Shown here: piece after piece, positions 1-64,000 of the stretch
Layout: the number at the start of each line of letters is the position of its first letter
How positions within the stretch are numbered: position 1 is the first letter of the stretch
NCBI GenBank assembly: GCA_028753945.1
Contig: JAPNXP010000006.1
Coordinates: forward strand, 1,054,001-1,118,000
Length of the DNA: 64,000 nucleotides
Source of the DNA: Hexactinellida sp. DTS-2022
Lineage: Eukaryota; Porifera; Hexactinellida
Reading direction: 5' to 3'
Made by a program: the position numbers and the translations under genes
Notes under the pieces: generated by a model
Seen by the model: the letters and a program-made list of their open reading frames with translations, nothing else
Database searches by the model: none
What the model was told of the DNA's origin: nothing

Positions 1-347
1 TCCTGCGAAATTTTGACCCAATTAAGCAGTGAAATATATTAACCGGTGGCTCTACAGTGGCGTATCCAGGATTATCGTGAGGGGGGTGCTTTGGAGCGAG
101 CTTAGCGAGCGATGGTAAGGGGGGCCTTGGGGGGCAAGCTCCCCCAGAATTTTTTTTGAATCTTAGACGCTCAAACATCAATGTACAGCTATTCTTGTCA
201 CATAGTAGGAGGAGTGTAATATAGTGCAGTTGTACAAAATTATAAATAACAACATATCCATTTTGGAAACCAGTTATGAGGGGGTGTTTGAACACCCAAA
301 TCCCCCCCCTGGATACGCCACTGCTCTATTAAGCGGAGTCGACTGTA
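1..347. mobile_element. TA-flanked MITE, family A (right part), carrying a hAT-like MITE
   Basis: The right end of a short inverted-repeat element runs to 347 and ends in the family terminus GGAGTCGACTG followed by TA. Family A starts TA-CAGTCGACTCCGCTTAAT and ends with the reverse complement, which fits a Tc1/mariner-type MITE. Its left end lies outside the window. A second MITE sits inside it at 55-323. Confidence 0.75.
55..323. mobile_element. hAT-like MITE with 16 bp TIR and 5 bp TSD
   Basis: The termini CAGTGGCGTATCCAGG (55-70) and its exact reverse complement (308-323) enclose 269 bp. The flanks CTCTA (50-54 and 324-328) form a 5 bp target duplication. Removing the element plus one duplicate restores the family A MITE around it, so this insertion is the younger of the two. 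There is no coding capacity. Confidence 0.85.
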
Positions 348-1115
348 CTGTAATGGGATTTATTGTGTCTTATATTAAATGGTCAGTGTAGTTAATGCGA
401 ATACAGTGAATTCTCTCCAACGGTATACATTCGAGCTGCGATCTGACCACTCTATAATCCGGAATTCAGCAAACATATTTTATATCCCAACGAGTATTAG
501 TGTAGGCTCTACTATATTGAATGTAATACTTAACTAGCAGTTGTCCCAGGGCCGGGGCAACGAAGGGTCTGTGGGAGAGTGTAAGCCAAAGGGACCATCA
601 GATACGATCGTAGATTGGTCTATATAGAAGTAACTAACAATGTTCGCAGGGGTTTATACGAAAGAAAACGTGGATAAGTTATTTCTACTGGCCAGATTGA
701 TCCACAAGGAACAGAGAAGAGAGACGGGATAATATATTTATCCTAACGAGCGTTATTCATAGGGAACAGTGCCCTGAAGCCCGCCAGTCCGGAAGGTAAA
801 TTCACCGTCTAATAGTAGAGGAAAGTTAATACATTACCTTAAAAGGTATCATTCTATTAGAAAGTAAGCTACAAATTTAAATAATAATTTAATCTTGCAG
901 GTGATATATATGTAATATCATAAATGAAATGATATTACATTTCAATGATTTCATTAAAGTGATTCATTGGTAATCAAAACCTAATGTAAGAATCAATATA
1001 TGGACATACTATACAGATTGCTAATGAAATCTATTAATTTTCAGAATCCAAGTAAATATATAAATTGAGTTCAAACTAATTTTTCATCAACATAAATAAT
1101 TTTATTAATTTAGGA
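348..1115. other. Intergenic; 5' flank and TATA box of membrane-protein copy 1
   Basis: No gene was seen. A repeat at about 700-797 also occurs at about 3296-3380 and 8713-8796. From about 830 onward the sequence is homologous to the 5' flanks of copies 2 and 4. A TATAAA at 1059-1064 lies 57 bp before the ATG of copy 1, at the spacing also found in copy 2. Confidence 0.6.
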
Positions 1116-2191
1116 ATGTCATTCATTAGTGACAGGTATGTATCGATCTATGATGTTCTCCGGTATTCAACAATTATACTGTGCATACTAATTATAGCTG
1201 TCCAAATTCCATGGGTAATATATATAATAGTAAACATTTCACAAAATGCGAAAATAGTCTCTAGATTGGTCCGCAATGGCTATCAACATGATGACGTAAA
1301 TGGATTCTCTAGCCACAGAAACAAACTATTGTTATACAAATACTTGCTAATGAATGTAGCTTTCGAATTGTTAACGTATGCACTAAATGTTCCAACCCTG
1401 ATCATCAGAAGTAGGCCAATTAGAAGATTAGCCGATAATATACAAGTAGATTGGCAATTCTTCGCCTTTATCTATGTGAAGTACGTTTCAGGGTGATAGA
1501 AATGGTTTTGGTCTTATGCATACTAGAGACGTTAAACCTAACAACATTGTTTGTTAAAGACGTGTATCTACGGAACAGCACACACAGTGGAATGAGAAAG
1601 AAGATTAACAGGTTTGTAGCGAGGTTCCTGTTAGTATTAGCTCTGGGAGTGAGTGGGATTGGATTGGGAATAGCATACATCTTATGCGAAGTGTTTATAA
1701 TCACACAACTGGTTCAGTACTACAGATACTCCAGGCAACTCTACAGGTCGTTAGGAATGCACTATGAAGACACTAAGTACGAGTTTGGGAGCAAAAGTAT
1801 AGAAGCTAGAACTGCTTTGAAACACAAGAAACACTACAGATGGTCTGCGATTTGGTACTTTACAATAGCAATTGGATTTGTGCTTTCTACAACAATATTC
1901 GAACTTTATTTGCCACTGAACTTCATCGGTGAAGAAAGTATCAAACGTAGACTAACAAACGAAACTATAGCATTCACTAACTCAGAAATCTATCATTATA
2001 CAAATATTGTATACTCAGTACTTTCTAGTGGAGTCTATCTATTTATTTGGATTACCTACCTACCTATCTACGTGATGTTCTCAATGTACTACCTGTGTGA
2101 CAAGTTTCTATTCGTGAGGGTATACAGACACAGATTCCATGTGAATGACAAGTGTGAAATTGAGAGCTTAGTTCAACCTCTAATAAAATGA
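1116..2191 (+). pseudogene. Multi-pass membrane protein, array copy 1 (frameshifted)
   Basis: This is the first of five tandem copies of a family I do not recognise. The first frame (1116-1496) encodes the N-terminal 126 residues, starting MSFISDRYVS, and matches copies 2 and 4. At 1491-1496 the other copies read GGGCTTATAG but this one reads GGGTGATAG. That is a net loss of one base which creates a TGA and shifts the frame. The rest continues in another frame to 2191 and is nearly identical to the back half of copy 3. The damage sits exactly at the start of the block shared by all copies. A sequencing error cannot be excluded, but the change is not in a homopolymer. Length and hydrophobic profile otherwise equal those of the intact copies. 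Confidence 0.8.
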
Positions 2192-3200
2192 AGTATGGTA
2201 TTGTTGTGCTAATTAGTAATTGAATGTAAAATAAAAGTGTAAAATATCCCTTGTAATTCAATTAATTACTATACTTGTTAATTACATCTTATTAAGCTTA
2301 AAATCCATATTGGAAAATTAACCTCATTGAGAATTTGAGATAAATGAGATGATTGCACATATTATATACCAAATAGTTATAGTAAGGAACATTGATGTGT
2401 TTGTAATACTTTAAATATAGGAGTTTGACAGAGGCATAACCTTGTGGACTATACATAACTTATTAATATACGTATATTGATTGAAACATTATATTATGGG
2501 ACCATGAAAGGAATCGTAAGTACGCCAATTGAGATCAGTGCTTAACAACAAATCCTATGGAAAATTTCTAATTTTACAAAATCAAATATTTATAGGTGTA
2601 AATTCATGGGCGAAAGATATCAGGCATGTTCAAATAAATAAATTGATGAAACTGGACTATTTAATCGTGAAACAAAGAAACAAATAATTAATGACTAGTC
2701 ACTCCTCCTGAACTAATATATTTAGAAACTTAGTTTGAAACAATTAAAATAAATAAATAAACTAATAGTTATATGATAATTAGAAAAACTATCCGGGTTC
2801 TAATATAGCGGTATCTCAGTATGAAGAGAAAACATGTAATATTACTCCTCTCGCCTCTGTAATTTACCCATATTTAAGATATTTGTAAGATAAATTTAAT
2901 AATCAAATTTAATTTCAAATAACAATGCTCAGACAAGGTTGAAACAAGATACAAACAGGAATTTTGAGAAGGTACAAATCAATGGGTGGATTCTATAAAT
3001 AATCTGCAAGCGAGTCATTTATACCAATTAGCAATTATACACAATAAATATAATTAGTGCACAAAGTAAACAATTTAATAGAATGCTAACAGTATTTAAA
3101 CTGTAATTTATCTCTATATATATTTCCCTGGGACATTTGAGACTTCATAGTTAATCAATTCATTTTGATAACATTTTGATATCATTTAGATCACCAAAAA
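2192..3200. other. AT-rich intergenic, 3' flank shared with copy 3
   Basis: The first ~200 bp after copy 1 match the sequence after copy 3 (7533-7745) almost base for base. From about 2880 the sequence matches 8290 onward. No gene was seen. It is part of a tandem segmental duplication. Confidence 0.7.
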
Positions 3201-3310
3201 TATATAAATTGAATTGAAATAAAATTAATACTAATTACTATTAACACGTAAGAATGTCAAATACCATCGATTTGTATGATTTGATTCAACAGAGAAGGAA
3301 CAGAGAAGAG
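3201..3310 (+). pseudogene. Promoter and truncated start of a membrane-family gene (remnant 1)
   Basis: A TATAAA at 3203-3208 is followed 51 bp later by ATG (3254) and a short frame reading MSNTIDLYDLIQQRR. This aligns with the MSNATELYG start of copies 3 and 5. After about 3300 the gene is replaced by the repeat also seen at 700-797. The remnant is duplicated at 8618-8720. Confidence 0.6.
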
Positions 3311-3437
3311 AGTCCGGATAATATATTTATCCTAACGAGCGTTATTCACAGGGAACAGTGCCCTGAGGCCCGCCAGTCCTTTGGCGGCACTGGTATAAAT
3401 TATTAATGCGCAGAATAAAATCAAAACATTAGACAGA

Positions 3438-3626
3438 TACAGTCAACTCCGCTTAATAGAGCCACCGGTTAATAGATTTCACTGAATAATTGGGTCAAAA
3501 TTTAGTAGGATTTATAGGACAGAATTACATTTTGGCTTAAAATATTTTCGGTTAATAGATTTCTCCGCTTAATCGGATCAAAGCAACCTGGTCCCGAGGT
3601 GACTCTATTAAGCGGAGTTGACTGTA
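3438..3626. mobile_element. Family A MITE
   Basis: TA-flanked element with ends CAGTCAACTCCGCTTAATAG and its reverse complement, 189 bp. A near-identical copy lies at 8855-9043 as part of the segmental duplication. Confidence 0.75.
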
Positions 3627-4068
3627 ATACTAAAAAAGCATCGGAATAACGTAATAGATTAAAAACAAATTCATAGCAGGGTGTGGAAAGCAAGTCACAA
3701 CGGGAAATTCTGGGGCGTTACAAGAACTACGAGACGGAAGCTAAATTCACCGTCAAATAGTAGAGGAAAGTTAATACATTACCTTAAAAGGTATTTCTAT
3801 TAGAAAGTAAGCACTAAATTTAAATATTAATTTATCCTTGCAGGTTATATATATGTAAATATCATAAATGAAATATATGTAATATCATAAATGAAATGTT
3901 ATTACATTTCATTAAAGTGATTCATTGGTAATCAAAACCTATTATAAGAATCAATATGTACATACAATACAGATCGCTAATGAAATCTATTAATTTTCAG
4001 AATATAAGTAAATATATAAATTGAGTTCAAACTAATTTTCATCAACATAAATATTTTATTAATTAGGA

Positions 4069-5145
4069 ATGTCATTTACTATTGACAGGTATGTATCGAT
4101 CAATGATGTTCTCCAGTATTCAACAATTATACTGTGCATACTAATTATAGCTGTCCAAATGCCATGGGTAATATATATAATAGTAAACATTTCACAAAAA
4201 GCGAAAATATTCTCTAGATTGGTCCGCAATGGCTATCAACATGATGACGTCAATGCATTCTCTAGCCACAGAAACAAACTATTGCTATACAAATACTTGC
4301 TAATGAATGTAGCTTTCGAATTGTTAACGTTTGCACTAAATGTTCCAACCCTGATCATCAGAAGTAAGCCAATCAGAGGAATAGCCGATAATATACAAGT
4401 AGATTGGATACTCTTCGCCTATCTCTATGTGAAGTACGTTTCAGGGCTTATAGAAATGGTTTTGGTCTTATGCATACTAGAGACGTTAAACCTAACAACA
4501 TTGTTTGTTAAAGACGTGTATCTACGGAACAGCACACACAGTGGAATGAGAAAGAAGATTAACAGGTTTGTAGCGAGATTCCTGTTAGTATTAGCTCTGG
4601 GAGTGAGTGGGATTGGATTGGGAATAGCATACATCTTATGCGAAGTGTTTCTAATCACACAACTAGTTCAGTACTACAGATACTCCAGGCAACTCTACAG
4701 GTCGTTAGGAATGCACTATGAAGACACTAAGTACGAGTTTGGAAGCAAAAGTATAGAAGCCAGAACTGCTTTGAAACACAAGAAACACTACAAATGGTGG
4801 ACTATTTGGATGTTTATAATATTATTTTGCTTGGAGTTTTTTATAACTTTGTTCGTAATCACTATACCATTCCGGCTCCTAAATGAAAGGTTCATTGAAC
4901 AAAGGCTGACAGAGAATAATATAACATTTATTTACTCAGATATATATTACTATATCAATATAGCCGGCGAGTTTGTAATCAATGGGTTCGGATTAATTAT
5001 TACGCTTATGTACATGCCTATCTACGTGATATTCTCAATGTACTACCTGTGTGACAGGTTTCTATTCGTGAGGGTATACAGACACAGATTCCATGTGAAT
5101 GACCAGTATGAAATTGAGAGCTTAGTTCAACCTTTAATAAAATGA
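4069..5145 (+). CDS. Multi-pass membrane protein, array copy 2
   Basis: Intact 358-residue single-exon gene of an unrecognised family. Six or seven strongly hydrophobic stretches are visible, roughly at residues 18-44, 70-98, 118-155, 165-200, 245-272 and 300-340. Loops between them are basic (MRKKINRF; EARTALKHKKHYK), and no signal peptide or known domain is evident. Residues ~139-242 form a block almost identical at DNA level in all five copies, while both ends diverge. A TATAAA at 4015-4020 lies 54 bp upstream of the ATG, at the spacing found in copy 1. Copy 4 differs by three residues only (IL to LS near residue 252, N to D near residue 308). A chemoreceptor-like or other lineage-specific membrane role is possible, but nothing in the sequence shows it. 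Confidence 0.85.
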   Translation: MSFTIDRYVSINDVLQYSTIILCILIIAVQMPWVIYIIVNISQKAKIFSRLVRNGYQHDDVNAFSSHRNKLLLYKYLLMNVAFELLTFALNVPTLIIRSKPIRGIADNIQVDWILFAYLYVKYVSGLIEMVLVLCILETLNLTTLFVKDVYLRNSTHSGMRKKINRFVARFLLVLALGVSGIGLGIAYILCEVFLITQLVQYYRYSRQLYRSLGMHYEDTKYEFGSKSIEARTALKHKKHYKWWTIWMFIILFCLEFFITLFVITIPFRLLNERFIEQRLTENNITFIYSDIYYYINIAGEFVINGFGLIITLMYMPIYVIFSMYYLCDRFLFVRVYRHRFHVNDQYEIESLVQPLIK

Positions 5146-6431
5146 ATAAATATTACAATTGGAATGTGTGTTTACTATATATTTAAAAAAATTAAAAAAT
5201 ACCCTTTTATTATACAAATGTTAAATGAATTACTACTAGCTAATACAGATCATTTAAACTTGAGACCATTTGAGGAAATTGGCTCATTGAGATTACTGAA
5301 TATTATTAAGATAAACAGTTATAATAAGGAACACAAGGGAAGATGGGGAACAATAAGGCTCTCGTAATATAGACTCCGTATTATATCTGTGCTAAATACA
5401 GACAATTATTAAACCATTATTAGAACACACAACTTTTTTTCACAACTAGTAACTCAACCAATGGTCAAAGTATCTACTAATTAGGACAATTAGATACAAT
5501 AAGAATTTACTTCCAAAAGACCAAAACATGCAAACAAAAGTTGAGTTAATTAAACTTGTTTTAAATTTAAATAATCAATTTATCTGTTTGAAGTAGTAAA
5601 TATTCGTTTAATTTATATGTAGAAATTTGAAAATATTAAATTGTTAATTGAATACCTACATTTATGTTATAATTTTTGGTCGAATCGTGCGAAATTTATA
5701 GAAAATAAGGATAGTTGTCTCGTACATCAAGTCAATAAAATGGTGTATTCCACCCTGAATTTTGATAGAATCTATAAAAGTATTTGTCCAAAATATAAAT
5801 AATAAATATTAAGATATAATATTTAAAGTGGCACGATCTGATTCAAACATACAAATACAGTCGACTCCGCTTAATAGAGCCACCAGTTAATAGATTTCTC
5901 CGCTTAATAGGGTCAAAATTTCACAGGATTTATAGGATGGAATAGCAGTTCGGCTTAAAATATTTTCGGTTAATAGATTTATCCGCTTAATCGGGTCAAA
6001 GCGACCTGATCCCGAGGTGACTCTATTAAGCGGAGTCGACTGTAAATCTAAAAGAAATAGGATTCAAATAACTGTGGTAAAGGTAAATCTAATAATTAAA
6101 CACAATTATATACGTAAGGGTAAAACTAAATTTATAAGTGGCTTGCAATTATTTTATTGATTGAAATAACAGTATTGATAAGTTCACACTTAGCAATGTC
6201 ATAGTAATAATTAATTTAAAGAAAATTAAATAATACTTAGGTCAACATTTTCTAAAAATATAATTAAATTGCGTACAATATATGATCATATTTAATTCAA
6301 TATTTCCAAAATTATGTAGTATTATATTAGTGGTAGTCAATTTCGCTTGGACGAAAAATGAATCTTAATTTTGCCTACGACATAAATGTATCAAATAGAT
6401 ATAAATTGATTCAAAACTAAGTCAAAAACAA
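5146..6431. other. AT-rich spacer between copies 2 and 3, with family A MITE
   Basis: The spacer is homologous throughout to 11777-13018 between copies 4 and 5. A family A MITE lies at 5856-6044. A TATAAA at 6400-6405 serves copy 3. A 67-codon frame just after copy 2 recurs after copy 4, but only because the whole spacer is duplicated. Confidence 0.7.
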
Positions 6432-7532
6432 ATGGAAATAAACTTAGACATGTCAAATGCTACTGAATTGTATGGATCGACCAGAGAAGGTTTTCTATAT
6501 TCAACAATATTCCTGCACATATTTATTATACTTATCCAAGTACCATGGATAATATATTTAATTAATCACATTTTCCAACAAGATAAAATTGTCTCTAGAC
6601 TGGTGCTCAATGGATTTCAACATGAAGACATAAATTTAGCTTTTCGCAAGAGAAACAAACTATTGTTATACAAATACTTGCTAATGAATTTAGTATTCGA
6701 ATTGTTAGTGTTAGTATCAATAGTTATAAACACCTCAATCAGATGTATGCCCATTAGAGAAATAGGCCAATCCGAAGTTAATACTATAGATTGGCTACCA
6801 TATACCTATCTGTATGTAAAGTACGTTGCAGGACTCATAGAAATGGTTTTGGTCTTATGCATACTAGAGACGTTAAACCTAACAACATTGTTTGTTAAAG
6901 ACGTGTATCTACGGAACAACACACACAGTGGAATGAGAAAGAAGATTAACAGGTTTGTAGCGAGATTCCTGTTAGTATTAGCTCTGGGAGTGAGTGGGAT
7001 TGGATTGGGAATAGCATACATCTTATGCGAAGTGTTTATAATCACACAACTGGTTCAGTACTACAGATACTCCAGGCAACTCTACAGGTCGTTAGGAATG
7101 CACTATGAAGACACTAAGTACGAATTTGGGAGCAAAAGTATAGAAGCTAGAACTGCTTTGAAACACAAGAAACACTACAGATGGTCTGCGATTTGGTACT
7201 TTACAATAGCAATTGGATTTGTGCTTTCTACAACAATATTCGAACTTTATTTGCCACTGAACTTCATCGGTGAAGAAAGTATCAAACGTAGACTAACAAA
7301 CGAAACTATAGCATTCACTAACTCAGAAATCTATCATTATACAAATTTTGTATACTCAGTACTTTCTAGTGGAGTCTATCTATTTATTTGGATTACCTAC
7401 CTACCTATCTACGTGATATTTTCAATGTACTACCTGTGTGACAAGTTTCTATTCGTGAGGGTATACAGACACAGATTCCATGTGAATGACAAGTGTGAAA
7501 TTGAGAGCTGTGTTCAACCTCTAATAAAATGA
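6432..7532 (+). CDS. Multi-pass membrane protein, array copy 3 (chimeric)
   Basis: Intact single-exon gene, 366 residues from the first ATG. The TATAAA at 6400-6405 is only 27-32 bp from that ATG but 50 bp from a second in-frame ATG at 6450 (MSNATELYG). The second matches the spacing and the MS start of the other copies, so it is the likelier start (360 residues). The front half, promoter included, is identical to copy 5. From about 6850 onward the back half and the 3' flank are nearly identical to copy 1. The switch falls within a 14 bp stretch common to both parents (about 6837-6850). The hydrophobic pattern is the same as in copy 2. Function unknown. Confidence 0.85.
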   Translation: MEINLDMSNATELYGSTREGFLYSTIFLHIFIILIQVPWIIYLINHIFQQDKIVSRLVLNGFQHEDINLAFRKRNKLLLYKYLLMNLVFELLVLVSIVINTSIRCMPIREIGQSEVNTIDWLPYTYLYVKYVAGLIEMVLVLCILETLNLTTLFVKDVYLRNNTHSGMRKKINRFVARFLLVLALGVSGIGLGIAYILCEVFIITQLVQYYRYSRQLYRSLGMHYEDTKYEFGSKSIEARTALKHKKHYRWSAIWYFTIAIGFVLSTTIFELYLPLNFIGEESIKRRLTNETIAFTNSEIYHYTNFVYSVLSSGVYLFIWITYLPIYVIFSMYYLCDKFLFVRVYRHRFHVNDKCEIESCVQPLIK

Positions 7533-8617
7533 AGTATGGTATTGTTGTGCTAATTAGTAATTGAATGTAAAATAAAAGTGTAAAATATCCCTTGTAATTC
7601 AATTAATTACTATACTTGTTAATTACATCTTATTAAGCTTGAAATCCATATTGGAAAATTAACCTCATTGAGAATTTGAGATAAATGAGATGATTGCACA
7701 TATTCTACACCAAATAGTTAATATTTATAGTAAGGAACATTGATGTCATTGGCGAGAAGTTGCCCGGGCAGATTCTAGAAGCACATTGGCTGCCCGGGTA
7801 GATTTTGGAACGAATTATCAATTTACTATAATAGTATTAGTCTTACCGATGATGCCTTCTCAAAACTTACATAATGCACTTTATTGAATTTCTTATTCAA
7901 TTGCGTATTCCTTATTTGTTACTATTGTAGTTGCTATATACCTTGACAGGTGTAAGTCTCCAACCTGCTCTCCGAGAATGTCTAAAAGGTATATTGACGA
8001 TGGCTCAAAACAGCCAAGTAACGCTAGCTAATTCCTGGCGGCTATAAAAAATATTCAATTTTGGGAATAATATTTGTGGGGTTAATTAACCCTACAAAAT
8101 AATAGTCCCAGTCTTTGGAGAAGACATCATCGGTAAAATTATAGTATTATAGCAAATTGATATTTCGATCCAAAATCTACCCGGGCCGCGAGGGCTACTT
8201 CTACGCCTATGGGTTAATATCTCGCCCGGGAACATTTTAGTGATTTGGGGAAAATTTTACGCCTATGCATACCTCTGTGCAATTTTCCCATATTTACTAT
8301 ATTTGTAAGATGTATTTAATGATCCAATTTAATTTCAAATAACAATGCTCAGACAAGGTTGAAACAAGATACAAACGGGAATTTTGAGAAGGTACAAATC
8401 AATGGGTGGACTCTTTAAATAATCTGCAAGCGAGTCATTTATACCAATTAGCAATTATACACAATAATTATAATTAGTGCACAAAGTCACCAATTTAATA
8501 GAATGCTAACAGTATTCAAACTGTAATTTATCTCTATATATTCCCTGGGACATTTGAGACTTCATAGTTAATCAATTCATTTTGATATCATTTTGATATC
8601 ATTTAGATCACCAAAAA
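7533..8617. other. Spacer after copy 3 with a CCCGGG-ended repeat
   Basis: The sequence follows the copy 1 3' flank to about 7745. About 530 bp absent there then follow, bounded by inverted TGCCCGGGTAGATTTTGG-like ends (about 7790 and 8170) and further GCCCGGG motifs. From about 8290 it is homologous to 2880 onward. No gene was seen. Confidence 0.55.
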
Positions 8618-8720
8618 TATATAAATTGAATTGAAATCAAATTAATACTAATTACTATTAACAAGTAAGAATGTCAAATACTATCGATTTGTATGATTTG
8701 ATTCAACAGAGAAGGAACAG
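8618..8720 (+). pseudogene. Promoter and truncated start of a membrane-family gene (remnant 2)
   Basis: Duplicate of the remnant at 3201. TATA-like ATATAAATTG is followed by ATG at 8671 and MSNTIDLYDLIQQRR, then the same unrelated repeat. Its presence in both units shows the truncation predates the segmental duplication. Confidence 0.6.
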
Positions 8721-8854
8721 AGAAGAGAGTCCGGATAATATATTTATCCTAACGAGCGTTATTCACAGGGAACAGTGCCCTGAGGCCCGCCAGTCCTTTG
8801 GCGGCACTGGTATAAATTATTAATGCGCAGAATAAAATCAAAACATTAGACAGA

Positions 8855-9043
8855 TACAGTCAACTCCGCTTAATAGAGCCACCGGTTAATAGATTTCACT
8901 GAATAATTGGGTCAAAATTTAGTAGGATTTATAGGACAGAATTACATTTTGGCTTAAAATATTTTCGGTTAATAGATTTCTCCGCTTAATCGGATCAAAG
9001 CAACCTGGTCCCGAGGTGACTCTATTAAGCGGAGTTGGCTGTA
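8855..9043. mobile_element. Family A MITE (duplicate of 3438-3626)
   Basis: Same TA-flanked ends and the same position relative to the upstream remnant and downstream gene as the copy at 3438. It was carried along by the segmental duplication rather than inserted independently. Confidence 0.75.
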
Positions 9044-9468
9044 ATACTAAAAAAGCATCGGAATAACGTAATAGATTAAAAACAAATTCATAGCAGGGTG
9101 TGGAAAGCAAGTCACAACGGGAAATTCTGGGGCGTTACAAGAACTACGAGACGGAAGCTAAATTCACCGTCAAATAGTAGAGGAAAGTTAATACATTACC
9201 TTAAAAGGTATTTCTATTAGAAAGTAAGCACTAAATTTAAATATTAATTTATCCTTGCAGGTTATATATATGTAAATATCATAAATGAAATATATGTAAT
9301 ATCATAAATGAAATGTTATTACATTTCATTAAAGTGATTCATTGGTAATCAAAACCTATTATAAGAATCAATATGTACATACAATACAGATCGCTAATGA
9401 AATCTATTAATTTTCAGAATATAAGTAAATATATAAATTGAGTTCAAACTAATTTTCATCAACATAAA

Positions 9469-10681
9469 TCTATATTATTAAATCTCGATTGTTGTGTGTT
9501 TGTGTGTGTGTTTGTTTGTCCGGATTGTATTAAAGTGATGGGGGAATAGAAACCGCATTTATATATGAGATATAAACTAACTTTCAAATGTTATAATTGG
9601 TAAACAAAAGTTATAAGGGGTAAACAAGTATGCTGATTTCGAATTTCGCGTTTATAACTTTCTCATATTAATATTTGTTGTTGTTGTTTACACAAAATAG
9701 GTAAACAAATTAATGAAATTCAAAATCAACCTAGAAGTTTGCTTTCAACGGGTATTATAGGTAAACAAGTATGCTGATTTCGAATTTCGCGTTTATAAAT
9801 TTCTCATCTTAATATTTGTTGTTGTTGTTTACACAAAATAGGTAAACAAATTAATGAAATTCAAAATCAACCTAGAAGTTTGCTTTCAACGGGTATTATA
9901 GGTAAACAAGTATGCAGAACACGAATTTCGCATTTAAAATTTTCTAATATGAATTTTTTTGTTGTTGTTGTTTACACAAATAGGTAAACAAATTAATGAA
10001 AATTCAAAATCAACCTAGAAGTTAGCTTTCAACGGGTATTATAGGTAAACAAGTATGCTGATTTCGAATTTCGCGTTTATAAATTTCTCATCTTAATATT
10101 TGTTGTTGTTGTTTACACAAAATAGGTAAACAAATTAATGAAATTCAAAATCAACCTAGAAGTTTGCTTTCAACGGGTATTATAGGTAAACAAGTATGCT
10201 GATTTCGAATTTCGCGTTTACAAATTTCTAATGTGAATATTTGTTGTTGTTGTTTACACACAAAATAGGTAAACAAATTAATGAAAATTCAAAATCAACC
10301 TAGAAGTTAGCTTTCAACGGGTATTATAGGTAAACAAGTATGCAGAACACGAATTTCGCATTTAAAATTTTCTAATATGAATTTTTTTGTTGTTGTTGTT
10401 TACACAAATAGGTAAACAAATTAATGAAAATTCAAAATCAACCTAGAAGTTAGCTTTCAACGGGTATTATAGGTAAACAAGTATGCTGAACACGATTTTC
10501 GCGTTTAAAAATTTAGAATATGAAAAACAAGTTAAAACATGGAAATCTTATATAGGGATCTATATAACGTCCCTTTCTACCATTTTCCATGGCAGAAGGG
10601 TGAGGAGTAAGGCCGCATAGCGGCCGTTAACTGAGGTGCGTAGCACCGATCTGTCGCAAAGCGACCGAGACCGAAGGGCTC
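9469..10681 (+). mobile_element. Helitron-like element with internal tandem array
   Basis: Compared with the empty site in front of copy 2 (around 4050), about 1.21 kb is inserted between an A and a T with no target duplication. The element begins TCTATATTATTAAA and ends with GC-rich hairpins closing in GACCGAAGGGCTCG. The A/T target, 5' TC and 3' hairpin are Helitron traits, but the terminal bases are CTCG rather than CTRR. Other ends of this type occur at 14431-14746, about 20084-20266, 25218-25246, 32187-32283 and 39047-39178. There is no Rep/helicase coding, so it is non-autonomous. It separates copy 4 from its TATA box. Confidence 0.7.
9620..10510 (+). repeat. Tandem array, 141-144 bp period, six copies plus a partial
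   Basis: The phrase GTAAACAAGTATGC starts at 9620, 9761, 9902, 10045, 10186, 10330 and 10473. The array lies inside the Helitron-like element. Units contain a GTT microsatellite and GGTAAACAAATTAATGAAA. Confidence 0.9.
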
Positions 10682-10699
10682 GTATTTTATTAATTAGGA

Positions 10700-11776
10700 A
10701 TGTCATTTACTATTGACAGGTATGTATCGATCAATGATGTTCTCCAGTATTCAACAATTATACTGTGCATACTAATTATAGCTGTCCAAATGCCATGGGT
10801 AATATATATAATAGTAAACATTTCACAAAAAGCGAAAATATTCTCTAGATTGGTCCGCAATGGCTATCAACATGATGACGTCAATGCATTCTCTAGCCAC
10901 AGAAACAAACTATTGCTATACAAATACTTGCTAATGAATGTAGCTTTCGAATTGTTAACGTTTGCACTAAATGTTCCAACCCTGATCATCAGAAGTAAGC
11001 CAATCAGAGGAATAGCCGATAATATACAAGTAGATTGGATACTCTTCGCCTATCTCTATGTGAAGTACGTTTCAGGGCTTATAGAAATGGTTTTGGTCTT
11101 ATGCATACTAGAGACGTTAAACCTAACAACATTGTTTGTTAAAGACGTGTATCTACGGAACAGCACACACAGTGGAATGAGAAAGAAGATTAACAGGTTT
11201 GTAGCGAGATTCCTGTTAGTATTAGCTCTGGGAGTGAGTGGGATTGGATTGGGAATAGCATACATCTTATGCGAAGTGTTTCTAATCACACAACTAGTTC
11301 AGTACTACAGATACTCCAGGCAACTCTACAGGTCGTTAGGAATGCACTATGAAGACACTAAGTACGAGTTTGGAAGCAAAAGTATAGAAGCCAGAACTGC
11401 TTTGAAACACAAGAAACACTACAAATGGTGGACAATTTGGATGTTTATATTATCATTTTGCTTGGAGTTTTTTATAACTTTGTTCGTAATCACTATACCA
11501 TTCCGGCTCCTAAATGAAAGGTTCATTGAACAAAGGCTGACAGAGAATAATATAACATTTATTTACTCAGATATATATTACTATATCGATATAGCCGGCG
11601 AGTTTGTAATCAATGGGTTCGGATTAATTATTACGCTTATGTACATGCCTATCTACGTGATATTCTCAATGTACTACCTGTGTGACAGGTTTCTATTCGT
11701 GAGGGTATACAGACACAGATTCCATGTGAATGACCAGTATGAAATTGAGAGCTTAGTTCAACCTTTAATAAAATGA
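10700..11776 (+). CDS. Multi-pass membrane protein, array copy 4
   Basis: Intact 358-residue duplicate of copy 2, with three amino-acid differences (near residues 252-253 and 308). The reading frame is undamaged, but the Helitron-like insertion ends only 18 bp before the ATG. The TATAAA used by copy 2 is therefore now about 1.26 kb upstream (9432-9437). Expression may be lost, driven by the transposon, or spliced across it. The protein topology is as in copy 2 and its function is unknown. Confidence 0.82.
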   Translation: MSFTIDRYVSINDVLQYSTIILCILIIAVQMPWVIYIIVNISQKAKIFSRLVRNGYQHDDVNAFSSHRNKLLLYKYLLMNVAFELLTFALNVPTLIIRSKPIRGIADNIQVDWILFAYLYVKYVSGLIEMVLVLCILETLNLTTLFVKDVYLRNSTHSGMRKKINRFVARFLLVLALGVSGIGLGIAYILCEVFLITQLVQYYRYSRQLYRSLGMHYEDTKYEFGSKSIEARTALKHKKHYKWWTIWMFILSFCLEFFITLFVITIPFRLLNERFIEQRLTENNITFIYSDIYYYIDIAGEFVINGFGLIITLMYMPIYVIFSMYYLCDRFLFVRVYRHRFHVNDQYEIESLVQPLIK

Positions 11777-13018
11777 ATAAATATTACAATTGGAATGTGT
11801 GTTTACTATATATTTAAAAAAATTAAAAAATACCCTTTTATTATACAAATGTTAAATGAATTACTACTAGCTAATACAGATCATTTAAACTTGAGACCAT
11901 TTGAGGAAATTGGCTCATTGAGATTACTGAATATTATTAAGATAAACAGTTATAATAAGGAACACAAGGGAAGATGGGGAACAATAAGGCTCTCGTAATA
12001 TAGACTCCGTATTATATCTGTGCTAAATACAGACAATTATTAAACCATTATTAGAACACACAACTTTTTTTCACAACTAGTAACTCAACCAATGGTCAAA
12101 GTATCTACTAATTAGGACAATTAGATACAATAAGAATTTACTTCCAAAAGACCAAAACATGCAAACAAAAGTTGAGTTAATTAAACTTGTTTTAAATTTA
12201 AATAATCAATTTATCTGTTTGAAGTAGTAAATATTCGTTTAATTTATATGTAGAAATTTGAAAATATTAAATTGTTAATTGAATACCTACATTTATGTTA
12301 TAATTTTTGGTCGAATCGTGCGAAATTTATAGAAAATAAGGATAGTTGTCTCGTACATCAAGTCAATAAAATGGTGTATTCCACCCTGAATTTTGATAGA
12401 ATCTATAAAAGTATTTGTCCAAAATATAAATAATAAATATTAAGATATAATATTTAAAATGGCACGATCTGATTCAAACATACAAATACAGTCGACTCCG
12501 CTTAATAGAGCCACCAGTTAATAGATTTCTCCGCTTAATAGGGTCAAAATTTCACAGGATTTATAGGACGGAATAGCAGTTCGGCTTAAATATTTTCGGT
12601 TAATAGATTTATCAGCTTAATCGGGTCAAAGCGACCTGATCCCGAGGTGACTCTATTAAGCGTCGACTGTAAATCTAAAAGAAATAGGATTCAAATAACT
12701 GTGGTAAAGGTAAATCTAATAATTAAACACAATTATATACGTTAGAGTATAACTAAATTTATAGTGGCTTGCAGTTATTTTATTGATTGAAATAACAGTA
12801 TTGATAAGAAAATTAAATAATACTTAGGTCAACATTTTCTAAAAATATAATTAAATTGCGTACAATATATGATCATATTTAATTCAATATTTCCAAAATT
12901 ATGTAGTATTATATTAGTGGTAGTCAATTTCGCTTGGACGAAAAATGAATCTTAATTTTGCCTACGACATAAATGTATCAAATAGATATAAATTGATTCA
13001 AAACTAAGTCAAAAACAA
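11777..13018. other. Spacer between copies 4 and 5, with family A MITE
   Basis: Duplicate of 5146-6431. Family A MITE at 12487-12671 has lost a few bases near its right terminus. TATAAA at 12987-12992 serves copy 5. No gene was seen. Confidence 0.7.
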
Positions 13019-14110
13019 ATGGAAATAAACTTAGACATGTCAAATGCTACTGAATTGTATGGATCGACCAGAGAAGGTTTTCTATATTCAACAATATTCC
13101 TGCACATATTTATTATACTTATCCAAGTACCATGGATAATATATTTAATTAATCACATTTTCCAACAAGATAAAATTGTCTCTAGACTGGTGCTCAATGG
13201 ATTTCAACATGAAGACATAAATTTAGCTTTTCGCAAGAGAAACAAACTATTGTTATACAAATACTTGCTAATGAATTTAGTATTCGAATTGTTAGTGTTA
13301 GTATCAATAGTTATAAACACCTCAATCAGATGTATGCCCATTAGAGAAATAGGCCAATCCGAAGTTAATACTATAGATTGGCTACCATATACCTATCTGT
13401 ATGTAAAGTACGTTGCAGGACTCATAGAAATGGTTTTTGTCCAATGTGTCCTAGATACGTTAAACCTAACAACATTGTTTGTTAAAGACGTGTATCTACG
13501 GAACAGCACACACAGTGGAATGAGAAAGAAGATTAACAGGTTTGTAGCGAGATTCCTGTTAGTATTAGCTCTGGGAGTGAGTGGGATTGGATTGGGAATA
13601 GCATACATCTTATGCGAAGTGTTTCTAATCACACAACTGGTTCAGTACTACAGATACTCCAGGCAACTCTACAGGTCGTTAGGAATGCACTATGAAGACA
13701 CTAAGTACGAGTTTGGGAGCAAAAGTATAGAAGCTAGAACTGCTTTGAAACACAAGAAACACTACAAATACACTACTATCTGGTTCCTTATAACAATAGT
13801 AATGCTAATATCGGGAGTAACTTTCGTTGAGTTAAGTCTACCATACTATTTCCTAGAAAATACTTGCATCCAACAATTAATAGCAAATCATAACTTAACA
13901 TTTATGAACTCAACCATATTACATGATATTGGTATCTCATCTTCTATAATTTCCCAAATACTTATGTTAATAACTTTTCTAATGTTAATACTCTTCTATA
14001 CTGTATTCTCAGTGTATTACTTGTGCAGCAAGCTATTATGTGTGAAGAAACGCAAATACAGATACCATGTGAGGTACTTGGAGGGACACAGAAGATTAAT
14101 TCTGAAGTAA
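13019..14110 (+). CDS. Multi-pass membrane protein, array copy 5
   Basis: Intact single-exon gene, 363 residues from the first ATG. A second ATG at 13037 lies 50 bp from the TATAAA and is the likelier start, as argued for copy 3. The N-terminal half equals copy 3. The C-terminal ~115 residues (after KHYKYTTIW) are unlike any other copy here, and the 3' flank is unique too. The central 313 bp block (13457-13769) still differs from copy 2 at only three positions, all synonymous. Copy 5 is probably the ancestral owner of the front half now shared with copy 3. Confidence 0.85.
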   Translation: MEINLDMSNATELYGSTREGFLYSTIFLHIFIILIQVPWIIYLINHIFQQDKIVSRLVLNGFQHEDINLAFRKRNKLLLYKYLLMNLVFELLVLVSIVINTSIRCMPIREIGQSEVNTIDWLPYTYLYVKYVAGLIEMVFVQCVLDTLNLTTLFVKDVYLRNSTHSGMRKKINRFVARFLLVLALGVSGIGLGIAYILCEVFLITQLVQYYRYSRQLYRSLGMHYEDTKYEFGSKSIEARTALKHKKHYKYTTIWFLITIVMLISGVTFVELSLPYYFLENTCIQQLIANHNLTFMNSTILHDIGISSSIISQILMLITFLMLILFYTVFSVYYLCSKLLCVKKRKYRYHVRYLEGHRRLILK

Positions 14111-14430
14111 AGTGATGCTGTATGGTTAATGTGAATAGTTCATACTCATGGTAAATAATGGAAATACATTATTCTTTGTCCAATAATTGGTAATTGAGAA
14201 TATCATAAATTTGTACCTTAGTTTGTAATACGTGTTGATGTTCATAAACATACTATTTACTATTTATGTATTAAAAATATTATTGTTTAATTACTTTAAT
14301 ACCTAATTTATATTTGTCCTATAACCAATAAACTAAACTCGGTATAATATTGCATTTTACCAAAATCCGTTATATGTGGGTTTTGGATTTGGAATGCTCT
14401 ATGAAATACGTGATCTATAATAATCCATAT
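14111..14430. other. AT-rich 3' flank of copy 5
   Basis: No gene or repeat recognised. Confidence 0.5.
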
Positions 14431-14746
14431 TATTATACTCGATTGTTGTTTGTTTGTCCGGATTGTATTAAAGTGATGGGGGAATAGAAACTGCATTTAT
14501 AATTGAGATATGAACTAACTTCCAAATGTTATAATAGTTAAACATGCTTTTACGAAATTCGCATTTACAAATTTATTATATGAACATTTACTGTTGTTGT
14601 CTACAAAATAGGTAATAAATTAATGAGAATTCAAAATCACCTAGAAGTTGGCTTTCAACGGGTATTATAGGTAACAAGTTAAAACTATGGAAATGATAGA
14701 AAGAGTGAGGAGTAAGGCCGTAAAGCGACCGAGACCGAAGGGCTCG
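14431..14746 (+). mobile_element. Short Helitron-like element, CTCG-ended type
   Basis: It starts TCCATATTATTATACTCG and ends ACCGAAGGGCTCG followed by T, with an A before the start. It has one unit of the sequence arrayed in the 9469 copy, so this looks like the unexpanded form. Confidence 0.6.
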
Positions 14747-17155
14747 TTTATTGTTATAGTTAAAGTTATCTTTTCTCTCATAATGCAATATAATCTTATT
14801 AGTTATTACACTGTATATATTCTAAATCTTTTTATTTCTTTTTATATTATTTTAATGTACAAAATTGTAAGCGCATTTGAGACATTTGTATAATGCGCAA
14901 ACAAATGCTACATTATTATTATTAATTCTATGTTTAAAATACGGAAGTATAATACGTGAATAATGCCATTATGGTATTATACAACTTTATTAGATTAGCA
15001 TGTGAAGATTTCAATAGGTTTCTACAGTATAACTCGGTTATAACGTGGTTAGTGCCTACTTCTGCTTAGTACGTACTACTATTTTTTAACTAAGTTTATA
15101 AATCAGTGTGTATTTCTTTGTAGAGTAACTTCGGTTAGTACGTACACTCGAACAAGGGTGGGGTTGGCTAACCGATCTGAGGCAACGGTTACAATTCGAT
15201 TACTCGCCACGGTTAACCGGTTAACCGCCCATCCTACTCAATACAATAAATCCTTTATACAAATTTGATTATACTACAGAATAAGACTCAGGTGTATAAA
15301 GGATAACTGCGTAAGTATATTAACTGATACATTTCGTGCTTTAGGCAAATTTAAATCAATGTTGTCCAATAAAATTTATTAAGTGGTGATGAGAAATGGA
15401 TTTAGGACTACATATTCTGATAAAATTCAAAAAGTTTTAATACTTTATACATTAATTTCCCAATAACTCTGCTGATATTCAACAGACCGGCTAACTGGTT
15501 AATAAAATCTCTAACCGTTAACCGATGTCAGCAACGGTTAACCGGTTAACCGGTTAACCGAATCCAGCCTTGACTCGGATAATACGTACGTACTTATTTT
15601 CCATTCCCAAGGGGGTACGGTATAACAGAGATCTACTGCATAGTCATCTTTAATCATATTATAAATGTTATTGTCAGGCCTTATATAATTTTGTTTACTA
15701 CAGTGGTGTTCGAAAATATCAATTCGCATTTTGCACGAAATTTGTTTGCTAATAGACGAACTTGCTATTAAGCGAACATACTGTATATGTATAAATTAGT
15801 TACTATGTTACTTTGTAAACAATATGTCAATATTCTTAATGTTAAAAATACAGTAAGGTCTGCTTATTATTGTGAAGAATTTTTCGTCTGCATAATATGA
15901 AGGTTTTAGAGACCCCTTAAAAATTTAGAGACGCCTTAAAAATATTATATTATTATTGGAGCAAGTCATAGTAACTAAATGTCGCACTCAGGAAGGAGGG
16001 CAGTGATACAATGTGCATTTAACAATGAGAGTAATCATTAAAACGTATGCAAGTCCCTAAACACTAAGTATGTATACGTGTTGGATGTGTAGACTCACTA
16101 GACAAGGTGGTATAGTTAGGGATACCAGGGTTTCATTTAGACATTGACTCAAGTGATGGCAAAATTATGGTTTTCAGGAATAAGGGATGGCGAGGATGTA
16201 GGTACTTTAGGTACTTGAGCGGTATAGATCAACTAAAGATTGATTAGACTATAACAATATACTCACTCTATGCAAAACGCGGGATCCCTAAATCGCTAGT
16301 GATTTAGGGCCCCACAAGAACACAATAGGTTAGCTATTTCGGCCCCTGGGTCCCTAAACGCGCTTACGCCAGTTTGTTTCAATTTATCTTCATAATTTAG
16401 CACATTTAGTACAAAATAGTATATCAGGATGCAAGACCAAATGTTTCTAAAGTCTATAATAACCAATACCTTGGGGGGCAATCCCGTTCCATATTTCGGT
16501 ACTTTGATTTTCCGGAATGGTACCGTTCCATACCGTTCCGTTCCGGAAATTAGGTATGTCCAACTTACATAGGGTTTGTAATAAGTTGAGTTAGCTTAGT
16601 ATGAATTATCTCTATTATGAACACAATTTTTGGTCCCTTGAATGTTCATAATAAAAGAACTTGACTGTATAGCATAAACTATAATACATTGTATTACACT
16701 AATAATTGTATATAGTACCTTATTTCCCGAATAAGCACCGGGTCAATAACAATGTCATTTGTATGATAAAATTAATTGCCATTAGCTATATAACTGAAAT
16801 GTAATTAAATTGATTTATGCAATTTCGGTACATATGTTTACTTTCGAAGAGAACCATTAGAATCCACCTAATATTAATATTTACAGGATTTTTTAAAAAA
16901 TTGAGGGTAAATTTGGCCCACGCCATTCGGGAAAAACAACCGAAGTAATTGTTAGTATTCAAAATATAAGTTCAGAGAAAATACAGTAAATAAACATAAT
17001 TAGAGATAATAACAAGGCAGTGGAGTTAGAACTGGCCTACAAAATAAATCTGACAATAGTTTATAAGATTCCAGGATTACTAGCTCTTAAATTTGATTCT
17101 TAAATCTAGAACAAAATATACATTTCCCAATAAATAATATTAATAATAATATTAA
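14747..17155. other. Repeat-rich intergenic region
   Basis: No gene was seen. Around 15118-15600 an element with ends like the 20004-20082 repeat (TTCGGTTAGTACGTAC) contains a second element made of repeated GGTTAACC units (about 15160-15570). At about 16485-16560 there is a GTTCCGTTCCGGAA repeat, related to one at 35620-35930. At about 16715-16935 there is a fragment of the CCCGAATAAGC family. Confidence 0.5.
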
Positions 17156-17639
17156 TACAGTAAACTCCGCCTAATTGGGACAATTCCCCAAGAACCAAAC
17201 CTATTCCATAGAAGCTAATACTAAAAAAATTCGGTTAATTGGGACAAACTCCGCTTAATCGGGACAAACTCAACAAATTTAGTTCAAAATTCAAAATTGG
17301 TACTAGCTCAATAAAAAATTCATAATGATCAAAATAAATTCTAATAATCTTGAACAATTCTGATAAAGGTATAACAAAATATCTAAATAGGGTCTGTTAT
17401 CTTATTGATTCCGTAAATCGAATTTACCAGAGATTATGACCTTGTGGTTAATGGATAGTTCTAACGGTCCACAGAATATTAAGGGTCTGCGGAATTGTCA
17501 CAGGTTTAAAACTGAAATTGTAGTAAATCGTTACACTAAATCGCTGCTTTATATAAATTATTCGGTTAATTGGAAACTCCGCTTAATAGGGACAAGAGGC
17601 CTGAAACAAACGTGTCCCAATTAAGCGGAGTAGACTGTA
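17156..17639. mobile_element. Long family A-related MITE
   Basis: TA-flanked, 484 bp, with ends CAGTAAACTCCGCCTAATTG and a matching inverted right end. Internal AATTGGGACAAACTCCGC repeats occur. It is a longer relative of family A with GGGACA in place of GAGCCA. Confidence 0.65.
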
Positions 17640-17725
17640 ATAATAATAATAACTAAATATGAATGCCTCCGTATATAGAAATCATTAGAAATCATCCAAA
17701 TTAGAACATGCTATACTTTCAACAG

Positions 17726-18874
17726 CTAATAACTATATCGGTTTATAGACCACAGTTGTAGAGACTTATCATAGAAAGAGCAAGATGCTATTTGGTAACA
17801 AGGTGTTTTCTCGCTGCATCCCGTTTGCTTACTCACACCACTCATACACATTCCACTGAACTGAGAGAGCATCTGATTAACAGTCTCAGACTCGCTATGC
17901 TCTCTCCTCCAGTCCACGCCGTACACAAGGGATTGGTGCTCTCGATACCACGTCACACCAGGCATACTCAGGGAAACTGTAAAGTCGAACACGGCTGCTC
18001 CAGCCCTCGTGCAGGCCGCCAGCAGAAGGTCCGGGTCAGTGGGATGCCATTTCAGGCGCCAGAACCCTCCATCGTCTATCAACACCTTTCTCAGAGGCGC
18101 TGTCATATTTCGCGAATCCCAAATAAACAGAGTTTCGTCAAAAGACCCTGTGGCCAATAAGAACTCGCGTAACGGATGGCTCTGCACAGAACAAACGCCA
18201 GTGGCATGGCGATGAGAAGTGAACACACTATTGTACGGCATTCGTAGGTCCCAACCTCTCAACTTGTTGTCGTCTCCTCCTGAATACACCAGGTGCACAT
18301 TCCAATTGTCTCTAGCGGTAACCCAGGCCTCGTACTCGTGAGCTTTCCATTGAGAACTACACACTAACTCTCCGGTGTCACAACATACCATGAATGCCAA
18401 TCTACCCAAGCTATCACTAAGGACAATACTCATATCTTTACAGTTAACCCAATCGACAGACAAACAAAGCTCGCTCCCATCTGACTTATCACAAACCTGA
18501 GCACACTGTATCCTACTAACTTGACAGGTCTCGTCACTAGTCATACAATACAAACTCAGCTGTCCAATTGAGTTTACAACAGAGAATATATTACCGAGAG
18601 AGTTAGTTGACAGCCATTTCAAATCGAGAACACCCGCACCTTCATCATATCTATTGTACAGGACAAGCGACCCGTTGGTTACTCCATAGAGCTCTATATT
18701 GCCAGCTCTATTCAGGCCAGACTGCAGTGCATAAGTGCCGCATAGGAGCAAGTTATAGTGAGATTGTATGGGACACCATTCCACTGTGTTAGTGTTGAGA
18801 GGGGTGTTGATGGAAGCTAGCTGGGTACAGTCAATGGGCGGGTGGGGGTATAGGGACACCGTGGATTCTGCCAT
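17726..18874 (-). CDS. DPH7: Diphthine methyltransferase (WD-repeat, DPH7/WDR85)
   Basis: Intronless 382-residue gene. DPH7 removes the methyl ester from diphthine methyl ester on elongation factor 2, allowing the final amidation to diphthamide in the cytosol. The N-terminus shows the family pattern VEWCPIQ...LLLCGTYAL (residues ~32-48). The diagnostic central segment follows: WKAHEYEAWVTARDNW, SGGDDNKLRGWDLR, then HATGVCSVQSHP, ATGSFDETLFIWDSR and GGFWRLKWHP. These represent successive WD blades of a seven-bladed propeller, ending in a final blade at SFYDKSLQLWSINR. Length is a little under the human protein. The start is the first ATG, 31 codons ahead of the first conserved motif. It stands alone between repeats, and no defect was seen. 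Confidence 0.94.
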   Translation of the reverse strand: MAESTVSLYPHPPIDCTQLASINTPLNTNTVEWCPIQSHYNLLLCGTYALQSGLNRAGNIELYGVTNGSLVLYNRYDEGAGVLDLKWLSTNSLGNIFSVVNSIGQLSLYCMTSDETCQVSRIQCAQVCDKSDGSELCLSVDWVNCKDMSIVLSDSLGRLAFMVCCDTGELVCSSQWKAHEYEAWVTARDNWNVHLVYSGGDDNKLRGWDLRMPYNSVFTSHRHATGVCSVQSHPLREFLLATGSFDETLFIWDSRNMTAPLRKVLIDDGGFWRLKWHPTDPDLLLAACTRAGAAVFDFTVSLSMPGVTWYREHQSLVYGVDWRREHSESETVNQMLSQFSGMCMSGVSKQTGCSEKTPCYQIASCSFYDKSLQLWSINRYSY

Positions 18875-19353
18875 TCGTAGAGAATATATTAATTAAGAAT
18901 CATAAGTTAGTTGTAGTTTCTGTAATTCTAATGAGTATTGTCAGTAAGGGAGCTTATTAATTGTAAATTCAGAAAATGTTTAACTATCTACAAAGATTAT
19001 TTCTATTTTATAACATCACAAATATAACGGATTGAGGTAGATATAAGTAAATCAAGTTAGTGAGTAATACTAATGCTTATAAATGACTGAAATATAGTCA
19101 AATCCTAGCTCATTTGGGATCAAAAAGCAGAATCCAAACTAAGGAAATACTTAGGTTCCTTTATAACTAACAACTTGATTCAACTTGATTTACTAGTGGT
19201 TCCCAATAGATCTCAAAATCTTTATTTCGGTCAATGTGAGGGGTTTGATATTTGTTACAGGGGTCTACGGTATATAAAGGTTGGGAATCGCTATACTAAA
19301 TACATGTAATTTGTCAAAACAATTCGATAATTAAACATAAATAATTTATTCCT
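18875..19353. other. Upstream region of DPH7, AT-rich
   Basis: No gene was recognised. It would hold the promoter of DPH7 and the intron that follows the exon at 19356-19512. Confidence 0.4.
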
Positions 19354-19355
19354 AC

Positions 19356-19512
19356 CTTTTGTGTGTATCTCCACTGTCCACATCCAGACCATGGACATAA
19401 CTCGGCTCCACTACCTTAACAGGCTGAAACTGCTGAGGTTTAGTCTTAATACAATTCTCTGAGTGGGTTTGTGAGTGGAAATGATCGGGTTGCTCTTCTC
19501 CCTGAGTTGTGC
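19356..19512 (-). CDS. Orphan internal exon, unknown gene
   Basis: A 157 bp open stretch of higher GC is bounded by an acceptor (TTAG, 19514-19513) and a donor (GTAGGA, from 19355), so it looks like an internal exon. It encodes about 51 residues, including HFHSQTHSENCIKT and VKVVEPSYVHGLDVDSGD. No domain was recognised. Neighbouring exons could not be found: the sequence below it down to DPH7 is AT-rich and above it is a MITE. It may belong to a gene broken up by insertions. Confidence 0.4.
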
Positions 19513-19633
19513 CTAATTGTATTATAATTAAATTAATGAGATTCCTGGTTAATAAAATGTAATTCTAAAGACACCGTATCCTAGGCGATTATAAATTAAA
19601 GCCGCACTTAGGCTATTATTTGTGTAGAGCTAC

Positions 19634-19817
19634 TACAGTAGCACCGCTTAATAGAGTAACCTCGGGATCAGGTCGCTTTGACGAGATTAAGCGGAAAATC
19701 TATTAACCGAAAATATTTTAAGCCAAAATGTAATTCCGTCCAATAAATCCTGTGAAATTTGCTCGATTAAGCAGTAAATCTATTAACAAGTGGCTCTATT
19801 AAGCGGAGTCGACTGTA
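19634..19817. mobile_element. Family A MITE
   Basis: TA-flanked. The right end GGAGTCGACTG is intact; the left end is altered (CAGTAGCACCGCTTAATAG). 184 bp. Confidence 0.7.
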
Positions 19818-20083
19818 TTTGCTATTTGAGGAAATACGTTACATACCAATAACCTGTTAACCAACTCCCCTCAAGTGCTTATGTGGTGTTGTATTATAAA
19901 GATTCCCAGATTTTCTTGTCACCTATTAGGTGTAGGAATACTTAGCATTTTTAAACCCCTTAGCGAGGCGATTATTCGGAGTAGGCTACAATTCGAGTAA
20001 CTACAGTAGAATTTGGTTAGTACGTGAGAAAAAAATCAGTACGTATTATCCAAGTGTACGTACTAACCGAGTTGACACTACAT

Positions 20084-20266
20084 AGAAAATATTAAAACTC
20101 GATTGATGTGTGTTTGTTTGTTTGTTAAAATGCAAATGGTGGAAAGGGATGTATATATAACAATGACAAATTTATACCAACTATATAATCACCGATTTAG
20201 TGAGGAGTAAGGCTTGAAGTGCGTAGCACCGATCCGTCGCAAAGCGACTGAGACCGAAGGGCTCGT
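20084..20266 (+). mobile_element. Short Helitron-like element, CTCG-ended type
   Basis: It begins near AATATTAAAACTCGATTG and ends GACCGAAGGGCTCG before T, with the GTGCGTAGCACCGATC hairpin inside. A small repeat with ACTACAGTAGAA... ends lies just before it (20004-20082). Confidence 0.55.
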
Positions 20267-20384
20267 AGGTATAATAGTTATATCTGTTGTAACTAACAAC
20301 AGGGTTTTGTAATACGTGGAGTAGTTTCACATACGTATTACGTATTTATGTATAATAATTCCAAATAGGCATAAACAGTAGAAC

Positions 20385-20541
20385 CTCGTTAGTAACTTAG
20401 TACGAACAAGGGTAATGAGAACACTATTTCAGTCCCTTCAAAGACTTTTCAATATAAATGAAATTGTTTAATTTAATACGAATCGCCAATTAGGCGAAAG
20501 CATTTTGACGATCCCAATAGAACTAACGAGGTTCTACTGTA
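20385..20541. mobile_element. MITE, family C
   Basis: Inverted ends ACAGTAGAACCTCGTTAGTA and AACGAGGTTCTACTGT. Related copies occur at 33376-33572 and 43441-43604. Confidence 0.6.
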
Positions 20542-20773
20542 TAGAAATGACTCGGTTAATAATTTATCAGATAAAATACTATTTAAACTTCAAAGTCCCT
20601 GATGTATGCAGTGCTTCGCCCTATGTACTATCAAGAGCTATTTTTGAGGTTTCAAATTACTTTTCGCAAGCGGTTTTGATTAGATTGCATGCGAAAAGTA
20701 ACCACAGGCAAATTTCATACAGAAACTAATGGGATGCGAAAAGTATAAAACCGCATGTGGAAAGTATATTTTA
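20536..20773 (+). repeat. Direct repeat, left copy, flanking the NHL gene
   Basis: About 240 bp beginning TCTACTGTATAGAAATGACT and including GCAGTGCTTCGCCCTATGTA and GCATGCGAAAAGTA recurs in the same orientation at 23457-23701. Both copies start at the end of a family C terminus. Confidence 0.75.
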
Positions 20774-20774
20774 A

Positions 20775-20925
20775 TACAGTGGATACCGGATATAAGAACA
20801 TATCGAATATAAGAACATTCTACTGGAAAACGACTTCCATATACGTACATAGACTGTATAATTTATGCCAGGTATAATAACACTATATGTTCCCGACGAT
20901 GTTCTTATATCCGGCATCCACTGTA
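20775..20925. mobile_element. TA-flanked MITE, 151 bp
   Basis: Ends TACAGTGGATACCGGATATA and the matching inverted TATATCCGGCATCCACTGTA. Long inverted repeats leave little internal sequence. Confidence 0.7.
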
Positions 20926-21164
20926 TAAGCTGTTCAGACATAACATGCATTGTATAGGCTAGGGGAATTAAACCTTGTACTCCTTAACTGATATTTCCCA
21001 TATCCGTGTTCCTATTAAGCAGAGTCTACTGTAAGTATCAAATTGGAACTATAAATATAACTACGTACATTAAATTCGTTATAGGAACCCAAGTTTAATC
21101 CCCTTATCCGAAATTGGTATTAACAGGTGTTACTGAGTATTAAAAGCTTTCAATACACCGGAAT

Positions 21165-21660
21165 TATCGGTAGGGCTGGTAGAGCCATGGCCCTACCAAT
21201 AATTGTCTTTTCTCCATAGAAGCTAACACAAATACTCAAGATGGCCCTACCAATCCAAACATCCAGCCTATAAGGGCCCTACCAATCTCCAAAACGAGTC
21301 TACGCCAATGTTATGTATGTATTAAATTAATTTCTCACCGTCGCAGACATGGGGTCAAGCCCTTTCAAAAGGGCTTAAGTCCAAGCCCTTTTTGAAAAAG
21401 GGCTTAAAGTCCGGACTTAAGTATTTTACTCTAATTATTTAGAAATCCATACCGTATTATATTGAATAAGTGCCTTGAAAAGAGCTTGAAAAATGGCTTG
21501 AAGCTCATCTATAAAGGGCTTAAGTCCAAGTCCGGACTTAAGCCCTTTTATTAAAGGAGGACTTAAGTCCGGATTTAAGCCCTCTCAAAAATGGGCTTAA
21601 GTCCAAAGGGCTTAAGCCCTTTGGGGCTTGGCCCCATGCCTGAGTCTGTCTCACTATTAA
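21165..21660. repeat. Two palindromic repeats
   Basis: The first (about 21165-21310) is built of GGCCCTACCAAT units and resembles 26366-26510. The second (about 21345-21650) is a palindromic MITE with ends CATGGGGTCAAGCCC and GGGCTTGGCCCCATG and many AAGCCCTTT/AAAGGGCTT units. Confidence 0.6.
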
Positions 21661-21976
21661 CCGGAACTAAATGTGTTCTAATTACGAAAGTATCTTCTTG
21701 TTCATGAAAGTTAATATTTCTTTAAAAGTAAGATTAATTTAATTTAGTGGTTCAAAGGAATTTGATGGAATTGCAGAAATTAGTTATTTCATTAAAACAA
21801 CAACCACAATACAGCCACTAATCTAAATATGCAATAAGTTCAGAGTTAAAGTATCGTCTTACAGACACAACTAATATTAACTGTGTTACTCAGAAATGAG
21901 AGTAGATATTTAATAGAACTATAAATTAAGATTAAACTGAAACAAACAAACTCAAATAAATTTCAAAGATACACAA

Positions 21977-23266
21977 ATGGCGACACAAATACCTGAGCTA
22001 ATCCCAGTGCCAATCGTAGACCCCGTATCGATGCAAATCAACCAAACAATAGACAGGTTGATACTCTCTCTCGAGCAGAGAAGGCACCAGCTGTTGACCG
22101 ACTTAAGGGACAGAAGAGAGGAAATGAGAGCCATTCGGGAGGCGCGTCAACAAATGCAACAACAAATAACCGAAACCCGCGCATTAGTGGAAGGTCAAAT
22201 GACTCACAATTTGCTACATTCCTTTCAGGAGAAAATGCTCACAGATTTGGAAGCTAAAATGGCAGAAATGCAAGTGGCAGCACCACCTCAAGAAGTGAGC
22301 TACCTCTTCGACACACGGGACCTAGAGGAACGTATCTCCCGTCTGGGAGAGATTCTACAATTCGAGACTCCTCCCATCCCTCCTGTGCCAGCGATACCAA
22401 ACTATGCCACATTCCAACAGCCCATTGTTGCTGTTGGGAAACCAGGATCAGCTCCTGGAAAGTTTGAAAAGCCAAGAGGTGTCTCAATCGATACGCAATC
22501 TGGACACATTTATGTGGCGGATATGTGGAACAGAAGAATCCAAATATTCTCAGAGACTGGAGACTATATCAACAAATTCGGACAACAACACCATATAACT
22601 CCATGGGGCATATTAATCCATCAGGATAGCATTTATGTCACGGATGTAAGCGAACACGCTATCTTCCTATTCAAGCTTCCAGAACTCACAATGGTAAAGC
22701 AAGTAGGGACGAGAGGATCTGGTTATGAAGAGTTCAATGGTCCGGGACAACTCGCCATCTCTCCCAATCAACGCCTCTACGTGCCAGATCAAAACAACAA
22801 CAGAATCCAAATCCTGTCCTTAGATCTAGCTTTCCAAGACTCGCTACGAAATCGAACAATGACACAACCTTCCGATGTTAAATTCACAAAGAATGAAATG
22901 TTTGTGTTAAGCTGTGAAGACAATCCCTGTATCCACGTGTTTACACTATCAGGAGAGAAGTCCCGCTCCCTAGTTACCGGAGGAGGAATAGGAATGCAAG
23001 TTTCAGGAGCATGGTTCTTCTGTCTAGACGGACGCAATAATATTGTCATCAGCGACCGCTCAGCTCACGCTATCAAGGTATTCTCTCCAGCAGGAGACCT
23101 CCTACACACGTTAGGACGGAAAGGACATCAACCTGGAATGTTTTACAGACCATTTGGCATCGCTATCCTCAACAACACTAAATTAGTTTGTATCTCTTGT
23201 AACGATTCATGTGCATTGCAAATATTTTCCCAGTTTTTTTGTAAATTTTGTGTGAAAAATGAATAA
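21977..23266 (+). CDS. Coiled-coil NHL-repeat protein (copy 1)
   Basis: Intact single-exon gene, 429 residues. Residues ~15-130 are charged and helical with many Q, E and R (EQRRHQLLTDLRDRREEMRA), a likely coiled coil. Residues ~150-425 hold about six NHL blades, for example GKFEKPRGVSI...GHIYVADMWNRRIQIF and QLAISPNQRLYVPDQNNNRIQIL. The arrangement recalls the coiled-coil plus NHL part of TRIM-NHL proteins, but no RING or B-box precedes it. NHL propellers bind RNA or protein; the partner here is unknown. The last residues (IFSQFFCKFCVKNE) differ from the paralogue's ending (IFDGINL). A 185 bp stretch (22877-23065) is almost identical to the 44131 paralogue. Direct repeats flank the gene. Confidence 0.85.
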   Translation: MATQIPELIPVPIVDPVSMQINQTIDRLILSLEQRRHQLLTDLRDRREEMRAIREARQQMQQQITETRALVEGQMTHNLLHSFQEKMLTDLEAKMAEMQVAAPPQEVSYLFDTRDLEERISRLGEILQFETPPIPPVPAIPNYATFQQPIVAVGKPGSAPGKFEKPRGVSIDTQSGHIYVADMWNRRIQIFSETGDYINKFGQQHHITPWGILIHQDSIYVTDVSEHAIFLFKLPELTMVKQVGTRGSGYEEFNGPGQLAISPNQRLYVPDQNNNRIQILSLDLAFQDSLRNRTMTQPSDVKFTKNEMFVLSCEDNPCIHVFTLSGEKSRSLVTGGGIGMQVSGAWFFCLDGRNNIVISDRSAHAIKVFSPAGDLLHTLGRKGHQPGMFYRPFGIAILNNTKLVCISCNDSCALQIFSQFFCKFCVKNE

Positions 23267-23456
23267 ATCAGCTAATATTTAAGTTGAAATCTCACTAAGT
23301 TTAGATCCGTATAATTTGTCGGAATGGAGTCCCAGCCCTTGGGTAAAGGGTATAAATAGAAAAATCCCATTTTCACTTTCAAATGAAATTGAAATGAAAT
23401 ATCTTTCAGTTTTACTCTCACACAGTATGACGGACCTGGTGTTGGTACTAACGCGG

Positions 23457-23701
23457 TTCTACTGTATAGAAATGACTCGGTTAATAATTCCTCTGATAAA
23501 ATACTATTTAAAGTCCCTGGTGAATGCAGTGCTTCGCCCTATGTACTAAGTACTAACAAGAGCTTTTTTAGAGGTTTCAAATTACATTTCACAAGCGATT
23601 TTGATTAGATTGCATGCGAAAAGTAATCACAGGCAAATTGCACACAGAAAGTAATGAGATGCGAAAAGTACCAAAACCGCATGCGGAAAGTATATTTAAT
23701 A
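23457..23701 (+). repeat. Direct repeat, right copy, flanking the NHL gene
   Basis: Same orientation and order as 20536-20773, with small indels. It begins at the right end of a family C MITE (GCGGTTCTACTGTATAGAAA). Confidence 0.75.
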
Positions 23702-23932
23702 TACCGTATTTCCCCGAATAAGCACGGGTTAATAAAATAACATTGGTATGATAAAATTTTAACACATTAGTTGATCTCTGGAGTGTAATTCCATTGATTT
23801 TGGCAACTTCAGTATGTATACTGTCGGTGAAAACCACTAAATATTATTTTCTGGATTTTTCAAAAAAATTCAGGACAATTTTGGCATACTAAAACAATAA
23901 TCGCCGGGCGCTTATTCGAAGCAATACGCTAA
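23702..23932. mobile_element. MITE with CCCCGAATAAGC ends
   Basis: TACCGTATTTCCCCGAATAA at the left and an imperfect inverted CGCTTATTCGAAGCAATACG at the right. Related fragments occur at about 16715 and 47131. Confidence 0.55.
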
Positions 23933-23943
23933 GCTTTCAGAGA

Positions 23944-24183
23944 TTAACCTTTAAGCTCTCTGGCTAGCCGTATGATCCTCTCGAGGTCTCCGCTGCTAAT
24001 TATAGAGGCCAGCTGATCGATGCTGCGCTTCACATCTCCCGTTAGGGGAGAGTCTCTCTCGCGTCTGTAGAACTCTCTCCTAGCCACAGCTACAGCTGCC
24101 GGGGCTGTAGGCGTAGGGATGTTAGGTGAGTTCTTAGCGCAAGCCTTCTTCCTATTCAGGGCAATGTAGTTCTTTGGTTCTGT
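23944..24183 (-). CDS. Terminal exon of an unknown gene
   Basis: An acceptor (TTTCTAG, 24184-24186) is followed by 79 open codons and TAA at 23946-23944. The product begins TEPKNYIALNRKKACAKN, has an Ala/Pro-rich linker (IPTPTAPAAVAVARREFYRR) and ends with a predicted helix (KRSIDQLASIISSGDLERII). GC content is clearly above the surroundings, which supports real coding. No family was recognised. The upstream exons are not visible, since repeats fill the next kilobase. Confidence 0.5.
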   Translation of the reverse strand, partial: TEPKNYIALNRKKACAKNSPNIPTPTAPAAVAVARREFYRRERDSPLTGDVKRSIDQLASIISSGDLERIIRLARELKG

Positions 24184-24199
24184 CTAGAAACAAGCAGCA

Positions 24200-24460
24200 T
24201 TAAACCCGTAGTTGCCCTGGGGTAAAATGTATAGATAGAAAAATCCCATTTTCACTTTCAATTGAAATAACTTTCAGTTTGACTTTCACATTCGGGGCTT
24301 AATCAATCAATTAATTAATTAATTAATTAATTAAAACCCTTCGTTGCCCCGGAATGTAAAGTCAAACTGAAAGTTTATTAATTTCAATTGAAAGTGAAAT
24401 GGATTTTTTTCTATTTAGTATACATTTTACCCCAACTCTCCCGACCGAGTGTTTATTAAT
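24200..24460. repeat. Palindromic repeat around an AATT microsatellite
   Basis: An (AATT)n run at about 24308-24334 is flanked by inverted TTTCACTTTCAATTGAAA segments and GGGGTAAAATGTATA ends. A related half occurs at about 23330-23420. Confidence 0.5.
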
Positions 24461-24683
24461 TAATCAATAAAGTTAGTTAGGTTCTCTTATTATGAATATT
24501 AATCCACATTAAAGACTTCATAATAGCGAAAGCAACCCTATGTGAGTTGCTAAATTGGGCTAAAATGGGGTTTCAGAATATGATATTTATTATAAAATAT
24601 CATATTCTACAGGACAAAATTGTTCACAGTAAGCAGACCGACTGTATATGGAATTACTATATGAGAGTCAACACCTTTTTTAA

Positions 24684-25632
24684 AGTACCGTCAACTCCCG
24701 TTATAACGAAGTACTCGGGACAGTAGTTTCATTTCGTTATAAGCGGAGTTTAATCTTAAAGGAGTTCATTACAGGTTGATTTCGTTATAACCGGAGTTCG
24801 TTATAACCGGAGTAAATCAATAGCTTAGCGGCTATATGGGATTTATATACAGTAGACTCCGCTTAATCGGGACACCGGTTAATCGGTTTCTCCGCTTAAT
24901 CGGGTCAAAATTTCGCCGGATTTATGGGACGGAATTACAGTCTGGCTCAAAATATTTTCGGTTAATCGGTTACTCCGCTTAATCGGGTCAAAATGACCTG
25001 GTCCCGATGTGACCCAATTAAGCGGAGTCGACTGTAACTTATCATATTAAATGGTAATGCGGAAATGGTTCGATTTTTCAAAATAGGAAATAGTTCGAAC
25101 CAAAAAAGGAAATAGTTAGACTTTCATTTTTGTATTGTTGGACCATGGATTCAAGCGGGGGTTTTCTCATATCCATGGTGTAGCAACACTAAAAAATTCG
25201 AACTACAGTCAACTCCGTCACAAAGCGACCGAGACCGAAGGGCTCGTATGTACTATATACAGTCGACTCCGCTTAATAGAGCCACCTCGGGACCAAGTAG
25301 TTTTGACCCGATTAAGCGGAGAAACCGATTAACCGAAAATATTGTAAGCCAAACTGTTATTCTGTCCTATAAATCCTGTGAAAATTTGACCCGATTAAGC
25401 GAATAAATCGATTAACCGGTGGCACTATTAAGCGGAGTTGACTGTATTTGCTATTTTGGTACTTCGAACCATTTCCACCATACCTAATAAATGACTTCGT
25501 TATAAGCGGAAATTGTTTACAACCATTTCGTCGTAAACGAAGTTTTAATAATGTCAATAAGATAGAAGGATTTCCGGACCATTGAACGACTTCGTTATAT
25601 CCGACTTGGTTATAACGGGAGTTGACTGTAAT
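24684..25632. mobile_element. Family B MITE split by two family A MITEs
   Basis: The left part (CCGTCAACTCCCGTTATAAC, from 24689) and the right part (ending AACGGGAGTTGACTGTA, 25630) belong to one element type, also seen at 59038-61310. Inside lie family A MITEs at 24848-25036 and 25258-25447. A short Helitron-like 3' end (GACCGAAGGGCTCG, to 25246) also lies inside. Confidence 0.55.
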
Positions 25633-25894
25633 TTCAAAAATATACTTTGATAAGATCATTTCAAAATTCACCATTATGAAGCGGGTTTATATTTGAAAGG
25701 TGTTGGCCGATGTTTAAGTAAAGTAATAATACAGTGTATATAAATATCCTCCTTAACTAGACTGACCTTATTGCGCGGCACCTCTGTTCTGAATCGTTCC
25801 ATAAATATCAATAGCTAATTTCCATCTACAGCTGAGTAATAAGAAATACAAATAATTATATTGCTTAATTAACAAGTTTATATAATAAACATTA

Positions 25895-26536
25895 CTAGCG
25901 CGCTTCGCGGCAGAACACAACCACACACCAACCGCTTCGCGGTTGGTGTGTGGTTTATATACTTCTAAACATTGATTTAAAGCGTAAATGAGCCTAAATA
26001 GTCAAATTTAACAATATGAAATTTTTAATGATTACGTCATCATGCGATAATGAGTTAGCATATTGGCGATCTTGTGTGACCAACGTGTCCGCATCATTAA
26101 TGTACATATTCTATTAAATTTTCAGATTTTTATCTCTTAAAGGTTGCGAATTATGTGCGATTAAGTGAATTTTCAGGGTTCTCGAAATGTGACAATGACG
26201 TCATAACTTTTCGAGGTGTGAGAAATTTTGAGTGGAAACCTTGTTGGCGGGTGGAAAAAGTTACCCCTATATGCCAAAAATCCCATTTGGAAACCGTCCA
26301 CTTTCTTCAATCAGCTCGTAACATACAAACAAATATATATATACACACACACGACACACCCACATAGGCGTAGGCTCCGGTAGGGTTGGTGAGGCCATGG
26401 CCCTACCAATAATTTGTCAAGAGCCATCATCTTCTATTAAGTATGATGCAAGTTAGCATAAATGGCCCTACCAATCCGGGCAATCCCCATCCCGAGTATA
26501 CGCCCCTGACCCAGGCTTGTGTTTTAATAGTATAGA
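25895..26536 (-). mobile_element. Helitron, canonical CTAG-ended, non-autonomous
   Basis: Read on the minus strand it starts TCTATACTATTAAAACAC (26536) and ends in a GC hairpin and GCGCGCTAG (25895). It sits between A (25894) and T (26537) with no duplication. These are textbook Helitron ends. A palindromic CCTACCAAT repeat (26366-26510) is inserted in it. There is no coding. Confidence 0.75.
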
Positions 26537-26864
26537 TACCTTATTATAGGAAATTTCATGGAGCGTTAATTTCCATGACCTTAATTTCCTGCTACGTATT
26601 TAGCAAAAGTATAATGGATGATAAACTTCCGAGCTACATATTTTCAGATGTGCAACTAGTTTGAAAGGATATACCATGTCTATCAAGTAAATTGGAAGCA
26701 TATTTGGGCACAATAATAGTATTCAATCAGGAGATTAATAATCATGAAATTTTTTTATAAAATATATTCGCGTTAATTTCATGTATTTGAAAATGTTCAG
26801 CTCCAATTCGCGTTAATTTCCTTCGCGTTAATTACATGGCGCGTTAATTTCCTATAATAAGGTA
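26537..26864. mobile_element. MITE with TACCTTATTATAGGAAATT ends
   Basis: Inverted termini at both ends, 328 bp, with several internal CGCGTTAATTTC units. The canonical Helitron abuts its left TA. Confidence 0.7.
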
Positions 26865-26930
26865 ATTCTTAATGAACTGTACAACTATTTGGAGCCAGGT
26901 GGGAAGTTATTGTATTGGTTGGTAATAATT

Positions 26931-27097
26931 CAGGGCCGTAGCCACTGGTCAGGTTGGTCAGGTTTCAACCTGACCACTTTTGGTTGATTAATTTCCCAAT
27001 ATGGCACCACTCGGTCAGGTTGGTCAGAATAACCCGACCACTCTGTCAGGTTGGTCAAATTAACCTGACCACATTGATTTTGGTGGCTACGGCCCTG
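26931..27097. mobile_element. hAT-like MITE, CAGGGCCGTAGCCAC family, 5 bp TSD
   Basis: 167 bp with terminal inverted repeat CAGGGCCGTAGCCAC, flanked by TAATT on both sides. The interior has repeated GTCAGGTTGGTCAG units. The MITE inside the MATE gene (38178-38437) is the same family. Confidence 0.85.
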
Positions 27098-27799
27098 TAA
27101 TTGGATATCAAATAGACACATTGGAATGTTAGAAATGTATGGCTAGACAGAGGGAACACAAATAACTGAATGGATGAATGAACTTCATCTCGACCAATTA
27201 AAACATTCTTAGATAGGCATTCTACGTATAATGCACACTTAACAATTGATAGAGACACTAAAATCCTTTTACACTAATTGAATGCTAGCTGCTAATCCAT
27301 ACTGGAAAACCCTCGAATTTTATAGGCTAAAGTTTTGGCACCTTTATAAGGAGGGAAGATGTGAATATTTTTCTTAGATATTAGAACTTGTTCCTAGAAA
27401 CAAAATTTCCTACCCCCTGCCAAATTTCAAGTCTGTAGCTCTTACCAGTTCCTCAATCAATTCTGAACAAAAAAAGAAAAAAATCATTGTGATTTAATAT
27501 ATAAGATTTATATACGTTTGTATAATATAATATTACTATACCATATCATGAGCATAAATAGACCTCAAGATTTATAATATAAGTTGTGATAAAGGGTGAT
27601 AGGGTAGTAAAAAATTCAATACTAGAGTTTCAAAAAATTGACAACATAGTTCGAAATGGCAAAAAAAAAAGTTCTGATACTCGAATTAAAACGTGGATAC
27701 AGAAATGAATTTTTGGACAAATTAGCTCTATTTCTGGAATACTTCAGAACCTAAAGTGAAATAAAAGAGCCTAAGCGGAAACAAAACACTGAGCTTTGG

Positions 27800-28733
27800 A
27801 TTAAGGAGGAGTGGACACTGGACCGTCACCTCCTCCCTATTAGCTATAGTGGACTTTAGACCCTCCAGTTACGACATTTTCTGTATAAGGAACAGCTTCC
27901 CGTCTTTCTCCTTGCTAGCCTTTATCCCTCTCTGCACCGCGCACCTGTTATAGGGTATATAACGCATTCCAATGCACCAATGCTGTTACATACATCAGGT
28001 TTTTTTTTAAGGCCGATCTTGGTGTAAATTTTGCACCAAGATTTTTTGGAGTTACACCACGATTATGGGTCGGCCGCGGCCGCTGCAGTGTTGAGTTACA
28101 CCAAGGCCGCGCTGAGTTACATAAAGGTCTCAACCTTCAAAAAAAACCTGACCTACATGCTACATGACTACGTAGTAGGACACAGGGTTGCCAACTTTTT
28201 TTAAGCCCAAAGCGTGATATTTTGTCCTTAATTTAAAAAAAGCGTGAGGAATATAGTATAAAGCGTGATATTTTGGCTGAAAAGCGTGATAAATTATTTT
28301 TCACTTCAGAAAGCAGTATAATAAGAGTTTATTTTGCCTCGCCCCTGAATTTTATGCTACCTATCTATTTTGATAAATAATGCGAATAATTACTAAAAAA
28401 ACTAACATGAGTAATTATCTATTGTAATGCAAAATAATAAAATCTACTAATTCAAGACTAATAGTACTAAAATAGTTCATACTAAGCTAGTGCTCCTCGT
28501 TGTATTCTTTAGTAACTTTTTGTGACCTTATAATCAAATCGCACTACGTTTTTGACAATTTTACCATTTTATAATAAAGCGTGAGATTTCGAATCTAAGC
28601 GTGAGAGCGGGAGATTTTTAAAAAAGCGTGAGAGTTGGCAACCCTGGTAGGACACTATGGGGTCCCTCTGTCTGAATTCGTCTGCCACTTTGAAATATGG
28701 CACCAGCGCCTTGAGGCCATCTGGAGCTGACAT
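27800..28733 (-). pseudogene. VTA1: VTA1 (LIP5)-like pseudogene, first two exons
   Basis: VTA1 activates VPS4 in ESCRT-III disassembly. Exon 1 (from ATG 28733) encodes a VTA1 N-terminus: GLKALVPYFKVADEFRQRDP then IVSY. It is interrupted at 28646 by a 464 bp hAT MITE; the last codon and a GT donor resume at 28174. Exon 2 (from 27944, after CAG) reads CAVQRGIKASKEKDGKLFL, matching the next VTA1 helix. An in-frame TAA follows (27871-27869), then more VTA1-like residues (LEGLKSTIANREEV). The exon junction also appears off by one base. Insertion, stop and frame problem together indicate a dead copy. Confidence 0.7.
28183..28646. mobile_element. hAT MITE in VTA1 exon 1, 8 bp TSD
   Basis: Ends CAGGGTTGCCAACT and AGTTGGCAACCCTG, 464 bp, with the 8 bp duplication GTAGGACA at 28175-28182 and 28647-28654. 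The interior is AT-rich with repeated AAAGCGTGA units. TIR and TSD length are those of hAT elements. Confidence 0.9.
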
Positions 28734-28859
28734 AGCTAGTATGCGGAATTTAATTGAATGCACTATATTAAAATCTAATGCACATAGCTACTACTTATGC
28801 GCTAATCCTATATCGGCGTCTCGCCCTAACTTATTGCTGTAGGCTCGGGAAATAAGGTT

Positions 28860-29071
28860 TCATGCCTCTGTGTAACGGTCCATGCAGAGTTCCAAACAGC
28901 GATGCTCGTAGCGGTCCAAAGAGCCGGAGGGCTTAGGTACACATTTCCCAAAGCACTTTTCTACCATTTTCTCGTATGGAAGTTCTGAATAACCAGCTGT
29001 TCTCTGAGTCTGCATAACCTCGTGCGATCAGCTGATTCCATGCTGTTAAGCGCTGTAAGGTCCTCCGACAT
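28860..29071 (-). pseudogene. TIMM13: TIMM13-like small Tim chaperone, frameshifted
   Basis: Small Tim proteins chaperone hydrophobic precursors across the mitochondrial intermembrane space. One frame gives the twin CX3C signature with Tim13 spacing and residues: KCFGKC, 14 residues containing KPSGSLDRYEH, then CLELCMDRYTEA. An upstream frame opens MSEDLTALNSMESADRTR, but it is out of register with the cysteine frame. The product would also stop right after MDRYTEA, while Tim13 continues about 25 residues further. The largest clean frame is 51 codons (29015-28860). It lies between VTA1 and CUL5 remnants on the same strand. Confidence 0.65.
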
Positions 29072-29205
29072 ACTAGCTAGCGGACTAATAACAATATTAT
29101 ACTAAAAACAACGGGCAGTATGAGGGCAATAGAACAGGGAATCTATTCATCCTATAAAATCCACTCTACATTAATTCAATAGTAAATACATCTCCGTGCA
29201 AAGGG

Positions 29206-31455
29206 TCAGGCCATGTAGGTAATATTGTCCTCATCCCTTTCCATGTACTTGTGCTCTATGAGCCACTCGATCTGCTCCTTAATAATCTTTTCTGCGGCAG
29301 AAACATGTTCTTTAGGATCTCAACCAGTTCCGTCTGCAGCGCAGCGTTAGTCACCCTCTTGCGCATTTTCATTATCTTCACGACAGCCTCCTAGATACGG
29401 GAGGGGGCTTAGGAATGTGGCTTCATTACTTAATTGGGTTTATAGAATGTCTATAAATAGCATATTGTGCTACACAATGGCGGGCCTCCGCCAGTGGGAA
29501 ACGCGGCCCACTCTGCATTCATAAACTCAGATAAAACAGAGAGGAAACTCGAGATTCCTAAATGGAAGAGCTCATCTACGAAGCGGCTATCGTCTCAAGT
29601 ATTCAACTGATAACGAACTTATTTGAGATTATACTATGCATTATATTCCTGTTGGCGGCCCTCTTCGTGCTCTCAGTATTCAGATCCATTGTCTACTACC
29701 TGTACCTACGACTGTATCTCCCGGGCCCCAGGGGAACATTCTTTCTGGGAAACGCGGAAGAGATTAACAACGAGCTGATCAACTACGAAGACTCGAAGCA
29801 CCAATTTTGGAAGCTAAACAACGAGCGCTACAAGGGTGTCTACCGTATCGTTATTGGCCACCAAGTGTACGTTATCTTACGAGACGCAGGGAGGATAGAA
29901 ACACTGCTTAGGAACTCCACGCCGAAGGCCGAGTGCATTCTAGACAAGCTGTACCCCTTCCTGGGCCAGGGGATCCTCACCCATCAGAGACTCGACTGGC
30001 AGGCTTCCCGTAAGTTGATCTGCCCCTTGTTCACGTTACGAACTATTCAGGACTACATGCCAGAGTTCAACGAGTCGGCAGAGCAACTGATGGAGGTCTG
30101 GTCGCGACTGCCAGATTTGGAGATTGTGCCTCTTGGGAACTACCTGAACAGGTACACCATAGAGGTGCTCATAAACTGCATGTTCCACAGAAAGCGGGGA
30201 GTGCAGGAGACCCCGGATATGTCGGTGCTCATATACATACGCAAGCTGGCTGCCATCCACGGAGCGATCATAGCGCGGCAATACAACCCGGCGCACCACT
30301 TCGACCGCATCTACTACCGCTCCGCCAGTGGCCAGAAGTTCCTTAGCGACAAGGAGGACGCGAACAGCTACCTATCCTCGCTGATCCTGGAGAGCGTGCT
30401 CTACAAACAGGGCGAGCTCTACACCTCCAAAATCAAGAAGGGCAGGAACAACATTATGGAGACGCTGCTGCGCTACAAGGACAAGAAAGGGCAAAAGCTG
30501 TCCATCACCGAGATATTCAACCAGGTCAACAACCTAATGTTCTGCGCCTTCCAGCCGACAGCCATCAGTCTGCAGTTCATCCTATACTGCCTGGGCATAA
30601 ACGAGGGCCACCAGGAGTCCTGCCGACACGAAGTGCTAACCGTCATGAGCGGACGCAGGGACATCAAGTGGAGCGACATCATGAACTTCCGGTTTCTCAC
30701 AAAGTGCGTATACGAGGCTCTGCGAATTTACGCGCCTACTGGATCGCTGTGTCGACAGATGGACAAGAGTACCGTCCTGGACGGCTACTGGATCCCCCCC
30801 GGCACCAAGCTGCTCACCAACGTGTGGCACCTGCACGAGGACCCCAAGGTCTGGCCCGATCCGCACCGCTTCAACCCGCACCGATTCAAGAACGAGGAGG
30901 TCAGGAAGAGCTTCTCATATCTGCCTTTCTCTGATGGCCCACGCAAATGCCTCGGACACCAGTTCGTGATGGCGGAAATAAAAGTTCTGCTCGCCTACAT
31001 ACTGATGAACTACCGGATTAAAGTCCCACGCGACTACCAAATGGATCGGGTCAACAGATTCTTCTTAGCGCCCAGACAGGACGTGAAGGTACAGCTAAAG
31101 AAATTCCTATAATACCTGTTTGTAATTTGTTCGTTAGTTATTTCTGTTTGTTAGGTTGTTGTCTGTCTGTTAGTGTGTTTAGATAGCGTTACATTCCACT
31201 GCGCCCTACCTGTATCCTGAGTATGACAGCTGCACAATCCGACCAGAAACAGCTTCCCGCGTTCTGGAGCTTCCCCTGGCAACTGTACAGGGAGAAAGGA
31301 ATGTAATTATGTGTGTACTAGTTAGGAATTAAAAGCACGTACAATAGTCCGAACTCCTGGTTAATAACGAAGTTGGTGCTGTTGTTAACCGGCGGGAACA
31401 TCTTAAGCACCTGTAGTTTCAGCTTCGGGAATGAAGCCAGCGAGAAGAGCGAGAG
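29206..31455 (-). pseudogene. CUL5: CUL5-like pseudogene (three C-terminal exons) spanning the P450 gene
   Basis: CUL5 is the scaffold of ECS-type ubiquitin ligases. Three minus-strand pieces appear in the right order. About 31455-31350 encodes FPKLKLQVL...VNNSTNFVINQEF, as in the winged-helix region. 31282-31210 is a 73 bp exon with GT-AG borders and a GRIVQL match. 29390-29206 is the last exon with VVKIMKMRK (neddylation lysine region), NAALQTELVEILKNMFLP, then IEWLIEHKYMERDEDN and a stop. The last exon has lost one A in the run at 29287-29290, so the frame breaks between LPQK and IIKEQ. The first piece is cut by a Helitron-like end (from about 31452). The P450 gene lies in the second intron on the other strand. 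Confidence 0.72.
29562..31112 (+). CDS. Cytochrome P450, membrane-anchored, with atypical I-helix
   Basis: Intact single-exon gene, 516 residues, clearly richer in GC than its surroundings. Residues ~15-50 form an N-terminal membrane anchor, followed by the proline hinge LPGPRGTFFLGN. Further landmarks are the C-helix WQASRK (about 147), the K-helix ExxR (EALR, about 385) and the heme loop FSDGPRKCLGHQF, with the thiolate cysteine near 463. The overall pattern is CYP4/CYP46-like and microsomal. The I-helix reads MFCAFQPTAIS (about 325-336) where most P450s have AGxDTT. Both the acid and the alcohol of the oxygen-activating pair are missing, so it may be an isomerase- or dehydratase-type P450 rather than a monooxygenase. 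It lies inside a CUL5 pseudogene intron on the opposite strand. Confidence 0.92.
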   Translation: MEELIYEAAIVSSIQLITNLFEIILCIIFLLAALFVLSVFRSIVYYLYLRLYLPGPRGTFFLGNAEEINNELINYEDSKHQFWKLNNERYKGVYRIVIGHQVYVILRDAGRIETLLRNSTPKAECILDKLYPFLGQGILTHQRLDWQASRKLICPLFTLRTIQDYMPEFNESAEQLMEVWSRLPDLEIVPLGNYLNRYTIEVLINCMFHRKRGVQETPDMSVLIYIRKLAAIHGAIIARQYNPAHHFDRIYYRSASGQKFLSDKEDANSYLSSLILESVLYKQGELYTSKIKKGRNNIMETLLRYKDKKGQKLSITEIFNQVNNLMFCAFQPTAISLQFILYCLGINEGHQESCRHEVLTVMSGRRDIKWSDIMNFRFLTKCVYEALRIYAPTGSLCRQMDKSTVLDGYWIPPGTKLLTNVWHLHEDPKVWPDPHRFNPHRFKNEEVRKSFSYLPFSDGPRKCLGHQFVMAEIKVLLAYILMNYRIKVPRDYQMDRVNRFFLAPRQDVKVQLKKFL

Positions 31456-31975
31456 GAGTAATTTGCCGCATAGCGGCCGTTAACTTGAGATGCGTAGCAC
31501 CAGGGGCATAGGCGTCGTAACCCGCCCGGGTGCCCGGAAGGGTTGCCTATGTCATGAGATGAGGCCACGCACTAGTATGAAGACTAGGCGCTCTTGCGGG
31601 CCCCAACTCATGGGGATGTCAAGTCAGTGGTTTCGTCCTATCTCAAGGACTCATCAGGAGGGTAACCCTCGACCACCTTATTGCGCCTCGCGCCAACCTA
31701 GTGTCGATCTAGGTTACCAGTAGTACCGCCGGACTTATGCTAGCAGAGTTACTCATGCAGCATCCCGTACTTCCACCTACACAAGGCTCCCAACCTCATG
31801 TATTCCTGAGGATCCGTCACATCTGAATACGATTATTATTATTATCACAAATGTAATGTCTCCATTAGACTCATCAATCGTTAGACCAAAGGGATAATTA
31901 ATAGTATAGACTAGCGCGCATATAGACTAGTTTATTGTCTATTGAAAGAAGCGAGACCGAAGTGCTCGTCTAAAT
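31446..31975. repeat. GC-rich repeats: Helitron-like fragments and an ATT-tailed segment
   Basis: About 31446-31505 carries CCGCATAGCGGCCGTTAACT, the sub-terminal part of the CTCG-type Helitron-like ends; another terminal bit ends at 31971. Between them, 31506-31855 is a GC-rich stretch ending in an ATT microsatellite, as non-LTR retrotransposon 3' ends often do. No reverse transcriptase frame is visible, so this is only a suggestion. Confidence 0.4.
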
Positions 31976-32186
31976 AAATTTATTCTTTATTTTACCGTTG
32001 GGTAATACAATGAGTCAAATTCGGCTAATGAGTTTGGCAATCCTAGAGAGAGACATTACCAAAGTTATGAATTTTGATAAAATAATCAATGGCTTTGCGG
32101 CTATGAAACCAATAAAAGTTATTTAAACAAATTTCAATTCATTAACAGTACAGTGGTGTTCGGCTAATAGCAATTGCATATTATTT

Positions 32187-32283
32187 ACGAGCCCTTCGGT
32201 TTCGGTCGCTTCGCGACCTTTGTTCCTTCGTGTTAGGCACTACGCGAGACAATAAACGGCCGCTTCGCGGCCTTTCCCCCCTC
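32187..32283 (-). mobile_element. Helitron-like 3' end, CTCG type
   Basis: On the plus strand A precedes CGAGCCCTTCGGTTTCGGTC, followed by CGCTTCGCGAC and GGCCGCTTCGCGGCC hairpins. The 5' end of the element was not located. Confidence 0.55.
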
Positions 32284-32619
32284 AAAAAAACAGTAATATT
32301 AATAATAAATAAGTTAACCTGTGGCTTGTAAATAATTATCACACGCACACTACTATTTAATTCATTTCAGTATGTTTTTATTTGGAAGAGGATATTTACT
32401 AACCCAAATTTTATCTTCTGCATCGTTCTTACCCGCGCGCGTAAAATTATGGAACAATTCATGGCTTACTCTCCTCAAGTTTTCATTTATTTCTAATTCA
32501 TTCTATACGTAATTAATTAATTCTGTTCTAATAGCAAGCCTCAAGTTTGAATTATGGCTCCTTATAAAGTAATTAGCGTTTAAAATGACTGAGTGATATG
32601 TTATGTCGATTTTGTCAAA

Positions 32620-32801
32620 TACAGTCGAAATCGGGTTTTTTTGCCCCCCAAAATGCACGACAAAAGGAGGCAAAAAAAACCAATAAGCAAAAAAACCCGA
32701 TGGAAAACACATTAAGATATCACATTTTTGCACGTCAAAAGGAGGCAAAAAAACCCAATAAGCAAAAAAACCCGTGGCAAAAAAACCCGATTTCGACTGT
32801 A
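32620..32801. mobile_element. TA-flanked MITE, CAGTCGAAATCGGG family
   Basis: Ends CAGTCGAAATCGGGTTTTTT and the exact inverted copy. The interior repeats GGCAAAAAAACCC. A second copy lies at 51541-51891. Next to it (about 32800-33160) are repeated TTGATTTTGTAAAATC units. Confidence 0.75.
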
Positions 32802-33375
32802 GTCGATTTTACAAAATCAACATCCAAAATGTCGATTTTGTAAAATCAACATACAAACTTAAGTTTAATTTGTAAAATAGTTGATTTTATAAAATCGACA
32901 TTTTTAATTAGTTGATTTTGTAAAATCACCCTGGAATCTTTTTTAATTCTAGTAAAAATTTCATTTGGTAAAAGAAAATCTTCATACAAGTCGGTATATA
33001 CTTGGATGAATCGAATTCTGAACAAAATGCAATTAAACCTAGGCTTATCCGGGTAATATAGCCAAAGTCGAACACTTGTTTTAGTTCCGTTGATTCATGT
33101 TGATTTTGTAAAATTGACATGTTGATTCTGTAAAATCAACATTTGACAAAATCGACATAACATATATAACTCAAAAGAATTCTGGGGGGCTACCCCCCCC
33201 AGACCCCCTTATCAACATGTCTGGATCCGCCACTGTACTGCACAAACTAAATAATAACAGTTATATCGATTGTATCAATTATTTACACCTGTCATTCCGC
33301 GCTAAGGGCGTTTTCACATTTTGCACTATGACTTATTCCCTCGCTTATACTCCTACCATATTATATATTAGAATG

Positions 33376-33572
33376 TACAGTAGAACCTAGTTAATACGAA
33401 CACCAACGGAGTGAACGGACGGTAAAATCTGTTCGCTTTATCCGGAGTTAGTATTTACCGGAGTAATACCCATTGAATAGCCATTGTAGGGACCTGATTT
33501 TGTGGAACTGTTTGTTCGTCTTATCCGGAAATTCGTACAAACCGTGTTCATACTAAAGAGGTTCTAATGTAC
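33376..33572. mobile_element. MITE, family C
   Basis: It starts ACAGTAGAACCTAGTTAATA and ends in an imperfect inverted AGAGGTTCTAATGTA. The interior (CCATTGTAGGGACCTGATTT) recurs inverted at 43441-43604. Confidence 0.6.
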
Positions 33573-33990
33573 ATGACTCTTGTTAACTCATCGTTAACAA
33601 CACTTGTATGTACATTTTGTTAAATAATATCAAATAACAACAAATAAAGTTGTTTATTAGAGAATTAATATTTTAGGTCGTGTAGCACCAAACATGAACA
33701 AATCTGAAAAAAGAAACTGTAATTAGAAGCTATATTAATAAATTAATAATATATCAAAATTCTTAGAAATCAAATACCAGAGGTGAGACTAAATGGCTTT
33801 GGATTCCTCAAATATGCATACCTTAATGGTTAAATGGTAGCTATAGATGAGGAAACATGAGAACACATTTACAGATTTATTCATTTAGTTACTAATGATT
33901 AGAAGCAAATAAACACAATAAATAGCAGCAATTAAGCTGAAAATATTTGGAGCCCAAATTTGTTGTTTCGGGATACACATACGAGTTTGT
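33573..33990. other. AT-rich spacer
   Basis: No gene was seen. It ends in a GTT microsatellite (about 33987-34010). Confidence 0.4.
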
Positions 33991-34118
33991 TGTTGTTGTT
34001 GTTGTTGTTGATTGCTATGCCAGGAGGTAGGAAAATAATCCAGCTTTGTGTCCTTCTCCCCCTATGGTGTGTAGTAGGTCTCCTTCTGGAGAGAATACCT
34101 TGGTATTGTCTCCATAGT

Positions 34119-34181
34119 CAGGGTTCTATCTACTGGGGGGGAAGCTTCCCCCACAAATTTAACATCCTAGATAGAACCCTG
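34119..34181. mobile_element. Tiny MITE, 63 bp, 5 bp TSD
   Basis: Ends CAGGGTTCTATCTA and TAGATAGAACCCTG, flanked by ATAGT at 34114-34118 and 34182-34186. Little remains besides the inverted repeats. Confidence 0.85.
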
Positions 34182-34864
34182 ATAGTAGTCGCTAATGACG
34201 ATGTTATTGCGTTTGTCCAAACTGAAGAATAATGGGTTTCTCACTTGCCTTCCTCTGGTAATTAGGGAGCGGGACTTCTCTCCTGATAGTGCAAACACGT
34301 GGATACAAGGATTGTCTTCATGCCTTAACACAAACATTTCATTGTTTGTGAACTTATCATCAACAGGTGTTGTCATTGTTTGATGTTGTAATGAGCCTTG
34401 GAAAGTTAGATCTAAGGACAGGATTTGGATTCTGTTATTGTTTAAATCTGGCACGTAGAGGCGTTGATTGGGAGAGATGGCGAGTTGTTTCGGATAATTA
34501 AACTCTTCATTTCCAGATCCATGCTTTCCTACTCGGTTCACCATTTTGAGATCCTGGAAGCTTGAATATGAAGATAGCGTATCGGTTATGTCCGTTACAA
34601 AAATGATATCCTGATGAATGAATATTCCCCATGGACTTATCAGGTGTTGCTGTCCGAATTCGTTGAGATAGTCTCCTGTCTCTGAGAATATTTGGATTCG
34701 ACTGTTGCTCATATCCGCCACATAAATGTGTCCAGATTCCGTATCGATTGAGACACCTTTTGGGCCGTGAAACTCTCCAGGAGCTGATCCTACTTTCCCA
34801 ACAGCTACAATGGGCTGTTGGAATGTGGCATAGTTTGGTATCGCTGGCATAGGAGGGATGGGAG

Positions 34865-35047
34865 CAGGGTTGTAAATAAATCATTTATTTTTCTCAAATC
34901 AAATCAAATCAAATCATTTTAGATTTAAAATAATTTCAAATCAAATGAAATCAAATCAAATCATTTGAGAATTCAAATTCTCTTAAATATCAAATGAAAT
35001 CAAATCAAATCAAATATTTGAAATATTTGATTTGATTTACAACACTG
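34865..35047. mobile_element. hAT MITE filled with AAATC repeats, 8 bp TSD
   Basis: Ends CAGGGTTGTAAAT and ATTTACAACACTG, with the 8 bp duplication GATGGGAG at 34857-34864 and 35048-35055. The interior is almost entirely AAATC-type repeats. Confidence 0.85.
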
Positions 35048-35245
35048 GATGGGAGTAGTCTCGAGTTGCAGTACAATCTCTCCCAGACCGGAGATACGTT
35101 CCTCTAGGTCCCGTGTGTCGCAGAGGTAGCTCACTTCTTGAGGTGGTGCTGCCACTTGCATTTCTGCCATTTTGGCTTCCAAATCTGTTACTATTTTCTC
35201 CTGAAAGTAATGCAGCAAATTGTGCGTCATTTGACCTTCCAAAAT

Positions 35246-35383
35246 CTCCCGGTCCCCCCGGACTTGTGGCCCTAGGGTCAGATGTCCCCACGGACCTGTG
35301 GACCTAGGATCAGATGTCCCCACGGACTCCTCACCCTAGGGTCAGATGTCCCCACGGACCTGTGGACCTAGGATCAGATGTCT
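35246..35383. repeat. Minisatellite, 32 bp period, about four copies
   Basis: TCAGATGTCC recurs at 35278, 35310, 35342 and 35374 with units containing CCACGGACCTGTGGACCTAG. It replaces the 5' coding part of the NHL pseudogene. Confidence 0.85.
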
Positions 35384-35614
35384 TCTCTCAGAAACTTCAC
35401 ACTAGGGTCCCAGAACACTTAAATTTCACAATGCACATCACTATAGTTTTAGATTCTATATTTAAGTGTCGCCATGCTATGGTGTCACATATCTTCCCAA
35501 TATCGAATTCTATCACATTAGTTTAGCAACTATGTTTCCTCCATAAAAAAAGCCACGGCAAATGGGCTTAAGAGATGGCATATAATGATGTTAGTAAAAT
35601 AGATGTTAGTAATG

Positions 35615-35930
35615 GACATACCTAATTTACGGAACGGAACGGAACGTATGTATTCCATCCAAGTCAACCTGTCAAGTAATGTCAAACATTAAAAAGTACC
35701 AACCAAATATTGTCAGAAGACAGAAGTATATTAATGTGTCAGGAAGAAACCATTATGTCAAGAGTATATGAATACTACAACAATTCTATAAATGTGTCAA
35801 AAGTATACTATACAAATGCTATTAAAAATGCATAGCAATGTGTAAGTGTATACTAAATTTGATAAAAGTATGCAAGCTCTGTCAGTTCCGTTCCGTAATT
35901 TAGGTATGAACAAATTACGGAACGGTAAAA
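35615..35930. repeat. MITE-like repeat with ACGGAACGGAAC ends
   Basis: ATACCTAATTTACGGAACGG at the left and its inverted copy near 35885-35910. Related sequence occurs at about 16490-16560. Confidence 0.5.
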
Positions 35931-35943
35931 AGTTGTGGTACGA

Positions 35944-36716
35944 CATGGCCTACTTAATATACGCCTAAATATATCACCGAGAAGGCCATGAAACGAGAAG
36001 GCCAGTTTCTAATTTTCATTCTAAGCTAAACTATGCCTCTTATTGTTATTATTTGCATTGTATGTGGGGTAATCAACCATCGCGAGTCCAAATGGAACCA
36101 CTTTTGAGAATCTGAGATTTGTGGTTAAGTTGTTTAGGCGCCATTTCATGGTGACGGTAGCAATCTACATATAGTAAAATATAAAAAATTTCAAATGTCA
36201 TAAATTTCAGTTTCTTCTTACTTTCTAATAATTTTATAACAGGAATACTAAATAGGGATATATTTCATACCCCAAAGGCTACTAAATCACAAAATGGCGA
36301 CAATCTAAAATTTTTAAAAATTATAAAGCAACCACATGCTAAAATACAAGTACTATCCGAGTTACAAATTACTATTTTCGTCCATAAAACGTATATAATT
36401 GCTGGTTTATTTATATTCATTCTCATTCTATATTCTGAAAATGAATACTAAGTATATTAGCAAATTATCTTCATTTTCTCGTAGTTCTTTAGACTCGAAT
36501 TGTATGTTTGTATATTTGTGGTGTCATCATTAAATGGCGCCTAAACAGCTTAACCACAAATCTCAGATTCTCAAAAGTGGTCCATTGGACTCGCGATGGT
36601 TGATTACCCCATATACAATTCAAATAATAACAATAGGAGGCATAGTTTAGCTTAGAATGAAAATTAGAAACTGGCCTTCTCGGTGACATATTTAGCCGTA
36701 TATTAAGTAGGCCATG
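35944..36716. mobile_element. Long-TIR element X, 773 bp
   Basis: Ends CATGGCCTACTTAATATACG and the inverted copy. Inverted arms of roughly 200 bp include CCACTTTTGAGAATCTGAGA. Interrupted copies lie at about 48892-52520 and 59472-61150. No coding. Confidence 0.75.
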
Positions 36717-36990
36717 GTTAACCTCACTGCACAATAGAAATATCCCATGTGACATTCCTCCCATATACTTCTCTTTCATTTAAATTATATGAAGCCAAGT
36801 TCAATCCTTAAATATATTTGAGAAATTATCTTATGAACTCTTTAAATAAGAAATACAATTGTTGATCAATAGCTTAAAAAAATAGAATCTCAGTAAGAAT
36901 CCCAAGCAATAAATAAAATTATCTTCAAAGGGGAAATTTAAAATTTAAATATTTAAGGTCAAGATATCTTTAATTACAATAAGTAGTAGA

Positions 36991-38791
36991 ATGGCTAAAC
37001 TGTATAATTGGATTCTGGAAGAAATTTCATACTTAATTGTATTAGCACTACCAGCGTCTATTGAAAGCTTCTCAGAAGGGCTGAATATAAAATTAAGCAA
37101 TATATTCATTGGACGAGCATCAGGTAACAATATAGCGTTAATGGTAAGTGCTCTCTTTATTGGTCAAACTGTGGTGGCATTGACAGCATATCCGATCGCG
37201 GAGGCTTTTGGTGTCTATGTAAATATCCTATGCTCACAGGCATATGGAGCAAAACAATACAAACTAGTGGGATTGTACTTCTACAGAGCTCTATTCATGG
37301 CAACTCTCACTTGCTTTCCAGTATTCACAGTCTACATTAGTGTCCGTCCTATCGTATACTTCCTATTCCAAGATTGGGAATTGGCTCAGTACACTGGTAG
37401 CTACACAGATGTTCTTTGTTTCGGCTATCCTGCCTATTTGTACTATAAAATTGGTATTCGTTTCCTTCAGTCATTGAACATAGTATGGGGTCCTGTGTTG
37501 TATCTTATCATTGGGAACATTTTGAATGGAGTAATACAGTATATTCTGATATTCCGATACAACACGAAAATTGAAGGAGCAGCTGCTGGTTACGTCATCA
37601 GTAATTACTTAGTTGCACTATTAGTATTCGCACACATACGGCTCTCTCATGTGCACACTGCTATAGCACAGAAGTGGACTATTGAATATATCACCAACTG
37701 GCTACATACAGCTAGATATTATATCAGTATTTTCTTTCAAAGGTTAATGGGTGTAATTCCTTCAACAATTTATCCCATATTATTCATTGGTATAATGGCT
37801 CATGATAAAAGACAACTAGCTATCTACTCAATTCTATTTTCAATTTGGTGGATGATTTCTCTCACTACTATGGGGTTCTCCAGTGCAGTTTTAGTTCGTA
37901 TAGGTCATTTGTTGGGTACAAATGAACCAAATAAAGCTAAAAGAGCTACAATTTTGGTTATGATAACCGCACAACTACTTTTGGTATTGACAAATATAAT
38001 ATTGTTCATAGTGAGTGAACCATTGAGTCATCTATTCACCACAGATAACACTTTTGCTGAGGAGTTAGCATGGAATATTCGGGCACTCTCATTTCTTATC
38101 AACACTGACATTAAACTAATATTAGAAGGTGCAATGAATGCCTGTTGTAAACAAGTAATACAAATGACATCACGATTCAGGGCCGTAGCCACCAAAATCA
38201 AAGTGGTCAGGTTAATCTGGCCAACAGGAAAGAGTGGTCAGGTTAATCTGGCCAACAAGACAGAGTGGTCAGGTTAATCTTACCAACCTGACCGAGTGGT
38301 CAGGTTAATCTTACCAACCTGACTGAGTGGTCAGGTTATTCTGAGCAACCTGACCGAGTGTTGCCATATAGGGAAATTAATCAACCAAAAGTGGTCAGGT
38401 TGAAACCTGACCAACCTGACCAGTGGCTACGGCCCTGCGATTCGTATTTCAAACATTCTTAGGCATTCTTCTCACAATGTTATTAGTTAATTTCGTGTCT
38501 TGGAAAGCTGTAGCTACTTTGGTTAGTTTCTCAACTGCAAACATTTGTATGACCTTACTCGCCGTATTTACCCTATTTTGCATTAAATGGGAAAACATTG
38601 CCCGTTCTATAGGAAATAATATCATGTCAAGCTCAAACCGTGATGACCAAACTTATTTGAATCGAGAAATTTCTATCATTAATGGTTTCAAAGTATCACT
38701 CAAAACATGCATATTAGTTAGGTATCTAGTTTGTATTGCCGCAGGAATTATTTTATTCTCAGCTACCTTTGTCCCCTATATTGATCCTTAA
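36991..38791 (+). pseudogene. MATE family transporter interrupted by a MITE
   Basis: MATE (SLC47-like) proteins export organic cations and metabolites in exchange for H+ or Na+. The frame from 36991 carries the family's 12-helix pattern: an N-terminal half with LPASIESFSEGLNIKLSNIF, GQAYGA-like CSQAYGAKQYKLVG, EGAAAGYVISNY between the halves, and a second half with GFSSAVLVRIGHLLG. At 38178 a 260 bp MITE with a 5 bp duplication breaks the frame in the equivalent of helix 10, and translation would stop at 38277. After the MITE the same frame resumes (38443-38791) through two or three more helices. Without the insertion the protein would be about 510 residues, normal for the family. No other lesion was seen, so the insertion is recent or is spliced out. 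Confidence 0.85.
38178..38437. mobile_element. hAT-like MITE inside the MATE gene, 5 bp TSD
   Basis: Ends CAGGGCCGTAGCCAC and GTGGCTACGGCCCTG, flanked by CGATT at 38173-38177 and 38438-38442. The interior is repeated GTGGTCAGGTTAATC units. Same family as 26931-27097. Confidence 0.92.
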
Positions 38792-39046
38792 CTCTGCTAT
38801 TACATGAAATTACGCTCTTAATATTGTTGTTTAAATAATTCATTAAACAATTAAAGTCTACTTTTAAAACAACCTCTTCAAAAGCAATATATTGCCTTTG
38901 TAGACTTTTTAGACAATTATTTTGAATTATCTATAGTTCCATAAATGTATATCGGACGAAATAGAACGATTAGGTGATATTAAATACGCATTACATTATT
39001 ATTTTTACTATAAATATATTATCTGTTATTTCACTTTAATATTACG

Positions 39047-39178
39047 AGCCCTTCGGTCTCGGTCGCTTCGCGACGGATCACTCTCTCACAAAGGACGCTT
39101 CGCGACCTTTGTTCGTTCGTGTTAGGCACTACGCGATGCAATTAACGGCCGCTTCGCGGCCTTTCCCTCCTCTAAAAG
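39047..39178 (-). mobile_element. Helitron-like 3' end, CTCG type
   Basis: A precedes CGAGCCCTTCGGTCTCGGTC, then CGCTTCGCGAC and GGCCGCTTCGCGGCC hairpins. The 5' end was not located. Region 38792-40706 otherwise holds no gene. Confidence 0.55.
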
Positions 39179-39505
39179 ACAGTAATATTAATAATAAATA
39201 AGTTAACCTGTGGCTACTATATTACACACACTACTTAACGCGCGCTTAAATTCATTCTGAGTTGTGATTCGTTAATGTAATCTGTTTGGGAAATGATGTG
39301 TCATGTATGTTATTCTCATTACTTATTAGTTATTAATTATTAGTTAATAATATATGATATTGGCTCAATAATTCTTAATTAAGGTAGCTCATTTCAGCTC
39401 CATTAAAAGGTTAGCTTGTTAGCTCAAATAAATTGAAACCCGTGGCTGATAAATTATACGCAATTATTTATTTCAGTATATTATATTGCAAAGTAATTTA
39501 CTTAG

Positions 39506-39610
39506 CCTGGATTTAATCTCTGCATAATAATGGTTTAAAGATGAGAATAAGACCGCTTCGCGGTCTTATTCTCACCATTAAACCATTATTATGCAGAGGT
39601 TAAATCCAGG
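39506..39610. repeat. Near-perfect 105 bp hairpin
   Basis: CCTGGATTTAATCTCTGCAT at the left is repeated inverted at the right, with the stem continuing to a TTCG loop near 39557 (GACCGCTTCGCGGTC). It resembles the GCTTCGCGG hairpins of the Helitron-like ends and may belong to one. Confidence 0.8.
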
Positions 39611-40089
39611 GTTGTAAGATATTTGATTTAATTGATAGTAATAATAAACATATCAATCTCATAATTAGACAGATCCTAAATCCTTGATGAATCAACTACT
39701 TAATTAATTTCATAATTTCAGTATAGGTTAGAAATTACGTAATTCCATTAATTGTCTTATTAATAGGAAGCCAATATAGGTGTAATAAATAAACAATGCA
39801 TCAGAGAAGTTAACTACTCGAGTGCATTCTTGTTAACCAAACAAATCAGATCACCCACATAAGTGCTAAGAATAATATGATACATTTTAACTAATAACTT
39901 TCGTTAATCACTCTTACTTGAATTGTTTGCAATAGACACAATCGAAAATCGATTTTGCACTTTGCGATACCTGTGTTGGTACGATACACTATTTATGGTT
40001 GATTAGTGCAGGGACTAATTAATTAACTGTGTCACAATCAGAAGAAAATTGGGAATTCGTGAACTGCTATCAGGTGTAGAAATTTAGTG

Positions 40090-40346
40090 ACGTCTAATGC
40101 TTTGAATTTTCCGCAAATCGGAGCAAAATTTGGAAGCTAGTACAAAATATCTGTTTTTCGCAACTGTGACGTCATAATACCGTTATTTTGTTTCAAAAAC
40201 CAATAGATCGTTGTCGCAGTACAAAATTACCCCTGATACAAATTTTCAGCTTTCTGGGACTTGTAGTCTTTCCAATTAATTCTGGACAAACATCTCCACA
40301 CACACACAACAATTCCGCTTTTAATATACAGATAGATAATATATTT
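40090..40346 (-). mobile_element. Helitron-like 5' end
   Basis: On the minus strand TCTATCTGTATATTAAAAGC (from about 40346) is followed by a GTGTGTGTGT run and GTTTGTCC, the start typical of the elements at 9469 and 25895. The other end was not found. Confidence 0.4.
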
Positions 40347-40706
40347 ACTTTACACTCTTTCAATTAAGAGGTTCATAAATTAGTTTATAGTAATTAGCCA
40401 AGAAAACGTGTCGTTACTTTGTTTCTACGCAATATGTACAAGTAGGAGTTAACTAAAATACTTGAGGACATAATTGCATAAAAATAACTGAATTGCATAA
40501 AACTAATAATAGTATATCCATTTAGCTCAGTAATTACTGTAGTTATTAATAAAAATAAAGTAAGCATTGACCAAATTGCAGTTGTCCGATAAACGTAATT
40601 CGTATTGACGAAATTAAAATTACTGTCTATGCTAAAGATTTCTCAAAATCAAAGTGCATAAATACCCTCAAAAAATAGGGAATTTAATCCGAATTCCAAC
40701 ACAAGC

Positions 40707-43205
40707 ATGTATACTTCAATGCTGAGTTTACTTATATTAAGTATAATTCATCTCACTTATGAAAGTAAGTTATATTGATCATTTCCTATTTCTTTCTATT
40801 TGTCGAGAAACTTTTAATGTTTATTAAGGCGTTTAAATAAATGGAGCATATTTCTTAGTAATATTTATTAAGGCCTTTAAATAAATGGAGCATATTTCTT
40901 AGTAAAATTTACTGGAGACATAATTATTTTAGCTTGAAAATTAATTGGCACTACTATTTATTATAGTTTAAAATTAAATATAAATGCTGTTGTAGTAATT
41001 AATCTGTATGATGTGTGATATATTTGTAATGGAAATAAGGTAGGATTAGTATGACACAAATCTGGTCCTCTGAAACCTGAAGGCCTTCATATAGTAGACT
41101 TGTTAATCGACACGGAATTTACCTACATAGAAATACATACTGCTTTACGATTACAAGGAATTATTCAGGAGCGCGAGACGCTCCTTTTGGAGTATGATTT
41201 TTGGAAAATTTTAATTTAGGAGCGCGAAAATTTAAATTCTTCTCCTATACCGTAACATTAATTTGTGATTTAGGCGTATGAAAATCGGATGAGACCAGGT
41301 ATAGGAGCGTATTTACAAATGACTGTATAATACACTATTTACGAACTTGGTTAAAAATAGTGTACGCACTAAGCCGAAATACGCACTAACCCAGGTACCT
41401 TATAACCAGTTCTACTTTAGCTACTGATCCACTACAATACGCCTGCTTCTCCAGAGAGAGCTGTGACCTGAGAATAGACAACAACTGCTATGTGCATGTG
41501 GACAATAGCGTTAGTTGGAACGAAGCTGAAGAATGTTGTATAGCCTGGGGCGGCCATCTAGCGAGCATACACTCAGCAGGGGCCAACCATCTCCTTAACA
41601 AGATTAGAAATATAGACAGGTTCACTTGGTTAGGACTGAGCGACACTGCTAATGATGGGGTGTATGTATGGACTGATGACACTGCATTTGATTATAATAA
41701 TTTCAGTTCGAATCAACCGGATAGCTATGGAGGAGAGTCCTGTTTCCATTTCTTCAATGAACCGAGAGGAGAGTTGAGTTGGAACGATTATCATTGTAAC
41801 AGAGAGGATTGGGGCTCTGTTAGTACATCCTACATCTGTCAGAAAAGTAAGTTAAACTAATACAATTTGAGAGTTCCATTAATTTGTTTACCATTTCAAT
41901 AACAGCAACAATAAGTTCCATACAATTCCCTTAATGATCTTCATGGTAATTCAACCAGATTTCCTACAAGTTTATAGCAGAATATCTCTCACTGAAGTAT
42001 ATCTGTACTTGGTCAATTTTTTCCCCTAATTTGTAAAATAAAACAATAAAACTGTAACATCTTGAATGTATTCTAGTACTTCGCCCTCAAATGGACAGGT
42101 CGAGGTGTGATATAACGCTTAACGGGAAATGCTACATATCCATGGACACCCGGGCTTCATGGTATCTCGCAGAAGACAGCTGTGTAGAGTGGGGCGGGCA
42201 CCTGGCCAGCATTCACTCAGACCTGGAGAACTACGCGGTTAACTCAATCAGAGACACACGAGACTTCACTTGGATAGGACTGAGTGACACTGCTAATGAT
42301 GGGGTGTATGTATGGACTGATGACACTGCATTTGATTATAATAATTTCCACCGGAATCAACCGGATAGCTATGGAGGAGAGTCGTGTTTCCATTTCTTCA
42401 CTGAACGAAGGGGAGAACTGACTTGGAACGATTATCAGTGTAACAGAGAGGATTGGGGCTCTGTAGAGACTTCATTCGTATGCAAGAAAGGTTAGTATTA
42501 TATTTACAAGTTTACACCAAAAGTATAAACATACACTACAATTAGGAATTCCATTCATAATTGCAATGGACTCTCGTTAATAGGAACAAAGATAAGGCGA
42601 AAAGGTTTAACTCCGCAGTCTCCGCTAGCCTATACAAATGCAGGGGCGTAGCCAGGGTGGTCACTAGGGGGGTTTCCAAACAGCTTACTAGTACAGTCGA
42701 CTCTGTACACTTAGACTACTGTTACGTATATCTAAGAGGTTTAGGGGGGTTTCCGGGCAACGGGAAACCCCCCCTGCCTACGCCCCTGCAAATGCATGCA
42801 AAAACTCCGGTTAATGCGAATTCCAGATAATAATACGAACGAAATTCGACGGTTCCCTGGTGTTATATAAGTAGAGTCTACATTATTTGAATCTCCAATT
42901 TAGATATCGACACATGCACAACTCAATGCTCACCCTGCACAGGAACATCTCCTGCTATAAAGGGAGAGAGGGGAGAGGCAGGGCCACAAGGCCCGTTGGG
43001 ACCGAGAGGGCATATCGGGCCGTATGGAGCCAAAGGTGATATAGGCCATCCGGGCGATATTGGTTACCCTGGTCCCTTTGGGCGCCCTGGACAGGTGGGA
43101 CCAGTGGGGGCAATTGGGAATCTAGGGGCTAAGGGGGAGAGGGGAGAGAAGGGGGTGAGGGGACTAACTGTAGCCTGGCAAAATGAGAAGGGAGATAGTC
43201 AGTAA
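40707..43205 (+). CDS. Secreted protein with two C-type lectin domains and a collagenous tail
   Basis: Four exons join in frame, all phase 1: 40707-40764, 41421-41846, 42077-42490 and 42904-43205, giving 399 residues. Exon 1 is a signal peptide (MYTSMLSLLILSIIHLTY). Exons 2 and 3 each encode one CTLD. Each has the WIGLSD/WLGLSD core, NQPDSYGGESC and WNDYxCN. The QPD triplet plus WND marks a Ca2+ site of the galactose-binding type. The two domains are close duplicates. Exon 4 encodes 23 uninterrupted Gly-X-Y triplets (GERGEAGPQGP...) and a short tail. Collectins have collagen first and lectin last; here the order is reversed. A 148 bp MITE lies in intron 3. AATAAA-like signals follow at about 43300-43325. 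It is probably an extracellular, trimer-forming lectin. Confidence 0.88.
41155..41340. repeat. GGAGCGCGA repeat family, in intron 1 of the lectin gene
   Basis: GGAGCGCGAGACGCTCCTTT followed by CCTATACCGTAACATTAATT recurs at about 52640-52750 and 59267-59455. A fragment lies at 63919-63955. Confidence 0.6.
42641..42788. mobile_element. MITE with CAGGGGCGTAG ends in lectin intron 3
   Basis: 148 bp, CAGGGGCGTAGCCAGGG at the left and CTGCCTACGCCCCTG at the right, flanked by CAAATG on both sides. Because it is intronic it leaves the gene intact. Confidence 0.85.
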
Positions 43206-44130
43206 TGGTCCCTTCTGATACAGAGCAGTTTGAGTATACATGTGTGATTAATAGGATAGGGTGTCGTATTATGCTATTGTGTTATGAGTGTGTGTTTGCT
43301 AATAAATTGTATATCTTGATAGATAATAAAGTTTGGATAAAGGAAGTAGCGAGAAGTGATGATTTGCAAAAATAAATCGTATTTTAGAAAATCTGATTTT
43401 ACATATAATGATATAAAGGATGTACCTACATAAAACAATAATTTAGTGTGCAGTCTTTCCGGATAAGACGAACAAACAGTTCCACAAAATCAGGTCCCTA
43501 CAATGGCTATTCAATGGGTATTACTCCGGTTACTACGAACTCCGGGTAAAGCGAACAAATGTTTACCGTCCGTTGGTGTTCGTATTCACGAGGTTCTACT
43601 ATAATCTGTTGTTTATCATCTTTTCAATCAAATCAAAAAGGAAAGAATAGTTCCGATTCTTAATCGCTTTCTTTAACTTCTTCATAAAGTACTAAAGTGA
43701 AGCACAAATAGGGAACGGTAAATAATCAAGAATGCCAAACCCATAGCGCAGCCTAAAATCATAACCATGATTTGAGTCGCACCCAATTATTCCATGTGAC
43801 GAAATAGTTTGGTTTTCAAATGGACGCCCCAGGAGAAAGGGACTAGTGTCTAAATTATGCGTGAACCAATTTGATAGACAACTATTGTAAATAATTATGT
43901 TAACTTGGAACATCAGATAATAGAATGATGATTAATAGTAAAAGTTGTAATCGATATAAACCATAATATAGTGTATACTCCAGACATAATTCTTGTAATT
44001 ATTGCAGATAGCAACCACAGAAAAACTACCTAACTTTCCAGTTCAGAAGCTATAAATAGTATTTTAAAATAAAATACTCTATAATATTAAAAAAATAAAA
44101 TCACGAACAAAGAACTCCATCAATAACAAA
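43206..44130. other. Spacer with a family C MITE
   Basis: The family C MITE lies at about 43441-43604, inverted relative to 33376-33572. No gene was seen. The last ~100 bp are the 5' flank of the NHL gene. Confidence 0.5.
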
Positions 44131-45387
44131 ATGGCGACACAGTTTCCAGAACCCATACCAGTGCCACTCGTAGACCCAATAGCGACACAAATAAATAAAT
44201 CGATAGACAAGTTGATACGCTCTCTCGAGCAGAGAAGAGTCCAGCTGTTGACCGACTTAAGGGACAGCCGAGAGGAAATGAGAGCCAATCGGGTGGCGCG
44301 ACAACAAATCGAGATACAAATAACAGAAACACGCGCGCTTTTGGAAGGCCAACTAATGCACAATGAGCTCCATTCCATGCAGGAGAGAATAGTGGCAGAG
44401 TTAGAAGCTACGCGAGCTGAAATGCAAGCCAATGCCCCGCCTCCTCAAGACCTGAAGTTCCTGTGCGACACACGGGACCTAGAGGGACACATCTCCCGTC
44501 TGGGAGAGATTGCACAGATCGACATTCCTCCAGCAGTGCCTGACTACGCTGCATTCCTACAGCCCAGTGTTGCTGTTGGGAAGAGAGGAACAGCTCCTGG
44601 AGAGTTTAACTGGCCAAGAGGAATTACAATCGAACAAACATCTGGACACATTTATTTGGCAGATCGATACAACAGCCGAATCCAAATATTCTCTGAAACG
44701 GGAGAATGTCTCAACCAATTCGGAAATCAACACCTGAAGGAGCCATGGGGCATATTGACCTACCGAGACAGCATATTTGTTACGGACATAGGATACCACG
44801 CTTTATTCCAATTCAAGCTGTCAGATCTCACAATGATAAAGCGATTAGGGATGAAAGGATCTGGAAAGAAAGAATTCAATATTCCGAGACAACTCGATAT
44901 CTCTCCAAACCAACGCCTCTACGTGCCAGATACACTCAACAACAGAATCCAAATCCTATCTACAGATCTAGCTTTCCAAGGCTCGCTACAACATCAAACA
45001 ATGATATCACCTACTGATGTTAAATTCACAAAGAATGAAATGTTTGTGTTAAGCTGTGAAGACAATCCTTGTATCCACGTGTTTACACTATCAGGAGAGA
45101 AGTCCCGCTCCCTAGTTACCGGAGGAGGAATAGGAATGCAAGTTTCAGGAGCATTGTTCTTCTGTTTAGACGGACGCAATAACATTGTCATCAGCGACTA
45201 TTCTGCTCACGATATCAAGGTATTCTCTCCAGCAGGAGACTTCCTACACACGTTAGGACGGAAAGGACATCAAGCTGGAATGTTTGTCTGCCCTTATGGC
45301 ATTGCTGTCCTCAACAACACTAAATTAGTTTGTATTTCTCGAAACGAAAACTTCGGTTTACAAATATTTGATGGGATTAATTTATGA
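44131..45387 (+). CDS. Coiled-coil NHL-repeat protein (copy 2)
   Basis: Intact single-exon gene, 418 residues, paralogue of the gene at 21977. The N-terminal helical region (about 15-130) shows EQRRVQLLTDLRDSREEM. NHL blades follow from about 145 (GEFNWPRGITIEQTSGHIYL, RQLDISPNQRLYVPD), ending GLQIFDGINL. N-terminal halves of the two paralogues have drifted apart, but 45020-45205 matches 22877-23065 with only a few base changes. No RING or B-box is present. The NHL propeller suggests an RNA- or protein-binding adaptor; there is no operon or partner to narrow it down. Confidence 0.88.
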   Translation: MATQFPEPIPVPLVDPIATQINKSIDKLIRSLEQRRVQLLTDLRDSREEMRANRVARQQIEIQITETRALLEGQLMHNELHSMQERIVAELEATRAEMQANAPPPQDLKFLCDTRDLEGHISRLGEIAQIDIPPAVPDYAAFLQPSVAVGKRGTAPGEFNWPRGITIEQTSGHIYLADRYNSRIQIFSETGECLNQFGNQHLKEPWGILTYRDSIFVTDIGYHALFQFKLSDLTMIKRLGMKGSGKKEFNIPRQLDISPNQRLYVPDTLNNRIQILSTDLAFQGSLQHQTMISPTDVKFTKNEMFVLSCEDNPCIHVFTLSGEKSRSLVTGGGIGMQVSGALFFCLDGRNNIVISDYSAHDIKVFSPAGDFLHTLGRKGHQAGMFVCPYGIAVLNNTKLVCISRNENFGLQIFDGINL

Positions 45388-45448
45388 GTTAACTTCTCCG
45401 AAACCACTTCAGAATCCGTATCATTATTCCCATTAACTAAGTTATAAA

Positions 45449-45652
45449 AGTGTCAGTGGTATATGCTATTAATTTAATAGTGCAAGTTACGTTCATTTGC
45501 ATTAAAAGCAAAAGTGGGTAGTTGCATCGTAAAATGAAAATGGATCATAAAGTGTCAGTGGTATATGCTATTAATTTAATAGTGCAAGTTACGTTCATTT
45601 GCATTAAAAGCAAAAGTGGGTAGTTGCATCGTAAAATGAAAATGGATCATAA
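45449..45652 (+). repeat. Exact 102 bp tandem duplication
   Basis: The unit beginning AGTGTCAGTGGTATATGCTA occurs at 45449-45550 and 45551-45652 without visible differences. It lies in the 3' flank of the NHL gene. Confidence 0.95.
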
Positions 45653-47130
45653 AACTAAGTAACTTGAGTTCAGAGTTCCGTTCGATCCTAGCAACAACAA
45701 ATTGCAAATGGAATGTATAACTAGCAAATAGGATTATCGAGTATCACAGATGTTTGTTCGTTGAATTTAACCGATTTTTGTCGCCATATTTCTATCACCA
45801 GACATTCTCGCTTATGCCATCCATTCCAAGCCCTGAGTTTGCAAGTGCGGCTACAGAAATGCACAATGTGACACCTGTTGCACTGTTTCAGTTCAACGCC
45901 TATAGAGCGACAGCAGTACTCACAGAACTTTAACGCTACAAACTCCATAGAGAGCTTCAGCTCTGTAAAGTTCTCAACTCGACTCTTGTGTGTTGCTATT
46001 GAGAATAAATCTCCGTTTATACTCTCTTTCTCGTGTTCAGGCACCTTGCCACTGGGACTGCCATCTGTATTCTGTTGCTTAGACTTACAGTGCTGTTTGG
46101 ACTGAGGCCGTCTTCCACGTTTCTTGCTGCTTGTTCCAAACTTAGACTTTGCTTCTCCCTCGTGTTCCTCGGTTAGTTGGCTGAAGTCAAACTCCATAAT
46201 CTCATCGACAGACATTTGGGATTCAAACAACTTTTGCTGACTAACCTTCATCCCATTCGCGCGGACAGTTTTGCGAAAAGTGTTAGTTATGAATTTCAGC
46301 AGTTTGGACCGAGACAGGAACCGTTGCCTCTCAACGCGAGTCATGGAATGGAATGCCAACTCAGAGCACCGCTTATCCTCCTGAAACGCGGCATTCGCGA
46401 AATCTACAATCGTTCCCATCGGCATCCCTTCCCTCACCTGTACAGGCATCAGCAGATTGGCCCCCGCCTCCAGCAGGCTCCTGATCAGCTTAACGCTTCG
46501 CTGCCAGGGCGGAGTGACTGGGCCCGCAGACTAGTGGCCACGCAGAGAGCGCTGCCCACACCGGGGCCCAGCGGGAGATTCAGATCCGAGTCGTGGGACA
46601 GCAGCAGCTCTACCATGGGCTGGCTGTTGTTGAGAATGGCCAGAGAGAGGGGAGAGTGGCCCTTACACACTATGTTAGGGTTAGTACCGTGTCTGAGCAG
46701 GACGCGAGATAGATTGGAAATGTGTGTAGAGTCACACATGCGGGTAGCCAGCAGGTGGAGAGGAGAGTTCCCATTGAACCCTTCGTTCCTTCCGGCCGCT
46801 AGCTGGAGACATGTCTCCGCATTCCCGAGAGAGTCGTCTTCTACAACAAGGGCATTTGATAATGCATTTGTTACTAGGCCAGTGTTAATGGTCTACCCAA
46901 CTTTATTGTCATTATTGTCATTATTGTCATTATTCTAAGTTGTGGTATGATTAATTATTCGCATACGGTACTCTAAATCATTCATAATTAGCTAGTAACA
47001 AAAGCAGAAATTATGTCAAGAATTTGTTACACAACGTTGCATATTATCAAAAAGCACTCACAAATTAAAATAGCTGCAAAAAAGCCATTTCTCAAACTAT
47101 GCAGTTATCAGGTAATGAGATAATCTATTT

Positions 47131-47632
47131 ACCGTATTACTCGAATAGTCACTAATTTTAGCCGCCCTAGGGCTAGGTGGATATTATTTGAGTTGAGCCA
47201 CTTTTAGATATTTGAGGAAGTACGCTAAATATCATTAACAAGTTAACCAAACCCCCTCAAGCACTTGACACCTTGAAATTATGATGACATCGTCAAAAAC
47301 GTGTTTTTACAATTTACAATTTGAGGGGAAATCTAAAATTACACATGTGCCGACAGCATGTTCCTTTACTCAGCCCTTTAGAGGCACTATATTTAGGTGG
47401 CAGTTTATATGATAGTGCTATAAAAGAACATGATGTCGGGACAGTTGAAATTTTAGCTTTTTCGTCAAATTGAAAAACGTTAAAACACATATTGTTGACG
47501 ATGTCATCATCATCTCAAAGTATCAAGACCTTAGATGTAGGGATATTAGGATTTATTCCGATAATTAATTTTAAACTCCATAGGTGCGATAATTAGAGAA
47601 GGGGTGCTACTCGAGTAAGTACGGTGTGGTTT
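47131..47632. mobile_element. Repeat with TACCGTATTACTCGAATAG ends
   Basis: Left end at 47131 and an inverted CTACTCGAGTAAGTACGGT right end near 47610-47627. It lies in the large intron of the ANKMY1-like gene and is distantly similar to the 23702-23932 element. Confidence 0.45.
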
Positions 47633-47669
47633 AACTATAAAGCTATTGGCAGTCTGACCCTGGTGTCGC

Positions 47670-47837
47670 CAGGGCCGGATTATCCAATTGGCACAGTAGG
47701 CACTGTGCCTAGGGCCTACGAAAAATTTGGGACCTACGAACGAAATTTTGGGGCCTACGAAAAATTTGAGGCCTAATTGCTGCCTGGTATATACCCTCAA
47801 AGTGCCTAGGGCCTACGAAGACCTTAATTCGGCCCTG
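47670..47837. mobile_element. hAT MITE in an ankyrin exon, 8 bp TSD
   Basis: Ends CAGGGCCGGATT and AATTCGGCCCTG, 168 bp, with the duplication GGTGTCGC at 47662-47669 and 47838-47845. The interior repeats GCCTAGGGCCTACGA. Removing it restores the reading frame across the exon end. Confidence 0.9.
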
Positions 47838-48489
47838 GGTGTCGCTCGAGTGTGTTGGTGTCAGCCCCCGCTCCCAGGAGGAGTCTCACCAGCTCGAGAG
47901 CTCTGAGTGCGTCTCGCTGCGTAGCCAGCAAGGGCTGCAGCCCGCTGCCCCCGTGCTCCGACCCGAGTCTCGCATTCACGTCAGCGCCCGCGGCAACGAG
48001 CCTAGCGCTCATAAGCGCGTCTCCAGCTAGCACCGGGTAGAACACAGCGGGCAGCGGATAGCTGGCCGAGTTGACACCAGCGCCACACCGCAGCAGCAAC
48101 AGGTCTACGGTGCTCTCTAGGCTGTGGACTATGGACATTAAAGGGAAGAAGATGGGTTAGAGCCTTAGAGGCTAGGCCCGGTTCCTTCTCAGCGAGGTGA
48201 ATACTCACACTGTCGATAGCACTTGCTACGTCACACAGGGGGTACCCTTCATTGGGAGCATAGACATTCCTGCCAAGCCTACAGGGAATTGGTCTATTCT
48301 ACAGTGCAACCTCGATAATTCTATTATCCGAACACCACTGGTATACTAATTGAACGCTAGCTGCTAATCCATACTGGAAATCCTCAATTTAATAGGGTAA
48401 AAGTTTTGTCACCTTTAGGAGGGAAGATGTTTATTTTTTAAAGTTTAAAATGGATGAAGAAATAAGTCAGGTTTCATCACAACATCGCC

Positions 48490-48760
48490 CTTTGGTGGCC
48501 AACTCACCTTTTGTCGGCGCGGATTCATTTCAACATGGCCCATTGGCGGCCAACTCCCCTTATATCGGCTCGATCATCTGCATCATCCAAATTACTTCAA
48601 ATACCCAAATCTAGGTTGAAACATTATGGAGATCATGCTTTTTCAAACGTTGCTCCACGTCTCTGGAATTCTCTTCCTGAAATATCAGAAAGTCTGTTCA
48701 ATTGAACTATATATAAAAACATCAAAACTTTCTTATTTAAAAAACACTTTTTGTAAATGT
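48490..48760 (+). mobile_element. Non-LTR retrotransposon (LINE) ORF2 tail
   Basis: A frame ending at 48705 reads KSRLKHYGDHAFSNVAPRLW then NSLPE, the conserved end of many CR1/L2-type reverse transcriptase proteins (yGdraFs.aaPrlWNsLP). The tail (KLSYLKNTF) continues past a stop. Only this fragment is present. Confidence 0.7.
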
Positions 48761-49059
48761 TCTTGATTATCTCCAGAGTACATCTTTGTAATATTATTTG
48801 GTACATTACATTCTTTTCAAACTGTGAACGCTTTGAGACTATTATTGTGTAAAGCGTACTAAATGCTGAATTATAATAATTATAATAAGATTGTATATGG
48901 GGTAATCAACCATCGCGAGTCCAATGGAACCACTTTTGAGAATCTGAGATTTATGGTTAAGCTATTTAAGCGCCATTTAATGGTGACAACGGCAAGGGCG
49001 TAGCCAGGGGGGCGCCATTGCGCCCCACTTTGTTCCCATGCGCCCCTTGAGGCGCCCCC

Positions 49060-51505
49060 ACTTGGATTTGGGATATATCAATAGATTCAATATAGTGGGC
49101 AGATTAGCTAATGGATGTGGACATCCCGGACTAAAGCACCAAATTTTTTCCACGTACAGACCATTGCTTGGTCACTCGATTTTTGGTAGGATCCACTTCC
49201 GCCGGATACATTATGACCTCCATTAAGCATTTTCAAAATGGTCACTTTAATATTATTCGGACAAAGGTCCGCATTCACGAACTCATGTCAAATGACTTCG
49301 TATAAGGTAATTATATGCATAGTCGTTATCAGAACAGTGTGCGCTGTCGAAAGGTGGGTCACTCGGTAGGGTTGCTATCATTTTTGAGAATGGAATCCCT
49401 CTAATTAACGGAAATTCCATGCTGATTATGAATATCTTATTTCCTGATTGGATTAATCACTTTAAAAGTTATATTACATCTGGAAGGTTCCCAGGAGCAC
49501 CAAAGAATCTACTAGAGAAAAGAGTATCGTCCATGACTAATGTATATTTCTTAGTAGGTAATGCAAGGTTGAAACCTCTCGAACCCAATATCAGTATTCA
49601 TGAATAGTTTGCCTACCGAATACGAATACTGATATTCGGTTGAGTAACCGAATACGAATACTAATATCAGGTTGGCAACCAAATATCAACTATTCGGCAA
49701 ATAATATTTGGTTCAACCAAATATATCAGTATTTGGTTTCAACCTTGAGGTAAAGGTATTCGAAGAAAGGTTGCAAGTAAGAATAAGCTCCCAAGAAATG
49801 GGGCTGATTTCTTACGTGATCCAACTAATAAACAAGAACTGTTTGCATTTCTTTCCAACAAGATGGCCAATGTGAATTGTCCCGGAGGCAAATAAATAAT
49901 CATCACGACAGGTGCCACAGCTATTCTTCGAGGATTTGATCGGTCTATTGCACGATGTGATCATGGGGAAGATGACACCAAACTGCTGAACCATTTACAG
50001 AATGCCCTTCTCAATAGCTGTACTAATTACTAAGTGTCTAGTGCGCACAATTCACACGGATGTAGTATTGGTGATCCTTGTTGGAAAGTTACACCGCTTG
50101 ATTACCGTAAGCAAAGATGTGACCATTTGGGTTAGCTTTGGTACAGGAAAGAACTTTTACATACTATCATATCAATGCAATCTACGAAGAACTAGGAAGG
50201 GAGAAATCTCTGGCCCTTCTTGTATTCCATTGTTTCACGGGATGTGATGCTACATCTGCATTCTTTGGGAGAGGCAAGAAGTCAGCATGGGATGCATGGA
50301 ACTGTTATCATGATGTGACAGTTGCCTTTACCTACATTGCACTCAACCCTTATACAAAAGTAGAATTCGATGTTCAGCATTTCCAGCTGTTGGAACGCTT
50401 CACTTTATTCTTTATGATAAAGTAAGTAATTTGTAGTATGTGGATGAAGCAAGAAAAGAAATGTTTTATCAGGAGAAAACAATGGAGAGAATACCGCTTA
50501 CCCGGGATGCACTCTACAACAATCAAAACGAGTTGCATATCAGTCTGAAATATGGTGCACTAGTGAGCAAATTGAACAACGGGTACCTACTCCAGAAGGT
50601 TGGGGCTGGACCAGAGATGCAGCGGTCCGGAAATTTCATGGACCGGACCGGACCGGACAATCATGATTTTTTCTGGACAGTCAGGACCGGTCCAGACCGT
50701 ATGATCAAAATATTGGATCGGAAATAGACCGGTCCAGACCGCACTTGAAAATAAGCGGACCAAACCGACATGAGACCGGTCGGTCCGGTATTGATGATAA
50801 AACCCAATCATGGGTTCCTGTATGGAACAGTTTACCTGTAGCTTCAAAGGCATGCAGTGAATTAGTAAAATGTAGCTTCAATAGTAGAAGTGACTGTGGC
50901 GGTAGATGCGCGTTGGAAATGCACAGAATTTTGTATTTGTAACTGTGAGAAGCAATATTTTTAGTGACATGGTACGAACCATAATTTAGTATACCATTAC
51001 AGTCTTCACACAATTCTCACTTTATTACTTTTAGTAGCTAATCATTAACCACTAAATGTAATCTAACTTTTAAGTGATATTTAATCCAATCTAGAAATAA
51101 GATATTCGTAATCAGCATGGAATTTCCGTTAATTAGAGGGGTCACATGACCATATTAGATTAAAAAAGTTTCCTTGACAACGGTGGAATGTTGAACATTC
51201 CATTCTCAAAAATGATAGCAACCCTACCGAGTGACCCACCTTTCGACAGCGCACATTTTTTCTTAACGATTATGCATATAATTACCTTATACGAAGTCAT
51301 TTGACATGAGTTCGTGAATGCGGACTTTTGTCCGAATAATATTAAAGTGACCATTTTGAAAATGCATGATGGAGATCATAATGTATCCGGCGAAATTGGA
51401 TCCTACCAAAAATCGAGTGCCCAAGCAATGGTCTGTACGTGGAAAAAATTTAGTGCTTTGGTCCGGGATGTCCACATCCATCCAAAATATGGGCTTAAGC
51501 TGCCC
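49060..51505. mobile_element. Degenerate DNA transposon with ~400 bp TIRs and an FTGCD gene remnant
   Basis: The sequence 49075-49440 is repeated inverted at about 51120-51490 (shared GGTAGGATCCACTT..., GGTGGGTCACTCGGTAGG). Between them are broken frames; one (50138-50425) reads LALLVFHCFTGCDATSAFFG then RGKKSAWDAW, a motif common in repeat-derived proteins of invertebrates. Frames break repeatedly, so the gene is dead. A GGACCGGTC-rich repeat lies at about 50620-50790. Confidence 0.6.
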
Positions 51506-51540
51506 TACTAATAGATATTTTTTTGATATTAAATAAATAA

Positions 51541-51891
51541 TACAGTCGAAATCGGGTTTTTTTGCCCCCCTAAATGCATGGAAAAAGAGGCAAAAAAAAC
51601 CGATACGCAAAAAAACACGTATTTAACATTATACAGTGCTATGAGGTTCAGAGGCGTGCTGGGTCCAAGGGGCCCAGGCGGGATTAAGGCCTTACTACTA
51701 CTCCGAATTTTTTCGGGGGGCCCTAGGGGCCCACGGTAAGCAACTTTCCGAGTGGTCCGGGCGGGGGGCCCGGGCGGGATTCCCGCCTGCCATGTATGGC
51801 CAGCACGCCCCTGATGAGGTTGTGAAGAAACAAGGAGAAGCAAGGAGGCAAAATAACCCGGAGAGGCAAAAAAACCCGATTTCGACTGTAT
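51541..51891. mobile_element. CAGTCGAAATCGGG MITE containing a hAT MITE
   Basis: TA-flanked ends match the copy at 32620. Inside, 51649-51813 is a 165 bp MITE with CAGAGGCGTGCTGG / CCAGCACGCCCCTG ends and the 8 bp duplication ATGAGGTT at 51641-51648 and 51814-51821. Confidence 0.8.
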
Positions 51892-52755
51892 GACACATTT
51901 ACAATTTGAATTTTGAACTCTTAACCATAAATATATTGGAAACTTTGCAAGTTTCATTTAATTAAGGTATTAAATATTCAGTGATATAATTTCATAATTA
52001 TTGTCTCTATTACCTATTGGTGTGAATCTATAATAAATTTTGTGATATGTGGAACAATGTTTGCAATCAATGAATAACCATTATTACACTGTGAAATGAT
52101 GTGAAGTGATAATCCATCAGAGCCTAAAAGAACGAGCCCAGGATGTAAAATATACTATGTTAAACAATATAAGAAATGCGCCATCAGTTAATGTTGTGCG
52201 CCGGTTGTGCGCTCCCAGTTCAAAAACTCTAGCTACGCCCCTGGACAACGGTAACAATTTATGGTAAATTTAAAAAAATTTAATATAATAAATTTTAGTT
52301 ACTTCCTACTTTCTAATAATTTTATAATAGGAATACTAAAATAGGGATATACTTCATACCCCAAAGGCTACAAAATCACAAATTGGCGACATTCTAATTT
52401 TTTTTTTAATTATAAAGCAACCACATGCTAAAATACAAGTAGTATCCGAGTTACAACTTACTATTTTCGTCCATAAAACGTGTATAATTGCTGGTTTATA
52501 TATATATTCATTCCTACATTCGTTTAAATATAAAATCTCCCCCAGCTGTTTCTTCTCATATCTCCGACCAAAAATTTTGCTCGCAATAATCATCGCAAAA
52601 ATCATTAATCATGAATCATTGTCAAGCAAGGAATTAATTAACTTGGAGCGCTGGACGCTCCTTTTGGAGCATGATTTTGGGAAATCTCCTATACCGTAAG
52701 TTCGTAACATGAATGTTTGATTTAGGAGTATGAAAACTGGATGGTACTTTTTAGG

Positions 52756-53848
52756 GCTGAAACGAATATACAAATATTCGTTCGAAATGATTGAATGAAT
52801 ATTCGTTTGGACGAATATTAGATTGAAACGGATATTCGTGGACTACTTTTGGACAACAACATGACTTTTGTTTAGCTTGGAGCGATCGTAAATAGAAATT
52901 CCTACCTAAACTAGCCTATAATTAGACAACTAGTGTATAATACACTTTGTAACTATTATTGAACTATTGTAACATTAATAAAAACCTATTTTCCAATGTA
53001 TTTTGTGTCTTGAGATTGATTTAATGCTTAGTCATCCAAACGAACGAATATTCGAATATTCGTTCGTTTGGATGACTAAGCAATAAATCATTTTCAAGAC
53101 ACAACATTCAAAAACCATTGTAACCATTGTACAATGGTTTAATAATAGTTACTAGTTAATTGCCCGTCGCTTTGCTGACGTAATATTGAAATATTTTCAT
53201 GATACATTTGATATTGATATTATATAGCGGGAATATATACTAAGAGGTGGCTATGTACAGATTACTGATAATATAGTATACTATATCAGTCAATATAGCA
53301 AGCCCACCTACAAAACTTCTTTGTATACTACATTTCGGGTGTATTTTACATTAGTGCTCCCTATCTGAGCCGTTTTCAGCTGCGCGAACTCGGGATTAAG
53401 GCGTGTTTTTCTTTTAAACATTTTATTGCGCGCGCCATAAACGCTTTATGGCACGCATTTCCTTAGGTCTATGTGGTATTTTCGATGAGTTTCCCGGGTT
53501 TGTAGAAGGTTCCATTGAATGTTTAACAAAATGATTATTGTTTCCGTATGTGGTATTATTCAAAAAATGAATGTCAACAATGCATATTAGGAGATAAATA
53601 TTAGTTGTTGAATTGGGCCAATCAAAATGCGATTTGAGATCGGTGCGGACACACACACAGACACTGCTCTATTAATAGTATAGATAAAGGTAGTATACAC
53701 AAGTTATCTAATTATCAGCTAGTTTAGTTAGGAATTTCTATTTACGATCGCTCCAAGCTAAACAAAAGTTATGTTGTTGTCCAAAAGTAGTCTACGAATA
53801 TTCGTTCGTTTCCAAACGGATATTCGGTATATTCGTTTCAGCCCTAAT
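52756..53848. mobile_element. Foldback element interrupted by a Helitron
   Basis: Ends TAGGGCTGAAACGAATATAC and its inverted copy at about 53827-53848. The whole left arm (to about 53050) is the inverse of the right arm, with the palindromic centre CGAATATTCGAATATTCG near 53050. The right arm is cut by the Helitron at 53152-53684. No coding. Confidence 0.8.
53152..53684 (-). mobile_element. Helitron, canonical CTAG-ended, 533 bp
   Basis: On the minus strand TCTATACTATTAATAGAGCA starts at 53684 and GCAAAGCGACGGGCAATTAA then CTAG ends at 53152. It sits between A (53151) and T (53685). Removal rejoins the foldback arm exactly. It is non-autonomous. Confidence 0.8.
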
Positions 53849-54473
53849 TAAATTCAATCAAATATAATGCTTTATTTAGTTAATTAATCTCTATACTTTT
53901 AGTTTTAAGAATATTATTGACGAAATGTAATGTGCCTAGAAATTTATTAATTTGTCATTGTATTGTGAAATATCTAATGCATTAACATAGTGGACCAGAA
54001 TATTGTTTTATGACTGAGGGGAAAAAGGTCCCCTTAAACCATAGACTACTTAATACTATGGACTGTCGACTCTCAATCTCGGGTCTTCAAACTCGGGTCC
54101 ATTGTTATCTCTAGAACTATTAAGTGTATTGATATTAAATGTATTATTGTTGAATAGGAAGTCGTATATGGTGATGCCATTGGTCGTATTGGCATATCTC
54201 AAATATATCTGGTTTTTGAGTTTTGCGGTTTTCACACCTTTCCATATATGGTAAAAATGTTGAAAACTCGGAATCAGTTAAAGTTAGACATGAAGAATGT
54301 ATTATGGGCGAATGGGAAGTTGTATATAGGGAGTTTATTAACCCTATTGGATTATCTTAAATATTTCTAGTTTTTTTGTTTTGTCGTTTATGACTAATCT
54401 ATATTTTATCCATATTTACTTAATATTTTTGAGTTTTTAGTTAGCTATTTACTAGCCACGTTTCAATCCAAAG

Positions 54474-54734
54474 ATGCCCAGACGTTGTGCAGCATTTAAT
54501 TGTCGAGGGAATTATAGTCGTAAACCTTACTCGCAATTAGTTAGCTTTCCATCAAATGAAAACGAAAGAAAAACTTGGATTGGTGCAATGCCCAATAATC
54601 CACAAACTTTAATTGGAAGAAAGGAAATTTGGATATGCGCTTCACACTTTGACTGCGATTGGGTAAAAACAAGAGGAGGGAAACGTCCTGCTAAGCCACC
54701 TACTATATTTCCTGGTGTTCCCAAATCATCATGA
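54474..54734 (+). CDS. THAP DNA-binding domain of P-element transposase
   Basis: This 86-codon frame is a THAP zinc finger. It has MPRRCAAFNCRGNY with the first cysteine pair (C5, C10), a tryptophan at WIGAMP and the second pair ICASHF. It ends in the proline-rich AVPTIF-type motif KPPTIFPGVP. In P elements THAP sits at the N-terminus of the transposase and binds the element's ends. The TGA overlaps the ATG of the next frame by 4 bp (ATGA). In known elements the two parts form one protein, so a small intron or a one-base shift probably joins them. Confidence 0.85.
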   Translation: MPRRCAAFNCRGNYSRKPYSQLVSFPSNENERKTWIGAMPNNPQTLIGRKEIWICASHFDCDWVKTRGGKRPAKPPTIFPGVPKSS

Positions 54735-57133
54735 AACAAAGTAAAACCATCCCAAGACCTACTAAATTTGCAACATCTTATGCAAGAAAGAAAATGGGAG
54801 AAAATTTGTTAGAAAAACTCGATAAAATCAACAATTATCAGAACTTTGCTAATTCTATTGCATCACATGTTACTAATTTTCGTTTTATTAATAACGGAAA
54901 GGATTTAACCATGTTTATGACTGACACACTTGGTAAAAAAGTTGTCCAATTTTTACATTTCCGAGAAGTCGAATCAGCATTTGGAGATTTACAACTCATA
55001 TTGGCAGAAAAAAATGGATTTGAAGTGCCCAACAACAAATTTGATTTACAAAAGAATAACTTTCTACATAAATGGTCACAGTTGAGCAATATAATATCTG
55101 TAATGAATTGTTATCATCCATCAAATAAGGACTATTTATCAAAAGCTATGAAAGAGCTTAACAAAATTGAAGAATTACAAGATTCACCGAACTTTCAATT
55201 CATTCTGGGACAATTGGACCTCCTTTTGCTACAAGTTAAAGGACGCCGTTATACTAAGCATATCGTTATCCTTGCAGCCGAGTTACTTTGCATATCACCA
55301 GCAGCATACAGGTTGTTAAGAAATTCTAAAACCATTACACTACCAAGAGAAAAATTAATTCGAGAGTTAATGTCAAAATCATATCAAGACAACAATTTGG
55401 AAAAACTTTTTGAAACATTGAAGCCACAACAACGTTTGGTAAACATATTATTTGACGAGGTCAAACTTAAAAAAGCAATGCGTTTTACTGGGGGGCATGT
55501 AGTTGGTCATGCAGCTAACAAACCAGAAGAACTTGCAACTTCAGCATTAGTAATTGAATTAATATGTCATTATGGTGGACCAAGGTACATCATAAGAATT
55601 ATTCCTGTAACATGCCTAAAATCTTATCAATTAAAAGAAATGTTATTGGAAGCTGCTTTTGTCGTAAGAAAAAAGGGGGGACACATTATTTCATTTATCT
55701 GTGACAATTGCCCTTTAAACCAGCAAACTTATATTCAACTTGGTGGCCCCGGAAGAGTTTATTTACAACCAGATGGACTACAAGTATTTCTTGTTTATGA
55801 CTTTATCCATATTTTTAAGAATATAAGAAATAATTGGATTACCGAAAAACTTAAAGAATTATCATTTACAGTAAACAAAAAAGACTATGTTGCATGTTGG
55901 GATGATGTTATCAAACTTTATCATGAAGATAAAAAAAACCCAATTCGACTTACCAAATTATCTAACTGTTCTGTTCATCCAAAACCACTACAGCGTCAAA
56001 GTGTACCATTAGTTTGCCAAGTTTTTAATGATAAAACCCACGCTGCTTTTAAAGCACTCCAATGCAATTTCAATTTTCAAGAAGGGACACTTGTTTTCAT
56101 CAATCTTATAACGCAGTGGTTTAAAATGATGAATGTTAAAGATAAATTCTCCTGCTTTCGACTTAAAGATGAATCTCGTGCTCCTTGGTCTGATAATTGC
56201 GGAAGTTTTGATGCTTTGCAAAAAATCTGTGAAGTAATTTCAAGTTGTAAATGGACTGGTGGGCGGGAACGGAAAAAGAAGTTGACTAAATTCACTGCTG
56301 AGGCATTTGTGACTACAACCATTAATAATATAGCTGCATCTAAATATCTGTTGGAAAATTATGATTTCCAATATATTCTTCCTTCTATATTTTCTCAAGA
56401 TCCTCTAGAAAAGTTTTTTGGTCAGGCTAGACAGCGTTGCGGCGGAAATTATTACATCGATATTGAAGATGTATTATCAGCTGGAAAAACTCAACACGTT
56501 CACCAATTAATAAAATATGACATAATTCCCCATGGCACTACTGGTAGAAATTGTTCGGTCTGTGACTCAGATATTGAAGAAACTGACATACAACTACTAC
56601 ATGAGTTGAGTGTCGAAGATACACAAAATTTGCTAAATTCAAGTGATTCATTAAAACATAAAGTTGTTTACATTGGTGGATTTTTAGTTCATAAGCATGG
56701 ACAACCTGATGTTGATGAAGGAGAGGTATCATCAGAATTTTTAAACGAGCTTAATCGAGGTGGGCTATCAATACCCACTTTAAATACAGTCTTTTTTGTT
56801 CATTGTGCAATAACTGCTCACGAAAACATTCCTGAATGTAGACGAAATTGTACCATATACTTCAAAAAACTTTTATCATATATTGATGCACCTATTTCCC
56901 AAAATGAGAATGCATGCCAAACAGCAACCAACGTTGTATACAAGGCATATGTATTAAATAATAGTGACACTGAGAGAGAATTAGGTTGCTTGAGACGCAA
57001 GGAAAGCTTTCTAATAACACTTAGTATTCTCAATCCTAAGAATTCATTATACATACGTATTTTTCATTTTAATTACTTTTTATCAAAGAATTGTTATGTG
57101 AATATATTTACCCTTGCATTTATTATTAGTTAG
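54731..57133 (+). CDS. P-element-like transposase, catalytic part
   Basis: An 800-codon frame holds the RNase H-like core split by a GTP-binding-type insertion. Expected acids are present: D242 in LFDEVKL, D325 in ICDNCPLNQ, D357 in VYDFIHIFKNIRNNW (with the D..H..K..RN pattern), and D557/E560 in QDPLEKFFGQARQRCGG, spaced as in P transposase. Residues ~20-40 may form the coiled coil that follows THAP. The last ~30 residues (YIRIFHFNYFLSKNCY) look non-coding, so the true C-terminus may come earlier or after an intron. No internal stop or frameshift was seen, so the enzyme may be functional. Confidence 0.88.
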   Translation: MKQSKTIPRPTKFATSYARKKMGENLLEKLDKINNYQNFANSIASHVTNFRFINNGKDLTMFMTDTLGKKVVQFLHFREVESAFGDLQLILAEKNGFEVPNNKFDLQKNNFLHKWSQLSNIISVMNCYHPSNKDYLSKAMKELNKIEELQDSPNFQFILGQLDLLLLQVKGRRYTKHIVILAAELLCISPAAYRLLRNSKTITLPREKLIRELMSKSYQDNNLEKLFETLKPQQRLVNILFDEVKLKKAMRFTGGHVVGHAANKPEELATSALVIELICHYGGPRYIIRIIPVTCLKSYQLKEMLLEAAFVVRKKGGHIISFICDNCPLNQQTYIQLGGPGRVYLQPDGLQVFLVYDFIHIFKNIRNNWITEKLKELSFTVNKKDYVACWDDVIKLYHEDKKNPIRLTKLSNCSVHPKPLQRQSVPLVCQVFNDKTHAAFKALQCNFNFQEGTLVFINLITQWFKMMNVKDKFSCFRLKDESRAPWSDNCGSFDALQKICEVISSCKWTGGRERKKKLTKFTAEAFVTTTINNIAASKYLLENYDFQYILPSIFSQDPLEKFFGQARQRCGGNYYIDIEDVLSAGKTQHVHQLIKYDIIPHGTTGRNCSVCDSDIEETDIQLLHELSVEDTQNLLNSSDSLKHKVVYIGGFLVHKHGQPDVDEGEVSSEFLNELNRGGLSIPTLNTVFFVHCAITAHENIPECRRNCTIYFKKLLSYIDAPISQNENACQTATNVVYKAYVLNNSDTERELGCLRRKESFLITLSILNPKNSLYIRIFHFNYFLSKNCYVNIFTLAFIIS

Positions 57134-57821
57134 TTCCGTCTAACATTTATTTTAGTCTCTTTTTAGCTTAAGTATAAAATATAAATCTATTTTAATGAAA
57201 GATTACTAAAACTGCGACTATAAACAAAAATCTACAATCGGTTCCGAGTTATTAAGATTATTACCATGTTAGGAGTGCGAAAAGGAAAAATCAAAAAAAC
57301 TAGAAATATTTAAGATAATCCAATAGGGTTAATAAACTCCCTATATACAACTTCCCATTCGCCCATAATACATTCTTCATGTCTAACTTTAACTGATTCC
57401 GAGTTTTCAACATTAATACCATATATGGAAAGGTGTGGAAACCGCAAAACTCAAAAACCAGATATATTTGAGATATGCCAATACGACCAATGGCATCACC
57501 ATATACGACTTCCTATTCAACAATAATACATTTAATATCAATACACTTAATAGTTCTAGAGATAACAATGGACCCGAGTTTGAAGACCCGAGATTGAGAG
57601 TCGACAGTCCATAGTATTAAGTAGTCTATGCCTTAAACAGACAATACAACTTTTATATAGCATAAGAAGTAAAATAAATAAAATAACTTTATAGGAAAAG
57701 TTAATGGAAAAACAAGTGATTATCATACTAGGGTAGTAAATTAATAATTTAATATGTCAAAGTTAATTAAATTATTTTCATTATATCCACTGGAAACACA
57801 GCATAAAATTAGCACTTTCTT

Positions 57822-58520
57822 ATGAGGGGTATTAGTGTGAGAGATCAAATGCCTCTTTCACTGCCACTGACACACCTACAAACGATTGGGCCTTTATATT
57901 CACAAATTCCTCCTTTCAACACGCCACATGTAACCTTATTAAATCTGAATGACAGTAATATGAGTGAATTTGTTCAAAACTGGATTTGTAAAAGGCATTG
58001 TTTGTCAAACGAAAAACCAACTGTCCAGAGATTTGCATCTTCAATAACAATTCCAGTGTACAAACAATTGACACAAATATGTAATAATTTACTTATAGAA
58101 GTAAATAAACAAATAAGTGACCTTGAAGAAAGTATACAGACAATAACAATAGAAGATTGGCGTTTAAGAAAAATTATTATTGACAATACTCTAAAAAGGG
58201 TAAATGAATTAACATGCACTATTTCCCAACCTGCAGTAATCAAGGGAATAATACAGAGAATTCGTTTAGGTAAAAAGAAGAGATCCAGAAGAAAGAAATC
58301 TAGAACCAATGCATTATGCATTATTAGTGAAAACACAAATAAAACCGACCCTAAATTAAATCGTATCTCAAATGTATCATCAAAAGAAGTTGAACAGTTG
58401 ATTACTGGAATTGTTAAACTGAGGAACTTGAGACTTATCAAAGGAGATAATACCAATGCGAGTACAGAGTTTGATGATAAAGTGAGTGAGTTCAGGAATC
58501 AAATAGTAGAGCAGAAGTGA
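57822..58520 (+). CDS. PDCD7 (U11/U12-59K)-like protein
   Basis: Intact 232-codon frame. PDCD7 is a component of the minor-spliceosome U11/U12 snRNP. The similarity is modest. A Pro/Leu-rich start is followed by a helical stretch (KQLTQICNNLLIEVNKQISD) and a basic patch (GKKKRSRRKKSRT). The most telling segment is near the end: VEQLITGIVKLRNLRLIKGD...STEFDDKVSEFRNQI. It parallels the PDCD7 pattern of ILRALEKLRKLRK followed by an acidic/hydrophobic helix. The human protein is twice as long and ends with a conserved region missing here, so further exons or a truncated gene are possible. It lies just right of the P element. Confidence 0.5.
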   Translation: MRGISVRDQMPLSLPLTHLQTIGPLYSQIPPFNTPHVTLLNLNDSNMSEFVQNWICKRHCLSNEKPTVQRFASSITIPVYKQLTQICNNLLIEVNKQISDLEESIQTITIEDWRLRKIIIDNTLKRVNELTCTISQPAVIKGIIQRIRLGKKKRSRRKKSRTNALCIISENTNKTDPKLNRISNVSSKEVEQLITGIVKLRNLRLIKGDNTNASTEFDDKVSEFRNQIVEQK

Positions 58521-58557
58521 TTATTGAAATTTGAGATAAAAGTTGGCCTAATGTGCC

Positions 58558-58650
58558 TTACGTTGTATGTCAATTCTTTCCGCTACAAAAACTGTCCGCC
58601 CGGACAGTTTTTGTCAAATTTAGCAAAAAACTGTTTTGACAAAAACTGTC
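58558..58650. repeat. Short inverted repeat, CAAAAACTGTCCG
   Basis: AAAACTGTCCGCCCGGACAGTTTTTG, a palindrome of 13 bp arms, is followed at 58630 by another copy of CAAAAACTGTCCGG. It could be a transcription terminator-like hairpin or a small repeat; no function can be assigned. Confidence 0.5.
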
Positions 58651-58905
58651 CGGCTTTAATGTTATTGTTTATGTTTATGATTAGTTTTTTTCTAAACTGC
58701 ATATTTATATGACTGCATTCATATTTATTATATAAAAGTTGGTTGAAGTTGGTTGATTTAATTATGTAATGAAACACTCATTTATTATTCATACAGTTCA
58801 ATTTCAATAGATTTGATAAACAACCACATTATATCATCTCTCAGTAGAGTTGAGGATATAAGTCTCTTGTTGAGTTATATTTGTGGAGGCTTTGCCTGCT
58901 GCTAC

Positions 58906-58988
58906 TTCAGAATGATCGAGTGGTTAAGATGATGGTCTGCTAAACTATTGTACTTATGTACGCGTGGGTTCGATCCCCACTTCTGTTC
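58906..58988 (+). tRNA. tRNA-Ser (GCU)
   Basis: A box (TGATCGAGTGG) and B box (GGTTCGATCC) are intact. D stem ATC/GAT, anticodon arm ATGGT-CTGCTAA-ACTAT with GCT at 58939-58941, long variable arm GTAC-TTAT-GTAC and T stem GTGGG/CCCAC all pair. The long variable arm fits a class II serine tRNA. The acceptor stem pairs at five of seven positions, with the two outermost pairs mismatched. A TTTTT run lies about 25 bp downstream. It could be a decayed copy. Confidence 0.75.
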
Positions 58989-59471
58989 CCCTGCAGCCGG
59001 CGCAATCCTCCTTTTTAGTGTCTCCCCCTTAGCTAGATACAGTCAACTCCCGTTATAACTAAGTTCTCGGGACCGTAGTTTCATTTCGATCATTTCGAAA
59101 TAACTATAAGCGGAGTTTGTTGTAATCGGAGTTCAATCTTAATTAAAAGAGTCAGTACAGGTCGATTTCGTTATAACCGGACTTCGTTATAAGCATAATT
59201 CGTTTTAACCGGAGCTCGTTCTAAGCAAAATTCGTTATAACCGCAGTAAATCAATAGCTTAGCCTGAGTCAAGGAATTATCCAGAGCGCGAGCGATCCTT
59301 TTGGACTCTGGAGTATGATTTTTGGAAAAAAAAAGAGCGCGAAAATTTGGAATCCTCTCCTATACCGTAACATTAATTTGTGATTTAGGCGTTTGAAAAT
59401 TGGATCAGACCAGGATTATTAGCGCATTTACAAATGACTGTATAATACACTGCTTAGAGGCTATATGGGAT

Positions 59472-61150
59472 CATGGCCTACTATAATACGGCTATACATG
59501 CTGCCGAATCATAGTAGAAAATAAGACTCTTAGAGTCCAGTTTTGTAATTTTATTCTAAGCTAAACTATACTTCCTATTGGCATAATTTGCATTGTGTAT
59601 GGGATAATCAACCATTGCGAGTCCAATGGAACCACTTTTGAGAATCTGAGATTTGTGGTTAAGCTGTTTAGGCGCCATTTAACGATGACGGTAACAATTT
59701 ATGGTAAAATGAAAAATAATAAAACTCAAATATCATAAATTTCATTTTCTTCTTACTTTCTAATAATTTTATAACAGGAATACTAAAATAGGAATTTATT
59801 TCATACCCCAAAAGCTACTGAATCACAAAATGGCGACATTTTAAAAATTAAAATAGTTATAAAGCAACCACATGCTAAAATACAAGTAGTATCCGAGTTA
59901 CAACTTAATATTTTCGTCCATAAAACGTATATAATTGCTGGTTTATATATATATTAATTCTCATTATATATTCGGAAAATGTATACTAAGTCATAGCATT
60001 CTATACATAAGGCAATGGTACGCACTCAAATTTCTGGACCAGGGATTAACTAGTATAGTCAACTAAATAGATCAACTCAATTATTCTTCGAAATAACTAA
60101 TCCAGGGTGCTTCTACTTATGTAATTGTTTTTTATATAGGTGGTCATATTACTCATATACAAGACGCATATTTTTGAGATGCCACTTGGGCGAAATGACG
60201 TCACTGTATTGTCTAATAGTCCAAATATGCCAAAACTTTGAACGCATTTAAAATGTTCAATTTCGCTTTTTAAAACAAATCGCTGTGACTAACCCATCTA
60301 GGAGTCATTTTACATAAAATATCTCAGAATCAATTATGGAATGTTGACACATTCCTCTGTTGCTATGGAAACGTGATTTCAATGCTTGTGGTCATATCTC
60401 GAGAAGAAATATAGTTACAGCTTAGTTAATGGGTCCAATTGATAGCCCGTCCTCAACTTCCTATTCAAGATAATACATTTCGATGCTCTATCTCCAACCA
60501 ATTTTCTGAGAATTGTGATTATTGTAATATACATTAAACGGTTATACACATTTTGCGCAAAATTGGTTTGAGATGGAGCATCGAAATGTATTATCTTGAA
60601 TAGGAAGTTGAGGATGGGCTATCAATTGGATCCATTAACTAAGCTGTAACTATATTTCTTCTCGAGATATGACCACAAGCATTGAAATCACATTTCCATA
60701 GCAACAGAGGAATGTGTCAACATTCCAGAATTGATTCTGAGATATTTTATGTAAAATGACTCCTAGATGGGTTAGTCACAGCGATTAGTTTTAAAAAGCG
60801 AGATTGAACATTTTACATGCGTTCAAAGTTTTGGCATATTTGGACTATTAGACAATACAGTGACGTAATTTCGCCCAAGTGGCATCTCAAAAATATGCGT
60901 CTTGTATATGAGTAATATGACCACCTATATAAAAAACAATTACATAAGTAGAAGCACCCTGGATTAGTTATTTCGAAGAATAATTGAGTTGATCTATTTA
61001 GTTGACTATACTAGTTAATCCCTGGTCCAGAAATTTGAGTGCGTACCATTGCCTTATGTATAGAATGCTATGACTAAGTATATTAGTAAATTATCTTGAT
61101 TTTCTCGTAGTTCTTTAGACTCGAATTGTATATTTTGTATATTTGTGATG
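59472..61150. mobile_element. Element X copy carrying a palindromic insertion
   Basis: It starts CATGGCCTAC and follows the 35944 element (CCACTTTTGAGAATCTGAGA, CTTTCTAATAATTTTATAAC). It resumes after the palindrome with ACTAAGTATATTAGTAAATT. The right terminus is degraded. Confidence 0.65.
60007..61070. mobile_element. 1.07 kb foldback palindrome
   Basis: Starting near CATAGCATTCTATACATAAG, the left arm (about 500 bp) is repeated inverted with few mismatches up to 61070. A loop of roughly 75 bp separates the arms near 60500-60575. ACTAAGT flanks both sides, a 7 bp duplication. The CATAG terminus resembles the P-element-like transposon, so it may be a non-autonomous foldback relative. No coding. 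Confidence 0.85.
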
Positions 61151-61310
61151 TCATCGTTAATTAAATGACTTCGTATAAGCGGAATTTAGTAATATCCATT
61201 TCGATGTAAGCGAAGTTTTAATAATGTGATAAGATAGAAGGATTTCCGGACCATTGAACGACTTCGTTATAAGCAGGTGCTTCGTTATATCCGACTTATT
61301 TCTAACGGGG

Positions 61311-64000
61311 TATGACTAGTTTAACATACTTGGTTTGAATAATTGGTAAGTGTGTATGTGTTTTAATTAACCCAGAGGTACGTACTAACAGAGTTTTCCT
61401 ATATGTAGTTGTGCTCTAACCAGTACAGTTGAATTATCATCAGAAATTCGTATTAAGTTCTGTCATTAAGTAATTAAATTGCTCTGAAGGAGGCCAAAAA
61501 TATAACAAATAGTCTACTGTAGATGCATAATAAGTATATTTGAAGGCCAATATATTGTTACAAAGTTTTATTTAAGATGGTATATTACAGTATTTCTCCA
61601 TTTAGCATGTTATTACTGGCATTGGCCTCCTATGTTTAAAAGGGTATTACCGTATTCTAAAAAGTTCTATCAATTCTAGTTTTTTTAATTTTAGTTGTTA
61701 ATATTTTTTTAATTTGTAATCTTTTCAACGTTGCATACGTATAGAGTATAACATTATTTATACTGCTTAGTATCGTTGCGTATTATTACCGCAGTGTAAG
61801 CTTATTGTAATATACAGGCTCTGCTGGTGGGAAGAAATTGTTTAGTAGAGTAAGAATGTATTGTGTGCTCAGCAATAATATATTCAAAATAATTCGGAAT
61901 TTAAAGATTGCTATAAACTGAAATAATGAAAATTCAAGACAGTTGCTCTATCGCTAAGCGGAATTGGTCTTTGTTCAGACAGAATACATTCTGTTTTATC
62001 TATTTATTGTTTTCATGAATTCCATTTGACTTACTTACCACCAGTTACCACATTTCGTATCAAAATCCAATAGTTCGTTGTGTAAAATTTATATCATTAT
62101 ACATGTATGATTGAAAAAAATGGGATATTCAATATAATTTTATAATTAAATAGTTGAAGCTTTAAAAATAGCGTATGGAGGAAAACAAGTAATATGATAT
62201 ATTATTCCCTTCACTTAAATTAACTTTTGTATATACTAATCTTTCAAATCGAACAAATTGATTGGTTATATCGATGTTTAGTCTACTTGGTTAATTCATA
62301 ATTGAGACTATAAATAATCTAGCTACGTCGTAAAATTGCTAATTTGTTTCACATTAGTGTTTATACATAAAACATCGTTGTCTAGGGTAATAAGGTACAT
62401 TAAGTTTAATTAAGATTTTGGGATAAGCATTTGTGTACTATGTATGTAATTTTCTTCTTAGCTTTATATTACTTTTTTTCACTTATCCCAAAATATATAA
62501 TTGGCGGTTGTTTTGTCTCTAAATTCAAAAATATTAGAAAGTGACAACATTTGCATCGATAATTTGTTGCGAATAATTAGCCTAAGAGTATAAACTCATT
62601 TGCTTTCGTATAAAAACTCTAGATTTTTTCATGTTATCGGTAAATATCTTCAATAATAATGCAATCAATACAGTTTCAAGAAGGCAAATAATACAATAAT
62701 ATTACAACATTAGCATGCAGCATATTATCAATATAATAATATGACTGCAGGATTGATGTCGCTAAAGAAGGCACAGAGATTCCAGCTAGAGACACATCAG
62801 TTAACAGTACAGCAGTAGTATAATGCGTATTGTGCTGCTTACAATTTAATCGCCGCTCGTTGAAAGAAATTCCGTTTTCTTTCTGAGTCACTCAGTCATT
62901 TTTACTTTGGTCCACATCTTTCTTATTTCCTGTTTCTTATCCGCAAGCTTTTGATCGATTATTTTTTGAAAACTCAAACAATTTCAATGATAAATCGATC
63001 CAATGGATTGATTTATCAAAGAAAATGTGGATCGTAATTTTTTCAAAATGATTTCACTTCGGCCTTATCAAAATTAATGATTTTCATCTCAAGGAAGGAT
63101 TAAGTATCGATTTTCCTATTTATTTTAATTAAATATTGAAGCACTCAATCAGTTTTCAAAACAAATTGCATTATTATAAATAAAATATTTATTATTGTTC
63201 TTGTATTTCATTTTTATACGAAGAATATCAATGTTTTGTTAATTGCGGTTCCTTATCATTTATTTGTCATTAAAATGCTTAGTAACATTTACATAATAGA
63301 ACATTCGTTTGTCGCGAAGTTATTTGTCTAATCATTCATTTTCATTTCTTCTTGCGATTAATCTGTATACTGTAAGGTGTTAATATGAACTTAACTCCAA
63401 ATAACTTTGCTTAGAAAATTATATAATTACGTTAATAGCTCTCCATACCTACTTGAATCTACTTATATTTCCATAAATGTATGGTTAATTTATATAATTT
63501 ATCACCTACTTAGTAAATCCAATTTACGATTCCATTTAGTTACCTCAATACTAACCAGTTACATATGCTATGATCATCTGAACAACTGTAGCATCAAACT
63601 TTACAAATAAATTTATAATCATAATATTAACGAAGTTGTAGAATACGATACGTTAGTTTAACATTTGAATTCAGAGTTATTAAAAGGAATGTCTCCGATT
63701 CAGCAGCGGATGCTGGAGCGCCGCCTCCTATTTTTATTACAAACTAATCATTGATCAAATTAGTATTTTGTGAGTTTTAACTATTTCTACGTATTTAGTT
63801 TTAAGATGTAAGCCAAAATATTAACTAGTCAATAAAATTATGATCATCCACCCATTTTCCTTTCTCGGAATCTAAATGGGCCATACGGGCCATGATAATA
63901 CTTTATGTAAATTCAAAAAAAGCGCGCTCCAAAAGTTGAGGAGCACTTGATGCTCTGATGTAAGTACAAATTTATTACAAGACCACCGAAAGGGAAATAC
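61311..64000. other. AT-rich gene-poor end of the window
   Basis: No gene was recognised in 2.7 kb. Short frames are low-complexity AT sequence. A brief GC-rich patch at 63695-63730 could be coding on either strand but has no clear splice borders. A fragment of the GGAGCG repeat lies at 63919-63955. Confidence 0.5.

Follow-up and report, generated by a model that had tools for sequence, protein, structure and literature searches.

A nearly invariant core within membrane-protein genes with divergent, recombined ends in a glass sponge

In the glass sponge Hexactinellida sp. DTS-2022, a cluster of membrane-protein genes combines a central stretch that is nearly invariant, silent sites included, with front and back parts that fall into distinct, strongly diverged types and occur in several combinations. 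A second cluster carries a block of its own at the homologous position. Recurrent gene conversion together with crossing-over at the conserved core, taken jointly with a reading of that core as a signalling face, is the likely explanation. The window is the whole stretch of 64,000 bases that was analysed (bases 1054001-1118000 of contig C15), and the genome searched comprises 112.4 Mb in 18 contigs. The core is defined as 102 codons, from LNLTTLF to KHKKHY, which are residues 140-241 of copy 2. The features concerned are the following.

1116..2191, plus strand: copy 1 (w1), broken gene, 5' type A and 3' type x by flank comparison
1532..1837, plus strand: constant core of copy 1, from the repeat family and the copy alignment
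4069..5145, plus strand: copy 2 (w2), intact, 358 aa, types A and y
4486..4791, plus strand: constant core of copy 2, residues 140-241
6432..7532, plus strand: copy 3 (w3), intact, 366 aa, types B and x
6873..7178, plus strand: constant core of copy 3
10700..11776, plus strand: copy 4 (w4), intact, 358 aa, types A and y, near-duplicate of copy 2
11117..11422, plus strand: constant core of copy 4
13019..14110, plus strand: copy 5 (w5), intact, 363 aa, types B and z, a chimera
13460..13765, plus strand: constant core of copy 5
4994..5146, plus strand: second homogenised stretch in copy 2, covering the end of TM7 and the C-tail (repeat family, 92-100%)
2040-2192, 7381-7533 and 11625-11777: second homogenised stretch in other copies, absent from copy 5
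2854..7213, plus strand: source unit of a tandem duplication, copy 2 and the front of copy 3, matching 8272-13803
8272..13803, plus strand: duplicate unit whose far end falls at the core of copy 5, with 3' type z there instead of x

The first-pass annotation had reported near-identical blocks of 313 bases at five places in the window, and a block is found at each of them, the five forming one repeat family over 300 nucleotides that overlap the block, with 97-99% identity to copy 1. Its assignment of the blocks to five membrane-protein genes needs amending for copy 1, which is broken: it consists of two overlapping frames, 1116-1496 and 1451-2191, and the reading frame is interrupted just before the core. 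The description of the block as exon-sized finds no support, as the intact copies are each one open frame, and an exon or splicing unit is rejected on the same ground. The count of five holds within the window but not genome-wide: with the 313-base block as query, at least nine copies are found, every one of them on C15. Besides the five in the window there are three no more than 8 kb upstream, in both orientations, near 1046.9, 1049.7 and 1052.3 kb (c1046, c1049 and the 1052 copy), and one downstream, the far copy, on the minus strand at 1392.4 kb, about 324 kb past copy 5. Seven of the nine are intact; w1 and the 1052 copy have broken frames. Protein searches add distant relatives, namely three genes on C4 (5282-5287 kb), seven on C3 (462-526 kb) and single genes on C1, C7 and C18, so that the superfamily holds at least 22 loci in the genome, the nine C15 copies included. 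The thirteen family loci outside C15 are also single open frames.

Other features of the window lie between or beyond these genes. A dispersed repeat of about 200 bp occurs between the gene copies at 3433-3635, 5851-6053, 8850-9052 and 12482-12590 (two repeat families). Three NHL-repeat propeller genes lie at 21977-23266, 34167-34850 and 44131-45387; judged by eye, the propellers are alike in all three, and the first and last have a similar charged N-terminal part. A transposase-like gene with TNP-like RNase H domains occupies 54731-57133.

The contrast between core and flanks is clearest at synonymous sites. Across the nine cores only 20 of 307 columns vary, one of them being a one-base gap in the broken 1052 copy, and the seven intact genes differ from one another in the core by dS 0.00-0.11 and dN 0.00-0.025. 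In pairs of unlike flank type, dS runs from 0.39 to saturation in the 5' flank and from 0.50 to 1.7 in the middle of the 3' part. Synonymous differences are unevenly spread between the core and the rest of the gene at Fisher p <= 4.4e-6 in 18 of the 21 pairs of intact genes, and the remaining three pairs are of one flank type (among c1046, w2 and w4). The contrast is extreme for c1049, which matches the other copies over only about 320-360 bp, its flank windows being 33-60% alike; in its pairs the 5' flank is saturated (five of six) or at dS 2.4 (one of six), and the core lies at 0.05-0.11. The comparison of dS along the gene that had been proposed as a check thus gives a low core and high flanks, which favours conversion, and copies 2 and 5 do differ as had been claimed, at three synonymous and no non-synonymous sites of the 102-codon core. 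The claim that the flanks have diverged strongly is true of unlike flank types but not of every pair, for copies 2 and 4 are near-identical throughout the gene, copies 3 and 5 have a common 5' half and copies 1 and 3 a common 3' half. Core divergence need not track flank divergence: w5 and the far copy differ by dS 0.015 in the core and 0.60 in the 5' flank, and c1046 and w2, of the same flank type, by 0.063 in the core. A second homogenised stretch covers the C-terminal end in three of the five 3' types, with C-terminal dS of 0.05-0.16 between the unlike types x, y and f.

Within one flank type, c1046 offers a separate observation. In its 5' flank, dN is 0.052 and dS 0.125 against w2 and w4, and in the middle of the 3' part, from TM6 to TM7, dN is about equal to dS (0.115 and 0.101; 0.134 and 0.124), a hint of relaxed or diversifying selection.

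Could plain tandem duplication, recent and followed by fast evolution of the ends, have produced these genes with no exchange at all? One real duplication is present in the window: 2854-7213 matches 8272-13803 at 97.5-97.8%, in two pieces. Duplication by itself, however, predicts equal dS along the gene where unequal dS is found, and within one gene the synonymous sites should all be of one age, which those of c1049 could not be, with a flank that is saturated or at 2.4 and a core at 0.05-0.11. The trees of the two ends also conflict, and as a full account duplication is hardly credible.

The duplicated copy 4 is separated from the upstream region common to copy 2 by an insertion at 9467-10682, of about six 141-bp tandem units, whose end lies 17 bp before copy 4 begins and which looks Helitron-like. 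Pieces related to it lie at 14447-14679, near 1042.6 kb of C15 and near the far copy. The insertion may have changed the expression of copy 4.

The borders of the block are sharp on the 3' side, where similarity between unlike types ends within about 10 bases of the core end in the eight copies, of nine, for which this border was compared. On the 5' side there is a sharp drop in c1049 and copy 5, and the far copy remains type A-like further upstream. A change-point scan of codon identity places the block at residues 124-138 to 224-242 in all five C15 pairs tried, of 21 possible, with none of 200 permutations as good in any of the five. Because the scan uses only codons that specify the same amino acid in both genes, conservation of the protein cannot create a block in it. 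The boundaries probably mark the end of protein constraint.

On either side of the core, the ends of the genes are mosaic. The 5' parts fall into types A (c1046, the 1052 copy, w1, w2, w4), B (w3, w5), C (c1049) and D (the far copy), and the 3' parts into types y (c1046, the 1052 copy, w2, w4), x (w1, w3), z (w5) and f (the far copy), with a further type in c1049; the combinations A-y, A-x, B-x and B-z are all present. For the nine copies, the tree of the 5' parts and that of the 3' parts are mutually incompatible (AU p 9.2e-56 and 5.9e-42). The core is consistent with the 3' tree (AU 0.108), and it rejects the 5' tree in the AU test (0.026), though neither KH nor SH does so. One event is still visible in the duplication of 2854-7213 to 8272-13803, where, at the core of copy 5, type z takes over from type x, which, from the arrangement of the sequence, is what unequal crossing-over at the core would leave. 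Beside the far copy, at 1395.8-1396.1 kb of C15, there is what remains of a type-z 3' end, which is 92% like that of copy 5. The first-pass view of modular proteins with a constant core and variable ends is therefore right, and the ends have additionally been recombined with each other.

The same arrangement recurs elsewhere in the superfamily. The C4 genes have their own, different core sequence at the homologous position, with pS of 0.13-0.31 in the core and 0.64-0.72 elsewhere (p <= 7.6e-8 in all three pairs). In the scan their block starts at aligned residue 133-147 and ends at 218-261, with none of 200 permutations as good in any of the three pairs; a short middle piece of the C4 core is less alike (pS 0.31-0.51).

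The C3 genes serve as a control. There, too, the region is the slower part of the protein (pN 0.15-0.25 vs 0.28-0.44), but the synonymous sites of the core have diverged, at pS 0.42-0.81, in 20 of the 21 pairs; the exception is a recent duplicate. The scan finds no block beyond permutation in 20 of the 21 C3 pairs (at least 10 of 100 permutations as good), and in the recent-duplicate pair it is significant (2 of 100 permutations) with the block elsewhere. Core pS is mildly lower in C3, at uncorrected p<0.05 in six of the 21 pairs, with one of 21 in the opposite direction; this mild lowering may reflect older and rarer exchange. Since the C3 region is conserved in protein and yet diverged at synonymous sites, protein constraint alone does not freeze such sites, and the earlier argument that constraint would not preserve them is backed by this cluster. 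Together with the dS contrast, the control supports the choice of gene conversion as the simplest reading.

The constraint might instead act on the nucleotides themselves, whether through an RNA element, an overlapping code or codon usage, and freeze the core without exchange. The region is the slower part of the protein in both C3 and C4, and the mild lowering of pS in the six C3 pairs points the same way. Against this stand the homologous C3 cores, diverged at synonymous sites in all pairs but the recent duplicate. An overlapping code is rejected, as all five alternative frames of the copy-2 core contain stops, and so is an RNA structure, as the core folds no better than shuffled sequences (z-score -0.49); Rfam gives no match in positions 1-17500 of the window. 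Such constraint is very improbable as the cause. GC-biased conversion as a general cause is rejected as well, silent-site GC being not generally raised: fourfold-site GC in the C15 genes is 0.32-0.38 in the core, 0.33-0.44 in the 5' flank and 0.21-0.38 in the 3' part, the core exceeds its 5' flank by at most 0.01, and GC3 is above the codon-shuffled expectation in two of seven C15 genes (p 0.004 and 0.003) and in none of three C4 genes.

A GENECONV-style run test gives a mixed result over the 21 pairs, with at most 9 of 2000 permutations as good in nine pairs and at least 63 of 2000 in the other twelve, counting polymorphic columns only. The latter include all six c1049 pairs (the lowest at 63, a nominal 0.03) as well as w2-w5, w4-w5 and w5 with the far copy. 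The test is of little use here because it drops the columns in which all copies agree, that is, nearly the entire core, and the runs with low counts need not be the core; the longest run in w3-w5 may well be their shared 5' half.

Is the exchange recurrent, or did a single recent burst put the same core into all copies, which have drifted since? Core divergence is low in every pair (dS 0-0.11), and the 3' border falls at nearly the same place in the eight copies compared, both as a burst would have it. However, of ten pairs of informative core sites four are incompatible, with every one of the four allele combinations present, the second homogenised tail is present in only some 3' types, and the C4 cluster has a block at the same position. 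A single burst is accordingly quite unlikely, and recurrent conversion, which may still be going on, is preferred.

What kind of protein carries this core? Nine family proteins scanned against Pfam give nothing above the curated cut-offs, the GPCR families being unmatched, and the insect odorant and gustatory receptor profiles are absent from the matches listed at E<=10. A PDB profile search with six proteins gives no match, and one with 15 proteins gives the chain TMHC2_E at E 0.078, which was taken as chance and rejected. The AlphaFold2 model, computed on four window proteins, is too poor for use (pLDDT 45, pTM 0.23). Hydropathy over 19 family members gives TM1, TM2, TM3, a long span, TM6 and TM7; the long span, with charged residues in its middle in C3 and C4, is read as a TM4-TM5 hairpin.

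Charge and glycosylation motifs bear on the orientation of these spans. In each of the three subfamilies, loops L1, L3 and L4 and the C-terminus carry an average net positive charge, and sequons occur in L2 in 9 of 9 C3-like proteins, in L5 in five of six C15 proteins and at the N-terminus in all four C4/C18 proteins. Against this orientation are sequons in L3 (six of six C15 and seven of nine C3-like proteins), at the inner end of TM3 (six of six C15) and at the C-terminus (four of nine C3-like), and a net charge of +1.2 in L5 of C4/C18. On balance, from sequence properties, L3 and L4 probably face the cytosol in a GPCR-like layout. By hydropathy and charge, the core then runs from where TM3 ends to where TM6 begins, cytosolic loops included, though some sequons disagree. 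With part of the sequons against this layout and the AlphaFold2 model unusable, the family is not filed as a GPCR. It is plausible that a constant signalling face is here combined with variable sensing ends.

A different function for the core has to be weighed at this point, one that would leave the account of exchange untouched: it could form the pore of a channel-like seven-helix protein, or the interface by which such a protein oligomerises, and not a face for G proteins. Seven hydrophobic spans also suit the fold of insect odorant and gustatory receptors, and the sequons in L3 leave room on orientation, but the nine proteins match no such Pfam family among those listed at E<=10, and the charge pattern suggests an N-terminus outside the cell, the opposite of the insect receptors, in which it is oriented the other way. 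We consider the channel-like function rather unlikely.

Together, these results suggest a model whereby a family of single-exon, seven-transmembrane-like genes undergoes partial concerted evolution. Conversion between paralogues would overwrite the central ~306 bp, on either strand and over about 324 kb, and the flanks, too diverged to pair, would escape it. The common core would in turn be a site of homologous exchange, by unequal crossing-over or long conversion, joining 5' types A and B to 3' types x, y and z in varied combinations. In the protein, the core would begin at the end of TM3 and take in the TM4-TM5 hairpin, with a positive loop on either side of it, as far as the start of TM6. 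It would face signalling partners, and TM1-TM3, TM6-TM7 and the outward loops would form a variable sensing side.

Crossing-over within tandem arrays of vertebrate opsin and odorant receptor genes is known to create chimeric genes with new combinations of ends. No sequence relation to those arrays was found, and in the C15 family the point of exchange is a nearly invariant core. Regional conversion by which part of a receptor-type protein stays constant is itself already known, in protocadherins and fish NLRs. The fugu protocadherins, as described (PMC1852091), are tandem paralogues with 3' regions more than 99% identical, divergent 5' regions and a discrete boundary, and the authors considered protein constraint unlikely, since synonymous sites escape it. 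They resemble the C15 family in having a homogenised tract bounded off from divergent sequence, but in fugu a large variable exon is constant at one of its ends, and in C15 it is the middle of a single-exon gene that stays constant; GC3 is raised in the fugu genes and in only two of seven C15 genes (PMC1852091). In the zebrafish NLR-B30.2 genes, as described, conversion keeps groups uniform in one domain and a positively selected domain varies (PMC4852459). Conversion there, as in the C15 family, acts unequally on the parts of a protein, but these are multi-domain immune proteins and the C15 products small membrane proteins (PMC4852459). What differs in the sponge is an internal core with both sides variable, in a small single-exon gene, with mosaic ends and a recurrence in C4. 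The titles and beginnings of abstracts listed from the literature on glass-sponge genomes, on gene conversion and chemoreceptors, on sponge GPCRs and on receptor mosaics gave no description of the family, and none was found that joins 'glass sponge' and 'gene conversion'; the Oopsacas glass-sponge genome paper was checked for GPCR-related terms only, in part of its text (PMC10280926).

Homogenisation in mid-gene in two deeply diverged clusters provides a natural experiment on the boundaries of conversion tracts. It poses the question of whether these boundaries are set by sequence similarity or by selection for a constant core with varied ends, in a membrane-protein superfamily for which no family name was found. 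A broader idea, which we offer tentatively as a possibility, is that this receptor superfamily without known relatives is a germline system of mix-and-match, in which a signalling core, homogenised by conversion within each cluster, would act as a crossover hub that recombines front and back sensing halves, homogenisation at this structural position having at least two origins, one in C15 and one in C4. The arrangement also predicts which part of the protein would be the common machinery and which would set specificity.
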